Made by a program: the position numbers and the translations under genes. A DNA stretch of 64,000 bases from the NCBI RefSeq assembly GCF_022374935.2, contig NZ_CP092430.2:2542001-2606000 (forward strand). The letters run 5' to 3'. The stretch is from Mycolicibacter virginiensis. GTDB lineage: Bacteria; Actinomycetota; Actinomycetes; Mycobacteriales; Mycobacteriaceae. Position 1 is the stretch's first letter, and each line of letters begins with the position of its first letter. Of the stretch, positions 1 through 64,000 are shown in pieces. The notes below the pieces were generated by a model. It had not been told where the DNA came from and ran no database searches. It saw only the letters and a program-made list of their open reading frames with translations.

Positions 1-721
1 CCCGAGCCAAGCGGTGCAGTGCCGGGCCGATGGTGGCGCCCAGAATGTCAGCGACCTCGCTGTCGGTCAGTGCAGCCAGCTGCCCGATGGTGTCGATGCC
101 CAACCGGTGCAGCTTCTCCTCGGCGACCGGACCGATCCCCCACAGTCGGCGTACCGGAAGCCCGTCCAGCAGCAGTCGTTCCTCGGAGCGGCTGACGACC
201 CGCACCCCGTTCGGCTTTGCCAGATCGGAGGCGATCTTGGCGATCTGCTTGCCCGAGCCCGCCCCGACCGATGCCACCAAGCCGGTCTCGTCGAGTACTC
301 GTCCACGCAGGCTTTCGCAGAACCGCAGCACCTCCGCAGCGGTTGCCCCCGCCAGCTCGGCCGGTTCCCCGAACGCCTCGTCGAAGGAGAGCTGCTCGAC
401 GACCGGAATCACCGCACGCACGGTCTCGAAAACCCGTCGGCTGGCCATGCCGTACACGGCGCCACGCGGCGGCAGCACCACGGCTGGGGCCCCCACCAGC
501 CGGCGCGCCTGATGCATCGGCATCGCCGAGCGGGCGCCGAAAACCCGCGCCTCGTAACTTGCCCCGGCCACCACGCCACGGCCCCCGAGCCCGCCGACCA
601 GTACCGGGCGTCCCCGCAACGTCGGGCGGGTCAATTGCTCGACGGACGCGAAAAACGCGTCCATATCCAGGTGCAGGACCCATCGGGCGTCCACGGGCGT
701 AAGCCTATTGGGCACTGCCAT
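1..721 (-). CDS. dinX: DNA polymerase IV (Y family), 3' end beyond the left edge
   Basis: Translesion DNA polymerase, partial: the C-terminal part lies outside the window. The minus-strand translation from ATG at 721 begins [14 protein letters not shown] and shows the Y-family palm: [12 protein letters not shown] with the metal-binding Asp near residue 20, and SFDEAF with the second catalytic acidic pair near residue 105. [18 protein letters not shown] follows, then a helix-hairpin-helix-like stretch ([17 protein letters not shown]). A GTG at 715 is an alternative start. In M. tuberculosis dinX lies directly beside ileS; here the same neighbours are separated by the PPE/DUF732 block. The symbol rests on this synteny, since mycobacteria also carry a second Pol IV (dinP). 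Confidence 0.93.
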
Positions 722-751
722 GCCTGGCCGCATCCGACTAGGGTCGAGACG

Positions 752-1318
752 ATGGCAATGAATCTGGTGCACCGGCTGTGTTGCAGCTCCCGGTACTGGG
801 CACGCAGCGTCGAGCGCGACCTTCTGCCGTGGGCGCTGGCAGACGTTGACCTCGGCGAGAACGCCCTGGAGATCGGGCCGGGCTACGGCGCCAACCTGCG
901 GTGTCTGGTGAACATGACACCTCGGCTGACTGCCGTGGAGATCAACGCACCGATGACCGAACGCCTTCAGGCGAAATACGGTTCACGCGCCCACATCATC
1001 AACGGTGACGGCACCGCTACCGGGCTGCCGTCGGAGGACTTCAGTTCGGTGGTGTGTTTCACCATGCTGCACCACGTTCCGACGCCGGCGTTGCAGGACC
1101 GACTCTTCGCCGAGGCCTTTCGAGTGCTGCGCCGCGGCGCGGTCTTTGCCGGCAGCGACGGGGTGCACTCGACGATGTTCCGGTTGATGCACCTTCGCGA
1201 CACCTATAACCCGGTCTCACCCGATGCACTGCCAGAACGCTTGCGCAGCATAGGTTTCCGCGACGTACAGGTGACCACGGCGGGCGGTCAACAGCGCTGG
1301 CTGGCCGTCAAAGGATGA
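752..1318 (+). CDS. class I SAM-dependent methyltransferase
   Basis: A protein of 188 residues starting [11 protein letters not shown]. It shows the SAM-binding motif I ([11 protein letters not shown], about residues 33-43), an acidic end of strand 2 (AVEIN), motif II-like GDGTATGLP and the HHVP segment after strand 4, so it is a small Rossmann methyltransferase. The substrate cannot be told. It diverges from dinX with only 30 bases between the two starts, so the two promoters must overlap. An open frame continues upstream to base 14 but is antisense to dinX; ATG 752 is where methyltransferase-like sequence begins. Confidence 0.8.
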
Positions 1319-1325
1319 CGCAGCC

Positions 1326-1670
1326 CTACTTCGACCCTCCGCCGCCCTTGTTGAGCTGGTGCGGGCAATAGGTTTTCGCCGAGATCGCCGCAAACCGCGC
1401 TGCGTCGGCGACCGTCAGGTCGGGGTTGGCTTCGGTGATGTCGTTGAGCAGTTCCAGGCTTGTTTCACCGTTGGCCGCCAAGCCGCAGAGCGCTTCGGCG
1501 GCGGCCACGGCTTGGGCCGGGTTGTCGAAGATGATCCCGACCTGCCGAAGCGACGAGATGAACTCTGTACTGTCGACGGCGCTGACCTCCACCGCATTGG
1601 GGTCAGCGTGCCCGGGCGCGGCGAGAGCGAGCGCGGCGGCGGCAACGATCGGGACTAACAACAGCTTCAT
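1326..1670 (-). CDS. DUF732 small secreted protein
   Basis: A 114-residue exported protein of the mycobacterial DUF732 family; function unknown. The start is ATG 1670, with AGGAGG six bases upstream. Residues 1-23 form a signal peptide (MKLLLVPIVAAAALALAAPGHA, cleavage probably after AHA). The mature part has the family pattern: FISSLRQVGI, an AxxxLCGL segment with one Cys, and a second Cys (KTYCPH) near the C-terminus, probably forming a disulfide. A short glycine-rich tail (GGGGSK) ends the protein. It lies 46 bases downstream of the second PPE gene on the same strand and is probably co-transcribed with it. Confidence 0.85.
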   Translation of the reverse strand: MKLLLVPIVAAAALALAAPGHADPNAVEVSAVDSTEFISSLRQVGIIFDNPAQAVAAAEALCGLAANGETSLELLNDITEANPDLTVADAARFAAISAKTYCPHQLNKGGGGSK

Positions 1671-1716
1671 CGGGTTCCTCCTGGGGCGGCCGAGGTCGTG
1701 AGGCACCGGGACCGCG

Positions 1717-3045
1717 TCAGCCGAGCGCGGACTGCGATCCGGCAAGCGCACTGTCCTCGTCGTCGAGGACGTGCACCGCGTGGATGCCCGGTTTCAGGGA
1801 CAGCTTCGCGACAAGCTCGTCGAGGCCGGCCTGGTCGACGTTCCAATGCTGGACCACATCCGGCGTCTGCTGCAATTGCGCGATCACCTGGTCGAGTGGG
1901 ACTGGCGCCTCGCGGTCCTTGATGTTGGTCGACACCACACGGGCGACCGGGGCCACCGTGCGGGTGGCCGGCGCGCCCAAGGCGCCGCCGGCCGCACTGC
2001 CCAGGGCTGCCGGGGCGAGCATGCCCGGAACGGTTCCCGCTGCGGGGGCAGCGCCCAGCGCGGTCTGCGGCAGCGAGGTGGAGGCGAGCTGGATCGCCGA
2101 GGTGGCACTGGCCCAGTTCGGCGGCACCGACAACGCACCCACGCGCATCGCGCTGCCCGTAGCGGCCCCTGCTGCCCTGCTCAGACCGGCGCCCGCGGTC
2201 AATCCGGAGCTGTGTAGGCCGCCGAGTGCCGACTTCGGAATCACCGGGACCACCGCCTTGTACCCGGACCGGAACTGGGTGATCCCCATGTTGGTACTGG
2301 CATGGACGGCGTTGACCCACCCGGTCTGGCCGCTGACACCGTTGGCCAGCGAGAGGTGGCTCTCCCATAAATTATGCGTGTAGGTGGTCCCGGTCAGGCC
2401 GTCGATCATGTTCTGCCAGCCGGTGTTATAGCCCGACGTCCACGAGTTGATCTCTTTGGTGATCAGCTGGATCAGGTCGGGTTCAGCGGAGGCCTCCGCG
2501 CTTCCCGGGTCGCCGTTGGTGGTCTGCGGCGCGGCGGTGAACGAGGTCAGATTTGTGGCCTCCGCCGACGCGCCCGCGTACCCGAGCATGGCGGCGACGT
2601 CTTGCGCCCACATCCGGCCGTATTCCGCCTCGACAGCGGCGATCGCGGTGGTGTTCTGCCCGAGAATGTTGGTGGCCACCAGCGAGGCCAGCTGGCTGCG
2701 GTTGGCGGCGATCGCCGGCGGCGGCACGATTCCCGCGAAGGCCGATTCGTAGGCCGCTGCTGCGGCGGACGCCTGGGCGGCGGTCTGCTCAGCCTGTGCC
2801 GCCGTGGTCGACAACCACGTCACATACGGTGCGGCTGCGGCCGCCATGGCTGCGGCCGCCGGTCCCTGCCAGCCGCCACTGAGGCTTGCCAGTGCCGCTT
2901 GGTAGGAGGATGCGGCGGCGTGCAGCTCGGCGCCCAGCCCCGACCAGGCCGCCGCCGCGGCGAACAGTGGGTCAGCACCCGGTCCCGAATACAGCTGGCC
3001 TGAGATGACCTCTGGGGGCTGCGCTGCGAAACTCTGAAAAACCAT
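1717..3045 (-). CDS. PPE family protein, SVP subfamily
   Basis: A PPE protein of 442 residues. The N-terminal PPE domain (about residues 1-175) has the QPPE motif at residues 9-12, the conserved W-x-G near residue 59 (GGWQGPAA) and the MWAQDVAAM helix near 145. The C-terminal half carries LSVPPNWA, the mark of the PPE-SVP subfamily. PPE proteins are normally secreted by ESX/type VII systems as a heterodimer with a PE protein; no PE gene is visible here. The start is ATG 3045, with AGGA seven bases upstream. It follows the other PPE gene by 18 bases, so the two form an operon. Confidence 0.93.
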   Translation of the reverse strand: MVFQSFAAQPPEVISGQLYSGPGADPLFAAAAAWSGLGAELHAAASSYQAALASLSGGWQGPAAAAMAAAAAPYVTWLSTTAAQAEQTAAQASAAAAAYESAFAGIVPPPAIAANRSQLASLVATNILGQNTTAIAAVEAEYGRMWAQDVAAMLGYAGASAEATNLTSFTAAPQTTNGDPGSAEASAEPDLIQLITKEINSWTSGYNTGWQNMIDGLTGTTYTHNLWESHLSLANGVSGQTGWVNAVHASTNMGITQFRSGYKAVVPVIPKSALGGLHSSGLTAGAGLSRAAGAATGSAMRVGALSVPPNWASATSAIQLASTSLPQTALGAAPAAGTVPGMLAPAALGSAAGGALGAPATRTVAPVARVVSTNIKDREAPVPLDQVIAQLQQTPDVVQHWNVDQAGLDELVAKLSLKPGIHAVHVLDDEDSALAGSQSALG

Positions 3046-3063
3046 GAACGCGTCCTGCTTTCG

Positions 3064-4323
3064 TTATTTCGCGATCGGCGGGATGACGATGACGGTGGCG
3101 GTAGTGGCGATATCGGGCCCCGTCTGGTTGTTGGTGACGTGACTGATTGCGCTGATCGCGCGAGTGGCGGTGGCACCCGCGGCCTGACGTATCGGTGTGC
3201 CGATTGCCCGCCCGGCCAGGCTTGACAGCGCCATCTGGCCGGCCAGCATGCCCTCGCCGTTTACCGCGAGTGCCGGGGCGGCCTCGAGCACGCTGGCCTG
3301 CAGCGCCACTGTGGCGGTCTTGACCGCCGGAACGGCGCTGGCCCAGCTGGAAGGCACCGACAACGACCCAATCAGACCGGCCCGGCCCACGGCCCCCGAC
3401 ACCGCCGCCGGAACGGCGTGCGAGCCGCTCAACAGCGGGCTGGACAACAACGGCGACAACGCACCGACGATCGGCTTTGGGCTGAGCGTGCTGCTCAGAT
3501 TTCCGAGTGCATTGGCCACCGCCGGGATGCTGATGGCCATCTGGTACACACTCCGGGCAGAGCTCAGAGCGTTGATACCGTAAGGGCCGTTCGCGGTGCT
3601 GATCACGCCGGTGAGGGTCTTGATGATCGCCTGGTAGTCGTCCACGATCTGCGTGGGCGTCAGCGGATTCGTAATCATGTTCTGCAGCGCGTTCGGGATC
3701 TGCGTGAGGAAGTCGGACAGGCTCGACTGCGTATTCGAGGCCGCTGCGGACTGCGCCGCGTTGGTGACCGCCGCCGACTGACTGGCCTGGCCGCTGCTGT
3801 TGGTGGTCTCCGGCGGGGTGTTGAACGGCTCCAGCTGGCTGGCGGTCGCCGACGAGCCGGCGTAGGCGTACATCGCGGCCGCATCCTGCGCCCACATTTC
3901 GCCGTACTGTGCTTCGGTCGCCGCAATCGCCGGTGCGTTCTGTCCGAGGAAGTTGGTGGCCACCAGCGAGGCAAGCAGAGCGCGGTTGGCCGCGATCACC
4001 GGCGGTGGCACGGTCGCGGCGTAGGCGGCCTCATAGGCGCCGGCGGCGGCCGTGGCCTTCAGCGCCGTCTCCTCGGCGCCGGCGGCGGTGGCCTTCAGCC
4101 ACGCGGCATACGGGGCGGCCGCTGCCGACATCGATGCCGCCGAGGGCCCCTGCCACGCCGAGTCGGCCAGGTCGGCGATCACCGAGGCATACGACGTGGC
4201 GGTGTAGTTCAGCTCGGTCGCCATCGCCGACCAGTTCGCCGCGGCGGCCAGCAACGGTGCCGAGCCCGGGCCGGCATACATGCGCGCGGAGTTGACCTCT
4301 GGCGGGAGTGCCCCGAAATCCAT
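3064..4323 (-). CDS. PPE family protein, SVP subfamily
   Basis: A PPE protein of 419 residues and the first gene of the PPE-PPE-DUF732 block. It starts [16 protein letters not shown], with PPE at residues 7-9, W-Q-G near residue 58 and MWAQDAAAM near residue 142. LSVPSSWA in the C-terminal half places it in the SVP subfamily. It is a clear paralogue of the next gene (PPE domain, [14 protein letters not shown] and SVP segments shared). Its leader (4324-4416) contains a strong three-way-junction RNA fold, described separately. Export through an ESX system is inferred from the family, not seen here. Confidence 0.93.
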
Positions 4324-4356
4324 GAATGCCCTGCCCCTCTAGCCAAGTAATGAACG

Positions 4357-4416
4357 GACCCACCCGAGTTGCGTCACGCAACGGCTTGCCAGGTTCGCCG
4401 GCAATTCGGGTGGGTC
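4357..4416 (-). promoter_or_regulatory. three-way-junction structured leader of the PPE operon
   Basis: Read on the minus strand, an 11-bp perfect stem (GACCCACCCGA at 4416-4406 with TCGGGTGGGTC at 4367-4357) encloses two further hairpins: TTGCC/GGCAA, and GTTGCG-TGA-CGCAAC (4382-4368). The closed element ends 33 bases before the PPE start codon. This is a compact three-helix junction in the right place for a 5'-UTR control element. I do not recognise it as a known riboswitch class; it lacks the M-box sequence elements as I remember them. It could instead act as a terminator, but no U-tract follows. Confidence 0.5.
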
Positions 4417-4627
4417 AGAACCAACCGCAGACAACTGTTCGTATGGCCTGAAGGTTAATCGGGGACGAACAGGCCCTGAAGTCGCCGACGTGGCAGTTCA
4501 AGGCCGTTTCGCCGACGTTTCACCGGCCTCACCAGTACCGTCTGCGCACGCCGGTGGAGGGGTTTTCTACCACCGCAAACTGCATAAATGCCGTGATCGA
4601 GCTGCCAACAGCTGACGGCGCAGGCCC

Positions 4628-4646
4628 CGTCGGCGGGCCGCCGACG
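4628..4646 (-). terminator. GC-rich hairpin downstream of ileS
   Basis: CGTCGGCGG and CCGCCGACG form a perfect inverted repeat around one base, which in RNA would give a 7-bp stem with a 5-base loop. It lies 65 bases beyond the ileS stop codon. There is no clear U-run, which is common for mycobacterial terminators, so the call rests on position and stem strength. Confidence 0.45.
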
Positions 4647-4711
4647 ACCATAAGAATCTGGGCGCGAGAAAGTCGGTCCTGGCCCAGATCCGAATTTTTG
4701 CGGCTGAACCC

Positions 4712-7700
4712 TTAGGCCTTGACGATGGACACCCGCACGCCGTCCCCGATTTCCACCGGATCTGTCGGCTCGCCGAATTCGAAACTGGTCGCCAAGATCT
4801 CTCCGGCGATCAACTCGGCGTGATTCTGCGCCCATTGCCGCCGCTGCTCGGGCACCGCGATCACCACGCTGATCCGGTCGGAGACCTCAAGGCCGCTGGT
4901 TTTGCGCAGCTCTTGCAGTTCCCGGATCCGATCCTTGGCCCAGCCCTCGGCTTCCAGCTCGGGCGTCACGGCGCTGTCGAGCACCACCAACCCGGCGCCG
5001 TCGGGCAGCGCCACGGTGTATTCCGGGTCGGCGGCCACCAGCTTGGAGGTGTACTCGCTCTCCAGCAACACCACCGGACCCGCGCTCAGGGTCCCGTCGG
5101 GGTTGACGAAGCCCTCACCGGCCTTCACCGCTTTGATAGCGGCCTGGACATCCTTACCCACACGGGGACCGGCCACCTTCGCGTTGACCGCCAGATCGAA
5201 GCGCCCGAAGCGCGCGATGTCATCGGTGAGTTCGACGGCCTTGACGTTGAGCTCGTCGGCGATCAGGTCGGTGAACGGTGCCAGCCGGTGCGGGTCGTCG
5301 ACGGCGACGGTGAGTTTGGGCAGCGGCAACCGGACCCGCAGCTGGTGCGCTTTGCGCACCGACGACGCCGCCGAACAGACCTCACGGACCTGATCCATCG
5401 CGGCCACCAGCCCGGCATCGGCGGGCAGCTCGGCGGCCTCGGGCCAGTCGGTCAGGTGCACCGAGCGTTCCCCGGTGACGCCGCGCCAGATCACCTCGGT
5501 GGTCAGCGGCAGCAGCGGCGCGGCCAGTCGCGCGGTGACCTCCAGCACGGTGTGCAGCGTGTCGATCGCGTCGGCGTCCTCATCCCAGAACCGCTGCCGG
5601 GACCGCCGCACATACCAGTTGGTCAGCGCCTCGGTGAACTGGCGCAGTTGCTCACAGGCGCCGGAGATATCGCAGACATCCAGGGCCTGTGTCAGGTCGT
5701 CGCGCAGTGACGCCAGCTTGGCCAGGATGTAGCGATCCAGGACGTGCTGCGAATCGGTGCGCCAGACACCGGGTTTCGGGGCGTACAGCGTCAGGAAGGT
5801 GTAGGCGTTGGTCAGCGGCAGCATCACCTGGCGTACGCCCTCGCGGATACCCGCCTCGGTGACAATCAGGTTTCCGCCGCGCAGGATTGGCGAGGCCATC
5901 AGGAACCAGCGCATGGCGTCGGAGCCGTCTCGGTCGAACACCTCGCTGACGTCCGGGTAGTTGCGCAACGACTTGCTCATCTTCTGCCCGTCGCTGCCCA
6001 GTACGATGCCGTGCGCCACACAGGTTTTGAATGCCGGACGGTCGAACAGCGCGGTCGCCAGCACATGCATCATGTAGAACCAGCCGCGGGTCTGACCGAT
6101 GTATTCGACGATGAAGTCGCCCGGGTAGTGGGCAGCCTGCCCGCCGCCACCGTCGAACCATTCGGAGTTCTCGAACGGGTAATGCACCTGGGCATAGGGC
6201 ATCGAGCCCGAGTCGAACCAGACATCCAGCACGTCGGGGATACGCCGCATCGTCGAGGCGCCGGTGGGGTCGTCGGGGTTGGGCCGGGTCAGCTCGTCGA
6301 TGTAAGGCCGATGCAGATTGTCCGGGCGCACCCCGAAGTCGCGCTCCAGCTCATCGAGGCTGCCGTAGACGTCGATCCGCGGATACGCCGGATCGTCGGA
6401 TTTCCACACCGGAATCGGCGTGCCCCAGTAGCGGTTTCGCGAAATCGACCAGTCGCGTGCACCGCGCAGCCAGTTGCCGAAGATCCCGTCCTTGATGTGC
6501 TCGGGATACCAGGTGATCTGCTCGTTGAGTTCGACCATTCGGTCCCGGAATTCGGTGACCCGGACGAACCACGACGACACCGCCTTGTAGATCAGCGGGT
6601 TGCGGCAGCGCCAGCAGTGCGGGTAGGGGTGCTCGTAGGTCTCGTGGCGCACCAGCACCGCGCCGTTGGCGGCGGCTGGGCCCGTGCCGTTCTTCAGGTC
6701 GGCGATGATCGCCTTATTCGCGTCGAAGACGTGCTGGCCGACATAGTCGGCAACGGTGGCATCGAAGCGGCCCTTGGCGTCCACCGGAGTGACCGGGGTG
6801 ATGCCGGCCGGGTCGGTGGTGTTCTTGTCGTCCTCACCGTAGGCGGGCGCCAGGTGCACGATGCCGGTGCCGTCCTCGGTGGACACGAAATCGGCGGCCA
6901 GCACCCGGAAGGCGTTCGCTGAATCCATGAAATACGGGAACGGCGGCGCATACCGCATGCCGAGCAGCTCCGAGCCGCGGTAGCTGCCCAGCACCTGCGC
7001 CTGGTCGCCCTCGCCCAAACCCAGTTCGCGCGCGTAGGCACCCAGCCGCGCCTCGGCAAGCAGGTATCGCCGCTCGCCCGCCGCGACCAGCACGTAGGTC
7101 ACATCCGGGTTGACCGCCACCGCCTGGTTGGACGGCAATGTCCACGGGGTGGTGGTCCACACCAACAGGTGAGCACCCTCGAGGTCAGCGGCCGGTCCCC
7201 CGCCCACGATCCGGAACCCGACGGTCAGCGCCGGGTCTTGGCGGCTCTTGTAGACGTCGTCGTCCATCCGCAGCTCATGGTTGGACAGCGGGGTCTCGTC
7301 GCGCCAGCAGTACGGCAGCACCTGATAGCCCTCGTAGGCCAGGCCCTTGTCCCAGAGCTGCTTGAACGCCCACAACACCGACTCCATGAAGGGTAGGTCG
7401 AGGGTCTTGTAGTCGTTGTCGAAGTCCACCCAGCGAGCCTGGCGGGTGACGTAGGCCTGCCACTCAGACGTGTAGCGCAGCACCGAATCCCGGCATGCCT
7501 GGTTGAACGCGGCGATGCCCATGGCGTCGATCTGCGACTTGTCGGTGATGCCGAGCTGGCGCTCCACCTCGAGCTCGGCGGGCAGCCCGTGGGTGTCCCA
7601 GCCGAACCGCCGCTCCACCTTGTAGCCGCGCATGGTGCGGTAGCGCGGCACGATGTCCTTGACGTAACCGGTCAGCAGATGGCCGTAGTGCGGCAGGCCG

Positions 7701-7867
7701 TTGGCGAACGGCGGCCCGTCGTAGAACACGTATTCTTGCGCGCCGTCGCGGCGGGCGATGCTGGCCCGGAAGGTGTCGTCGGCGGCCCAGTAGTCCAGGA
7801 CGGTGGCTTCAGCCGCCGGGAAGTCGGGGGCGCCGGCGGCCGGCTTCGGATAGCTGCGTTCGCTCAC
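4712..7867 (-). CDS. ileS: isoleucyl-tRNA synthetase
   Basis: Class I aminoacyl-tRNA synthetase that charges tRNA-Ile, 1051 residues, close to the usual mycobacterial length of about 1040. It shows the HIGH-type motif as PHYGHLLTG near residue 58, the editing-domain region, KMSKS ([14 protein letters not shown]) near residue 620, and the tRNA-binding C-terminal part. The frame stays open to 7936, but GTG 7867 (VSERSYPK) aligns with the family start, has GGGAG ten bases upstream, and lies just after the T-box leader; the upstream codons fall inside that leader. It is regulated by uncharged tRNA-Ile through the T-box. Confidence 0.98.
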
Positions 7868-8080
7868 GGTGTGTTGTCTCCCAAGGGCCCGGCCCGGGGA
7901 CGACGCCGCGCGGTTGCGCGAGCGCCGCGGTACCACCCCGCTTGCCGCACTCCCGTGCTGGGGCGCGACCGCTCGATGTAAGGCTGTGACGGGCCGTCCC
8001 GTTCGGTTCTACTGAGCCGGTCGCTGGGCGGTGCGGCTGTTCTTCCGAAGGCTCCCCGGTGATTGCCGGTTCAATGCCGT
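7868..8080 (-). promoter_or_regulatory. T-box riboswitch (tRNA-Ile) of ileS, actinobacterial translational type
   Basis: On the minus strand the canonical T-box GGGGTGGTACCGCG lies at 7939-7926. Its UGGU can pair with the ACCA 3' end of uncharged tRNA. Upstream, a short stem I (ACCGGC at 8070-8065 with a GCCGGT-like partner) has AATC in its loop, so the specifier codon is AUC at 8063-8061 for isoleucine. This is the ultrashort stem I known from actinobacterial ileS leaders. Downstream a GC-rich stretch (7920-7885) can pair close to the Shine-Dalgarno GGGAG (7882-7878), consistent with control of translation start rather than termination. Confidence 0.92.
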
Positions 8081-8148
8081 TGGTCGCAAGTCTAAAGCCT
8101 GCCACCAACACCGGCTCTGGCAGGGCTGGCGCTTCTACACTGTTCAAC

Positions 8149-8916
8149 GTGGCTTTCAGCCCGTCATACGCCCGCGATGTGGTGCTGCCGCTGGCGTCTG
8201 CGGCCTACACCGTGATGTCCGGCGCGGCGCCCACGCTGCCGCCCGGGTTCAGCCAAACCGCCCTGATCAAGGCAGACCAGGCCCACTTGGCCGCGCTGCC
8301 CGAGCAGCATCCTGCGACGGCGATGGCCAAGGACACCAACATCTTTGGGTTGATGGGCCACGACGCCACCAGTGGCACCGCGTTCATCGCATTTCGTGGC
8401 AGCTCCGATGTGGCGGACTGGATCGCCGATTTCGACTTCGTCCCGGCGCCGTATGCGCCGGTGGCGGGGTTCGGGCGGTTCGGCCAGGTGCATGCCGGCT
8501 TTCAGGACATCTACGGCTGCGTGCGGGCTTCGATCGCCGCCAACCTGTCCGCGGCGACCAGCGGGTGCAGTCAGATCCTCATCACCGGGCACAGTCTGGG
8601 GGCCGCCCTGGCGGTTCTGGCCGCACCGGACGTCGAGCAAGGAATGCCCCCGAACACCGTCGAGCCGCGGTTGACCACCTTCGCCGGCCCACGCGTCGGC
8701 GTGCTCGACTTCAAGGCCGCGTTCGACGCAGCCATCGAATGCTGTTATCGCGTGGTGAACTTCCTCGACATCGTCCCGCTGGTTCCGCCTGCGCCGTATG
8801 TGCACGTGGGCGCCGAGATCGCCGTGGACAGCGGCGGTGCGATCGACATCGGCTGGCGGCACAGTCTGGCCGCCTATCACGCCGGCCTCTCGGCGCTCAT
8901 CTCCGCCGAAGGTTAA
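8149..8916 (+). CDS. class 3 lipase-like alpha/beta hydrolase
   Basis: A 255-residue protein with the lipase nucleophile elbow GHSLGAALA near residue 147, preceded by IAFRGSSDVADWIADF (the oxyanion/lid region typical of lipase class 3) and FAGPRVG. The catalytic Ser, an Asp in NFLDIVPL and a His in GWRHSL form a plausible triad. The start is GTG 8149 (VAFSPSYARD). An in-frame extension to 8059 runs into the ileS T-box on the other strand and has no family-like residues. The gene diverges from ileS. No signal peptide is obvious. Substrate unknown. Confidence 0.82.
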   Translation: MAFSPSYARDVVLPLASAAYTVMSGAAPTLPPGFSQTALIKADQAHLAALPEQHPATAMAKDTNIFGLMGHDATSGTAFIAFRGSSDVADWIADFDFVPAPYAPVAGFGRFGQVHAGFQDIYGCVRASIAANLSAATSGCSQILITGHSLGAALAVLAAPDVEQGMPPNTVEPRLTTFAGPRVGVLDFKAAFDAAIECCYRVVNFLDIVPLVPPAPYVHVGAEIAVDSGGAIDIGWRHSLAAYHAGLSALISAEG

Positions 8917-8920
8917 CTGC

Positions 8921-9394
8921 TCAGGCCGCTCCCCGTGCGCAGGTCCACCCTTCGGGCATCCGCCCGGCAGCGAGAAACTCGGCCACTTCTGCTGCCACTT
9001 CGGGCGCCAACCCGGTGTCGGCGGCCGGGTAGATCACCGGCTCCTCCACCTTGTTGTGGTCGGCCAGCTGGTCCAGTAGCCGGCAACAGGCACCCCGCAG
9101 GGTGTCCTGATCGGCGCCGGCGCGGGCCAGGTCGTCGAGAGCGTTCATGGTGCGCCAGATCTCGCCGTGTCCGCGGATCATCCCGAAGACCGCCATCATG
9201 TGCGCGCCCCTGCTGATCGGCGGGAACAGCAGCTGTTCCTCCAGGTAGATGTGGCGTCGCAGCACAGCCAATGTCGCGCGCAGGCCGTCGGCGTCGGGGC
9301 TGCCACCCTCGAGGCCCTCCAGGAAAGCTCTGATTCCGGCGTCGATCTGCAGATGCTCACGCTCCAAGGCGGCAGAAAGGGCTTGATCGGACAT
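8921..9394 (-). CDS. hemerythrin-like HHE cation-binding protein
   Basis: A 157-residue four-helix protein with the metal-ligand pattern of hemerythrin domains: EREHLQID (residue 14), RRHIYLEEQLLFPP (about residue 47), RGHGEIW (about residue 74) and ADHNKVEEPVIYPAAD (about residue 111). Such proteins bind a diiron centre and are linked to oxygen, NO or iron sensing. The start is ATG 9394, with GGAGGGGAG upstream. It converges on the lipase-like gene with only 4 bases between the stops. No partner domain is fused. Confidence 0.88.
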   Translation of the reverse strand: MSDQALSAALEREHLQIDAGIRAFLEGLEGGSPDADGLRATLAVLRRHIYLEEQLLFPPISRGAHMMAVFGMIRGHGEIWRTMNALDDLARAGADQDTLRGACCRLLDQLADHNKVEEPVIYPAADTGLAPEVAAEVAEFLAAGRMPEGWTCARGAA

Positions 9395-9529
9395 CTATGG
9401 CTCTCCCCTCCGGACCGCCGGCGGGCACCGTTGAACACCGCGTCGGACCCGCGAATTATTTTTACAATCAGGACTCGTTTAAATCTAGCCCACGCGGTAG
9501 CGCGCTGACCAGAGCCGGTTCAGCCCAGC

Positions 9530-12500
9530 TCAGCGGTCGACATCTTCCTCCGGCGGCTGGATCGCGGCCAACACCTCGGTGGCCCGGTCCTCGGCCGACG
9601 GCCCCGCCGGGCCACCGGACAGCTCCGGGAACGCCGTGGCGACCATGTCCTCGAAGGTGCGGTCATTCGCGCCGGACTTGCCTTCCGCTGCCGCCGAGGC
9701 GGCCGGCACAGCCACCGGCCGCGCCCGCGCCGGGTGCTCGCGCACGTTCAGCGGCCACCAGAACCACCGCCCCAGCAGCGCCGCCATCGAGGGCATCATG
9801 AACGAGCGCACCACCAGCGTGTCGAACAACAGGCCGAGTCCGATCGTGGTGCCCACTTGGCCCACCACCCGCAGATCACTGACCAGCATGGACGCCATGG
9901 TGAAGGCGAACACCAGCCCGGCAGCCGTGACGACCTTGCCGGTGCCGCCCATGGTGCGGATGATGCCGGTCTTCAGTCCGGCGCCCATCTCCTCTTTGAA
10001 CCGCGCGACCAGGAGCAGGTTGTAGTCACAGCCCACCGCCAACAGGATGATCACCGACATCACCATCACCAGCCAGTGCAGGTTGATGCCGAAGATGTAC
10101 TGCCACAGCAGTACCGACAGCCCGAACGATGCTCCCAGCGACGCCAACACCGTCCCGACGATCACCACTGAGGCGATGAAGCTGCGCGTGATCAGCAGCA
10201 TGATGATGAAAATGATTGCCAGCGAGGTGATTCCGGCAATCAGTAGATCGTAGTCGGCGCTGCCCTGCAAGTCGTTGAAGAGCGCAGCGGTACCGGCGAC
10301 GTACACCTTGGCGTTCGACAGCGGGGTGCCCTTCAAGGACTCTGTGGCCGCCTTCTTGATCAGGTTGACCCGAGCCATGCCCTCCGGAGTCGCCGGGTAG
10401 CCGTCGTGGGTGATGAAGAAGCGCGCCGCGTGCCCGTCCGGCGACAGGAACAGCTGGACCACGCGTTTGAAGTCCGGGTTATCGAAGGCCTCCCGAGGCA
10501 GGTAGAACGAGTCGTCGCTCTTCGCCGCGTCGAAGTCCTGACCCATCGCGGCCGAGTCGCCGCCGACCTCCTCGAGCTGCGCCATGATCCCGGACATGGT
10601 GCTGTGCAACGTCAGCATCATGGTCTGCAGGCTGCGCATCGCGGCGATCTGCGCCGGCATCATCTCCAGCAGCTGCGGCGTCACCGCGTCGATATTGCTC
10701 ATGTCGGGCGCCAGCTCGTCGAGTTTCTCGGTGAGAAGGGTGGTGCCGTCCATCGATGCATACGCCGCCCGCAGTGACAGACACGTGGTGTCGCCGCGGC
10801 AATCCTTCCCTTCGACGGATTCACGCAACGCTTTGGAATTCTCGTTCAGATCGGCCATGTTGCCGCGCACCTGCGTGGCCAGGTCCCGCGCCTCCTGCGA
10901 GACACCGGTCGCGTGATGGGTGCTGGTGCCCAACTGCTGCATCAGCCCGTACATCCGCTGTAGCGAGGCGATAGTGCCCTCGAGATCGTTGGCCTGCTGG
11001 CGCATATCGGCCACCCGGCTCTTGACGAAGTCCAGGTTCTGCATCTGCCCGGCGCTCTGCATGCTGAGCAGGAACGGAATCGAGGTGTGACCGAGCGGGG
11101 TGCCCTCCGGCCGGGTCACTCCCTGCACCATGGCGACACCCTCGACCGCGAAGACGCTCTTGGCCAGCTTGTTGAGCACCAGGAAGTCCGCGGAATTGCG
11201 CATGTCGTGATCGGATTCGATCAGCAGCACCTCCGGCAGCAGGCGCGATTCCGGGAAGTGCCGCGCCGCGGCCGCCCAGCCGAGGTTGGCCGGGGTGTCC
11301 TGCGGGATGAACGACGGATCCTTGTAGCTGACCTTGTAGCCGGGCAGGGCGAGCAGGCCGATGAGTGCGATCGCGCAGGCGGCCACGAAGATGGGGCCGG
11401 GCCAGCGCACGATCGCCGTGCCCACTTTGCGCCAGCCGCGGTCGGACATCTTGCGCCGGGGTTCGAGCAGTCCGCGGCGCGTGGCGATCGCCAGGACCGC
11501 CGGAACCAGCGTCAGCGCGATCGCCACCGCGACCAGCATGCCGACCGCACACGGCACGCCCATGGTCTGAAACACCGGCAACCGGGTGAAGCTCAGGCAG
11601 AAGGTGGCGCCGGCGATGGTCAGGCCGGAGGCCAGTACCACATGGGCGACACCGCGATAGGTGGTGAAGTAGGCCGTCTCCGGGTCTTCGCCGGCATGGC
11701 GGGCCTCGTGGTAGCGGCCGATGAAGAAGATGCCGTAGTCGGTGCCGGCGGCGATCGCCAACGTCACCAGAATGTTGATCGCGAACGTGGACAGCCCGAT
11801 CAGGTCGTAGTGCCCCAGGAAGGCGACGATTCCCCGTGCCGCCGCCAGTTCGACCCCGACCACTGCCAGCAGCAACGCGACGGTGCTGAACGATCGGTAG
11901 AGCAGCAGCAGCATCAGCGAGATCACCGAGACGGTGGCCACCAGGATCTTGAGCACCGCTCGGTCGCCGCTGGAGTTCATGTCGGTGACCATCGGCGCCG
12001 GGCCGGTGACGTAGGCCCGGACCCCCTCGGGCGCCGGGGTGCGCGCCACGATGTCGCGGACCGCCTCGACCGAGTCGTTGGCCAGCGCCTCACCCTGGTT
12101 TCCGGCGAGGTTCAGCTGCACCAAAGCGGCCTTGCCGTCGGAACTCTGGGCGCCCCCCGCGGTCAGCGGATCGCCCCAGAAGTCCTGGATGTGCTGCACA
12201 TGCGTGGTGTCGGCGTTGAGCTGGGCGATCAGCTCGTTGTAGTAGTGGTGCGCGGCATCGCCGAGCGGCTCGTCGCCTTCGATGACGATCATCGCGGCAC
12301 TGTCGGTGTTGGACTCCGCGAAGTCGTGTCCGAGCCGGGCCATCGCCTGGATGGACGGTGAGTCTTTGGCGCTCAACGACACCGGGTGTTCTTTGGCGAC
12401 CTGTTCCAGCGGCGGGACGGCGACGCTCACCAACGCGGTGAGGGCAACCCAGCCCAGGATGATCGGCCACGCGAATCGGCGAACGAAGGCGGCCGCGGCC

Positions 12501-12535
12501 GAGCGCTCGTGGCTCGGGTGGTGTGTACGCGTCAC
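9530..12535 (-). CDS. MmpL-family RND lipid transporter (MmpL4/5-like)
   Basis: An inner-membrane RND transporter of about 1001 residues. It has two TM bundles, each with a TDYGIF/CDYNLLL-type GxxxDY motif ([18 protein letters not shown] and [17 protein letters not shown]) whose Asp-Tyr pair carries the proton relay. Between them lies the long periplasmic coiled-coil insert ([16 protein letters not shown]) with two nearby Cys (DCRGDTTC), as in MmpL4/MmpL5. [15 protein letters not shown] and [12 protein letters not shown] are also family-typical. No mmpS gene is adjacent. The start is taken as GTG 12535 (VTRTHHPSH), with AGGTGAGG upstream; TTG 12568 is an alternative. Its cargo could be a product of the lipid cluster, but this is only inferred from proximity. 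Confidence 0.94.
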
Positions 12536-12610
12536 TGTCCCAGGCCCCTCACCTGACAATGTGCCCAAACGATCACTGTAACCCCCTGTTCAGGACCGTA
12601 GCAGCGGAAG

Positions 12611-14107
12611 CTATCCGATCAGATAGTCCGAGAGTGGGAAGTGGTCCTGCTCCTTCACAGCGCTGCGTACCGAGGTGGGCCGGAACAGCGGGGCCTCGCC
12701 GGTGCTCTGGTTGAACCAGTAGGAATTCGATGTCGCGCAGTTGCCGAGGTGGAATACCGAGCTGTCCAGCAGGCCCATCATCCGCTCGTAGAACCGGGTG
12801 TTGGCCTCCTCGGTGACCTCGAACGTCTGCGCCTGACGCCGCTGCACTTCACCGAACAGCCGGTTCATGTGCCGGGTCTGGTATTCCACGGTGTTGAACC
12901 AGGACAACCCGACCCAGGAGAACGGGCTGGCCATGTTGATGAAGTTCGGGAACTGCGGGGCGGTCATGCCCTGGTATGCCTGGAAACGCGTCTCACGCCA
13001 CCACTTGCCCAGGTTGCGACCGCCGCGACCGATCACCTCGATCGCCGGCAGGTTGCCCTCCCAGACGTCGTATCCCGTTGCCAGCACCAGGGTGTCGATC
13101 TCGCGCTTTGTGCCGTCCCGCGCCACGATGCCGTCGGGTTCGATCCGCTCGATTCCCTCGGTCACCAGGTGCACATTCGGCTTGGCGAATGTCGGGTAGT
13201 AATTGTTGGAGATCGAGGGACGCTTGCAGCCGAAGTCGAAGTCGGGCGCCATCTTGCGGGCGAGCTCGGGATCCCGCACCGAGCGCCGCCGATGCCGTGC
13301 GGACTGGGCCGCCATCGCCTTGTTCAGGAACTTGAAGCGCCGATAGCGCCACATCGTCAGCACCATCATGAAGTCCGTGGTGTTGTCGGTGAGCCACCGG
13401 ACAATGCGCTGGGTGAACGGCACCCGGGCGAACATCCGTTGCACCACCGGCGGGAAGACCACATCGGACTTGGGTGTCACCAGAATCGGGGTGCGCTGAT
13501 ACACCGTCAGATCGGCGACCTCGTTGGCCAGCTCGGGGATCACCTGGATCCCGGTGGACCCGGTTCCGATGACCGCCGCCCGGCGGCCCGCCATCGAGTA
13601 GTCGTGGTCCCACTCCGCGGTGTGCACGATATGACCGGCGAACGTGTCGATGCCGGGGATGTCGGGAATCTTCGGCTGGCACAGGAAGCCGGTGGCGACG
13701 ATGAGGAACTGCGAGGTCAGCGTCTCACCGCCGGCCAGCGACGTTCGCCAGAGCTTTGCGTCCTCATCCCACTGGGCGCCGTCAACCGTGGTGTTGAAGC
13801 GCATGAACCGCGTCACGTCGTACTTGTCCGCCACATGCTCGGCATAGGCCTGGACCTCATTGCCGGGGGCAAACAGCCGCGACCAGTAGGGGTTGGGTTC
13901 GAACCAGTAGGAATAAGTAGTAGAGGGCTGGTCGACGGAGAGCCCCGGGTAGTGGTTGACCCGCCATGTTCCGCCCAGGCCGTCCAGGCGGTCGACGATC
14001 ACGATGTTGTCGTAGCCCAGCTTGTTGAGCTGGATAGCCGCACCGATGCCGCCGAACCCCGCGCCCACGATGACGGCTTGATAGTCCGGGTGTTGCTGGG
14101 TCCCCAT
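12611..14107 (-). CDS. flavin-containing (Baeyer-Villiger type) monooxygenase
   Basis: A 498-residue FAD/NADPH enzyme. It shows an FAD Rossmann motif (VGAGFGGIGAA, residues 15-25), the Baeyer-Villiger fingerprint FxGxxxHxxxW (FAGHIVHTAEW, about residues 158-168), and a second dinucleotide motif for NADPH (GTGSTGIQ, about residue 180). ATG-D-like VLATGYDVWEGN follows. Enzymes of this group insert oxygen next to a ketone or oxidise sulfur or nitrogen; mycobacteria have several, including EthA. The substrate is unknown. The start is ATG 14107, with no clear Shine-Dalgarno, so a leaderless message is possible. It diverges from the AurF-like gene. Confidence 0.9.
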   Translation of the reverse strand: MGTQQHPDYQAVIVGAGFGGIGAAIQLNKLGYDNIVIVDRLDGLGGTWRVNHYPGLSVDQPSTTYSYWFEPNPYWSRLFAPGNEVQAYAEHVADKYDVTRFMRFNTTVDGAQWDEDAKLWRTSLAGGETLTSQFLIVATGFLCQPKIPDIPGIDTFAGHIVHTAEWDHDYSMAGRRAAVIGTGSTGIQVIPELANEVADLTVYQRTPILVTPKSDVVFPPVVQRMFARVPFTQRIVRWLTDNTTDFMMVLTMWRYRRFKFLNKAMAAQSARHRRRSVRDPELARKMAPDFDFGCKRPSISNNYYPTFAKPNVHLVTEGIERIEPDGIVARDGTKREIDTLVLATGYDVWEGNLPAIEVIGRGGRNLGKWWRETRFQAYQGMTAPQFPNFINMASPFSWVGLSWFNTVEYQTRHMNRLFGEVQRRQAQTFEVTEEANTRFYERMMGLLDSSVFHLGNCATSNSYWFNQSTGEAPLFRPTSVRSAVKEQDHFPLSDYLIG

Positions 14108-14341
14108 AAGGTGAACACGCTACCGCAACGCCCTACTGTGGCGCTGTGCGCGCAGGTCAGCGGGACAAAGGCTAAGCCCCGCCTGAATATAAACTAATGG
14201 CCGCTGCTCGGTCGCGAGATGGCGGCAATCACACCGAAGTGTGGCGCCTCGCCTTAATGATTTGCCAATCTCCACGCTACGATTGGCCAAGCCGCGGCGC
14301 CTGCGGGCACCCGGACGCACTGACGGGGAGAGTGTTCGCCG
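14108..14341. other. divergent promoter region, 234 bases
   Basis: This sits between the monooxygenase (minus) and the AurF-like gene (plus) and must hold both promoters. It is lower in GC than the flanks (for example AATATAAACTAATGG at 14185-14200). No operator repeat or RNA structure was found. Confidence 0.5.
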
Positions 14342-15427
14342 ATGGCGATATGGATGGACATTTTGGGGACGGCGACCGCGCTGCTGGTTGCCAGTTCAGT
14401 GCTGATCGGCGGCGTTCGCGCTGTGGGTCGCTACCGGCGCAACATGGATGTCGCCGATGACGACCAATATTCGGCGACGCTGGCGAGTTTGTCGGCGAGC
14501 TCGGTGCGACGCCGCTTCGATCCCTTCACCGACATCGATTGGGACGCGCCCGAGCACGCCATCGTCGCCGACGACCCACGGTGGGTGTTGACCAACGACC
14601 CGCTGGCACGCACCGACTGGTACCGCAGCCAGCCGTTGGAGAGGCAGATCGCCATCGGAATGTGGCGGCAGGCCAACATCGCCAAGGTCACCCTGCAGTT
14701 CGAGAGCATGCTGATCCGGGGTTTGGTGCAGTACGCCTCACGGGTGCCCAACGGATCCCCTGAACATCGCTACTGCATGCATGAGACTGTCGAAGAGTGC
14801 AACCACGTCCTGATGTTTCAGGAGCTGGTGAATCGGATCGGCTTCGATGTTCCGGGCATGCAGTGGTGGATGCGCCTTCTCTCGCCGCTGATGCCGCTGT
14901 ACGCCGGGCCGTTTCCCAACGTGTTCTTCTTCGGTGTTCTGGCCGGCGAGGTACCGGTCGACGTGATCCAGACCAACGCGCTGCGGGAGGCTGAGGCAGG
15001 CCATCCAGTGGTGAAGAAGGTGATGGCCATTCACGTCGCCGAAGAGGCGCGTCACATCTCGTTCGCCCACACCTACCTGCGCAAGCGCGTTCCCCATGTG
15101 TGGCGGATCAACCGGTTTTGGATGTCGCTGTACGTCCCATTCGTGATGCGGTTGCTGGCAAAACCGATGGTGGTGCTGCCGGGCCGCTTCTTCCGGTATT
15201 TCGATGTCCCCCGGTCGGTGCGTAGGCAGCTGCGGGCCAGTTCGCCCGAGTTGAGACAGGCCCTGCAAGACACCTTCGCCGACATCCGGATGCTCTGCGA
15301 GGACATCGGTTTGATGTCTCCTGCCGGACGCCTGATGTGGCGCGTCTGCAAGATCGACGGGGCGCCGTCGCGCTACCGCGGCGAACCGCGGCGCACGCAG
15401 GCTCCGGCCCCGGTCACCGTCGGATAG
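14342..15427 (+). CDS. AurF-like diiron oxygenase
   Basis: A 361-residue protein with an N-terminal hydrophobic helix (about residues 6-25), then a ferritin-like diiron fold. Likely iron ligands are in FESMLI, ETVEECNHVLMFQE (about residues 148-161) and HVAEEARHISFAH (about residues 228-240). This arrangement matches the AurF/CmlI-type N-oxygenase family (PF11583). Those enzymes oxidise arylamines, but the mycobacterial members have no known substrate. The start is ATG 14342; ATG 14351 is an alternative. The methyltransferase follows after 31 bases but has its own likely promoter. Confidence 0.83.
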   Translation: MAIWMDILGTATALLVASSVLIGGVRAVGRYRRNMDVADDDQYSATLASLSASSVRRRFDPFTDIDWDAPEHAIVADDPRWVLTNDPLARTDWYRSQPLERQIAIGMWRQANIAKVTLQFESMLIRGLVQYASRVPNGSPEHRYCMHETVEECNHVLMFQELVNRIGFDVPGMQWWMRLLSPLMPLYAGPFPNVFFFGVLAGEVPVDVIQTNALREAEAGHPVVKKVMAIHVAEEARHISFAHTYLRKRVPHVWRINRFWMSLYVPFVMRLLAKPMVVLPGRFFRYFDVPRSVRRQLRASSPELRQALQDTFADIRMLCEDIGLMSPAGRLMWRVCKIDGAPSRYRGEPRRTQAPAPVTVG

Positions 15428-15443
15428 CGCGAACGCTGACCTG

Positions 15444-15459
15444 TGCCATACTTTCGGTA
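15444..15459 (+). promoter_or_regulatory. extended -10 promoter of a leaderless methyltransferase gene
   Basis: TGC-CATACT (15444-15452) is an extended -10 (TGn followed by NATACT). The sixth spacer base ends at 15458, so transcription should start on the A of ATG 15459, and no Shine-Dalgarno is present. The same arrangement occurs before the paralogous methyltransferase at 18717. CCATAC-TTTCG-GTATGG (15446-15462) is also a perfect inverted repeat that overlaps the start codon. Confidence 0.5.
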
Positions 15460-16292
15460 TGGTGCGTTCCCCATCTGAGACCTTGGAAAAAGTCGGTGCC
15501 GATCTGGTGTACCGCATCTCGGCGATGCCGCTGTACAAGAAGGCCTTCAAATACTGGTACCCGTTCATGACCAAGCGGATGGGACACGACGACGTCGTCT
15601 TCCTCAACTGGGGTTATGAGCAGGACCCGCCGCTGGGCCTGAAGCTCGACGAGACCGACGAACCCAACCGGTACTCGATCCAGCTCTACCACCAGACCGC
15701 CACCCAGATCGACCTGGCCGGCAAGAACGTGCTCGAAGTCAGCTCGGGCCACGGCGGCGGCGCGTCCTTCCTGGCACGTACCCTCAAGCCGGCCTCCTAC
15801 ACCGGCCTGGACTTCAACCCGGACGGCGTCGCCTTCTGCAAGAAGCGCCACCAGGTGCCCGGCTTGGACTTCGTGCAGGGTGACGCACTGAACCTGCCGT
15901 TCCCGGACAACACGTTCGACGCGGTGGTCAACGTCGAGGCGTCGCACATCTACCCGGACTTCGCACAGTTTGTTCGCGAGGTGGGTCGGGTGCTGCGTCC
16001 CGGCGGGCACTTCCTGCACACCGACTTCCGCGCCAAAGAGGACATCGAGTCCTGGCAGCAGACCCTGGCCACCCCGCCGCTGCGGCTGGTCAACGAGCGC
16101 GACATCAGCCGTGAGGTCGTTCGCGGCCTGGCGGCCAACTCGCCGCGCTCCAACGACCTGATCAACGAGCGGATGCCGTTCTTCCTGCGCCGCTTCGCTC
16201 GCGAATTCGCCGTGGTGGAGGGCTCGCTGTTCTACCGCGACCTGGATCGCGGGGAGATCACCTACCGCATTTTCGACCTCGTCAAAGACTGA
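15459..16292 (+). CDS. SAM methyltransferase, Rv2952/Rv1523-like (lipid O-methyltransferase)
   Basis: A 277-residue enzyme. It shows motif I VLEVSSGHGGGASFLAR (about residues 90-106), YTGLDFNPDGV, GDALNLPFPDNTFD and the C-terminal YRIFDLVKD. Length and pattern match the M. tuberculosis Rv2952 family, which O-methylates phthiotriol and phenolphthiotriol dimycocerosates, and the related glycopeptidolipid/LOS methyltransferases such as Rv1523. Because a phthiocerol-type PKS operon lies 15-40 kb away, methylation of its hydroxyl-bearing product is a reasonable inference. It is a paralogue of the gene at 18717. A strong terminator follows. Confidence 0.88.
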   Translation: MVRSPSETLEKVGADLVYRISAMPLYKKAFKYWYPFMTKRMGHDDVVFLNWGYEQDPPLGLKLDETDEPNRYSIQLYHQTATQIDLAGKNVLEVSSGHGGGASFLARTLKPASYTGLDFNPDGVAFCKKRHQVPGLDFVQGDALNLPFPDNTFDAVVNVEASHIYPDFAQFVREVGRVLRPGGHFLHTDFRAKEDIESWQQTLATPPLRLVNERDISREVVRGLAANSPRSNDLINERMPFFLRRFAREFAVVEGSLFYRDLDRGEITYRIFDLVKD

Positions 16293-16305
16293 GGACGCCG
16301 CGTCG

Positions 16306-16357
16306 AAGCGCCGGAGCAGATCGGGACACCCGTCCCGGCGCTCCGGCGCTTCTTTGC
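16306..16357 (+). terminator. intrinsic terminator after the first methyltransferase
   Basis: AAGCGCCGGAG (16306-16316) pairs perfectly with CTCCGGCGCTT (16341-16351), with a small inner hairpin (GGGAC/GTCCC), followed by CTTTGCT. It starts 14 bases after the stop codon and separates this gene from the P450 unit. Confidence 0.75.
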
Positions 16358-16469
16358 TGACCGACGTCCCTTCAGACGACGGAGGAAACCGGGTTAGGGT
16401 GGCGCCTACGGCCAATCGCGGCCCAAACGGGGCTCCAAACCCGACGATCGTGACGAGGGGCTTGCCTAG

Positions 16470-17828
16470 ATGGATCAGAAGGAATTGACGCGCCGGCTTC
16501 GTTTCCGCGCCAGCCTGCTCAAGATCGGCACCGATGGGCTGGTCGGCGTGGTCCGCGACCGGGCGACCGCCTATCGGTACGCCGTGACCAGACGCGAAAC
16601 GGCACCGCTGACCGACTTCGACCCGTTCGCTCGCGAGACGATGCGGGACCCTTATCCGGGATATCGCACGCTGCTGTCCGGCCCGAAGGTCTGGTACAGC
16701 CGTAAGCGCGGCATCTGGATCATCCCGGGATACGACGAGGTCCGCCAGGCGTTACGCGACGACGAGGCGTTGTCCTCGGCGGAGAGCCAGGCCCGCTTCC
16801 GGGTCCGGCTGCAGACCATGAACGCCACCGACCCGCCGGTGCACACTCGGCTGCGCCGGTCAGTATCCCGGGCTTTCACCCCCCGCGCGATGAAATCGTG
16901 GGAGATCAACATCAACCGCGCCGCCGACGAACTCGTCGCCGAGATGATCAAACGTGGACGCGTCGAGATTGTGGCCGACCTAGCCAAACCCCTGCCGAAC
17001 CGGCTGATCACCATGATGCTGGCGATACCGCAGGAAGACCGCCACCAATTCTTGGAGTGGGCCGACACCATCAATGAGGCCGCGTTCGCGCCGCTGTCGT
17101 TGCGCGGGATGACGATGAACATGCGGTCGAGTCAGGCGGTCATCGCGATGCACCGCAGCCTTGACCCGATGATCAAGGCGCGCCGCGAGGCCCCCGGCGA
17201 CGACCTGATCTCGATGCTGGCGGCGCCCAGTGGTGACGACACCCTCTCCGATGACGAGGTGTTCTGGACGGCGTCGATGCTCGTCGGCGCCGGCAGCGAA
17301 ACCACGACAAATCTGATCTCGGGATTGTTTCTGACGCTGGCACAGCGCCCGGACGTCTACGCCCGGCTGCGCGAGCACCCCGAGCTGATTCCCGCGGCGA
17401 TCGAAGAACAGCTGCGGCTGGTCTCCCCCGTTCAAGGCTTCTACCGAACTGCCACCCGCGACTATCGGGTCGGCGACCACGTCATCCCGGCCGGTGCGCG
17501 GGTCTTGGTGCTGTATGCGGCCGGCAACCGCGACCCCCTGCACTACCCCGATCCCGACACTTTCGATCTGGACCGCAATCCGACCGACCACCTCGCATTC
17601 GGTGGCGGGGCCCACTACTGCCTGGGCACCCACCTGACCCGCATCGAGGTGAGCCGGGTACTGACGCAACTGATTCCCCATGTCAGAGAGATCCGGCTCG
17701 ACGGGGAATACCGCTACCTGGTCAATGCGACCATGCGCGGCCTGGAGCACCTGCCCGTCGAGTTGGTGCCCGCCGAAACCGGCGTGGACCCCTCGCCCGC
17801 ACAGTCCGGCAACATCGGCACCCGATGA
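16470..17828 (+). CDS. cytochrome P450 monooxygenase
   Basis: A 452-residue P450. It shows the I-helix oxygen-binding motif VGAGSETTT (about residue 272), ExxR as EEQLR (about residue 312), and the haem-binding loop FGGGAHYCLGTHLTR with the cysteine ligand near residue 379. TDPPVHTRLRR, common in bacterial P450s, lies near residue 120. The start is ATG 16470, with GAGGGG upstream. Its stop overlaps the SDR start (ATGA), so the pair is translationally coupled. Both sit between two Rv2952-like methyltransferases, suggesting lipid tailoring; substrate unknown. Confidence 0.95.
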   Translation: MDQKELTRRLRFRASLLKIGTDGLVGVVRDRATAYRYAVTRRETAPLTDFDPFARETMRDPYPGYRTLLSGPKVWYSRKRGIWIIPGYDEVRQALRDDEALSSAESQARFRVRLQTMNATDPPVHTRLRRSVSRAFTPRAMKSWEININRAADELVAEMIKRGRVEIVADLAKPLPNRLITMMLAIPQEDRHQFLEWADTINEAAFAPLSLRGMTMNMRSSQAVIAMHRSLDPMIKARREAPGDDLISMLAAPSGDDTLSDDEVFWTASMLVGAGSETTTNLISGLFLTLAQRPDVYARLREHPELIPAAIEEQLRLVSPVQGFYRTATRDYRVGDHVIPAGARVLVLYAAGNRDPLHYPDPDTFDLDRNPTDHLAFGGGAHYCLGTHLTRIEVSRVLTQLIPHVREIRLDGEYRYLVNATMRGLEHLPVELVPAETGVDPSPAQSGNIGTR

Positions 17829-18655
17829 GCGCCCAGCCCGTAGCGCTGGTCACCGGGGCGACGAGCGGGATTGGCGAGGCGAGCGCCGATCGATTGCAGG
17901 CCGGCGGTTATCGGGTCTTTGCGGTGGGACGCAATCCCGAAGCGCTGCAACGGCTTGCGGCGCGTGGACTGAACGCCCGCGCGCTCGACGTCACCGATGA
18001 AGCCGCGGTGGATCGGCTCGTCGCCGAGATCGAATCCGATCATGGCGCGGTAGATGTGCTGGTCAACAGCGCTGGATTTCCGCTGACGAGTCCGCTCGAG
18101 CAGTTGGCTCTCGACGACCTGCGCAGCCTCTTCGAGACCAATGTGGTTGCGACGCTTCACTTAGCCCAGGCAGTGCTGCCGGGAATGCGGCAGCGCGGGT
18201 CCGGCGTCATCGTCAACATCGGCAGCACCGGTGGGCGTTTCGCCAGCCCGGGCGCCGGCGGCTATCACGTGATCAAGTACGGCATGGAGGCGCTATCACT
18301 GTCCCTGCGTGCCGAAGTGGCGCCGTTCGGGGTACGTGTGGTGCTGCTCGACCCGACCGCTGTGCGGACGCCGTTCGTCACCTCGCAGCAGGAGGCTCGT
18401 CCGTCCTATGCCGCCGATGACCCCTACGGCGGCTTCAAGATCCGTTACGCCGACAACACGCGTCAGCTCTCGGCAAAGCGCGGAGTGATGATCGAACCCG
18501 ACGTGGTCGCGCGCGCCGTACTGCGCGTAGTGCGAGCCAAGAATCCCCGGCCGCGCTACGTCGTTGGACTGTCCGGCAAGGCCACCGTGTTTGCCCGAGC
18601 CCTGCTTACCGACCGGATGTGGGACCGAATCCTGATGCGCGGACTACGCGACTGA
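17825..18655 (+). CDS. short-chain dehydrogenase/reductase
   Basis: A 276-residue classical SDR. It shows the NAD(P) motif TGATSGIG (residues 10-17), DVTD, NSAG in place of NNAG, the catalytic Ser in NIGSTGG, and YHVIK (YxxxK) near residue 152. The four-base overlap with the P450 gene suggests the two work on the same molecule, for example hydroxylation followed by oxidation to a ketone, or ketone reduction. Phthiodiolone-type ketoreduction is done by an unrelated F420 enzyme in M. tuberculosis, so an analogous role here would be speculative. Confidence 0.92.
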   Translation: MSAQPVALVTGATSGIGEASADRLQAGGYRVFAVGRNPEALQRLAARGLNARALDVTDEAAVDRLVAEIESDHGAVDVLVNSAGFPLTSPLEQLALDDLRSLFETNVVATLHLAQAVLPGMRQRGSGVIVNIGSTGGRFASPGAGGYHVIKYGMEALSLSLRAEVAPFGVRVVLLDPTAVRTPFVTSQQEARPSYAADDPYGGFKIRYADNTRQLSAKRGVMIEPDVVARAVLRVVRAKNPRPRYVVGLSGKATVFARALLTDRMWDRILMRGLRD

Positions 18656-18701
18656 TGGTGCCGCAGCCATAGGCCCGGCCTCGGCACGCTCGTGCGAATC
18701 G

Positions 18702-18717
18702 TGAGATACTTTTTCGA
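18702..18717 (+). promoter_or_regulatory. extended -10 promoter of a leaderless methyltransferase gene
   Basis: TGA-GATACT (18702-18710) is followed by six bases and then ATG 18717, exactly the geometry seen before the paralogue at 15459. No Shine-Dalgarno is present, so a leaderless transcript is likely. Shared promoter geometry suggests joint control or recent duplication of the promoter with the gene. Confidence 0.5.
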
Positions 18718-19538
18718 TGGTCACGATGAACCGCCTGATCTTCAATCCGGTATCCCACCGCGTCATGACGAACCCGTTCGTCTACCACCTGCTGTTCACC
18801 TCGTTTGTGACCAAGCGGTTCTCGACCCAGACCAAGATGCTCAGCGGTGACGACTGGCTGTTCCTCAACTACGGCTACGAAGAGGACCCGCCGATGGCGG
18901 TGCCGCTGGAAGCCTCGGACGAGCCGAACCGGTTCTTCATCCAGCAGTACCACCGCACCGCCGCCCAGGCTGATCTGGCCGGCAAGAAGGTGCTCGAGGT
19001 GAGCTGTGGCCACGGGGGCGGCGCGTCCTATGTGGCGCGCACCTTCAAGCCCGCCTCCTACACCGGCCTGGACCTCAATGAGACCGCTATCGAGTTCTGC
19101 CGAGAGCGCCACCAGCTGCCCGGGATGGACTTCGTGCAGGGCGACGCCGAGAATCTGCCCTTCGAGGACGGCTCGTTCGACGTGGTATTCCAAGTGGAGG
19201 CATCGCACCTGTACCCGCACCCGGCCAAATTCTTCAACGGCGCGGCGCGGGTGCTGGCCCCGGGCGGGCACTTCCTCTACACCGATTTCCGACGCCGCAG
19301 CGAGCTGGCCCGCTGGGATGCCGAGCTGGCCGCCACGGGATTGCGGCTGGTGTCGCAGGAGGACATCAGCATGGACGTGTTGCGCGGAAATGAGAAAAAC
19401 TTGGCCCGCAAGCAGGACATGATCGCCCACCACGGCGGTCTGGCCCGCTTCGCCAGCGCCGCAACCGACTGGACCTTCAACGGCGCGTTGAAGAACGGCG
19501 AATTCGTCTACCGCCTGTACCACTTCACCAAGGACTGA
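18717..19538 (+). CDS. SAM methyltransferase, Rv2952/Rv1523-like (lipid O-methyltransferase)
   Basis: A 273-residue paralogue of the methyltransferase at 15459. It shows VLEVSCGHGGGASYVAR (motif I), YTGLDLNETAIEFC, GDAENLPFEDGSFDV, EASHLYPH and a YRLYHFTKD end. The wording EEDPPM...LEASDEPNR and SCGHGGGASY is close to Rv2952 of M. tuberculosis as I remember it, closer than the first paralogue. A second in-frame ATG lies at 18726. With the other copy it brackets the P450-SDR pair, which suggests a four-gene tailoring set for a hydroxylated lipid. Confidence 0.88.
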   Translation: MVTMNRLIFNPVSHRVMTNPFVYHLLFTSFVTKRFSTQTKMLSGDDWLFLNYGYEEDPPMAVPLEASDEPNRFFIQQYHRTAAQADLAGKKVLEVSCGHGGGASYVARTFKPASYTGLDLNETAIEFCRERHQLPGMDFVQGDAENLPFEDGSFDVVFQVEASHLYPHPAKFFNGAARVLAPGGHFLYTDFRRRSELARWDAELAATGLRLVSQEDISMDVLRGNEKNLARKQDMIAHHGGLARFASAATDWTFNGALKNGEFVYRLYHFTKD

Positions 19539-19542
19539 GCGG

Positions 19543-19559
19543 CGGGCCGGTCAGGCCCG
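19543..19559. terminator. small hairpin between convergent genes
   Basis: CGGGCC-GGTCA-GGCCCG is a 6-bp stem with a 5-base loop, in the 33-base gap between the convergent methyltransferase and SDR-hydrolase genes. It could serve both directions. It is short and lacks a U-run. Confidence 0.4.
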
Positions 19560-19571
19560 TACGAGTAGGAG

Positions 19572-21245
19572 CTAAAGGCCGCGGGAGCCGAGCCAGGTGT
19601 GGATGCGCTCGGCCACGGCTTCCCAGCCCGGCTCGAGCATCATGTTGTGGCCCATGCCCGGAAAGAACTCGGCTTCGCTGCCGTAGGCATGCGCGGTGGA
19701 CCGCACCTCTTTGCAGGTGTGCGCACCGTCGTGTTCGGCACCCAACACCAACAGCGGCGTGGTCACCCTCTTGGGGTGCGGCAGATTGAGCACCAGGCAG
19801 TCGACGCTGACGCGGGCGCTGTCCTCCTGCAGCCGTGCCGCGCATTCCAGCACCGTGTCTTCGGGAGTCGCCTCGGAGAAGAACTTCTCGCGGGCCAGTT
19901 CGGGGGTGTTGATGTAGGGCAGGGACTTGCCGGTGACCGCCATCTTGACTGCGTGCCACGGGCGGTGGCGCAGCCAGCGCAGACTGGAGCCGAAGTTACC
20001 CTGCGGGGGAATCGACGCCATCAAGACCCCGGCCGGCGCCGGCCGGTTCTCCAGGTACTTCTGCACGATCAGCCCACCCATCGAATGGCCAATCACCACC
20101 GGAGGCACTGGCAATTCGTCGGCGACCGATCGAACGTCTTGGACATAATCTTCGACGCTGCAGGTACGCAACGGCTTGTCGATGGGACTGCCGCCATGGC
20201 CGCGGAAGCTGAGCGCCAGCGCCCGGTAGCCCAGATCGGCGAAGTATCCGAGAAAGTTCTCGTCCCAACACCATGCGGCATGCCATGCGCCGTGGACGAA
20301 CAGCAAAGGAACCGGATGGGCCTCGCTGACGCAGCCCTTGTCGATCACCTCAAGCACGACACCGCTCCCCCTGTCCGGCGACCCGCTCTTCGTTGCCTTC
20401 GACGATAACCCGCCTTTCCCGGTACCTGCTTTGCGCGTCGATAGCGGCGTCCGCCGCGCCAGCAACGGTAGCAGCGGGCCGTGCGGCAGCACCCGATAGG
20501 CATCCACCAGCAGCTGATTGGCCCAGCCCGGCGTCACCCGGCCCTTGTCTGCGGCCAAGCCGTCGATGGCAGCTCGGGCAACTGTGTCCACTGGCTTCCA
20601 CATCACAGCCGGCAGCACCCGCTTGCGCTCTCCCGGTCGGAATCCGGCGACGAGGTCCAGTCCGGTGTCCACCGGCCCCGGGCACAACGCGGTGACGACG
20701 ACGCCGGTGCCTCGCAGTTCGCTCCGCAGACTCTCGGTATAGGACGCCACGAATGCTTTTGCGGCGCCGTAACTGGCCTGACCCGGCAGCGGGCCGAACC
20801 CGGCGACCGATGACACGTTCAGGACGGCTCCGCGGCCCCGCGCCACCATGCCCGGTAGGAAGCGGGTGCACAGATCGACCACCGCGGCCACATCGAGCTC
20901 GATCAGGCCCAATTGCCGTTGCGGTTCCGCCGCAGCGGCCAACGCCACCAGGGCCACGCCGGCATTGTTGACCAACACGTCGGGGACCAGGCCCAAGCCG
21001 GCAACCCGATCGGGCAGGGCGGCACGCTCGGCGGGGTTGGAAAGGTCGGTGGGCAGCACGTGGGCCGGACCCAGCCCCGACGAGCTGAGCTGGGCGGCCA
21101 GCGCGTGCAGCCGATCTGCGCTGCGCGCCACCAGAATCAGCTGGTGGCCGCGCCGGGCGAGTTCACATGCCAAGGCCACACCGATACCCGACGACGCGCC
21201 GGTGACAATCGCTGCACGGTCGGCGCCCGGAGCTGGTAGAGCCAC
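19572..21245 (-). CDS. fusion of SDR oxidoreductase and alpha/beta hydrolase
   Basis: A 557-residue two-domain protein. Residues 1 to about 270 are a short-chain dehydrogenase: TGASSGIG (15-22), NNAG (about residue 92), catalytic Ser in NVSSVAG, and YGAAK (about residue 159). A linker rich in Gly, Ser and Lys (about residues 275-295) leads to an alpha/beta hydrolase: LLFVHGAWHAAWCWDENF, nucleophile GHSMGG (about residue 388), an Asp in GAEHDG and His in GMGHNMM. In other mycobacteria I know these as separate proteins. The start is GTG 21245. The joint substrate is unknown; reduction plus ester or thioester cleavage is a possible pairing. Confidence 0.85.
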   Translation of the reverse strand: MALPAPGADRAAIVTGASSGIGVALACELARRGHQLILVARSADRLHALAAQLSSSGLGPAHVLPTDLSNPAERAALPDRVAGLGLVPDVLVNNAGVALVALAAAAEPQRQLGLIELDVAAVVDLCTRFLPGMVARGRGAVLNVSSVAGFGPLPGQASYGAAKAFVASYTESLRSELRGTGVVVTALCPGPVDTGLDLVAGFRPGERKRVLPAVMWKPVDTVARAAIDGLAADKGRVTPGWANQLLVDAYRVLPHGPLLPLLARRTPLSTRKAGTGKGGLSSKATKSGSPDRGSGVVLEVIDKGCVSEAHPVPLLFVHGAWHAAWCWDENFLGYFADLGYRALALSFRGHGGSPIDKPLRTCSVEDYVQDVRSVADELPVPPVVIGHSMGGLIVQKYLENRPAPAGVLMASIPPQGNFGSSLRWLRHRPWHAVKMAVTGKSLPYINTPELAREKFFSEATPEDTVLECAARLQEDSARVSVDCLVLNLPHPKRVTTPLLVLGAEHDGAHTCKEVRSTAHAYGSEAEFFPGMGHNMMLEPGWEAVAERIHTWLGSRGL

Positions 21246-21383
21246 GCGCTTACCTTATCCCCCGCTGCGCCGGCCACCAGCAAACGTATCCGGCCGGCGG
21301 CGGCGTCCAGAAAATATTCGCTGCCTCGGCGCGCGCTGGGTCAGGTTCCTGTGTACGCTGACACGAGCATGTGTCGGGGATAA

Positions 21384-22475
21384 ATGGGGGATTCGATGAC
21401 GCATACAAGCAATCGATGGTTGACGGCCGGATTCGTGGCGGGGGGCTGCGCCGGCCTGATGGGGATGACCGCTGTGCTCAGCGCAGGGTTCGCCTTCGGT
21501 GAGAACACCGCGCTGATCATGGGATCGGCGTTTCAACCGACGCCGGTACAGTCCTACATCGACCAGGTCATTGCCGGTTTCCTCGATCCCGAGCATCCGT
21601 TTGACGGGCAGCCGACGTTTCCGGGGTATACCCCCGTCGGCGTGACGACGCCGGAGACCGATTACGGACCGGGACTGACCCAGGGCGTCGACGACCTGCA
21701 CCAGGCGCTGTTGGCGCACTTGGCCGAGGGCGACAACATCGTTGTGTGGGGCTACTCGATGAGCGCTGCGGTGGCCACCCAGGAGTTGGTCAACCTCCTG
21801 AGTCTTCCGCCCGCCGAGCAGCCCGATCCGGACACCCTGCGCTTTGTTCTGCTGGAAAGCCTGAACAGTCCCAACGGCGGCTTCTTCACCCGCTTCGATT
21901 CGGACATGGCAGTGGCGCCAGCGGACGGTGCCTACCACACCGACATCTACAACATCGAGTACAGCGGAGCCACGGACTTCCCGAAATATCCGCTCAACTT
22001 CCTCGCGCTGGCCAACGCCATGGCCGGCTACGTCTACCTGCACCCGGCGCTGCTGCCCGGGTGGCCGACGACCTTCGACCCGAACGCGATCCAGGACGCG
22101 GTGAAGCTCCCGACATCGTCGGACGACCTCAACACCGATTACTTCCTGATTCCCACCCAGAATCTGCCGCTGCTCGATGGGATCCGCGCATTTCCGGTGT
22201 TCGGGCCGGCAATGGCGGATTTGGTGCAGCCCGCCCTGCGAGTACTCATCGATCTGGGCTACGACCGCTCAGATCCGGCCGATGTTCTCACGCCGGTGTC
22301 GTGGAGCATGCCGGGAATCGATTGGGACGTCGTGTCGCAGAATCTGCAACTCGGTTTCGAGCAAGGTTGGATTGCCGCCCAAGTCGACCTGGGTATGTTG
22401 CCCGACAGCGAGCTGCCGAGTCTCTACCCCTACCTCCCGGATCTGTCGGGCCTCATCGGCGCCCTGGACACATAG
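21384..22475 (+). CDS. secreted PE-PPE-domain serine hydrolase
   Basis: A 363-residue protein with an N-terminal signal/anchor (about residues 12-40, WLTAGFVAGGCAGLMGMTAVL) and a PE-PPE domain (PF08237), an alpha/beta hydrolase fold found at the C-terminus of some PE and PPE proteins. The nucleophile is in VWGYSMSAAVAT (GxSxS, about residue 119). MGSAFQPTP and DLHQALLAHLAEGDNIVV are also typical. Here the domain stands alone, without a PE or PPE part. The start may be ATG 21384 or ATG 21396; the second has GGGGG five bases upstream. Probably acts on lipid esters outside the cytosol. Confidence 0.85.
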   Translation: MGDSMTHTSNRWLTAGFVAGGCAGLMGMTAVLSAGFAFGENTALIMGSAFQPTPVQSYIDQVIAGFLDPEHPFDGQPTFPGYTPVGVTTPETDYGPGLTQGVDDLHQALLAHLAEGDNIVVWGYSMSAAVATQELVNLLSLPPAEQPDPDTLRFVLLESLNSPNGGFFTRFDSDMAVAPADGAYHTDIYNIEYSGATDFPKYPLNFLALANAMAGYVYLHPALLPGWPTTFDPNAIQDAVKLPTSSDDLNTDYFLIPTQNLPLLDGIRAFPVFGPAMADLVQPALRVLIDLGYDRSDPADVLTPVSWSMPGIDWDVVSQNLQLGFEQGWIAAQVDLGMLPDSELPSLYPYLPDLSGLIGALDT

Positions 22476-22637
22476 CACAAGTGCGACGCCGGGCGATGCC
22501 CGAACGCCGTTGCCCTCGCCCGGATGTCGTGGGCCCCAACGGTTTCGACGCTCGTCGGGGCAGGCTGGGCTAGCCTACGATCCCACGCGCCGGGTCGGCC
22601 GGCACGTGGGACGCCGAAGTCAGGCTGTTGAGGACGG

Positions 22638-23990
22638 CTACGCCGCCGGGGTGACGTCGAAGATCGCGTCCCAGAGACCCTGGATGTCGAAGGGCCCGAT
22701 GATCCCGATGTTGTCGAAGATGTTGTACCAGTAGTCGCCGAAGAAGGCCTGGAGCTGCTCGGGCGTCGGCAAGAAGCCGGTGGTGTCGATGACCGGGTCC
22801 GGCGGCAGCGGGTTCTTGATGTCGAGCAACACAGTGCCCAAGCGCCACAACCACGCCTGCGTCTCGATCATCTCCGGGTTGGAGACGTTAGCGGTGCCCT
22901 CCTCGTAGGCGTCCATCCATTCACCGATGACGGGGTTGCCCGGCCACAGGTCGTCCATGATCTTGACCAGCCAGTAGTAACTGGGCGTGTTCCAGTCCTC
23001 GGGGTTGAAGATGTTGCCGCCGGGCTCGGGAAGCAGGCACGGCCCGGGGCACAGCGGGCTGCCCGGGATGAACGGATTGAAGGCCAGCAAGGACGAGGCG
23101 ATAAACGATTGCAGTACGCGCGCGAATTCGATCGGGTCGGGGAGGTCAAACTTGTCGACGTCGAACGGCTGCATCAGGCTGTCGAAGAAGTTGGTGAACG
23201 GCGTGCTGAAGTCCATCGCGTAGTAGCTGCCCGCCCAGGGCATCAACGGCGCGTCCGGGTCGATATTGGGGTAGTCCTCGGGGTTCAACCCCAGTTCTTC
23301 CAGGGTGCGGGTGCCCTGCCAGTAGTACATGTCGTTGGCGTACCCGATGTTGACCATGCCTGGCCCATTGGGGTCGAAGTAGAACTCGTTGCCGTCCGTC
23401 ATGTCCGAGAACGGGATCTGGAACCAGTTCTCGATCAGCGGGAACTTCTGCAGGCCAGTGGCAATCAGCAAGCTCCACAGCGTCTGGTCGATCCAGGTGA
23501 AGCCGGTGATCGGGCTGGTCGGCATCGCCGGCAGACAGTCCAAGCCCGCGCAGCTCAGGTCAATCGGAATCTGAACATTGGCCAACATCGACAGCTGCTG
23601 TCCGAGGCCGGGGAACAGTCGGTCCCCCTCGTGACCGGCGCCGGAGATCAACGGGAACGGGAACATCATCTGGAGGATGCCCTCGAAGTGCCCCATGTCG
23701 CCGGGGTCCTCGCCCCAGGCGTTGGTGGGACTTCCGGCCATCCAAGGGCCGCTGTAGAACAGCGACTTTGCCAGCGTGTCCAGCCCGTGAATCTCGTTCG
23801 CCGGAATATTGACCAACGCCTGGAACAGGTTCAGCGGAACGTTCAACCATGACTCACCGGCGGTCAGCTGCGTGTCCAGGTGAGCCGTGGGCAGCTCTTG
23901 GATCGCGGGCGCTGCCGGAGCGACGGCGATGAGTCCGGCGGTGGTGACGACCAGCCCCGCGGAGAAGTACGAACGCAAGGCTGAAACCAT
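22638..23990 (-). CDS. secreted protein of unknown function, paralogue of the next gene
   Basis: A 450-residue exported protein. The start is ATG 23990 (MVSALRSYF), with GGAGG eight bases upstream; an upstream in-frame start at 24035 is less likely. Residues 1-32 form a signal peptide. The mature protein has no domain I recognise. It is rich in Trp, Phe, Pro and Asp and has conserved blocks shared with its neighbour: NVPLNLFQALVNIPANE, AWGEDPGDMGHF, LMPWAG, FFDSLMQP, and the Cys pairs SCAGLDC and PLCPGPC, which probably form disulfides. Described here as a mycobacterial secreted family without known function. Confidence 0.8.
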   Translation of the reverse strand: MVSALRSYFSAGLVVTTAGLIAVAPAAPAIQELPTAHLDTQLTAGESWLNVPLNLFQALVNIPANEIHGLDTLAKSLFYSGPWMAGSPTNAWGEDPGDMGHFEGILQMMFPFPLISGAGHEGDRLFPGLGQQLSMLANVQIPIDLSCAGLDCLPAMPTSPITGFTWIDQTLWSLLIATGLQKFPLIENWFQIPFSDMTDGNEFYFDPNGPGMVNIGYANDMYYWQGTRTLEELGLNPEDYPNIDPDAPLMPWAGSYYAMDFSTPFTNFFDSLMQPFDVDKFDLPDPIEFARVLQSFIASSLLAFNPFIPGSPLCPGPCLLPEPGGNIFNPEDWNTPSYYWLVKIMDDLWPGNPVIGEWMDAYEEGTANVSNPEMIETQAWLWRLGTVLLDIKNPLPPDPVIDTTGFLPTPEQLQAFFGDYWYNIFDNIGIIGPFDIQGLWDAIFDVTPAA

Positions 23991-24174
23991 CCCGGGGTCC
24001 TCCAACAAGCTAAGGTAAGTTACGGAAAGCGGCACGGCCGCATGCGGTTCATGAATCTACCAAAGTGTTACCTGAGCGCAAATCGAGAGTCACATGTTGG
24101 TAATGGAGACGTGTGCGATGTGTTTGCTGTGAGAACCGTGGGCGCAGCAGCGCGACGGGCCCCGAACACACGAC

Positions 24175-24199
24175 AGCCCGGCCGCTAATGGGCCGGGCT
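24175..24199 (-). terminator. hairpin downstream of the larger secreted paralogue
   Basis: AGCCCGGCC (24175-24183) and GGCCGGGCT (24191-24199) form a perfect 9-bp stem with a 7-base loop. It lies about 31 bases beyond the stop codon of the minus-strand gene at 24230. There is no U-run. It isolates this gene from the paralogue downstream. Confidence 0.6.
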
Positions 24200-24229
24200 G
24201 CCGCGAAGTCGCTCTGACGCGGAGTCGAT

Positions 24230-26041
24230 CTAGAAGGGGAACCAGCTCGCGAGCTCGCTCCAAAACGCGTCGAGATCGGTGACGAGTCCGCCGCTCGGGT
24301 CGAGGAACCGCAGGAAATCGTCCCAGAGCAGCAGCGAATTCTTGCCGCCGTAGTCGCCGATCTCCTGCTCGTCCAGCGGCAGGTCGGGGTTCCAGGTCGG
24401 CGGCATGTAGTAGCCGGTTTCGGGGTTGATCGGCCACGGCCCCAGCAGGCCCGGGTCGGTCAGGATCCCGCCGTTGACGGCCAGGGCCGGCAGATACGGG
24501 TTGATGTCACCGAGCAAGTCGATGATCTGGTTGTGGGTGTCGGCGTCGAAGGTGAACATCCCGGTCTGCAGAGCAGAGATACCGGCCAGGACCTGCTCGT
24601 CGGTCCCGCCGTTGGCATTGCCGATGGCGTTCTCGCCTTCCTGCTCAGTCAGGTCGATCCACTGCTGGATCAGTGGGTTGGGGGCGCCGATCCCCTGGAT
24701 CGACTTGACGAGGTCAAGGCTGGTCACTCCCCACGGCGGGGAGACCGGCGGCATGTTGCACAGCCCCGGGCACATCGGGCTGCCGGCGACGTACGGGTTG
24801 AAGTCGACGACCATCCCGGCGATCAGGGCTTTCATCGCCTGGAAGACCTCCTCCGGGCCGGAGAAGTGGAAGCCGGTGAGCGGGTCGTCGCCGTTGACAC
24901 TCCAGTCGACCGGCTGCATCAGGCTGTCGAACCATCGCTGCAGGGGGCCGAACGGGTCCAGCTTGAAGGTCAGTCCCGCCCACGGCATCAGGTTGATCTG
25001 GTTGCCGTACTCGTCGAGGACGGGGTCGCCGTTCTCGTCGAGGAGCGGGTGGGTGCCCGGGTAGCCGAACCCGGGCTGAGCCTCACCGGACCATGGGCTC
25101 CCGCCGTACATCGGCCCGCCCGGCACCGCCCCACCCGGACCGACGCCGGCGTCCGGGTTGGCGATACCGCCGGAGGTCGGATTGTCCGGGTCACTCCACG
25201 GGCTGTCGGGGAACTTATAACCGTTCAACAGGTCCTGGATCGGCACCTTGAGCCAGTACTTGAACAGGTCCAGCTGATTGTCGTCGTTCGGGAAGTTGGT
25301 GAACTTCAGGAAGAAGTTCAGCGTCGCGTCCAAGCCGGTGATCCCGGTGATCGGCTCGACCGGAGACATCGGATAGCACTGGATCGAGTCACACGATGCG
25401 CTGATCGGCAGCATGGCCGCCGCGAACATCGCGAACTGCTGGCCCCAACCCGCGGTGCCGTTGGCCAACGCATCCGGGTCGATCGTCGGGTCATACAGAC
25501 CGGAGAGCTGCGGGGCGAACGGCAGCATGAAGTCCATGACGGCCATGAAGTGGCCCGGGTCGCCCGGGTCCTCACCCCAGATATTGGTGGCGCTGGGAGT
25601 GAACCAGTTGCCGGTGAAGAAGAACGAGTTGGCCAGCACGTTGGTGGCCGACACCTCGTTGAACGGGATGTTGACGATGTCCTGGAACAGGTTGAACGGC
25701 ACATTGAGCAACGACGCCTCGGCCGCCAGCTGCACCGCGCGCTCGGCCGCGGTCGGATCTTTAATCCAGGGTGCGACCGGCGAGACCGGAGTGACCGCAG
25801 CTACGGCTGTCGCGGCCGCGACGGCGGCGCCGGCTGTGGTGTAGCGGCGCTGCGGCGCCGGAGGGCGCGGACCGGCAGCCGCGGATCGCCGCTGTGCCCC
25901 TGCGCGGTGCGCCCCGGCAGTCGCCGATCGGCCCTGCGGGACGGCTACCGCCCCCCCGGCAATCGCGAATCGACGCTGCGGAACCGCTCTGTGCGCTCCG
26001 CCCGTTGTGTACCGACGCTGACGCGTCCCCCCACCAATCAC
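24230..26041 (-). CDS. secreted protein of unknown function with Arg-rich repeated N-terminus
   Basis: A protein of about 603 residues. The start is GTG 26041 (VIGGGTRQRRY), with AAGGGGGA upstream; a GTG at 26089 is also in frame. The first ~75 residues contain several imperfect copies of a PQRR-x3-AG unit (QRRYTTGG, QRRFAIAGG, QGRSATAG, QRRSAAAG, QRRYTTAG). The last copy runs into a hydrophobic segment (AAVAAATAVAAVTPV) that looks like a signal peptide. The mature part shares NVPFNLFQDIVNIPFNE, IWGEDPGDPGHF, LMPWAG, WFDSLMQP and Cys pairs (SCDSIQC, PMCPGLC) with the neighbour at 22638, but carries a Gly/Pro-rich insert near residues 300-350. Function unknown. Confidence 0.78.
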   Translation of the reverse strand: MIGGGTRQRRYTTGGAHRAVPQRRFAIAGGAVAVPQGRSATAGAHRAGAQRRSAAAGPRPPAPQRRYTTAGAAVAAATAVAAVTPVSPVAPWIKDPTAAERAVQLAAEASLLNVPFNLFQDIVNIPFNEVSATNVLANSFFFTGNWFTPSATNIWGEDPGDPGHFMAVMDFMLPFAPQLSGLYDPTIDPDALANGTAGWGQQFAMFAAAMLPISASCDSIQCYPMSPVEPITGITGLDATLNFFLKFTNFPNDDNQLDLFKYWLKVPIQDLLNGYKFPDSPWSDPDNPTSGGIANPDAGVGPGGAVPGGPMYGGSPWSGEAQPGFGYPGTHPLLDENGDPVLDEYGNQINLMPWAGLTFKLDPFGPLQRWFDSLMQPVDWSVNGDDPLTGFHFSGPEEVFQAMKALIAGMVVDFNPYVAGSPMCPGLCNMPPVSPPWGVTSLDLVKSIQGIGAPNPLIQQWIDLTEQEGENAIGNANGGTDEQVLAGISALQTGMFTFDADTHNQIIDLLGDINPYLPALAVNGGILTDPGLLGPWPINPETGYYMPPTWNPDLPLDEQEIGDYGGKNSLLLWDDFLRFLDPSGGLVTDLDAFWSELASWFPF

Positions 26042-26191
26042 AAATCCCCCTTGTGTCCCCCACGAACCGTGACAGCATATAGCTGTCACAGCCGGGTGTC
26101 TAAGCGAGCAGTGATTAACTTACATCACTTGGGGAATGTTTTCCGCTAAGTTCCACGTAAACTTCGTCAAAGGTTGATCTTTAGCTTTTAT

Positions 26192-26911
26192 TCAGCTATC
26201 CCGCCATGCGAGATCGCCATAGCCGTCGAGATGAGCCACCTCCCCGACCGGCTTGCGGGTGGTCGGACCGTAGCGCCCACGGGGCCATCCGAGCGGCACG
26301 ATGCAACACGGCGTGACCGCGTGCGGCAGGCGCAATACGCGTCGCACCGCGCGCTGATTCCACAGCGGAAGGGTGATCAGCGAGGCGCCCAAGCCCATGG
26401 CACGGGCTGCGAGCAGCAGATTCTGAACACTGGGGTAGATCGACCCCCAGTAGGCGGACTCGGCGATGTGCGGCATGCGCACCACCGGCAAGCGGCCCTC
26501 CCGTGCCCCCAGTCGCAGGCAGGCCACCACGAGCACTGGAAGCTCAGCGAAATGGTCGATCTGCCACTCCATCGCCCGGGCTATACCGGCGATCGATTCG
26601 TCGGTCTTGATCTTTCTCCGCAACACCACACCGCGCTGAATTTTCCAGGCCTGCCGATAACGCCTAGCCAATTCCTCTTTGACGTGGCGGTCCTTCACAA
26701 CGATGAATTCCCAGTTCTGCCCGTCATTTCCGGTCGGGGCACGCAGCGCCAACTCAATGCACTTGAGCACCACCGCGTCATCGACCGGATCGGAGTACAC
26801 GCGCCGTATCGCGCGCTGCGTCATCATGGCCTCAGCCAGCGGCATCTCCAGCCGAGCCAACGCCTCGGCCGTCGTCGGCACATGACTGTATGTGAACTCG
26901 GATTCAGGCAT
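26192..26911 (-). CDS. nitroreductase-family FMN oxidoreductase
   Basis: A 239-residue nitroreductase-type protein. It has the N-terminal RAIRRVYSDPVDD (FMN phosphate-binding), APTGNDGQNWEFIVV (flavin-contact loop), AESAYWGSIYPSVQNLLLAARAMGLG, and a C-terminal IVPLGWPRGRYGPTTRKP typical of the family. The start is taken as ATG 26911 (MPESEFTYSH), which overlaps the end of the DUF2505 gene by 8 bases; a longer frame to 26977 would lie inside that gene. It is the last gene of a three-gene operon whose first gene encodes another flavoprotein. Confidence 0.87.
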   Translation of the reverse strand: MPESEFTYSHVPTTAEALARLEMPLAEAMMTQRAIRRVYSDPVDDAVVLKCIELALRAPTGNDGQNWEFIVVKDRHVKEELARRYRQAWKIQRGVVLRRKIKTDESIAGIARAMEWQIDHFAELPVLVVACLRLGAREGRLPVVRMPHIAESAYWGSIYPSVQNLLLAARAMGLGASLITLPLWNQRAVRRVLRLPHAVTPCCIVPLGWPRGRYGPTTRKPVGEVAHLDGYGDLAWRDS

Positions 26912-27407
26912 TTTCACCCAGCCAGGTCGTAGTGAACCGTTGTATTTCCGGAATGCCTTGCGAGAATTCACGGGCAAGGAAGCCCTCGATGGGGCCGCCC
27001 ACTAACGGCACCTTGAACCGGATCGTGCCATTCAACGCCAGCTTCGATCCCGTGCCGTCGCGTTCGAGCACCGCGGTGCCGCTCCCCGACCCCGGAGCGC
27101 CGGTCACCGCGACCGTGATCTCACCGTTGACCCGTCCGTCGCCCGCCGGCGTCCACACCTCGGTGGTGACGATGTTGAGGTCGCCGCGATACACCTTGGC
27201 CAACATGCCGGGCAATGCGCCGTGGCGCAGGTCCTCGGTCACCACGACCCGAATGCGGCCGTCGGCATCAACATCCAGGGAGTCGAGGGTTTTGCTTCCG
27301 CCAAAGGCCTCCAGCCGGGCCTGCCAGTAGGACCGGTCGCCGAAGGCACGGTGCACCTGCTCGACCGAGGCAGGTGAGGAGAACGTCACCTCAAAGGAAC
27401 GCGGCAT
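26904..27407 (-). CDS. DUF2505 / SRPBCC-fold protein
   Basis: A 167-residue protein starting MPRSFEVTFSSPASVEQVHRAF, with the START/SRPBCC-like pattern of DUF2505: an N-terminal strand-helix, YWQARLEAFGG, a central beta sheet ending in GTIRFKVPLVGGPIEGF, and a long C-terminal helix. Such folds bind hydrophobic ligands; no catalytic residues are evident. The start is ATG 27407, with GAGAGG nine bases upstream. It lies 13 bases after the flavodoxin-like gene and overlaps the nitroreductase gene. Confidence 0.82.
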   Translation of the reverse strand: MPRSFEVTFSSPASVEQVHRAFGDRSYWQARLEAFGGSKTLDSLDVDADGRIRVVVTEDLRHGALPGMLAKVYRGDLNIVTTEVWTPAGDGRVNGEITVAVTGAPGSGSGTAVLERDGTGSKLALNGTIRFKVPLVGGPIEGFLAREFSQGIPEIQRFTTTWLGENA

Positions 27408-27420
27408 TACTGCTGACCTC

Positions 27421-28101
27421 TCACTTGCCGAATAACCGGCTCACCAGGCCCGCGGCGAACTTGCGGATCCGGTCGAGCTGCTCGGGCTGAACGTTGGTGG
27501 GTGGCAGGCGCAGGCCCAGGTAGCGCTCTCGGTAGCGGCCGCTGCCCAGGTAGCTGGTCAACGCCAGCATCGAGCGCAGCGGGTCCCCGGGGTAGCTGAG
27601 GTGAATCTCGTCCTGGTAGCGACCACCGCACCCCTCCGCGAGCCGACAGACCTCGGCATAGTTCTCCTGCCAGAACTCGCGGCACACGGTGAACACCACA
27701 AAGGGCTTGCCGTCCAGAAGCTTTCGGGCCTCATCGGTTTGCAGAAATGACCTGATCGGCATGGCAGGCGCCTTCCACCAGGTCGGCGACCCGATGCAGA
27801 TCAAGTCGTACTCACCGTCGCGCACCGCGTCGGGAGTGCGGATCTCCCCCGTCTCGCCCCGCTGCTGGGCCTTGAGCACACTGAGCATGTCGGGCCAGAC
27901 CCGGCGCAGCGGGAACTGCGCAAAACGCTGGGAGTAGCGCGGGTCGGTGAATTCGATACCGGCTTTGACCACCTCGCAGCCCCGCTGCTCGAACACCTCC
28001 CCGGCAGCCTCGAGCACCTTGAGTGACTGCCCGGAAAAGCTGTAGTACAACAACAGAATCCGCGGCGCCCGTCCGTTGCGCTCGCTGGCCTCAACCGCCA
28101 T
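27421..28101 (-). CDS. flavodoxin-like / NAD(P)H-quinone reductase-type flavoprotein
   Basis: A 226-residue protein starting at ATG 28101 (MAVEASERNGR), with AGGAGG five bases upstream. It shows a flavodoxin phosphate-binding loop, LLYYSFSGQSLKVLEA (about residues 19-34), and IGSPTWWKAPAMPIRSF near the isoalloxazine site. The frame continues upstream through the 57-bp repeats to 28383, but that part is repeat sequence, not protein-like. It heads a flavodoxin-DUF2505-nitroreductase operon. Redox partner unknown. Confidence 0.82.
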   Translation of the reverse strand: MAVEASERNGRAPRILLLYYSFSGQSLKVLEAAGEVFEQRGCEVVKAGIEFTDPRYSQRFAQFPLRRVWPDMLSVLKAQQRGETGEIRTPDAVRDGEYDLICIGSPTWWKAPAMPIRSFLQTDEARKLLDGKPFVVFTVCREFWQENYAEVCRLAEGCGGRYQDEIHLSYPGDPLRSMLALTSYLGSGRYRERYLGLRLPPTNVQPEQLDRIRKFAAGLVSRLFGK

Positions 28102-28117
28102 CTGTGCCTCCTGGTTC

Positions 28118-28288
28118 ATGCGGCGTTCCCAGCTTCGGCTCTCCTCCGTCGAGCCTCGCTGAACCGCCGGGTTTATGCGGCGTTCCCAGCTTCGGCTCTC
28201 CTCCGTCGAGCCTCGCTGAACCGCCGGGTTTATGCGGCGTTCCCAGCTTCGGCTCTCCTCCGTCGAGCCTCGCTGAACCGCCGGGTCC
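28118..28288. repeat. 57-bp tandem repeat, three copies (VNTR/MIRU-like)
   Basis: Three head-to-tail copies start at 28118, 28175 and 28232, each beginning ATGCGGCGTTCCCAGC and ending near CTGAACCGCCGGGT. They are identical or nearly so. The unit is 19 codons long and would read INPAVQRGSTEESRSWERR in the minus frame, but that is probably not translated. It sits between the divergent flavodoxin and methyltransferase genes. Confidence 0.92.
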
Positions 28289-28336
28289 GACCGTGCGGTG
28301 CATCGACTGCCCGTCAAGGGTATTAGGCTCGCCGAC

Positions 28337-29167
28337 GTGGCAGACAAGATCCCCGTCGACCTGCACGGCGCCGCGGCAACCATGCTGACGACGCTCTACC
28401 TCAAGGCACTCGACGCTGATTTCGACCAGCCAGTGCTGGGCGATCGGTACGCCAGGGACGCGGTCGCGCGTATCGACTTCGACTGGGACGCACTCAAGGC
28501 TCCCGGCCGTTGGGCGCCCTTGGTGACGGTGCGCACCGCCCAGTACGACATCTGGGCGCGCCAGTTTCTGGCTGCCCACCCGGACGCGACCGTCATCCAC
28601 CTGGGCTGCGGTATGGACGCCCGGGTCTTCCGGATCGATCCCGGACCCGAGGTGGCCTGGTACGACGTCGACCAGCCGCCGGTGATCGCGCTGCGCAAGC
28701 AGGTGTACCCCGACCGCCCGGGCTACCACCTGATCGCGACGTTGGCGACGGACCCATCGTGGCTGGACGAGATTCCCACCGATCGCCCGGTGCTGCTGCT
28801 GGCCGAAGGCATCAGCATGTACCTGGCCGAGGCCGACGGAGTGGCGCTGCTGCAGAGCTTCGTCGACCGGTTCCCGTCCGGGGAACTGCAGATCGACTTC
28901 TACAACTGGCTGGGCGTCAAGACGCAAAAGGCCCAGCGGCTGCAGCGACAGTCCGGCTCCACGCTGCACTGGGCGGTCAACAGCCCCCGCGACATTCTGG
29001 ACAAGGTCACCGGCATTCGGCTGCTGGCCGCCGCCAATCTCTTCGACGCGGAGACCTTCAGCCGGGTCCCGGCCGGGTTCCGGCGAAGCAGTCGTCTGGC
29101 CCGGGCGGTGCGGCCGCTGCGCGGAATGCTGCAGTACCACCGCTACGCCTTCGGCCCGGTCAGCTGA
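28337..29167 (+). CDS. leucine carboxyl methyltransferase-like (TcmP-type) SAM methyltransferase
   Basis: A 276-residue enzyme starting at GTG 28337 ([17 protein letters not shown]); a longer frame from 28298 is less likely. It has [29 protein letters not shown], the SAM loop [17 protein letters not shown] (about residue 83) and [13 protein letters not shown], then [11 protein letters not shown]. This matches the LCMT/TcmP family of O-methyltransferases, which includes polyketide carboxyl and hydroxyl methylating enzymes. Its 3' end overlaps the papA 3' end by 8 bases on the opposite strand. Position suggests a role in tailoring the PKS product, but this is inferred. Confidence 0.82.
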
Positions 29168-30416
29168 CGCCGGCGGCGTGCTGATCGGCGATATCGCACA
29201 GCAGCGCGCGAATCGCCTCCACCGAGCGCTCCGGCGCCGGTCCGTGGGAGTGGTATTCGATGTTGAGCTGCCCGGAGAAGATCTGGGTGAAGTAGATGTC
29301 AATGCCTGCGCTCACGGCGAAGTAGAGCTCGCCGTGTGTCGTGGTCACCTCGACGCCCGGTGGCGTCCGCACCGGCGGAACCAGGCCATTGTTGCTCAGC
29401 ACGACGACGTCGGGCAGCCCCGGCGGATTTCCGACGTACTGCGGACTGAAGTGCAACCGGGACTGCTGGATGACACCTTCGTCGAGGTCCTTCTGGAAGT
29501 TCGCCGCGATGTCGCGAGCGATCTCGACCAGGTCGGTCTTGGCGTCAACCTCGGCAAGGTAGGTGGCCAGCCCGATCGGGTTGGTGCATCCGGTGGCCGA
29601 AACCGGCGGTGACAGAAAGTATCTCAAGTCAACGGTGTAGACGTAGGGCACCGGGATACTCAGCTTGCCGCGCAGCTGCCATTCGGCGATCAACACCGCA
29701 GCCGAGAGCACGGCGTGCAGGCTCAAGTCGTGTGCCCGGCCGAACGCAACCACGTTGTCAGTCTGGCTTTCGGTCAACCGGGTCGACGCCATCGGCACGA
29801 GCATCGGCGATGACGGCGTCTCCTGCCCGACGGCCCGCCGGGTCGGCGGCAGGTCGTAGGCGAACAGCGCCGGCATGAACCGCTCGATCCCGGAACGCTG
29901 CTGCTTCTCGATCCCCCGATCGGCCAGCACCGCCTCGATGGACAACGGAGCGGGCTCAACGTTGATCGCACCGATCCGGCCGGTGGTGACCAGGTCGGTG
30001 TAGAAGGACAGCATCTCCTCGATCAGCGCGTACATGTGGTGACCGTCGGCGACGGCATGGTGTACGTACAGGGTCGGCTGAGCCTGCCCGTCACGGATGA
30101 TCACCCGCATCGCCACCAGCGACTCCGTCTGGTCGAAGCGTGGAGCAGGCGGCTGCGCGTCGGGGCCCTCGAGTTCGATCACCTCGATGCCGTCGGGCAT
30201 CAGGTCGTCGGTGACGAACTGGTGGCGCCCGTCGGGCAGTCGCTCCAGCCTGCCGGTGAGGATCGGATGCGCCTCCAGCAGCGCCTCGTAGGCCTCCGAG
30301 AGCAGATCGATGTCGACCGGACCGGTGACGTGCGCGGCCAGGCCCACGAAATTGTGGGTTTCGGCCAGCATTTCCTCACTGATCGCCAGCTTCCGAATGA
30401 CCGACGTGGCAAACAC
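29160..30416 (-). CDS. PapA5-like polyketide-associated acyltransferase
   Basis: A 418-residue acyltransferase of the condensation/BAHD-like fold. The catalytic motif HHxxxDG is HHAVADG at residues 119-125. Wording through the protein (SVIRKL near the start, [33 protein letters not shown] segment, [51 protein letters not shown]) matches M. tuberculosis PapA5, which moves mycocerosyl groups from a PKS onto the diol of phthiocerol. The start is GTG 30416, with AGGAGAG eight bases upstream. It lies 26 bases after PKS-5. No Mas-like iterative PKS is in the window, so the acyl donor must come from elsewhere. Confidence 0.92.
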
Positions 30417-30442
30417 TTTCGGTTCTCTCCTAAATCAAAGGA

Positions 30443-33400
30443 CTACGACAGCTCGACCAAGGTCATCTCGTCCTCGCCCTGCGAGGCCATGTCCTCTTCG
30501 GCGAGGGCCGCGCGGACCAGGTCCATGACCGCCGTGGTGAACCCGTCGGCGATCGTGCGCACCACAGACTCCTCGATCCGGCGGCTGTCATGCCACCAGT
30601 CCAGGTACAGCACACCGCCGGTGCGGTAGGCCCGCAGCTCCAGCGCGTGCCCCAGCCCCGGGATCGCCTCGCGCACCGGCATCGCGGTGTCGGGGTCGAA
30701 CTGCACGGGAGAATCGCCTAGCGACGGCGGCTCGGGTATCGCGCCCAGGTAGGAGAAGTGCACATCGGCCGGGGCAACAGAGCCGAACATTCGCGCGGTC
30801 GGTGCGTACAGGTAGCGGAGCAGGCCGTAACCGATCCCGTAATGCGGTACACCGTCCAGTGTTTCGTGGATCGAGTCCAGCAGCTGCCGGGAGCTTTCCT
30901 GACTGTCGGTATAACAGCGCAGCGCAACCGGGTAAAGCGTGGTGAACCAGCCCACGGTACGGCGCAGGTCGACCTCGGGCTTGAGCACCGAACGGCCCGC
31001 TCCCCCCATATCGACCGCAAGAGTGCCCTCGCCGACCGCCGAGGCCACCGCCCGGCCCAAGCCGGCCAACAGGATCTCGTTGATCGGCAACCGCAGCCGC
31101 CGACGCGCATCGTCGATCTCGCTGACGTCGCCGGCGGGCAGCGTCGTGGTGAGCTTGGACAGATCGGCCGCAGCCGGGGGTTCGGCGACATCCGCGGCCA
31201 GCCGCAACGTCGCCGACTTCGTTGTCTTCAGCCAGAATTCACGGCTTTCCAGCACCGCCGGGTGGGTCGCGAGCCCGGCGCAACGCTGCGACCACTCGGT
31301 CCATCCGACGCCTGCCGGCTGCAATTCGATGTCGTTGCCACCCAGCTTCTGACCGAACCCGGTGAAGATGTCGGTGACCAGGATGTCGCGGGATGCCTCG
31401 TCGCCGACGCTGGCGTGCAGACTCAGGGCCAGGTAGCACAGGTCACCCGAAGCGCCCCGGACGTAGAGCGCCGTCAGCGGCGGGCTGGACAGATCCTGGT
31501 CGCGGATGTGCTCGGCCAGCAGCGTACGCACCGCGTCATGCTCGGCGGTCAGGCCCTCGGGAAGTGAGTGGGTGCTGATCTCCCCGAACTCGCCGGGCTC
31601 GACGATCCGCTGCTCCCAGGTACCGGCCCGCTCGGTGATGCGCAACCGCAGTGCGTCGTGGTGGTTGACCACCGCGGTCAACACGGCTCGAACGTCGTCG
31701 ACCGAGACGTCGGGGCGCAACCGCAGGATCAGCGGGATACGCCAGCGACCGTGTTCGCGGACACCGTTTTCCAGGAAGTAGGTGATGTTCGGCGGCACCG
31801 GCGGGTGCTCCACCTCGCCGAGCGACTGGCGGCCCAGCCCCCCGGCGGCATAGCGGGCGGTCAGTGCTTTGGCCAGCGCCACCACTGTCGGGTTGTCGTA
31901 GAGGTCCTGCGGCGTGAGGTCCAGTCCCTCGTGCGAGGCGGCCATGGCGACGCTGATCGCCACCAGTGAGTCGCCGCCGACATCGAAGAAGTTGGCGGTG
32001 CGGTCCACCGAGCCGACACCCAGGCATACCGCCCAGATGCGTTGCAGCGTCGCCTCGATAGAAGTGCCGCTGGAGCCGCTGGTGCCGTCACCGCCGCTCT
32101 GCCCGTCCGCGGCACCGCCGGCGGCGCCCGAGCCGGACACCCAGGTGGCGCCGGCATTGTGCTCAAGCCAATGCCGTTGGCGCTCAAAGGGGTAACCGGG
32201 GACAGTGACGCGCTTGGGCTGGTAGTCACCGCGCAAAGGCGACCAGTCCACGTCGACACCGGCGGCCCACAGTTGGCCAAGCGCCAGCAGGAAGGTGTCA
32301 CGGTCGTCGCGGTTCTGGGCATGGTGGCGCATCAGCCGGACGGCCCGATGCCCACTTGCGAACTTGGGGTTGCGGGCCGCCGACGCGGTCAGCGTGGCAC
32401 CCGGGCCGACCTCGACCAGGACGCGGTGCGGGTCGTTCAGCACGGTGTCGATCTCGTCGGCGAACCGTACGGTGGCCCGCACGCTGCGCGCCCACGTCGC
32501 CGGGTTGGTCGCCTCGCTGGGCGCCAGCCAGGTGCCGGTCAGATTCGACAGCAGTGGGATCCGCGGTTCGTTCAGCGTCTGCCGGGACAGGAATGCGGTG
32601 AACTCCGAGATCATCGAGTCCATCAGGCGGGAGTGGAACGCGTGCGAGGTCCGCACCCGGCGCGCATTGATCCCGGCCTGCTTGAGCGCCTCGGAGAACT
32701 CACGGATGTCGGCTTCGGTGCCGGCGACCACGCAGCCGTCCGGGTCGTTGACCGCGGCCAGGTCCACATCACCGGTCAGGTAAGCACCGACCGCGTCGGC
32801 ACTGATCGGGACCGCCACCATGACGCCGCGCGGCGCGGCATGCATCAGCCGGGCCCGCATCGCCACCACCTTGATCGCGGTGTCGAGGTCGAAGACGCCG
32901 GCGACGGTGGCCGCGGCGTATTCGCCGATGCTGTGACCGACCAGCGCCGTCGGACGCACGCCGTAGCTCTCGACCAGCTTCGCCAGCGCGTATTCGACGG
33001 TGAACAGGGCCGGCTGGGTGCGGTCGGTGCGCTCGAGGTCACGCGAGGTGCCCTCGAAGATCATGGTGCGCAGGTCGTAGCCCAGTTCCGCCTCGAAGCC
33101 GGCGACGCAGCGATCGAAGTACTCGGCGAACACCGGCTCGTTGTCGTAGAGTCCGCGGGCCATCCCGATGTGCTGGGCACCCTGCCCCGGGAACAGGAAC
33201 ACCACCCGGTCGGCGGCGTCGTCGCCGGGGTCCACACCCTCGCCGATGAAGACGTTCTCGCTCTCCTCGGCACCCAACTGCGCCGCCGCGTCGGCGCGAT
33301 CGGCGACGACCGCGGCCAACCGCAGGTTGTGCGGGTGCCGGCCGGCCAGCGTGTAAGCAAAGTCATGCAGGTCGGGCGAATCGGGCGCCTGGGCGTCCTC

Positions 33401-34845
33401 GCCGCCGGAGAGCTCCGCCGCCAGCTCCGAGCGGCCCTGCGCCAGCGCCTCGGCGGTGCGTGCCGACAGCAGCAGCACCTCGGGGCCGGGCTTGGGCGCC
33501 GCCGGCACAGCAGCGTCCTCGGGCCATTCCTCGACGATGACGTGGGCGTTGGTGCCGCCGACGCCGAACGAGCTGACGCCGGCGCGCCGGATGCCGTCGG
33601 ATTCCCAGGGCCCGTACTCGCCGCGGATCCGGAACGGCCCGTCCTCGAGGTGTAGTTCGGGGTTCGGGCTGGTGTAGTGCAGCGTGCCGGGAATCGCCCG
33701 GTGCTTAAGGCACAGGATGGTCTTGATCAGGCTGGCGATACCGGCTGCCGACTCCAGGTGCCCGATGTTGGACTTGACCGAGCCCACATAGCAGGGGCCG
33801 GAACGCTGTTCCTCGGAGACCGCGAAAGCCTGTCGCAGGCCCTCGATTTCGATCGGGTCACCCAGCGGCGTGGCGGTGCCGTGCGACTCGATGTAGCTGA
33901 TGGTGGACGCGTCGACCTCGGCGACCGCGTGCGCCTCGGCGATCACGTCGGCCTGCCCGGCAGCGGTGGGCGCGGCGTAGGTCATCTTGGTGCCGCCGTC
34001 GTTGTTCAACGCCGAACCCCGGATCACCGCGTGGATCTGGTCGCCGTCATCGACGGCCGCATCCAGCGACTTAAGCACCACCACACCGACACCGCTGGAG
34101 AAGATCGTGCCGTCGGCCCGCACATCGAACGGCCGGCAGTGCCCGCTCGCCGAGACCATCGAACCCGGCTCGTGCCAGTACCCGACGTGGTGCGGGACCC
34201 GCAGCGACGCCCCACCGGCCAGCGCCATGTCGCATTCGCCGTTGAGGATGCTCTGGCAGGCCAGGTGCAGGGCGACCAACGCCGACGAGCAAGCCGTCTG
34301 CACCGACAGCGCCGGGCCGTGCAGATTGAGCTGATGGGCCACCCGGGTCGCCAGATAGTCCTTGTCGTTCTGCAAGGAGAGGTTGACCATCTCGAAGCTG
34401 ACGCCTTGCCCGATGATCAGGTTCGGGTCGTAGTGCGACATCAGGTTGTGCAGCAGGTAGCCACTGGTGGTGCTGGTCCCGTAGACGCCGACCGATCCCT
34501 CGATCTCACCGGGCCGGTAGCCGGCGTCCTCCAAAGCGTGCCAGGCGGTCTGCAGGAACAGCCGGTGCTGCGGGTCCATGGTGCGGGCAGCCAGCGGGGT
34601 GAAGCCGAAGAAACCCGCATCGAACTCGTCGATGCCCTCCAGCAACGCAGCGCGGCGCACGTAGTTGTGGTTCGCCAGCGCCTTGTCGCTCACGCCGCTG
34701 GCGCGCAGCTCGTCTTCGGACAGCGTGACGATGGATTCGGTGCCGTTGCGCAGGTTGTTCCAGAATCCGGTCAGTGTGCGGGCGCCTGGAAAGCGCCCCG
34801 CCATGCCGACGACCGCAATCGCATTGGGCGGCACTTCGTTGTTGG

Positions 34846-34849
<4 letters not shown>
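30443..34849 (-). CDS. PKS-5: PpsE-like terminal polyketide synthase (KS-AT-ACP-condensation)
   Basis: A protein of 1468 residues (PpsE of M. tuberculosis is about 1490). KS (about 10-430): QTACSSALVALH, SHGTATPLGDP, KSNIGH. AT (about 530-830): FLFPGQGAQHIGMA, GHSIGE and HAFH, the usual malonyl-type motif. ACP (about 950-1025): FFDVGGDSLVA. The C-terminal ~430 residues are a condensation-like domain with a degenerate HHxxxD (LHASVGDEAS), as in PpsE, where it is tied to release and hand-over. The start is GTG 34849, overlapping the PKS-4 stop (GTGA) with AGGAG seven bases upstream; the open frame continues to 35677 inside PKS-4 and was not used. Final chain extension is inferred. Confidence 0.93.
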
Positions 34850-40271
<5,422 letters not shown>

Positions 40272-40272
<1 letters not shown>

Positions 40273-43200
40273 CAATAAATACCGCTCTCGCTACCGGTCG
40301 AAGCCGACTCGACCTGATCGAACAACTCATCCAGCACGCCGCCGGATGAGCCGAACCCCAAATCATCGTCGTCTTGCCCCGCGGTGCTGTCCGGCTCGGC
40401 ATAACGCGACGCCAGCAGTCCCACCAGGTGCGTCGTCAACGCTGAGATGCTGGGGTGATTCCACAGCATTGACGCCGACAAATCCACCCCCACCAACTGT
40501 TGTGTCTCTTTCAGAACTGTCATCGCGATCATGGAATCGAGCCCCATCTCCGGGAAGGGCTGATCCACATCGACCGCTGACGCAGATGTCCGAAGTTCGC
40601 GGGCCAGGATAGCTTGCAGCCGGACCACCAACTCCTCGCGCCGCTGATCGGCGGGGATGGTCGCCCAGTCCGGCACGCCTGCCGACGACGCGCCGGTGCC
40701 TACCTGCTCACCTGTCACAGCAGCCCCGAGCGTCGCTCCGACTTCAGAGGCCTCACCGACCAGGTCTTCGAAGAAGGTCAGATCCCGGAACTCCGGCGAG
40801 GTGGCGACCGCACGGTCGATACGCAGTCGTCCCACCCCGATCCGAGCGCCGATCAGGCCGGAGTCCGCACCAAGCACGGCGTCCAGCGCCTCGATGCCTT
40901 CGTCGGGGCTGATCGGGTCGAGGACGCTCAGCGTCATCGACCGGCCCAGGCCCACATCCGACCACTGGCCCCAGTTGACGGCGGTAGCGGGCAGGCCCGA
41001 CGCATGCCGCCACGCCATCAGTGCATCCAGCCAGGCGTTGGAGGTGGCGTATCCGAGCTGGCCGGGCAGGCCCAGCAGTGCGGCCATCGAGGAGAAGCCC
41101 ACCCACCAGTCGAGCTCGGAGGCGGCGGTGGCGGCATGCAGGCGGGCGGCGCCGACGGCCTTGGCCGACCAGACGCTCTCCAGGCTCTCCCGAGTCACCG
41201 CCGTCACCAGGCCATCGCCCAGCACGCCGGCGGCGTGCACCACGCCACGCAGCGGCTTGCCGGTCTCCTGGGCAGCGGCCACCAGTCGGTCGGCCACCCC
41301 CAGCAAGCTGATGTCGCCGGGAACAAAGACCACTTCGGTGGCGGCGGCCAGTTCATCGAGGACGGCGCGCTGCTGATCGCCGGGCTCGCTGCGGCCGTTG
41401 AGCACGATTCGCCCGGCGCCCCGGGCCACCAGCCAGCGGGCCACCACGATGCCCAGTCCGCCGAGGCCTCCGGTGAGCAGGTAGGAACCGTCGGCGCGGA
41501 CCTCGGCTTGGGGAGCCGGGGCCACGTCAGCACCGTCGAGGGTGGCCCGGGTGAGACGTTCGGTGTAGCGCTGTCCGCCGCGCCAGGCGATCACGTCGTC
41601 GCGCAGCGGGGCACCAAGTTCGGCCAGCAGGGCGTCGGCCAACGCCGCGGCGTCCGCCGAGGCGTCCAGGTCCACCAGGGTGGCGCCCAGGTCCGGTTCG
41701 TCGGCCAGCACCCGGGCAAGTTCGCCGGGGAACCGCCAGGTACGGACCACGCCCTTGAGCGCACCGACAGCCGGGTCGCCGGGCTCATCGCTGCCGAACG
41801 CCAGGCCGCCCCGGCTGACCAGCCAGAGTCGCGGTTTGGTTGACCCAGATACGCCGGACCAACCCTCGACCGCGGCGCGGGCCGTCGACGAAGCCGTCCA
41901 GATGAGCTCGCGGGCGCGGGCCAGGGCGCCGTCGGGGTCGGACCCGTCGAACCCGACCCGGTCGAGGAAGACGACGATGCCGGCCGGCGGATGTGCCGGG
42001 TCGGCGCCGGCCTGCGCTACCGCGTCAATCAGCGCGGGGCCGTCGGCGAACGGGCCGGTGAGCACCTTGCGGTTCGGCGCGGCCAACCGGGTGGCGAACT
42101 GCGCGGCCAGACCCTCGGTGTCGGTGCCGGTCTCGGAGAGCAGCAGCCAGCTGCCGGCCCCCGCACCGGTGCCCTCTGACGTGGTGACCGATTCCGCCGG
42201 AGTCCACTCAGTGGCGAAGAGCTTTTGGTCCAGCGGCACCCGCAGGGCGCGGGGATCCAGCGGGCGCAGCTCGACGCCGGTGAGTTCGGCAACGGCGGTG
42301 CCCGTGTCATCGGTCAAGACGACCCGGCCTACGGCGACCTTGTCTTCGTGACTGCTCACCTCGCTGTGGCAACGCACCTGGCGTCCGGCCGGTGCGAAGA
42401 CCCGCACCGCGGCCACCGCCGTCGGCACGTAGCCACTGTGCTCCGCGTCATCGGTCGCGATCCCCGCCGCCAGCTGCCGCAGCCCGGCATCGAGCAATGC
42501 CGGATGTAGGCGGTAGGCGGGATGGGTGGCCACAATGTCGGGCAGGGTGAGCACACTGTGCTCGGTCCCCTCGTCAGACTCCGAGGTCGACCGCTCCGCC
42601 GGCGCCGCTGCGATGTCGGCGACCGCATACCGGGTCCAGGCTTCGCCGGCCGGGCGGGCGTGGATCTCAATCCGGCTCTGGCCATCAGCCTCGCTGAACT
42701 GGGTGGTGACCTGGGTCCCGCTGTCGAGGACCAGCGGCTGTTCGATCTGCAGGCCGGTCACCGCGAGCGACTCAGCAGGTTCTCCGAGGGCCTGGCTGCC
42801 TGCCGCCACCGCCATCTCGATCAGTGCCGCGACCGACGCAACGGCCTGTCCGTGCGCCGGTTGCTCGGCCAGCCATGGCATGGCCGCCGTAAGAAGGTCG
42901 TTCTGCCAGAGGTGGCCGCCGGCGAGCAACTCGACGTGGACGCCCAGCAGCGGATGTACGTCCGGTGCCTGGCCGGCCCGCGCAGGCGCCTGCAGCCAGT
43001 GCCGGCTGTGCTGCCAGGGGGTGGTGGGCAGCTCGGCGAACCCGCCGGCCTTAGCGACGCCGGTGCCGCTGTGCTGCCCGCCGAGTTCGGTGAGCTGAAC
43101 GTGGAAGCTCAGTGTTTCGTCGTCGCCGCGGCGCAGGGTCGAGGCCACTGTCACCGGCTCGGAGGTTGCGGCTTCGGCCGTCTCGATGATCGAGTGCGTC

Positions 43201-45725
43201 AACAACGGGTGGGGGCTGATCTCGACGAAGGTGTCGTGGTCCGCCGTTGCCACGGTCACGGCCTGGCTTACCAGCGCGGGCTTGCGCACATTGGCCACCC
43301 AGTAATCCGCGTCCAATCGCGGTGTGGGACCCGCCGGATCCACCGCCGTCGAAATGAACGGGATCTGTGGCATTTGGGGGGTGATGTCGGCCAGTTCGGC
43401 ACGCAGTTCATCCAGGATCGGATCCATGAACGCGGTATGAGAAGCCACTTCCATGTTCACCCGCCGCGCAAACCGCTCCGCAGCAGCCACCGCAGCAATC
43501 ACCGCATCCACATCCGCCGGCGCACCCGCCACCACCGTCTGCCGCGGCGACAAATACCCCGCCACCTCAACACCGGGATAACCCGCCAACAACTCTTGGG
43601 CCGAGGCGGCATCCAACTCCAACAACGCCACCGCACCCTGACCGGCCTGCCGCGACATCAACCGCGACCGCACCCCGATCACCTTCAAACCCTGCTCCGG
43701 CGTCAGCGCCCCGGCCACCACCGCCGCAGACACCTCCCCCATCGAATGCCCAATCACCGCATCCGGAACAACCCCATAGGAACGCCACAACGCAGCCAAC
43801 GCCAACTGCAACCCCATGATCACCGGCTGCACCTGCGCATCACCGGAAATCTCAACGCCCTGCTCGATCACCTCACGCAGCGAAAAACCCACCTGCCGGG
43901 CAAAAACCGGCTCCAACTCATCAACAGCCGCAGCAAACACCGGCTCATCGGCCAACAACCGACGACCCATCCCCACCCAATGCGAACCCTGACCCGAAAA
44001 CACAAAAACCGGCCGTGATGCCGCCGGCCGCAGCCGGGGCTCGGTGACGCCGGCTGCAGACTCGCCGGCAGCCAGTGCGGTCAATCCGGCCACCGCGGCG
44101 GCTCGGTCGCGCGCGGATACGCCCGCGGTGTAGTTGTAGCGGCTTCGGTTCTTCCGCAAGGTCTCTGCGATGTCGGCCAGGGCCACGCCGGCGCCGTCGT
44201 TGGCCATCCACTGTGCGAGTACTTCGGCGGTGGCCGCGATACGCGCCGGCGACTTCCCCGACACCACCAACGTGCTCACCGGCACCGCAGCAGCCGCCGC
44301 GACAACCTCAGCATCCGGCGCCTGCTCAACGATCACATGCGCATTCGTGCCCGACACCCCAAACGAGGACACCCCCGCCCGACGCACACGCGACACCGCC
44401 GGCCACGCCATACCCTGACCAGCAATCTGAAACTTCGACGCCCCCACACCCGCATTCGGCGTCAACACCGAAAAATTCAAATGCCGCGGAATGAAACCCC
44501 GCTGCACCGACAACACCGTCTTGATGAACCCAGCAACACCCGACGCAGACTCCAGATGCCCCAAATTGGTCTTCACCGACCCCAACACCAACGGCGCCGA
44601 AGAACCCCGCTCACCAAACACCGCCGACAAGGCATCCAACTCAATCGGATCACCCAACGCCGTACCAGTGCCATGCGCCTCGACATAGTCGATATCGCCC
44701 GGCTCCAACCGCGCCGACGCCAACGCCGCCCGCACCACCTTCTGCTGCGCCGGACCCGACGGCACCGTCTGACCCGACGACGGCCCATCCTGATTCACCG
44801 CCGAACCCCGCACCACCGCCAGAATCCGATCACCATCACGCTGCGCATCCGACAAACGCTTGAGCACCACCACCCCAGCGCCCTCGCCACGCACGTAACC
44901 GTCGGCGGCCGCATCAAAGGTCTTGCACTGCCCATCCGGGGCCAACATCCCCCACCGCGACGTCGCAATACTGTTCTGCGGGGTCAAGATCAGGTTCACC
45001 CCGGCCGCCAACGCCTGATCCGACTCCCGACGCCGCAAACTCGCACACGCCAAATGAATCGTCACCAACGACGACGAACACGCCGTATCCACCATCATCG
45101 CCGGACCATGCACACCCAAGAAATACGACAACCGACCCGCCGCAAAATTCGGTCCGTTGCCGAATGAGAGGTACGGGTCGATGTCGCGCGGGCCGGTCCT
45201 CTCCGCTGCGAGTACGGCGTAGTCGTTGGTGGTCAGGCCGACGAAAATGCCGGTCTGGGTGCCCCGGATCGCCTCCTTGGTGATCCCGGCATGCTCCAAC
45301 GCCTCCCAGGCCACCTCCATCAACAACCGCTGCTGAGGATCCATCGCATCGGCCTCACGCGGCGAAATACCAAAAAACTCCGCGTCAAACTCCGCCGGCT
45401 GCCACGACGTCAAAAACCCACCCTCACGAGAACAAATCGTCCCCGGCACCGAATGATCCGACGAATAGAACGCATCAGCATCCCAGCGATCCGCCGGAAC
45501 CCGAACAATCCCCGAACCCTCATCACACAACAACTGCCACAACGCAGCCGGACCATCCACCCCACCAGGCAGACGACACCCCACACCCACCACCGCGATC
45601 GGCTCAGTATCGCCAGCCTCAGCAACAGCCAACCGCGCCGTCAAATCATCAATCTTGCGCAGCGCCTCAGCAACAATCGCCCGACGATCCGGCCCCCCGA
45701 CCGGCGCAGCACTCTTCTCGCTCAA
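40272..45725 (-). CDS. PKS-3: modular polyketide synthase (KS-AT-dead DH-KR-ACP), PpsC-like head
   Basis: 1817 residues. Docking head about 1-40 (RRAIVAEALRKIDDLTARLAVAE) like PpsC. KS: Cys216 in VDTACSSSL, His351 in EAHGTGT, KTNLGH. AT: Ser661 in GHSMGE, VASH at 760-763. The DH region (about 905-1100) has lost both catalytic sites: the HxxxGxxxxP motif reads QPAHGQAVAS near 953 and DxxxQ reads DAGLR near 1078. KR: TGGLGGLG (about 1418), YATSN. ACP: GLDSM (Ser about 1731). No ER, unlike PpsC. Expected product step: a hydroxyl. The start is TTG 45725, overlapping the PKS-2 stop (TTGA) after GGAGAGG. Tail VLDELFDQVESA resembles PpsA. Confidence 0.94.
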
Positions 45726-45769
45726 CTCAACCTCTCCGAAAGCTGCGCGAGCAGCTCGTCATCGCTCAT
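43357..45769 (-). repeat. PKS 5'-end duplication, copy in PKS-3 and the PKS-2 tail
   Basis: This pairs with 53491-55903 at a constant offset of 10,134 bases. Near-identical blocks: about 43357-44011, 44189-45149 and 45241-45769. They are broken by two diverged patches: about 44012-44188 (KS-AT linker) and 45150-45240 (KS residues about 165-192). The repeat starts inside the last 15 codons of PKS-2 and includes the ribosome-binding site and TTG start of PKS-3. No gaps occur, so reading frames align throughout. Confidence 0.95.
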
Positions 45770-48700
45770 GTCGTCGTAGGCGTCGGCGCTGTCCTGCTCG
45801 GCGGCTTCCGCTACCTCGGGCAGGATCGTTGCCAGGTACCCCGTCAGCGCGTCGATGGTCGGGTAGTCGAAAACCACTGCGGCCGGCAGAGTTTCGCCCA
45901 GGCTGTCGGATAGTGACCGCTGCAGGGTGACGCTCATCAGCGAATCCATGCCGGACTGGAAGAATCCGGCCGTCGGGTCCAGCGCATGGCGCGATCCCAG
46001 TCCCATCGCGGCGACGACCTGGTCGGTGACGTGTTCGCGCAACAGCTCCCCACGCTGTTCGGGTTCCGCTTCAGCCAGAACGCGGCGGAACTCGGTGCTC
46101 TGCGCCGCCGGCCCGTCAGCGGGTGCATCGACGATCAGCAGATCGTCGACGATGCGCAGCGCCGCCCGGGTGCGGTACGCGGCGGCAAGCCGCGGCCAGT
46201 CCGCCGCGACGACGGTGTGCCGCACCGCGCCCCGTGCGCCGATCACCAGTGGCAGGGCTCCGATGGCGACATCGTCGGCCATCGGCTCCAGACCGGAGTC
46301 GACAGTCACCTGGCGTTCGACATCGGATTGGGTGTCGGTCAACGACTTCCACAAGCCCCAGTTGATCGCGGTGGCCGGCAGGCCGGCCGCGCGGCGCGCG
46401 TAGGCGAAGGTGTCCAGGAAGGTGGTGGTGGCCGTGTAGTGCGCCAGCCAGCGCGACCCGGTGATGCCAGAGATCGACGAGAACAACACGAAGTAGCGCA
46501 ACGGCTGTCGCAGCGACAGCTTGTGCAACACCGCGACCACGTCGAGCTTCGGGCGGAACATGGTGGTGACGTCGTCGTCGGTCATATCGCGCAGGGTCAC
46601 CGGTCCGCCGGCGAAGGCGGCCACGTGGATGCCTTCCAGCGGCGGCAGGTCGGCGCCGAACCGATCGAACAGCGCACCCATCGCGGTCTCGTCGGCGGCG
46701 TCGGCGGCCACTGTCACCAGTGTCGTTCCGGCCGAAGCCAACTCGGTCGCCAACTCGTCGAGCACTGAGCCCGGGCGTCGGGACACCGCGACGATGGTCT
46801 TGGCGCCACTGGCCGCCAGTTGCCGTAGCAGCTGCGGACCGATGTTGCCGGTCGCACCGATCACCAGATGGCAACTGCCGGCGTCGAATTCGACCGGCGC
46901 AGCGCCGGTGGGACGGCTACCGAGCAGGCGCGGAACCCGACGAATACCGGCCCGGTAGACGACCTGGTCCTCGTTGTCGGCGGCGTCGGCCTCGGCCTGC
47001 AGATATCCGGCGACCAATGCCGCGGGGACCGACTCGTCGACATCGACGACCCTGCCCCAGATCTCGGGGTGCTCCAGGGCCAGGCTGCGGCCCAGGCCCC
47101 ACAGCACGGCGTGCGCGGGGTTGGCCCGGTCGCCTTCGCCGACAGGTTGCGCATTACGGGTCAGCAGGAACAGTTTCGCCGGGTTCGACGTCTGTTCCGC
47201 CATCGCGGTGACCAGGCGCCGGGCGGCGTTGAACGCATCGTAGGCCGGGGCGGCGCTTAGATCCGTCGCGTCCGTCGACGGTGCGTACAGCACATGGGTG
47301 GCGGCGCCCAGCGCAGTCGTCAGCGCCGTCCGGTCGGCTTCACCTGCCGTGGCGGCCAACACCGACGCGTCCAGCGCAGTGACGCCGCCGCCCTGCTTCG
47401 CGTCGATCTCGGCAACCAGCTCGTCGCCGCCGATCACCAACCAGGTCTGCTGGGTGACGGTGTCGCCGGCCGCTGCGTCAGCAGCCGGCCACGTCAGCTC
47501 ACACCACCAGTCCTCGGGTACCGCTCCCGGGCTGCCGACGGCCCGTTGTGGCTCTGCGCCTGCCGGGGCGGCGGGGCGCCGGGGGGCCGCGGTCTCAATC
47601 CAATAGCTGCTGTGCTGCCACGGGGTGGCGGGCAGCACCGGGTGCGGCTCGGGCGGGTGCGGGGTCTGCGGGGGCTGGGTGGTGTGCGTGCGGTTGAGGT
47701 TGGTGTGGAAGCTGACCGCGTCGTCGGCGTCGCGCACCAGGGTTCCGGCCGCGTGGTGATGACCGCCGAGGGCTTCCACCGTGTCAGCAATCGCGTGAGT
47801 GAGAATCGGGTGCGCACTGACCTCCACGAACGTGGTGTACTCGCCGGCCGCGGCGGCGACCGCCTGGGTCAGCAGCGCAGGCTGCCGAACGTTGCTCACC
47901 CAGTAGTCGGCGTCCAAGATCGGCATGCCACCGGCCGGCATGGCGGCTTCGGTCACCGTCGAGAAGAACGGGATGGTGGCGACTTCAGGCGTGAGGTCCG
48001 CCAGCGCTGCCCGAAGCTCGGGCAGGATCGGGTCCATCAGCGCGGTGTGCGAGGCCACTTCCATGTTGACCCGCCGGGCGAACTTGTTCTGGCCGCTGAC
48101 GGCCGCGATGACCGCGTCGACGGGCGCAACCGGCCCGGCCACCACGGTCTGCTTCGGCGAAAGGTAGCCCGCCACACTGACATCCGGGTAGTCGACCAGC
48201 AGCGCCTCGACGGCTTCGGCATCCAGGTTCAGCAGCGCCACCGCGCCCTGCCCGGCCTGCCGCGACATCAACTGCGAACGGGCAGCTATGACCCGGAACC
48301 CGTCGGCCGGGCTCAGGGCACCGGCCACCACCGCGGCGGTGACCTCGCCCATCGAGTGACCGATAACAGCGTCGGGGTGGACCCCGTAGGAGCGCCACAG
48401 CTCAGTCAGCGCCAGCTGCAGCCCCATCAGGACGGGCTGTACCTGCGCGTCGCCGCTGACCGGTTCACCGGCGGAGATCACCTGCCACAGCGAGAACCCG
48501 ACGTGTTCGACGAAAGCCGGTTCCAGCACGGCCAGTGCCCGCGCGAACGCCGGTTCGTCGGTGAGCAGCGCACGGCCCATACCGATCCAGTGCGAGCCCT
48601 GACCGGAGTACACGAAGACGGTGCCGGGGCCGCACGGGCCGTCGTGCGGACCGATGACTCCGCAGTCCTGGCCATCCGCCGAGGTACCGGCCGCCAGCGC

Positions 48701-50512
48701 CCGCAAGCCGCTGACGGCAGCATCCCGGTCGCGGGCGCAGACCGTGCCGAACAGGGGTTGGCGGGCACGGTGGTGATTGAGGGTGTGCGCGACGTCGGGC
48801 AGTTCCACACCGGCGCCGTCGCCTTCCAGCCAGTCGGCCAGGTCGCTGGCGGTAGCAGCGATCCGTTCCGGAGTCCGCGCGGAGACCACCAGGGTGGTCA
48901 CGGCCGGATCTACCTCGCGCGCCGTGATCTTGGCGGGGGGTGCCTGCTCGATGACCACGTGAGCGTTGGTGCCACCAAAGCCGAAGGAAGAGATCCCGGC
49001 GCGTCGCGGATGATCCGACGAGGGCCAGTCCTGGTGTTCGGCAACGACCTTCAAACGCATCTGCTCGAACGTGATGTGCGGGTTCGGGGTGTTGAAATGC
49101 AGGTTCTTCGGAATCCGCCCGCGTTGCACGGCCAGCACCGTCTTGATGAAGCCGACCATCCCGGCGGCCGCCTCGAGATGACCGAGGTTCGACTTGGCGG
49201 CGCCGAGCAGCAGCGGGGCCTCCGGGGAACGGCCCCGGCCCAGCACCGTGCCCAGCGCTTTGGCCTCGATCGGGTCGCCCAACAGGGTTCCGGTTCCGTG
49301 GGTTTCGACGTAGTCGACTTCCTGCGGGGCGATGCCGGCGTCGGCGTAGGCCGACCGCAGGACCGCCATTTGGGCGGCCGGGTTCGGCGCCAGCAGGCCG
49401 TTGGAGTGGCCGTCCTGGTTGATCGCCGATCCACGCACCACCGCCAGCACGCGGTCGCCGTCTTGGCGGGCGACCGACAGCCGCTTGAGCACCACAACAC
49501 CGCAGCCCTCACCTCGAACGAATCCATCGGCGTCGGCGTCGAACGCATGGCACGCACCGGTCGTCGACAACGCCCCGCTCTGGTCGAAGCCGCGGAACAC
49601 CGCGGGTGACATCAGCAGGTTCACCCCGCCGGCGATCGCGGTCTCGCACTCCCCGGTCCGCAGGCTCCGGCAGGCCAGGTGCAGCGCGACCAGCGAAGAC
49701 GAGCATGCGGTGTCCACCGTCACTGACGGGCCCCGCAGGTCCAAGAAATACGACAGCCGGTTGGCGATGATGCTCAGTGCGCCACCGGCGTTGCTCCAGG
49801 CGTCCACACTGGGCAGGTCGGCAGACGCATGGCATCCGTATTCGGTGATGCTGGCCCCGACGTACACACCGGTCTGCGATCGCCGCAGCGAGGTCGCCGG
49901 AATTCCCGCGTGCTCCAAGGCTTCCCACGCCACCTCGAGCAGCAGCCGTTGCTGCGGGTCCATCTTGACCGCTTCGCGGCTGGAGATGTCGAAGAAGTCG
50001 GCGTCGAATGCCGCGATATCGCGCAGGAACGAGCCCCAGCGGGTGGTGCGGGCGATCGCGTTGCTTGTCTCGGCTGACCCGTCGTCGAACGGCGCCCAGC
50101 GATCGGCGGGCACTTCTGTCACCGCGTTGCCGCCGTCGAGCAGGAACTGCCACATTGCGTCCGGTGAATTGATGTCACCGGGGAATCGGCACCCCAGACC
50201 GATCACCGCGATGGGCTCATCGGTGCCAAAGCGCCCGGGCTCGGGTGCCGACTCTTCGTCGGCGGACTCGGGCTCGATGAGGAACCGGGCCAGTTCCGCG
50301 ACCGACGGATGCTGCCAGAGTTCTACCGGTGAGACCTTGCGGCCGAGCAGTTCGGACAGCTCACCGCAGAGCACCACGGCGTCGCGGGATCCGACGCCCA
50401 GATCGTTGAGCGACGCGTTGAAATCGATGTCCTCGAGACTGCAACCGATGTTGGTGACCAGATAGTCGGCCAGCCAGTGGCGCAGTGCTTCTTCATCAAA
50501 TGCTGCGGTCAT
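45722..50512 (-). CDS. PKS-2: loading/first-extension polyketide synthase (ACP-KS-AT-KR-ACP)
   Basis: 1596 residues. It begins with an acyl-carrier domain (about 5-80, Ser42 in [11 protein letters not shown]), as in PpsA, the domain that receives the acyl chain from a FAAL. KS about 97-515: Cys270 in [33 protein letters not shown] about 620-920: GHSMGE, VASH. There is no DH. KR about 1210-1400 with an unusual GATGNIG in place of TGGxGxLG and [19 protein letters not shown] (Ser about 1524). The N-terminal half resembles PpsA and the C-terminal half (KR-ACP, tail [13 protein letters not shown]) resembles PpsB. It makes a beta-hydroxy chain. The start is ATG 50512, 19 bases after PKS-1. Tail probably docks to the PKS-3 or PKS-1 head. 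Confidence 0.94.
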
Positions 50513-50531
50513 GCGGGGAACTCAATTCCCA

Positions 50532-53500
50532 CTAGATCCCGTCCCATCCGGCCGGAGCCGATTCCACGCTGTCGAACAGCTCGTTCAAAACACTGTCGGT
50601 CGACTCCGGCAGCTCACCGCCTGATGCCGCCGCGTCGCCGCCGACATCGTCCTGCGGCAGCAGCTTGCCGGTCAGGTGCGCCGCCAGTGCCGCAGTTGTC
50701 GGGTGATTCCACAGCATGGTCGCCGACAGCTCCATACCGACCAGCTGTTCGATATCACGGCGGACCGCCATCGCCATCACGGAGTTCAGGCCGAGTTCGG
50801 CGAACGGCCGGTCCAGCTGCAGCTCAGCCTCCGACATGCGAAGCTCGCGCGCCAGAATGCTGCGCAACCCGATTTCCAGCTCGCTCAGTATCTCATCGGC
50901 GGGCAGCTGCGCCCAGTCTCGGACCGGTCCGGCGCCACCGGAAGCGGACTCCCCGGGCTTTCCTTCCCTGGGCAGCGGAACCATCACGGCCTGCGCGACG
51001 TCGTAGTGCTCCACGTGGTCCCAGGCGGCGAAGGCTTCCGCCGGGGTGATGGGCCGCGAGCCCATCCGTTCCAGTTCGTGCAGCACCACGTGCGCCTCGG
51101 CCCCGAAACCCAGGCCCTTCCACGCCACCCAGTCCAGGCTGACGCTGTGGCAACCCAGCTTGTGGCGGGCACGGGCCAAGCCGTCCAGGTAGGCGTTGGC
51201 ACTCGCGTAGGCGCCCTGACCAGGAACCCCGAACACCGCCCCGGCGGCCGCGGTCATGTAGAAGAAGTCCAGGCTTCCGGGCGGGAAGATCTCGTTCAGC
51301 ACCTGGGCGCCCGCGACCTTGGGCCACATGGTGTCGCGCAGCCGCTCGGCCTCCACCTCGGTGAGCAGCTGCCCCTCGGTGATACCGGCGGCGTGGATGA
51401 CGCCGCGGATCGGCGGGGCGCCGGCGGCGTCGCGGCGGGCCAACAGGTCGGTCACCGCAGCCCGGGACCCGACGTCCAGGCCGGCCACATCAACGGTGAC
51501 ACCGCGCCGCTCCAACGCCCGGATGGCGGCGATCTTGTTCCGCACGCCGGCCTCGATCTCCTCGGAGTCCCAGTCGCGCCGGGGCGGCAAGGCACTGCGG
51601 CCGGCCAACACCAGGCGGCGGGCACCGCGGTCGGCCAACCATCCGGCCATCAGCAGGCCGAGCGCTCCCATACCCCCGGTAATGAGGTAGGCGCCGTCGG
51701 GCTGGCACACCATCGGCTGGCGCTGCGGCGGACCGGAGATCGGAGTAAAAGCCGGCGTCAGGAACTGGTCGCCACGCCACACCAGGATGGACTTGGCCGG
51801 CGTGCGCAGGATGCTCGACAGCGCCGCAGCGCTGCCAGCTGCATCAGCGGTGTCATCGGTTGGCAAGTCCACCAACCCACCGCAGAGTTGCGGCTGCTCT
51901 GCCCGGATCACGCCCGCCATTCCCCACAGGCAGCTTTGGCGCACGGCAGCTGCGGAGGCGGCCTCGTGGACACCGTGGGTGACGATCCACAGGGCCGGGG
52001 GGTGCGTGTCGCGGTCGGCCAGGGCGGCCACCAGGTCGGCCACCTCGCCGGCCAGTCGGGCCGCACAGTCCAGGTCGGATTCGTCTGTGGGGACTGGGTC
52101 GGCGACATAGACGACGTTCTGGGCCTCAGCGATCCCGACGCTGTGATGCCCGACCGCGCTCAGTCCGTCGCGCAGACGGTCCGCGGCGACACCGCCACCG
52201 ACCACCGTCACGGTTCCCGGCTGACTCGGGGCCTGCAGTTCGGCGTCCCAGGGCTGCCAGTCGATCGCGTGGGCGATCGAGCTCGGGTCGTCCGAGTTGG
52301 CCACGTTGAGCACCGTGTAGCGCAGTCCCCGGATGTCGACACACTGGGCGCCGTCGGCAGTGGTCACGGCGATGTCGACGATGAGTTCGCCCTCACCACC
52401 GTCGCGCCGGTGCACGGTGACTCCGGCCCGACCGTCGGCCGGTGCGTCGCCGAAGCGGACATCGTCGACCGACGCCGGCACCATCAGCTCGGGGTTGGTG
52501 TTGTCGACCAGGCGGGCGACATGCAGAGCGGCGTCGAGCAGCGCTGCCGTGCCGGACTGTGCGGACGCGACGTCGGCACGCAAATGGGTCGCGGTGAGGC
52601 GACCGGAGGTCAGCGACCACTCGAAAGGACGCCCCTCGCTGCCCCAGGTGAGCCACAGCGCGGTCACCGCGTCGTCATCGAAGGGGGTCCCGCTGTGGCC
52701 GTTGGTGAGGCTGGAATCAACAGCGAGCCCGAGGGATTCGTTGCGCGGCGTGATGCGGGCGCTGAGGTGTTTGACCCACCGGGCGGCCGGGTCGTCGGAA
52801 ACCGACTTCGACGACACTGTCACTGATTCGCCGTCGGCGACCACCTGGATGGTCCGCGGCCGGTCGACGATGATCGGGTGCTCAAACCGGATCTCGCTGA
52901 CCGCCGAGTCTCCGCTGACTTCGAACGCCGCGTCCGAGAGGGTTTGCAGCAGCACCGACGCCGGGACCAGCTCGACCCCGTTGTTGCGGTGACTGCCGGG
53001 ATACGGCTTGGAATCCGGCGACAACCGGGCTTGCCACAGGTGGATGGTCGGCGTGCTGCCGATCTTGATGTGGGTGCCCAGCAGCCGGCCCGGCCGTGGT
53101 GCGGATTCGGCTGCGGTGATGGAACTTTCGACCACAAGCCAGTGATGGGTGTGTCGCCACGGTGTGGTCGGCAGCACCGGGTAGGACCCCGACGGGTGCG
53201 GCAGTTCGCGCGGGCTCACCGGGTGGGCGCTGTTGAGATGCTGATGGAAGGCGACGGTGTCATCGCCTTCGCGCACCAGCGTGGCGACGCTGCAGTGCGG
53301 CACCGCGTCCAGGATCTCGTCGATGGTGTGGGTAAGGATCGGATGCGGGCTGATCTCGATGAACGTGCCGTATTTGTCCCCTGCGGCAGCGACCGCCTGA
53401 TTCACCCGGGCCGGTTGGCGCACGTTGTCCGCCCAGTAGCGGGCGTCGAGCACCGGAGTGGGTCCGAGCGGATCGACCACAGTGGACAGGAACGGGATCT

Positions 53501-55859
53501 GTGGCATTTGGGGGGTGATGTCGGCCAGTTCGGCACGCAGTTCATCCAGGATCGGATCCATGAACGCGGTATGAGAAGCCACTTCCATGTTCACCCGCCG
53601 CGCAAACCGCTCCGCAGCAGCCACCGCAGCAATCACCGCATCCACATCCGCCGGCGCACCCGCCACCACCGTCTGCCGCGGCGACAAATACCCCGCCACC
53701 TCAACACCGGGATAACCCGCCAACAACTCTTGGGCCGAGGCGGCATCCAACTCCAACAACGCCACCGCACCCTGACCGGCCTGCCGCGACATCAACCGCG
53801 ACCGCACCCCGATCACCTTCAAACCCTGCTCCGGCGTCAGCGCCCCGGCCACCACCGCCGCAGACACCTCCCCCATCGAATGCCCAATCACCGCATCCGG
53901 AACAACCCCATAGGAACGCCACAACGCAGCCAACGCCAACTGCAACCCCATGATCACCGGCTGCACCTGCGCATCACCGGAAATCTCAACGCCCTGCTCG
54001 ATCACCTCACGCAGCGAAAAACCCACCTGCCGGGCAAAAACCGGCTCCAACTCATCAACAGCCGCAGCAAACACCGGCTCATCGGCCAACAACCGACGAC
54101 CCATCCCCACCCAATGCGAACCCTGACCCGAAAACACAAAAACCGTGCCGGGTCCGGGCAGCACTTCAGCGGGTTCCACCACGCCCGGTGCGGATTCACC
54201 GGCGGCCAGCGCGGCAAGCGCGGTAACGGCCTGCTCGTGATCGCGGGCGGCGATGGTGGCGAATTTCTGGTGGCGCGTGCGGTGATGGTTGAGCGCATGT
54301 GCGATGTCCGGCAGCGCGATCTCGGCGCCGTCGTTGGCCATCCACTGTGCGAGTACTTCGGCGGTGGCCGCGATACGCGCTGGCGACTTCCCCGACACCA
54401 CCAACGTGCTCACCGGCACCGCAGCAGCCGCCGCGACAACCTCAGCATCCGGCGCCTGCTCAACGATCACATGCGCATTCGTGCCCGACACCCCAAACGA
54501 GGACACCCCCGCCCGACGCACACGCGACACCGCCGGCCACGCCATACCCTGACCAGCAATCTGAAACTTCGACGCCCCCACACCCGCATTCGGCGTCAAC
54601 ACCGAAAAATTCAAATGCCGCGGAATGAAACCCCGCTGCACCGACAACACCGTCTTGATGAACCCAGCAACACCCGACGCAGACTCCAGATGCCCCAAAT
54701 TGGTCTTCACCGACCCCAACACCAACGGCGCCGAAGAACCCCGCTCACCAAACACCGCCGACAAGGCATCCAACTCAATCGGATCACCCAACGCCGTACC
54801 AGTGCCATGCGCCTCGACATAGTCGATATCGCCCGGCCCCAACCGCGCCGACGCCAACGCCGCCCGCACCACCTTCTGCTGCGCCGGACCCGACGGCACC
54901 GTCTGACCCGACGACGGCCCATCCTGATTCACCGCCGAACCCCGCACCACCGCCAGAATCCGATCACCATCACGCTGCGCATCCGACAAACGCTTGAGCA
55001 CCACCACCCCAGCGCCTTCCGAGCGGACGTAACCGTCGGCGGCCGCATCAAAGGTCTTGCACTGCCCATCCGGGGCCAACATCCCCCACCGCGACGTCGC
55101 AATACTGTTCTGCGGGGTCAAGATCAGGTTCACCCCGGCCGCCAACGCCTGATCCGACTCCCGACGCCGCAAACTCGCACACGCCAAATGAATCGTCACC
55201 AACGACGACGAACACGCCGTATCCACCATCATCGCCGGACCATGCACACCCAAGAAATACGACAACCGACCCGCCGCAAAATTAGCCGCATTTCCGAAGG
55301 GAACGTAGGGGTCGACTTCTTGTGGTCGGATCTGGCTCATGATGTCCAGCGCGTAATCATTGGTGGTCATGCCGACGAAAATGCCGGTCTGGCTGCCCCG
55401 GATCGCCTCCTTGGTGATCCCGGCATGCTCCAACGCCTCCCAGGCCACCTCCATCAACAACCGCTGCTGAGGATCCATCGCATCGGCCTCACGCGGCGAA
55501 ATACCAAAAAACTCCGCGTCAAACTCCGCCGGCTGCCACGACGTCAAAAACCCACCCTCACGAGAACAGATCGTCCCCGGCACCGAATGATCCGACGAAT
55601 AGAACGCATCAGCATCCCAGCGATCCGCCGGAACCCGAACAATCCCCGAACCCTCATCACACAACAACTGCCACAACGCGGCCGGACCATCCACCCCACC
55701 AGGCAGACGACACCCCACACCCACCACCGCGATCGGCTCAGTATCGCCGGCCTCAGCAACAGCCAACCGCGCCGTCAAATCATCAATCTTGCGCAGCGCC
55801 TCAGCAACAATCGCCCGACGATCCGGCCCCCCGACCGGCGCAGCACTCTTCTCGCTCAA
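50532..55859 (-). CDS. PKS-1: modular polyketide synthase (KS-AT-DH-like-KR-ACP), hybrid PpsC-like head and PpsA-like body
   Basis: 1775 residues. The head, KS and most of AT (to about residue 790) are almost identical to PKS-3: Cys216, His351, Ser661 in GHSMGE, VASH. After the AT it differs. A DH-like region (about 930-1190) resembles PpsA but keeps HRNNGVELVP near 956 and DAALH near 1108, so activity cannot be excluded. KR: TGGMGALG (about 1390), YASAN (about 1550). ACP: GLNSVM (Ser about 1693). Tail SVLNELFDSVESA is PpsA-like. It has no N-terminal ACP, so the FAAL should not load it. The start is TTG 55859, coupled to a 15-codon relic ORF. One residue in the KS block differs (VRSEGAG for VRGEGAG). 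Confidence 0.93.
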   Translation of the reverse strand: MSEKSAAPVGGPDRRAIVAEALRKIDDLTARLAVAEAGDTEPIAVVGVGCRLPGGVDGPAALWQLLCDEGSGIVRVPADRWDADAFYSSDHSVPGTICSREGGFLTSWQPAEFDAEFFGISPREADAMDPQQRLLMEVAWEALEHAGITKEAIRGSQTGIFVGMTTNDYALDIMSQIRPQEVDPYVPFGNAANFAAGRLSYFLGVHGPAMMVDTACSSSLVTIHLACASLRRRESDQALAAGVNLILTPQNSIATSRWGMLAPDGQCKTFDAAADGYVRSEGAGVVVLKRLSDAQRDGDRILAVVRGSAVNQDGPSSGQTVPSGPAQQKVVRAALASARLGPGDIDYVEAHGTGTALGDPIELDALSAVFGERGSSAPLVLGSVKTNLGHLESASGVAGFIKTVLSVQRGFIPRHLNFSVLTPNAGVGASKFQIAGQGMAWPAVSRVRRAGVSSFGVSGTNAHVIVEQAPDAEVVAAAAAVPVSTLVVSGKSPARIAATAEVLAQWMANDGAEIALPDIAHALNHHRTRHQKFATIAARDHEQAVTALAALAAGESAPGVVEPAEVLPGPGTVFVFSGQGSHWVGMGRRLLADEPVFAAAVDELEPVFARQVGFSLREVIEQGVEISGDAQVQPVIMGLQLALAALWRSYGVVPDAVIGHSMGEVSAAVVAGALTPEQGLKVIGVRSRLMSRQAGQGAVALLELDAASAQELLAGYPGVEVAGYLSPRQTVVAGAPADVDAVIAAVAAAERFARRVNMEVASHTAFMDPILDELRAELADITPQMPQIPFLSTVVDPLGPTPVLDARYWADNVRQPARVNQAVAAAGDKYGTFIEISPHPILTHTIDEILDAVPHCSVATLVREGDDTVAFHQHLNSAHPVSPRELPHPSGSYPVLPTTPWRHTHHWLVVESSITAAESAPRPGRLLGTHIKIGSTPTIHLWQARLSPDSKPYPGSHRNNGVELVPASVLLQTLSDAAFEVSGDSAVSEIRFEHPIIVDRPRTIQVVADGESVTVSSKSVSDDPAARWVKHLSARITPRNESLGLAVDSSLTNGHSGTPFDDDAVTALWLTWGSEGRPFEWSLTSGRLTATHLRADVASAQSGTAALLDAALHVARLVDNTNPELMVPASVDDVRFGDAPADGRAGVTVHRRDGGEGELIVDIAVTTADGAQCVDIRGLRYTVLNVANSDDPSSIAHAIDWQPWDAELQAPSQPGTVTVVGGGVAADRLRDGLSAVGHHSVGIAEAQNVVYVADPVPTDESDLDCAARLAGEVADLVAALADRDTHPPALWIVTHGVHEAASAAAVRQSCLWGMAGVIRAEQPQLCGGLVDLPTDDTADAAGSAAALSSILRTPAKSILVWRGDQFLTPAFTPISGPPQRQPMVCQPDGAYLITGGMGALGLLMAGWLADRGARRLVLAGRSALPPRRDWDSEEIEAGVRNKIAAIRALERRGVTVDVAGLDVGSRAAVTDLLARRDAAGAPPIRGVIHAAGITEGQLLTEVEAERLRDTMWPKVAGAQVLNEIFPPGSLDFFYMTAAAGAVFGVPGQGAYASANAYLDGLARARHKLGCHSVSLDWVAWKGLGFGAEAHVVLHELERMGSRPITPAEAFAAWDHVEHYDVAQAVMVPLPREGKPGESASGGAGPVRDWAQLPADEILSELEIGLRSILARELRMSEAELQLDRPFAELGLNSVMAMAVRRDIEQLVGMELSATMLWNHPTTAALAAHLTGKLLPQDDVGGDAAASGGELPESTDSVLNELFDSVESAPAGWDGI

Positions 55860-55903
55860 CTCAACCTCCCCGAGAGCCGCGCGAGCAGCTCGTCATCTGT
55901 CAT
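53491..55903 (-). repeat. PKS 5'-end duplication, copy in PKS-1
   Basis: The partner of 43357-45769 (offset 10,134). The near-identical sequence begins at the relic ORF (55903), runs through the head, KS and AT, and ends at about residue 790. Within it, coding-strand codons end mostly in G or T, unlike the C-rich third positions of the rest of the operon. Diverged patches correspond to KS residues about 165-192 and the KS-AT linker. The pattern suggests gene conversion between the two genes. Confidence 0.95.
55856..55903 (-). pseudogene. 15-codon relic of a PKS-2-type C-terminus between fadD and PKS-1
   Basis: It reads MTDDELLARLSGRLS then stop. The end of PKS-2 reads [15 protein letters not shown] then stop; 43 of 48 bases agree by my count. 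Its ATG overlaps the fadD stop (ATGA) and its stop overlaps the TTG start of PKS-1 (TTGA). It carries the GGGGAGG ribosome-binding site for PKS-1. It therefore works as a coupling cassette and marks the edge of the duplicated junction. Whether the peptide is made or matters is unknown. Confidence 0.8.
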
Positions 55904-57657
55904 ACAGACCGAGCAGTAGCATCCAGTCGGTCGAACCCATCACGCTGGTAGATCTCTACACAGCTGGAACGGCGGATCTTGCCGCTGGTCGTGATCGGGA
56001 TGGCACCCGGCGACACCAGGACCAAGTCTCCGCTCACCAGGCCGTGCGCCTTCGACAGCGCAGCCGTCACCTTGCGACGCACCTCGGTCAGCCTGTCCAG
56101 AATCTCCTCATCGGACCCCCCCTTGTTCTTGAACTCCGCGATCGTAACAAGCTGCTCGGACTGGCTGTCGGGGATCGAGACCGCGGCGACACGACCACCG
56201 GTGATCTCCTGAACGGTGGCCTCGATGTCGTCTGGGTAGTGGTTGCGCCCGTCGACGATCAGCAGGTCCTTGATCCGGCCCACGATGTAGAGCTCGCCAC
56301 CGGAGATGACGCCGAGGTCGCCGGTCATGAGCCACGGCCCCTGCGGGGTCCCCGGTGTCGGGTCGACGAGCTTGCCACCGAAGGTGGCTTCGGTGGCCTG
56401 CTGGTTGTGCCAGTAGCCCGCCGCGACGTTGGGGCCGTGTGTCCAGATCTCGCCGACTTTGCCTTCCGGGTTCTCGGTCTGGGTTTCCGGATCCACGATA
56501 CGCAGGGTGCAGGCCCGAGGAACACCGCAGCTGACCAGCTCGACGCCACCTTCGGCGCCACTGGGCTCGGCCGTACCGGCCGCCAGCTTGGTGTAGTCGA
56601 ACCGCGCGGTCGGCGGCGGATTTCCGGGAGTGTTGGACGTCAAGTAAACGCTCGCCTCGGCCAGCCCGTAACCGGGACGCAGCGCGGCGGCGTTCACGTT
56701 GAACTTGGAGAAGCGGTCGACGAAGCGTCGCAGCGTCGCGGCGTGAATCCGCTCCGCACCGAAACAGAAGGTATGCACGTTGCTCAGGTCGAGACCCGCC
56801 ATGTCCTCATCGGAGGTCCGCCGCACGGCCAGCTCGTAGGCGAAGTTCGGTCCACCGGTGAATCCGACGGGAACCTTGGCGAGTTCCTGCATCCAGCGGG
56901 CCGGCTTCGCCAGGAACGCCATCGGGCTCATGTGCACCGTGTGCACTCCCAGGACCAGCGGGTAGATGACGGTTCCGAGCAGACCCAGGTCGTGGTAGAA
57001 CGGCATCCACGACACCAGGTTGAGTCCTTCGGGCGCTTTTCCGCCGGTCAGCGCGAAGGTGTCGTCAGCCATCTGCACCATGTTCGACACGGCGTTGGCA
57101 TGAGTAACCATGACGCCGGCCGGGGTCCGGGTCGAACCCGACGTGTACTGCAGGAAGGCCACCTTGGTCTGTGCCGTCGCGCTGGGTGCTGCCACTGGCT
57201 CGGAGTCGAGGTCCAAGGCGTCGACCTCGATAACCACCGGCGGTTTTCCGCCCAGGCCCTTGATCGAGCTGGCGATGTCGCCGACAGCAGACGTGGTGGT
57301 CAGGATCGCTGCCGGGGCACTGTCCCGCAGCGCCGCCGACACCCGCTCGTCGTGCACGCCGAACATCGGCACAGGCAGCGGGACGGCAATCATTCCCGCC
57401 TCCAGCGCACCGTAGAACCCGACGATGTACTCCAGGCTCTGCGGAGCCAGGATCGCCACCCGGTCGCCCGGAGAGGCGCAGGTCGCCAGTTCTGCGGCCA
57501 CTACCCGCACGCGGTTACGCAGCTGCGACCAGGTGACGGTCTCGCGGTAGCCAGCGGGGTCGACGTCGTAGTCGATGAACGTGTACGCAGGCTCGTTCGG
57601 CTTGTCCCGTTCGAGGTTCGCCAACAGGGTCGGGATGTGCGTTTCAGTTACCGACAT
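55900..57657 (-). CDS. fatty-acyl-AMP ligase (FAAL), FadD26-like
   Basis: A 585-residue adenylate-forming enzyme. It shows the P-loop-like YTSGSTRTPAGV (about residues 172-183), LVSWMPFYHDLGL, RPGYGLAEASVYL, TGDLG, and GRIKDLLIVDGRNHYPDDIEATVQEITGG, with the C-terminal ITTSGKIRRSSC lysine. Length and motifs match the FAAL group (FadD26, about 583 residues), which activates long-chain acids as acyl-AMP and passes them to a PKS acyl-carrier domain without CoA. First gene of the operon; AAGGAG lies ten bases before ATG 57657. The stop overlaps the relic ORF start. The likely acceptor is the N-terminal ACP of PKS-2. Confidence 0.95.
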   Translation of the reverse strand: MSVTETHIPTLLANLERDKPNEPAYTFIDYDVDPAGYRETVTWSQLRNRVRVVAAELATCASPGDRVAILAPQSLEYIVGFYGALEAGMIAVPLPVPMFGVHDERVSAALRDSAPAAILTTTSAVGDIASSIKGLGGKPPVVIEVDALDLDSEPVAAPSATAQTKVAFLQYTSGSTRTPAGVMVTHANAVSNMVQMADDTFALTGGKAPEGLNLVSWMPFYHDLGLLGTVIYPLVLGVHTVHMSPMAFLAKPARWMQELAKVPVGFTGGPNFAYELAVRRTSDEDMAGLDLSNVHTFCFGAERIHAATLRRFVDRFSKFNVNAAALRPGYGLAEASVYLTSNTPGNPPPTARFDYTKLAAGTAEPSGAEGGVELVSCGVPRACTLRIVDPETQTENPEGKVGEIWTHGPNVAAGYWHNQQATEATFGGKLVDPTPGTPQGPWLMTGDLGVISGGELYIVGRIKDLLIVDGRNHYPDDIEATVQEITGGRVAAVSIPDSQSEQLVTIAEFKNKGGSDEEILDRLTEVRRKVTAALSKAHGLVSGDLVLVSPGAIPITTSGKIRRSSCVEIYQRDGFDRLDATARSV

Positions 57658-58221
57658 TGCGTTGTCTTCTCCTTATGCTGTCAGGTCCGTGGACCTCACC
57701 TGCTGAGTACTTCGGCCCCGTCGAGAGTCGTTGCGCTTACTGTCCGAACTGACGGTTTCGCTGCGCAAGGTCCCTGCACAGCGGAGGTATGCAATTGGAT
57801 TAGCGACATTTGGGATGGATCCCCCACGGGATCAGGTCTGGCGGGCATCCCAAGCGGGCTTGCTCAGCTGAATACTTCAGCCTCAGCGCAGGTTGGTTGC
57901 TCGCCGTGCCGGGTGCAGACGGGGGCGGGGACCTCCGAGCGCCGAGATCGCCCGGCCGACACGGCCGGTGCGGATGATTCGACCAACGACACGGGTACCC
58001 CTTCTGGATGTTTGGAACCTGCCTAAAACTCCTTGGACCCCGACATCCCAGGCGTTTCCCTCCCGCGGAGGCTACCACGGACGCGCTGCTGACAGGCAAT
58101 TTATGGCCCACATACAGCGCAAACGCAGCAGATCCGCCATAGTAGCGGAGAAGTCAATTACGCGCATCACGAGTAACTTCGGCACCAAGTGCCCATTCAC
58201 ATTGCGGGCAGGCCGGACGCG
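57658..58221. other. 564-base intergenic region, promoter and leader of the PKS operon
   Basis: No gene is seen between fadD and the thioesterase gene. It is lower in GC than its surroundings and probably holds the main operon promoter; I could not fix a -10 box. Three repeat elements stand out: GCTGAA-TAC-TTCAGC (57867-57881), the related GCTGAGTACTTC (57702-57713), and AGGTCC-GT-GGACCT (57683-57696). Confidence 0.6.
57683..57881. promoter_or_regulatory. candidate operator sites upstream of fadD
   Basis: GCTGAATACTTC at 57867-57878 recurs as GCTGAGTACTTC at 57702-57713 (11 of 12 bases). The first is part of a perfect 15-base palindrome. A separate palindrome AGGTCCGTGGACCT lies at 57683-57696, in the leader 26-39 bases before the fadD start. 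These could bind one or two regulators; no regulator gene is in the window. Confidence 0.35.
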
Positions 58222-58938
58222 TCAGCCCTGGCAGTACTGCGCGATCTTCTGCTCGATCTCGCCGACCAGTTCCGGTAGGTGTTCGGTGAGGTAGAAGTGG
58301 TGGCCCGGCGCGGTGAACACCCGCGCGCTGAATTCGGCGGTGGTGCGCTCCGCCCAGGGGCCGACCTTCTCCGCGGTGGCGACGTCATCTTCGTCACCAT
58401 GGAACGCAAAAATCGGACAGGACACCCGGGCCTCGGGCGGGCAGTCATAGTTCGCAATGGCCTTCAGACCGCGCAGGGTCGGCAGAATCTTGGCCGCGAA
58501 CTCCTCGTTCTCCAAGAATTCGGGGTTGACTCCCGTCATAGTGCTGACGGCGTCCAGCAGGCCCCGATCGGACTCGGGGATGTTGTCGTAGCCGGCTCGT
58601 CCCGGGGCGCCCGCCGCCGACACGAACAGCGCGGCAATTCGATGTCCGTCCGCCTCGAATCGGCGCGCCACCTCGAATGCCAACAGTGCACCCATGCTGT
58701 GTCCGAAGAAGGCGACCGGCCCGTCGGTTGGAGCCGGCGGTGCGACTGTCTTGCAGACCTGGTCGGCGAGGTCTTCGATGCTGGTGAAGGCGCCCAGGTC
58801 GTGGGTTCCGCCCTTGCCCGGATACTGAACGCCGATGCGCTTGACGTCGGTGGTGAACGTCTTGGAGAACGGCACGTAATACTGCGGCGATCCGCCGGCG
58901 TGCGGGAAGATGTAGAGCTTCGGCGTACGGTCAGTCAC
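58222..58938 (-). CDS. type II thioesterase (TesA-like)
   Basis: A 238-residue alpha/beta-hydrolase thioesterase. It shows LYIFPHAGGSPQYYVPF near the start, nucleophile GHSMGALLAFEVARR (about residue 80), an Asp in HGDEDDV, and GHHFYL (catalytic His, about residue 213). It is the kind of editing or release thioesterase that partners PKS lines; TesA lies beside fadD26 in M. tuberculosis. It is upstream of fadD on the same strand but 564 bases away, so it is probably a separate transcript. The start is GTG 58938. Confidence 0.93.
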   Translation of the reverse strand: MTDRTPKLYIFPHAGGSPQYYVPFSKTFTTDVKRIGVQYPGKGGTHDLGAFTSIEDLADQVCKTVAPPAPTDGPVAFFGHSMGALLAFEVARRFEADGHRIAALFVSAAGAPGRAGYDNIPESDRGLLDAVSTMTGVNPEFLENEEFAAKILPTLRGLKAIANYDCPPEARVSCPIFAFHGDEDDVATAEKVGPWAERTTAEFSARVFTAPGHHFYLTEHLPELVGEIEQKIAQYCQG

Positions 58939-59020
58939 TCGGCAACCCTAGCGGCGATCGCAAACCCGGCGGAGCCGGGTGAAGCGGGTCGCCGCCATTC
59001 AGCACAACACCGCAGCACCA

Positions 59021-60286
59021 CTAGCCGGTCGCTGCATCCGGCGCGGCGAACGGCTCCCCCAGCTGCGGGATCGGCGTGTAGCCGTGCCGACGCCCTTGGG
59101 CGACGCCGCGGCGAATCAGCGCGGCCGTTCCGACGAAACCGGCGTGGTCGATCGCCACGAACGGCGTCAGCAGCCGATTGTGGACGAAGCCGATCGCCAG
59201 CCCCGAGGCCGGATCCGCCCAGCCCATGGAACCCCCCAGTCCGACGTGACCGAATCCGGGCAACACCGGTCCGAACGGGATCGCGTGATAGCCCAGGTGG
59301 AACGCCAACGGAACCCCGATGGTGCGGTCCAGCTCCAGGGTCTGCGGACCGGTCAGGCCCGCCACAAGGCGGGGCGACAGCAATTGGGTGCCATCTATCT
59401 GCCCGCCGTTGGCCAGGGCACCGTAGAGGCGAGCCAGCCCGCGGGCGGTGGCAACCCCGTTGAGGGCGGCGGCCTCGGTGTCCAGGAACGGAATGCCGCC
59501 GCGGACGGTGTCCATCAACCCTGGGAAGTAGAAGGCGCCCAGGCCCCCGTACCGCAGCGCCGCGGCCGCCCGCGGCGCCAGCAGGTCCACTACAGCGTTC
59601 CGCCGACTGCGCTGCGGCATGATGATCTCCGCTGCGACGGTAGGCGCGTCGGCGGGCGGGCGACCCAGGTGCAGTCCGTCGACACCCAGCGGTCCGGCCA
59701 GCTCCGTGCGGAACAGCTCACGCATTCCCACGCCGGTGACGGCTCGGGCCAGCCCGGACACCAGCCAGCCGTAGGTCAGCGCGTGATAGGCGGGTTTGCC
59801 GCGCTCGGGTCCCGGCGCCGCAGCGGCCATCCGGGCTTCCATCGTCACGTGGTCCAGTAGGTCCGACCTGCTGGCGCCGTTGAGGTGGGTCAGGCCTGCC
59901 CGGTGTCCCAGCAGCTCGCGGACGGTGATCGCGGTCTTGCCGTTCGCCCCGAACTCCGGCCAGTACTGCGCCACCGGCACGTCGTAGTCGATGAGGCCCC
60001 GATCGACCAGCCGATGAATAACCGTCGACGCCGCACCCTTGGTCGCCGAGAACACCATGGCGCCGGTGTCGGCCGACCACGGCACCCGTCCCGCTCGATC
60101 GGACCACCCGGTCCACACGTCCACCACGGGCTGTCCATCGAGGTAGATCGCCAGCGCCCCGCCACCGAAACGGCGACCCGGGAACATCGCGGCGAACGCG
60201 CGCACAGCACAGGCGAAGTTCGGGTCGGCCACGCCGTGCACGTTCGCCGGAAGCTGCGCCCGACGAACCTCGAGATGCGGTGTCAT
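59021..60286 (-). CDS. lipL: beta-lactamase-fold esterase (LipL-like)
   Basis: A 421-residue serine hydrolase of the class C beta-lactamase/esterase fold. The catalytic SxxK is SATK (about residue 78), and a Tyr in YHALTYG is a candidate base. GLTHL and GHVGLGGSMGWADP are also typical. In M. tuberculosis the lipL esterase (Rv1497) follows meaB (Rv1496), matching this order, which supports the name. The start is ATG 60286. There is a 60-base gap to meaB. Confidence 0.82.
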   Translation of the reverse strand: MTPHLEVRRAQLPANVHGVADPNFACAVRAFAAMFPGRRFGGGALAIYLDGQPVVDVWTGWSDRAGRVPWSADTGAMVFSATKGAASTVIHRLVDRGLIDYDVPVAQYWPEFGANGKTAITVRELLGHRAGLTHLNGASRSDLLDHVTMEARMAAAAPGPERGKPAYHALTYGWLVSGLARAVTGVGMRELFRTELAGPLGVDGLHLGRPPADAPTVAAEIIMPQRSRRNAVVDLLAPRAAAALRYGGLGAFYFPGLMDTVRGGIPFLDTEAAALNGVATARGLARLYGALANGGQIDGTQLLSPRLVAGLTGPQTLELDRTIGVPLAFHLGYHAIPFGPVLPGFGHVGLGGSMGWADPASGLAIGFVHNRLLTPFVAIDHAGFVGTAALIRRGVAQGRRHGYTPIPQLGEPFAAPDAATG

Positions 60287-60346
60287 GGCTGGGAATCTAC
60301 CGCGTCGACCGGGCGAAATAAGTCGGATTACCGGACGCGCGTGCCA

Positions 60347-61336
60347 CTAATTCCAGATGGCCCCGAGGATTCGCTGCGCGGCCAGCGCGGGGGTCAGTTC
60401 TCCGCGCAGTACCTGTTGTTCCACCTCGGTGCGCACCTCGCGCACCGCCGGGTCCGACAGCGCGCGTTCGAGCACGGCGTCGCGCACCAACTGACGCGTC
60501 CAATCCACCTGCTGCGCCCGTCGCCGGGCGTCGAACTCGCCGGCGTCGATCAGCGTCTGCCGATGCCGCTCCACCGTGTCCCAGAACTCCGGCAGCCCGG
60601 TGCCCTCGATGGCGCTCATCGTCAAAACCGGTGGCCGCCAGAGAGTTTCGCGGGGGTAGATGAGCCGGATAGCGGTCGACAACTCCCGCGCAGCCAGGCG
60701 TGCTTCGGCCAGGTGGTGGCCGTCTGCCTTGTTGACCACCACGATGTCGGCCAGCTCCAGCACGCCCTTCTTGATGCCCTGCAACTGGTCGCCGGTGCGG
60801 GCCAGGGTCAAGAAGACGAAGGTGTCGACCATGTTGGCGACCGTGACCTCGGATTGGCCGACGCCGACGGTCTCGATCAGGATCACATCGAAGCCGGCGG
60901 CCTCCAGCAGCACCACCGTCTCGCGGGTGGCCTTGGCGACTCCACCCAGGGTGCCCGACGTCGGCGACGGCCGGATGTAGGCGCGTTCGTGCGCCCCCAA
61001 CCGCTGCATCCGGGTCTTGTCCCCCAGGATCGAACCACCGGTGCGCGTCGACGACGGGTCGACCGCCAGGACGGCGACCCGGTGGCCCTGCTCGATCAGG
61101 TGCATTCCGAGGGCTTCGATGGTGGTCGACTTACCCACGCCGGGAACCCCGGTGATGCCCACCCGGCGAGCCCCGCCGGCGTCCGGTAACAGCGCCAGCA
61201 GCAGTTCCTGGGCCTGCTGACGGTGGTCGGCGCGGGTGGACTCGACCAGGGTGATGGCCCGGGGCAGCACGGAGCGGTCACCGGAGCGCACCGCCGCCGC
61301 CAGCTCGGCAACGGTGTCAGACACGTTGTCGGCCAT
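60347..61336 (-). CDS. meaB: methylmalonyl-CoA mutase-associated GTPase
   Basis: A 329-residue G3E-family GTPase (MeaB, also called ArgK). It shows P-loop GVPGVGKST (about residues 61-69), AVDPSSTRTGGSILGDKTRM (switch region), ETVGVGQSE, and NKAD for guanine binding. It guards and reloads the cobalamin cofactor of methylmalonyl-CoA mutase. Its ATG follows the mutB stop with no gap (TAG-ATG), so the two are co-translated. Synteny agrees with M. tuberculosis Rv1496, though no mazEF pair lies between. Confidence 0.96.
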   Translation of the reverse strand: MADNVSDTVAELAAAVRSGDRSVLPRAITLVESTRADHRQQAQELLLALLPDAGGARRVGITGVPGVGKSTTIEALGMHLIEQGHRVAVLAVDPSSTRTGGSILGDKTRMQRLGAHERAYIRPSPTSGTLGGVAKATRETVVLLEAAGFDVILIETVGVGQSEVTVANMVDTFVFLTLARTGDQLQGIKKGVLELADIVVVNKADGHHLAEARLAARELSTAIRLIYPRETLWRPPVLTMSAIEGTGLPEFWDTVERHRQTLIDAGEFDARRRAQQVDWTRQLVRDAVLERALSDPAVREVRTEVEQQVLRGELTPALAAQRILGAIWN

Positions 61337-63625
<2,289 letters not shown>

Positions 63626-63630
63626 GGCTC

Positions 63631-64000
63631 TCAGGCCCCCAATCGGGTCAGTAAGTCCGACAGCGCCTGCACCGCATTGATTTTCATGGTCAGGTAGTCG
63701 TCTGGGTTCGGATCGGTGTCAGCGTTACTGGCCAGTGCCTTGGCGGGCCCCGCCAGGTAGACCCGGTCAACTCCGGCGGTGCGCGCCGCCCCGATGACCG
63801 CGGCCGCTTCGGCGCCGTAGCGGGCATCGCTGCCGCACAGCACCGCCGCGGCGGGTGAGCCGGCCGCCGCGACGGCGGCGGCCACCTGCTCGGCATCCAG
63901 CGTGCCGGGGTTGATCACCGCGATGCCGCCGGAGGCCAGCAGGTTCGCGGCGAACGTGGTCCGAATGTTGTGTTCGGCCATCGGCCCCAGCGGCAACAGC
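63631..64000 (-). CDS. mutA: methylmalonyl-CoA mutase, small (beta) subunit, 5' end beyond the right edge
   Basis: The C-terminal ~122 residues only. The visible part ([61 protein letters not shown]) is the degenerate cobalamin-fold domain of the small subunit, which does not bind B12. It lies directly upstream of mutB on the same strand, as in M. tuberculosis. Confidence 0.93.

Follow-up and report, generated by a model that had tools for sequence, protein, structure and literature searches.

The question raised by this locus is the order in which its five polyketide synthases (PKS-1 to PKS-5) work, the one encoded next to the fatty acyl-AMP ligase (FAAL) having no N-terminal ACP. An earlier note had proposed that the chain runs from the FAAL to PKS-2, then to either PKS-1 or PKS-3, and on through PKS-4 to PKS-5, and this is the wiring that the docking classes, the ancestry of the carrier and KS domains, and related loci predict. 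Its further point, that gene order differs from assembly order, is likewise supported, the PKS-1 gene lying upstream of that of the loader PKS-2 while docking puts PKS-1 after PKS-2. Judging from sequence, the locus probably encodes a PpsA-E family type I PKS line that forks, with PKS-1 and PKS-3 as its alternative second modules. The fork as a wiring is well supported; what we infer from it is that transfer follows docking class, that each branch operates in the cell, and that two products of differing chemistry result.

Layout of the locus

The window, by which we mean the whole 64,000-nucleotide stretch of DNA analysed, contains a Mycolicibacter (M. terrae complex) locus encoding TesA, a FAAL, five PKSs and PapA5 (Table 1). 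It resembles the PpsA-E phthiocerol (PDIM/PGL) line in having TesA, a FAAL beside the PKS set, one ACP-headed loader, single-module PKSs, a last PKS that is PpsE-like (KS-AT-ACP-C) with a condensation domain, a PapA5-like enzyme, and docking classes alpha, beta and delta. The FAAL scores 867 bits against the NCBIfam fatty-acid--AMP ligase model NF004509, above its cut-off of 775, and matches FadD23 and FadD28 in the PDB at 630 and 498 bits; the PapA5-like protein reaches 613 bits against the phthiocerol/phthiodiolone dimycocerosyl transferase model NF006790, under its cut-off of 716.

Table 1. Features of the locus, with positions counted from the first letter of the window
Feature	Position	Strand	Basis
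TesA-like type II thioesterase	58222..58938	-	Pfam Thioesterase PF00975, 159 bits
FAAL, FadD23/FadD28 kind	55900..57657	-	NCBIfam and PDB matches
About 38 nt copying the PKS-2 3' end (PKS-2/PKS-3 junction), upstream of PKS-1 start	55860..55897	-	
PKS-1, KS-AT-(DH-like)-KR-ACP, 1775 aa, putative branch module 1	50532..55859	-	Pfam, docking HMMs, domain ancestry
PKS-1 docking head, PpsC type	55740..55859	-	Docking HMM, 65 bits vs 4 for next class
PKS-1 half homogenised with PKS-3 (dock, KS, AT; two divergent islands)	53490..55859	-	
PKS-1 KR, PpsA-type ancestry, catalytic Ser to Ala	51117..51695	-	Pfam, ancestry, alignment
PKS-1 docking tail, PpsA type	50532..50600	-	Docking HMM, 25 bits vs 0
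PKS-2, ACP-KS-AT-KR-ACP, 1596 aa, predicted loading and first extension module	45722..50512	-	Pfam
PKS-2 N-terminal ACP, expected FAAL acceptor	50279..50476	-	Pfam PP-binding, residues 13-78; PpsA ACP HMM, 118 bits
PKS-2 docking tail, PpsB type	45722..45778	-	Docking HMM, 73 bits vs 7
PKS-3, KS-AT-DH-KR-ACP, 1817 aa, putative branch module 2	40272..45725	-	Pfam, docking HMMs
PKS-3 docking head, PpsC type, same as PKS-1	45606..45725	-	Docking HMM, 65 bits vs 4
PKS-3 half homogenised with PKS-1	43356..45725	-	
PKS-3 KR, PpsD-type ancestry, K-S-Y-N intact	40956..41489	-	Pfam, ancestry, alignment
PKS-3 docking tail, PpsA type	40272..40343	-	Docking HMM, 24 bits vs 2
PKS-4, KS-AT-DH-KR-ACP, PpsD-like; PpsB-type head, PpsD-type tail	34846..40275	-	Pfam, docking HMMs, ancestry
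PKS-4 docking head, PpsB type	40162..40275	-	Docking HMM, 41 bits vs 4
PKS-5, KS-AT-ACP-condensation, PpsE-like	30443..34849	-	Pfam; start set from relatives' heads
PapA5-like acyltransferase	29160..30416	-	Pfam PapA_C, 206 bits

Docking classes and the order of assembly

Docking ends were classified with HMMs built from 11 canonical PpsA-E loci, the classes being trained by gene order; these took the place of an earlier classification by regular expressions, which had missed heads. In the window, every head and tail of PKS-1 to PKS-4 was classed with a margin of at least 22 bits. The assignments made in the earlier note are borne out throughout: the PKS-2 tail is PpsB-like, the heads of PKS-1 and PKS-3 are both PpsC-like and their tails both PpsA-like, and the PKS-4 head is PpsB-like. 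The PKS-4 tail is of the PpsD type (42 bits against 0 for the runner-up). The docking segment RRAIVAEALRKIDDLTARL is indeed common to PKS-1 and PKS-3, whose first 120 printed residues are identical, and their tails VLNELFDSVESA and VLDELFDQVESA are as previously quoted. With the same head, PKS-1 and PKS-3 should bind the same tail.

If gene order were assembly order, the FAAL would prime PKS-1 and PKS-1 would feed PKS-2, and the position of PKS-1 directly after the FAAL gene, with a gap of 40 nt, fits such a scheme. However, Pfam agrees with the earlier observation that only PKS-2, with two PP-binding stretches, carries an N-terminal ACP, PKS-1 having none and PKS-1, PKS-3 and PKS-4 each having a single ACP near the C-terminus. 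PKS-2 moreover begins with its ACP almost at once, without a docking segment ahead of it, so a pairing of the PKS-1 tail with the PKS-2 head has little to act on, and the only head in the locus that matches the PpsA-type tails of PKS-1 and PKS-3 is that of PKS-4. We therefore regard assembly in gene order as highly improbable.

Domain ancestry is consistent with docking at both junctions of the fork. The KR and ACP of PKS-2 are PpsB-type and the KS domains of PKS-1 and PKS-3 are PpsC-type; at the next junction, the ACP of PKS-1 is PpsA-type and the KS of PKS-4 is closer to PpsB (0.74) than to PpsD (0.69).

In the forked line, the FAAL would load a fatty acid onto the N-terminal ACP of PKS-2, which would extend the acyl chain once and present it at its PpsB-type tail. 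Two PpsC-type heads, those of PKS-1 and PKS-3, would be alternative partners for this tail, and the two branches would rejoin through their PpsA-type tails at PKS-4, the predicted hub, from which the chain would pass to PKS-5 and be finished by TesA and PapA5.

Related loci with linear and forked orders

The earlier note had asked whether relatives share the arrangement, and the forked order is found in 20 loci (type III), some of them partial or interrupted. Type II comprises 12 other mycobacterial loci, including those of M. kyogaense and M. pyrenivorans. Counting scorable junctions, namely those called on both sides whose head is neither an ACP nor that of PKS-5, and bearing in mind that the loci are related, tail and head classes matched at 30/30 junctions in 16 linear loci outside the training set (18 of these junctions belong to lines that are shortened or rearranged), 33/33 in the type III loci and 20/20 in the type II loci. 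Left uncalled in these counts were the diverged PKS-4 heads of G366, G347 and G307 (20-25 bits), alongside which no matching change was visible in the tails, and four of the 12 type II PKS-C tails, a weak set at 8-23 bits. Five loci (G240, L057, L063, L069 and L093) were scored and belong to no counted set. Others were omitted as partial, broken, of another type or duplicate (G047, G060, G102, G207, G228, G297, L017, L018, L020-L024, L029, L030, L032, L035, L039, L041-L043, L048, L053 (= G346), L055, L072, L073, L078, L080 and L089 (= G130)); among them no mismatching pair of called classes was seen, and L078 and L080 have a beta head after a tail of no known class.

These relatives bear on a further possibility, that all five PKSs work in series towards one product, for example in the order 2, 1, 3, 4, 5, with a PpsA-type tail delivering to a PpsC-type head. 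A line of five modules would parallel PpsA-E, and the KS islands in which PKS-1 and PKS-3 differ (see below) would suit different incoming chains. Against this, no PpsA-type tail precedes a PpsC-type head at any scorable junction of the 59 counted loci, identical heads would not set PKS-1 before PKS-3, and the linear loci of M. sediminis (G346) and of G222 need no more than four modules to be complete, which makes a series of five unlikely. In these two loci the line runs from the FAAL through homologues of PKS-2, PKS-1, PKS-4 and PKS-5, with the docking order (head/tail) ACP/beta, beta/alpha, alpha/delta, E. The PKS-1-like protein is the only second module there, lying between the PKS-2 and PKS-4 homologues, and it combines a PpsC-type head and KS with a KR, ACP and tail of the PpsA/PKS-1 type. 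In the window, the second-module place is occupied by PKS-3, and PKS-1 lies upstream of the loader. The PKS-1/PpsA-type KR and ACP of the sole second module in G346 and G222 weaken the view that PKS-3 was there first and PKS-1 was added later. Both modules are kept between the window and G354, at 64% identity for PKS-1 and 60% for PKS-3.

Gene conversion between PKS-1 and PKS-3

Over their first ~790 residues, PKS-1 and PKS-3 are a gene-conversion mosaic with long tracts that reach or approach 100% identity at the DNA level, which is why their heads are alike; head identity is thus not independent evidence of selection on docking. In all eight Mycolicibacter genomes measured, the dock, KS and AT are homogenised and the DH-KR-ACP halves differ. 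Over the KS (aa 193-500), PKS-1 and PKS-3 of one genome share 0.87-1.00 of 4-fold sites in these eight and 0.52 in G354, compared with 0.72-0.86 between G000 and its seven Mycolicibacter orthologues, so at silent sites the KS paralogues of one genome resemble each other more closely than orthologues of different species do, the signature of gene conversion. Two islands resist homogenisation in five of the eight genomes, one of them in the KS before the active Cys (aa 163-192); the two KSs may therefore not take identical substrates. G354, which is unconverted, also has different AT motifs in its PKS-1 and PKS-3.

The identical heads are not an assembly artefact, as the mosaic is present in single-contig genomes (G000, G022, G016, G366 and G324 among others) and the second halves of the two genes are fully different. 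Short-contig Mycolicibacter drafts (L017, L022, L023, L024 and L029) break around the start of the repeated half of PKS-1 and also close to the PKS-2/PKS-3 junction, which fits a real near-identical repeat. Nor has PKS-1 simply been copied from PKS-3 in recent times, since its KR-ACP half is PpsA-like and far from that of PKS-3. The ~38-nt junction copy ahead of PKS-1 aligns in eight of the 11 type III genomes compared and is absent in G354; G307 has the same sequence upstream of PKS-1 but was compared against an interrupted PKS-3, and for G347 a different predicted start of PKS-1 keeps the printed sequence from being compared.

The near-identical dock, KS and AT tracts within a genome also suit heterodimers of PKS-1 and PKS-3, in which case the fork would lie inside one mixed module using either reductive half. 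This is compatible with a forked line, and we think it very unlikely; the unconverted G354, G206, G403 and L036 keep PKS-1 and PKS-3 KS domains in separate clades (support 100 and 99).

Reductive halves and selection

PKS-1 and PKS-3 have a dock, KS and AT that gene conversion keeps alike, and reductive halves that differ, so in a forked line with separate branch modules the branch taken would most likely determine the oxidation state of a single carbon. The ancestry of KR and ACP differs between the two proteins, and the KR of PKS-1 has the Ser-to-Ala change in addition. Its catalytic Ser is missing in 15/16 loci, whereas the KR tetrad of PKS-3 is intact in 16/16. L019 and G022 belong to one species, with 98.8% identity over 20 kb, and leaving out L019 turns 15/16 into 14/15, 16/16 into 15/15 and 20 loci into 19. 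These residues make it probable that the fork chooses between keto and hydroxyl at this carbon, the PKS-1 branch giving a keto or poorly reduced carbon and the PKS-3 branch a hydroxyl, or an alkene where the DH is intact. The contrast is not universal, since PKS-1 of G082 retains the KR Ser. The DH-like region of PKS-1 retains the HxxxGxxxxP motif, and by analogy with PpsA we take it to be non-dehydrating.

The lost Ser raises the possibility of a fork on paper with one working branch, PKS-3 having taken over the second step and PKS-1 being a relic or a minor side branch. PKS-3 occupies the collinear place, and the PKS-1 frame is interrupted in three of the 20 type III loci (G363, G387 and G088), in two of which (G387 and G088) PKS-3 is intact. 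The PKS-3 frame is itself interrupted in three (G363, G165 and G307), and such interruptions reflect error or decay. On the other hand, PKS-1 is called with both head and tail in 17/20 type III loci; the KS Cys-His-His, AT Ser and ACP Ser are kept in the four PKS-1 sequences aligned; and PKS-1 has dN/dS of 0.10-0.34 over all five regions in two Mycolicibacter comparisons involving G000. In three comparisons within Mycolicibacter, KR dN/dS is 0.11-0.22 for PKS-1 and 0.12-0.18 for PKS-3, so the PKS-1 KR, being under purifying selection, may be active or structural. A single working branch is accordingly rather unlikely.

Comparison with known systems

Unlike in PpsA-E, heads and tails are recombined between proteins, two second modules stand in parallel, and four extension steps per product are predicted. 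The docking order by gene is beta/alpha, ACP/beta, beta/alpha, alpha/delta, E; the docking HMMs found no gamma pair, and the collinear A to E order with alpha, beta, gamma and delta docking is absent. An ER match, which a PpsC-type DH-ER-KR module would give, was seen with Pfam in none of PKS-1 to PKS-5, and the NAD motif of the PpsC ER was not found in them either. Modules 1-4 have the AT motif VASH, which is also that of Mas and PpsD, in place of the VAPHN of PpsA-C. With no ER, no gamma pair and a different AT motif, we consider an ordinary phthiocerol product unlikely.

In PDIM/PGL synthesis, two starters converge on PpsA, the one first module. That is likewise a case of two feeds into one Pps line; the window instead has one loader and two alternative second modules. 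The nearest precedent that we found is the bifurcated wollamide/desotamide NRPS, in which two duplicated subunits, WolG1 and WolG2, compete for one upstream partner, with both products reported and the difference having arisen by intragenomic recombination (PMC9205934). As there, PKS-1 and PKS-3 are paralogous subunits with the same upstream docking class. The wollamide line differs in being an NRPS that forks at its last subunit without rejoining, whereas the window branches are predicted to rejoin at PKS-4, the fork is common to many species, and gene conversion has recurred. In the literature searched, we found no Pps-type fork, Pps docking code or similar M. terrae complex lipids.

Significance

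Forking may be recurrent in this PKS family, an idea that we put forward tentatively. In type III, one loader would feed two interchangeable second modules, giving two lipids that differ at one carbon, with recurring conversion limited to dock, KS and AT while the reductive halves remain different; in type II, the same PKS-4 homologue would receive chains from two FAAL-plus-loader pairs, from one of them directly and from the other by way of an extra module. Published examples of natural forked modular lines seem to be few, and the example that we found is an NRPS. Here a simple docking code can be read over dozens of loci, and natural controls are at hand in linear relatives with one second module and in forked relatives with and without gene conversion, so that one could ask directly whether docking class is enough by itself to route the chain. 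The comparison suggests that in evolution ACP-tail and head-KS units are exchanged while junctions stay matched, which is the aim of PKS engineers. It also cautions that Pps-type clusters are not necessarily read in gene order; in this one, a single operon may build two related lipids.

Docking classes and proposed wiring of the locus

Docking profile HMMs were built from the head and tail segments found in 11 canonical PpsA-E loci, with labels taken from gene order only. Class alpha denotes the PpsA tail and PpsB head, beta the PpsB tail and PpsC head, gamma the PpsC tail and PpsD head, and delta the PpsD tail; the PpsE head was too short to be modelled. In the window (written here as head/tail), PKS-1 and PKS-3 are both beta/alpha, PKS-2 is ACP/beta and PKS-4 is alpha/delta. 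The models confirmed every docking statement made in the earlier note.

Genes of the locus in the window
Gene	Position	Strand
TesA	58222-58938	minus
FAAL	55900-57657	minus
PKS-1	50532-55859	minus
PKS-2	45722-50512	minus
PKS-3	40272-45725	minus
PKS-4	34846-40275	minus
PKS-5	30443-34849	minus
PapA5	29160-30416	minus

Counting adjacent junctions with both sides called, and excluding ACP heads and junctions into PKS-5, classes matched at 33/33 junctions in the 11 training loci, 30/30 in 16 linear loci outside the training set, 33/33 in 20 loci with the forked order of the window (type III) and 20/20 in 12 loci with a two-FAAL order (type II). The 30 untrained linear junctions comprise 12 from PpsA-E-like loci and 18 from shorter or rearranged lines. 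These shorter or rearranged lines are ACP/beta, beta/gamma and a gamma-headed PKS (genomes G158, G344, G257, G125, G147 and G379); ACP/beta, beta/alpha and an alpha-headed PKS (G222, G346); ACP/alpha and an alpha-headed PKS (M. agri, L051); and ACP/beta and a beta-headed PKS (M. komossense, L084). One junction rule is obeyed by these different rearrangements, in loci that are related and hence not independent.

The locus of G346 (M. sediminis) and G222 is strictly linear, running TesA, FAAL, ACP/beta, beta/alpha, alpha/delta, a PpsE-like PKS and PapA5, with alpha tails scoring 13 and 25 bits. Because its second module combines a PpsC-type KS with a KR and ACP of PpsA/PKS-1 type, a PKS-1-like protein occurs here between the PKS-2 and PKS-4 homologues, the place held by PKS-3 in the window, where PKS-1 stands upstream of the loader. 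Together with the docking classes of the window, these linear relatives support, at the level of sequence, the proposed wiring from PKS-2 through either PKS-1 or PKS-3 to PKS-4.

Distribution of the forked order

The same arrangement, which the earlier note had suggested seeking in related genomes, was found as the type III order beta/alpha, ACP/beta, beta/alpha, alpha/delta in 20 loci from 19 species. PKS-2 was called ACP/beta in all 20, and PKS-1 and PKS-3 were each called beta/alpha in 17/20, the frames being interrupted wherever either call is missing. For the PKS-4 head, the alpha class is called in 15 loci and no class in three (G366, G347, G307); in two (L019, L036) the head is out of view. 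Holders are Mycolicibacter and the more distant G354, G206, G403, G082, G183 and L036, with 59-81% identity to the window proteins.

The PKS-4 heads of L099 (G366), L101 (G307) and L103 (G347) carry another allele, which reaches about 20-25 bits against the PpsB class; the partner tails show no evident change. PKS-1 is interrupted and PKS-3 intact in L111/L112 (G088) and L156 (G387), where one branch is perhaps on its way out; the reverse, an interrupted PKS-3, is seen in G165 and G307.

Domain ancestry and gene conversion

By mean identity per domain, PKS-1 has a PpsC-type KS with PpsA-type KR and ACP; PKS-2 a PpsA-type KS with PpsB-type KR and ACP; PKS-3 a PpsC-type KS, a PpsD-type KR and an ACP closest to type II PKS-C; and PKS-4 a KS closer to PpsB (0.74) than PpsD (0.69) with PpsD-type KR and ACP. 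From this ancestry, the units on either side of a junction (an ACP with its tail, a head with its KS) seem to move together, matching across PKS-2/PKS-1-or-3 and PKS-1/PKS-4. The KR-ACP tree groups PKS-1 sequences with the PpsA type and places PKS-3 sequences on the PpsD side, several inner nodes being weak (45-58).

At the DNA level, PKS-1 and PKS-3 of the Mycolicibacter genome G000 agree near-perfectly at codons 1-163, 193-512 and 572-790; the islands separating these stretches diverge sharply, and beyond codon ~840 identity drops to background. Over the KS (aa 193-500), 4-fold identity between the two paralogues is 0.87 (G366) to 1.00 within all eight Mycolicibacter genomes tested and 0.52 within G354, a distant type III relative; comparisons of G000 with its seven orthologues in Mycolicibacter give 0.72-0.86. 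The KS tree pairs same-genome copies in G082 (100), G347 (100), G016 (84), G183 (no value) and G000 (46), leaves the G366 copies unpaired, and separates PKS-1 and PKS-3 clades (100 and 99) in G354, G206, G403 and L036, some deep nodes being weak (38-77). Conversion thus probably took place in several lineages, later than the origin of the fork. Concerted evolution in biosynthetic clusters has reportedly been discussed in print (PMC4256081).

The 3' end of PKS-2 is repeated, over ~38 nt, upstream of the PKS-1 start; this copy aligns in 8 of the 11 genomes under comparison, was also recognised by eye in G307, and is a trace of copying from the junction between PKS-2 and PKS-3. Paralogue-specific sequence persists in 5/8 genomes at two islands (KS aa 163-192; KS-AT linker aa 512-571), the PKS-1 version resembling unconverted G354; the islands are erased in G347, G378 and G336, and G366 has partly different alleles. 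In related KS enzymes, the region of the KS island lies close to the acyl pocket and the dimer interface. The two KSs may therefore take different substrates, which counts against full interchangeability of PKS-1 and PKS-3.

Predicted chemistry of the branches

An alignment of four type III genomes shows that PKS-1 to PKS-4 all have the KS Cys-His-His, the AT Ser and the Ser of the C-terminal ACP. The catalytic Ser of the PKS-1 KR is Ala in 9/9 loci and in 6/7 further type III loci, G082 retaining Ser; the Ser is also retained in type II PKS-A (12/12) and in PpsA (11/11, three of these with a PpsB-type KR). All 16 PKS-3 sequences have an intact KR tetrad, whereas the DH His of PKS-3 is kept in 8/16 (including G082, whose motif is shorter by one residue) and missing from 8/16, including the window. 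The DH-like region of PKS-1 is PpsA-like and retains the HxxxGxxxxP motif, scoring 35 bits with each Pfam DH model versus 71 and 59 for PKS-3; PpsA leaves a hydroxyl. Given these KR and DH features, the simplest reading would be a keto group from PKS-1 versus a hydroxyl from PKS-3 in the window. Purifying selection still acts on the PKS-1 KR (dN/dS 0.11-0.22 among Mycolicibacter, 0.37-0.42 versus G354; 0.28-0.36 versus G354 for the PKS-3 KR), and for this reason we only infer that its activity is lost. The AT motif of modules 1-4 is VASH, like Mas and PpsD and unlike PpsA-C, which we take to indicate methylmalonyl.

Other line architectures

The twelve type II loci, including G019 (M. kyogaense) and G003 (a MAG), run TesA, FAAL1, A (ACP/alpha), FAAL2, B (ACP/beta), C (beta/alpha), D (alpha/delta), E, with these calls obtained for A in 12/12, B in 11/12, C in 8/12 (the rest beta/uncalled) and D in 12/12. 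Applying the docking code to the alpha tails and alpha head, D would be fed by both A and C, so that two loaders would seem to converge on one hub. In the type II loci L005/L006, L007/L008 and L115-L134, each of the two FAAL genes is followed by an ACP-headed PKS; the tails of these loaders, alpha and beta, are directed to different partners.

An ACP/beta loader followed by two beta-headed PKSs is seen in L172/L180 (G102), L078 and L080; the first of the two is 1172-1193 aa with no KR aligned, and its tail fits none of the known classes clearly (in G102, beta at 12-14 bits). A third type of side branch may be present here. Very short lines (L057, L063, L069, L093) pass directly from an ACP-headed PKS, with a tail that weakly resembles delta in three (16-23 bits) and gamma, again weakly, in L093, to a PpsE-like PKS. 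Candidatus M. methanotrophicum (L039, L048) has two ACP-headed loci close together on one chromosome, with PKS pieces broken or rearranged.

Genomic setting and precedent

The genome of the window is a single contig of 4.98 Mb. Because its PKS-2 gene shares 91-96% DNA identity with L017, L018, L019 and L021 (M. heraklionensis, M. icosiumassiliensis and a Mycobacterium), we assign it to Mycolicibacter, within the M. terrae complex. Neighbours from FAAL to PapA5 overlap or lie at most 40 nt apart, which makes a single operon plausible. Past PapA5, window 9530-22475 encodes an MMPL transporter (9530-12568), a flavin oxidoreductase, an AurF-like N-oxygenase (14342-15427), two methyltransferases, a P450 (16470-17828), SDRs and a PE-PPE-domain protein (21384-22475). 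These genes may serve tailoring or form a second lipid cluster. Of the two flanks (59021-63625 and 4712-7936), one encodes methylmalonyl-CoA mutase, MeaB and a beta-lactamase-family protein, and the other a class I tRNA synthetase. In M. tuberculosis the pps genes are located elsewhere.

Among open-licence papers, where absence proves little, we found no description of a fork in a Pps-type line, or of such an arrangement. The closest precedent that we found is an NRPS, that of wollamide, in which the duplicated WolG1 and WolG2 compete for one upstream subunit, following intragenomic recombination (PMC9205934). The likeness lies in duplicated subunits sharing one upstream partner, here PKS-1 and PKS-3 by docking class. 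It is plausible that the forked locus would yield two products.
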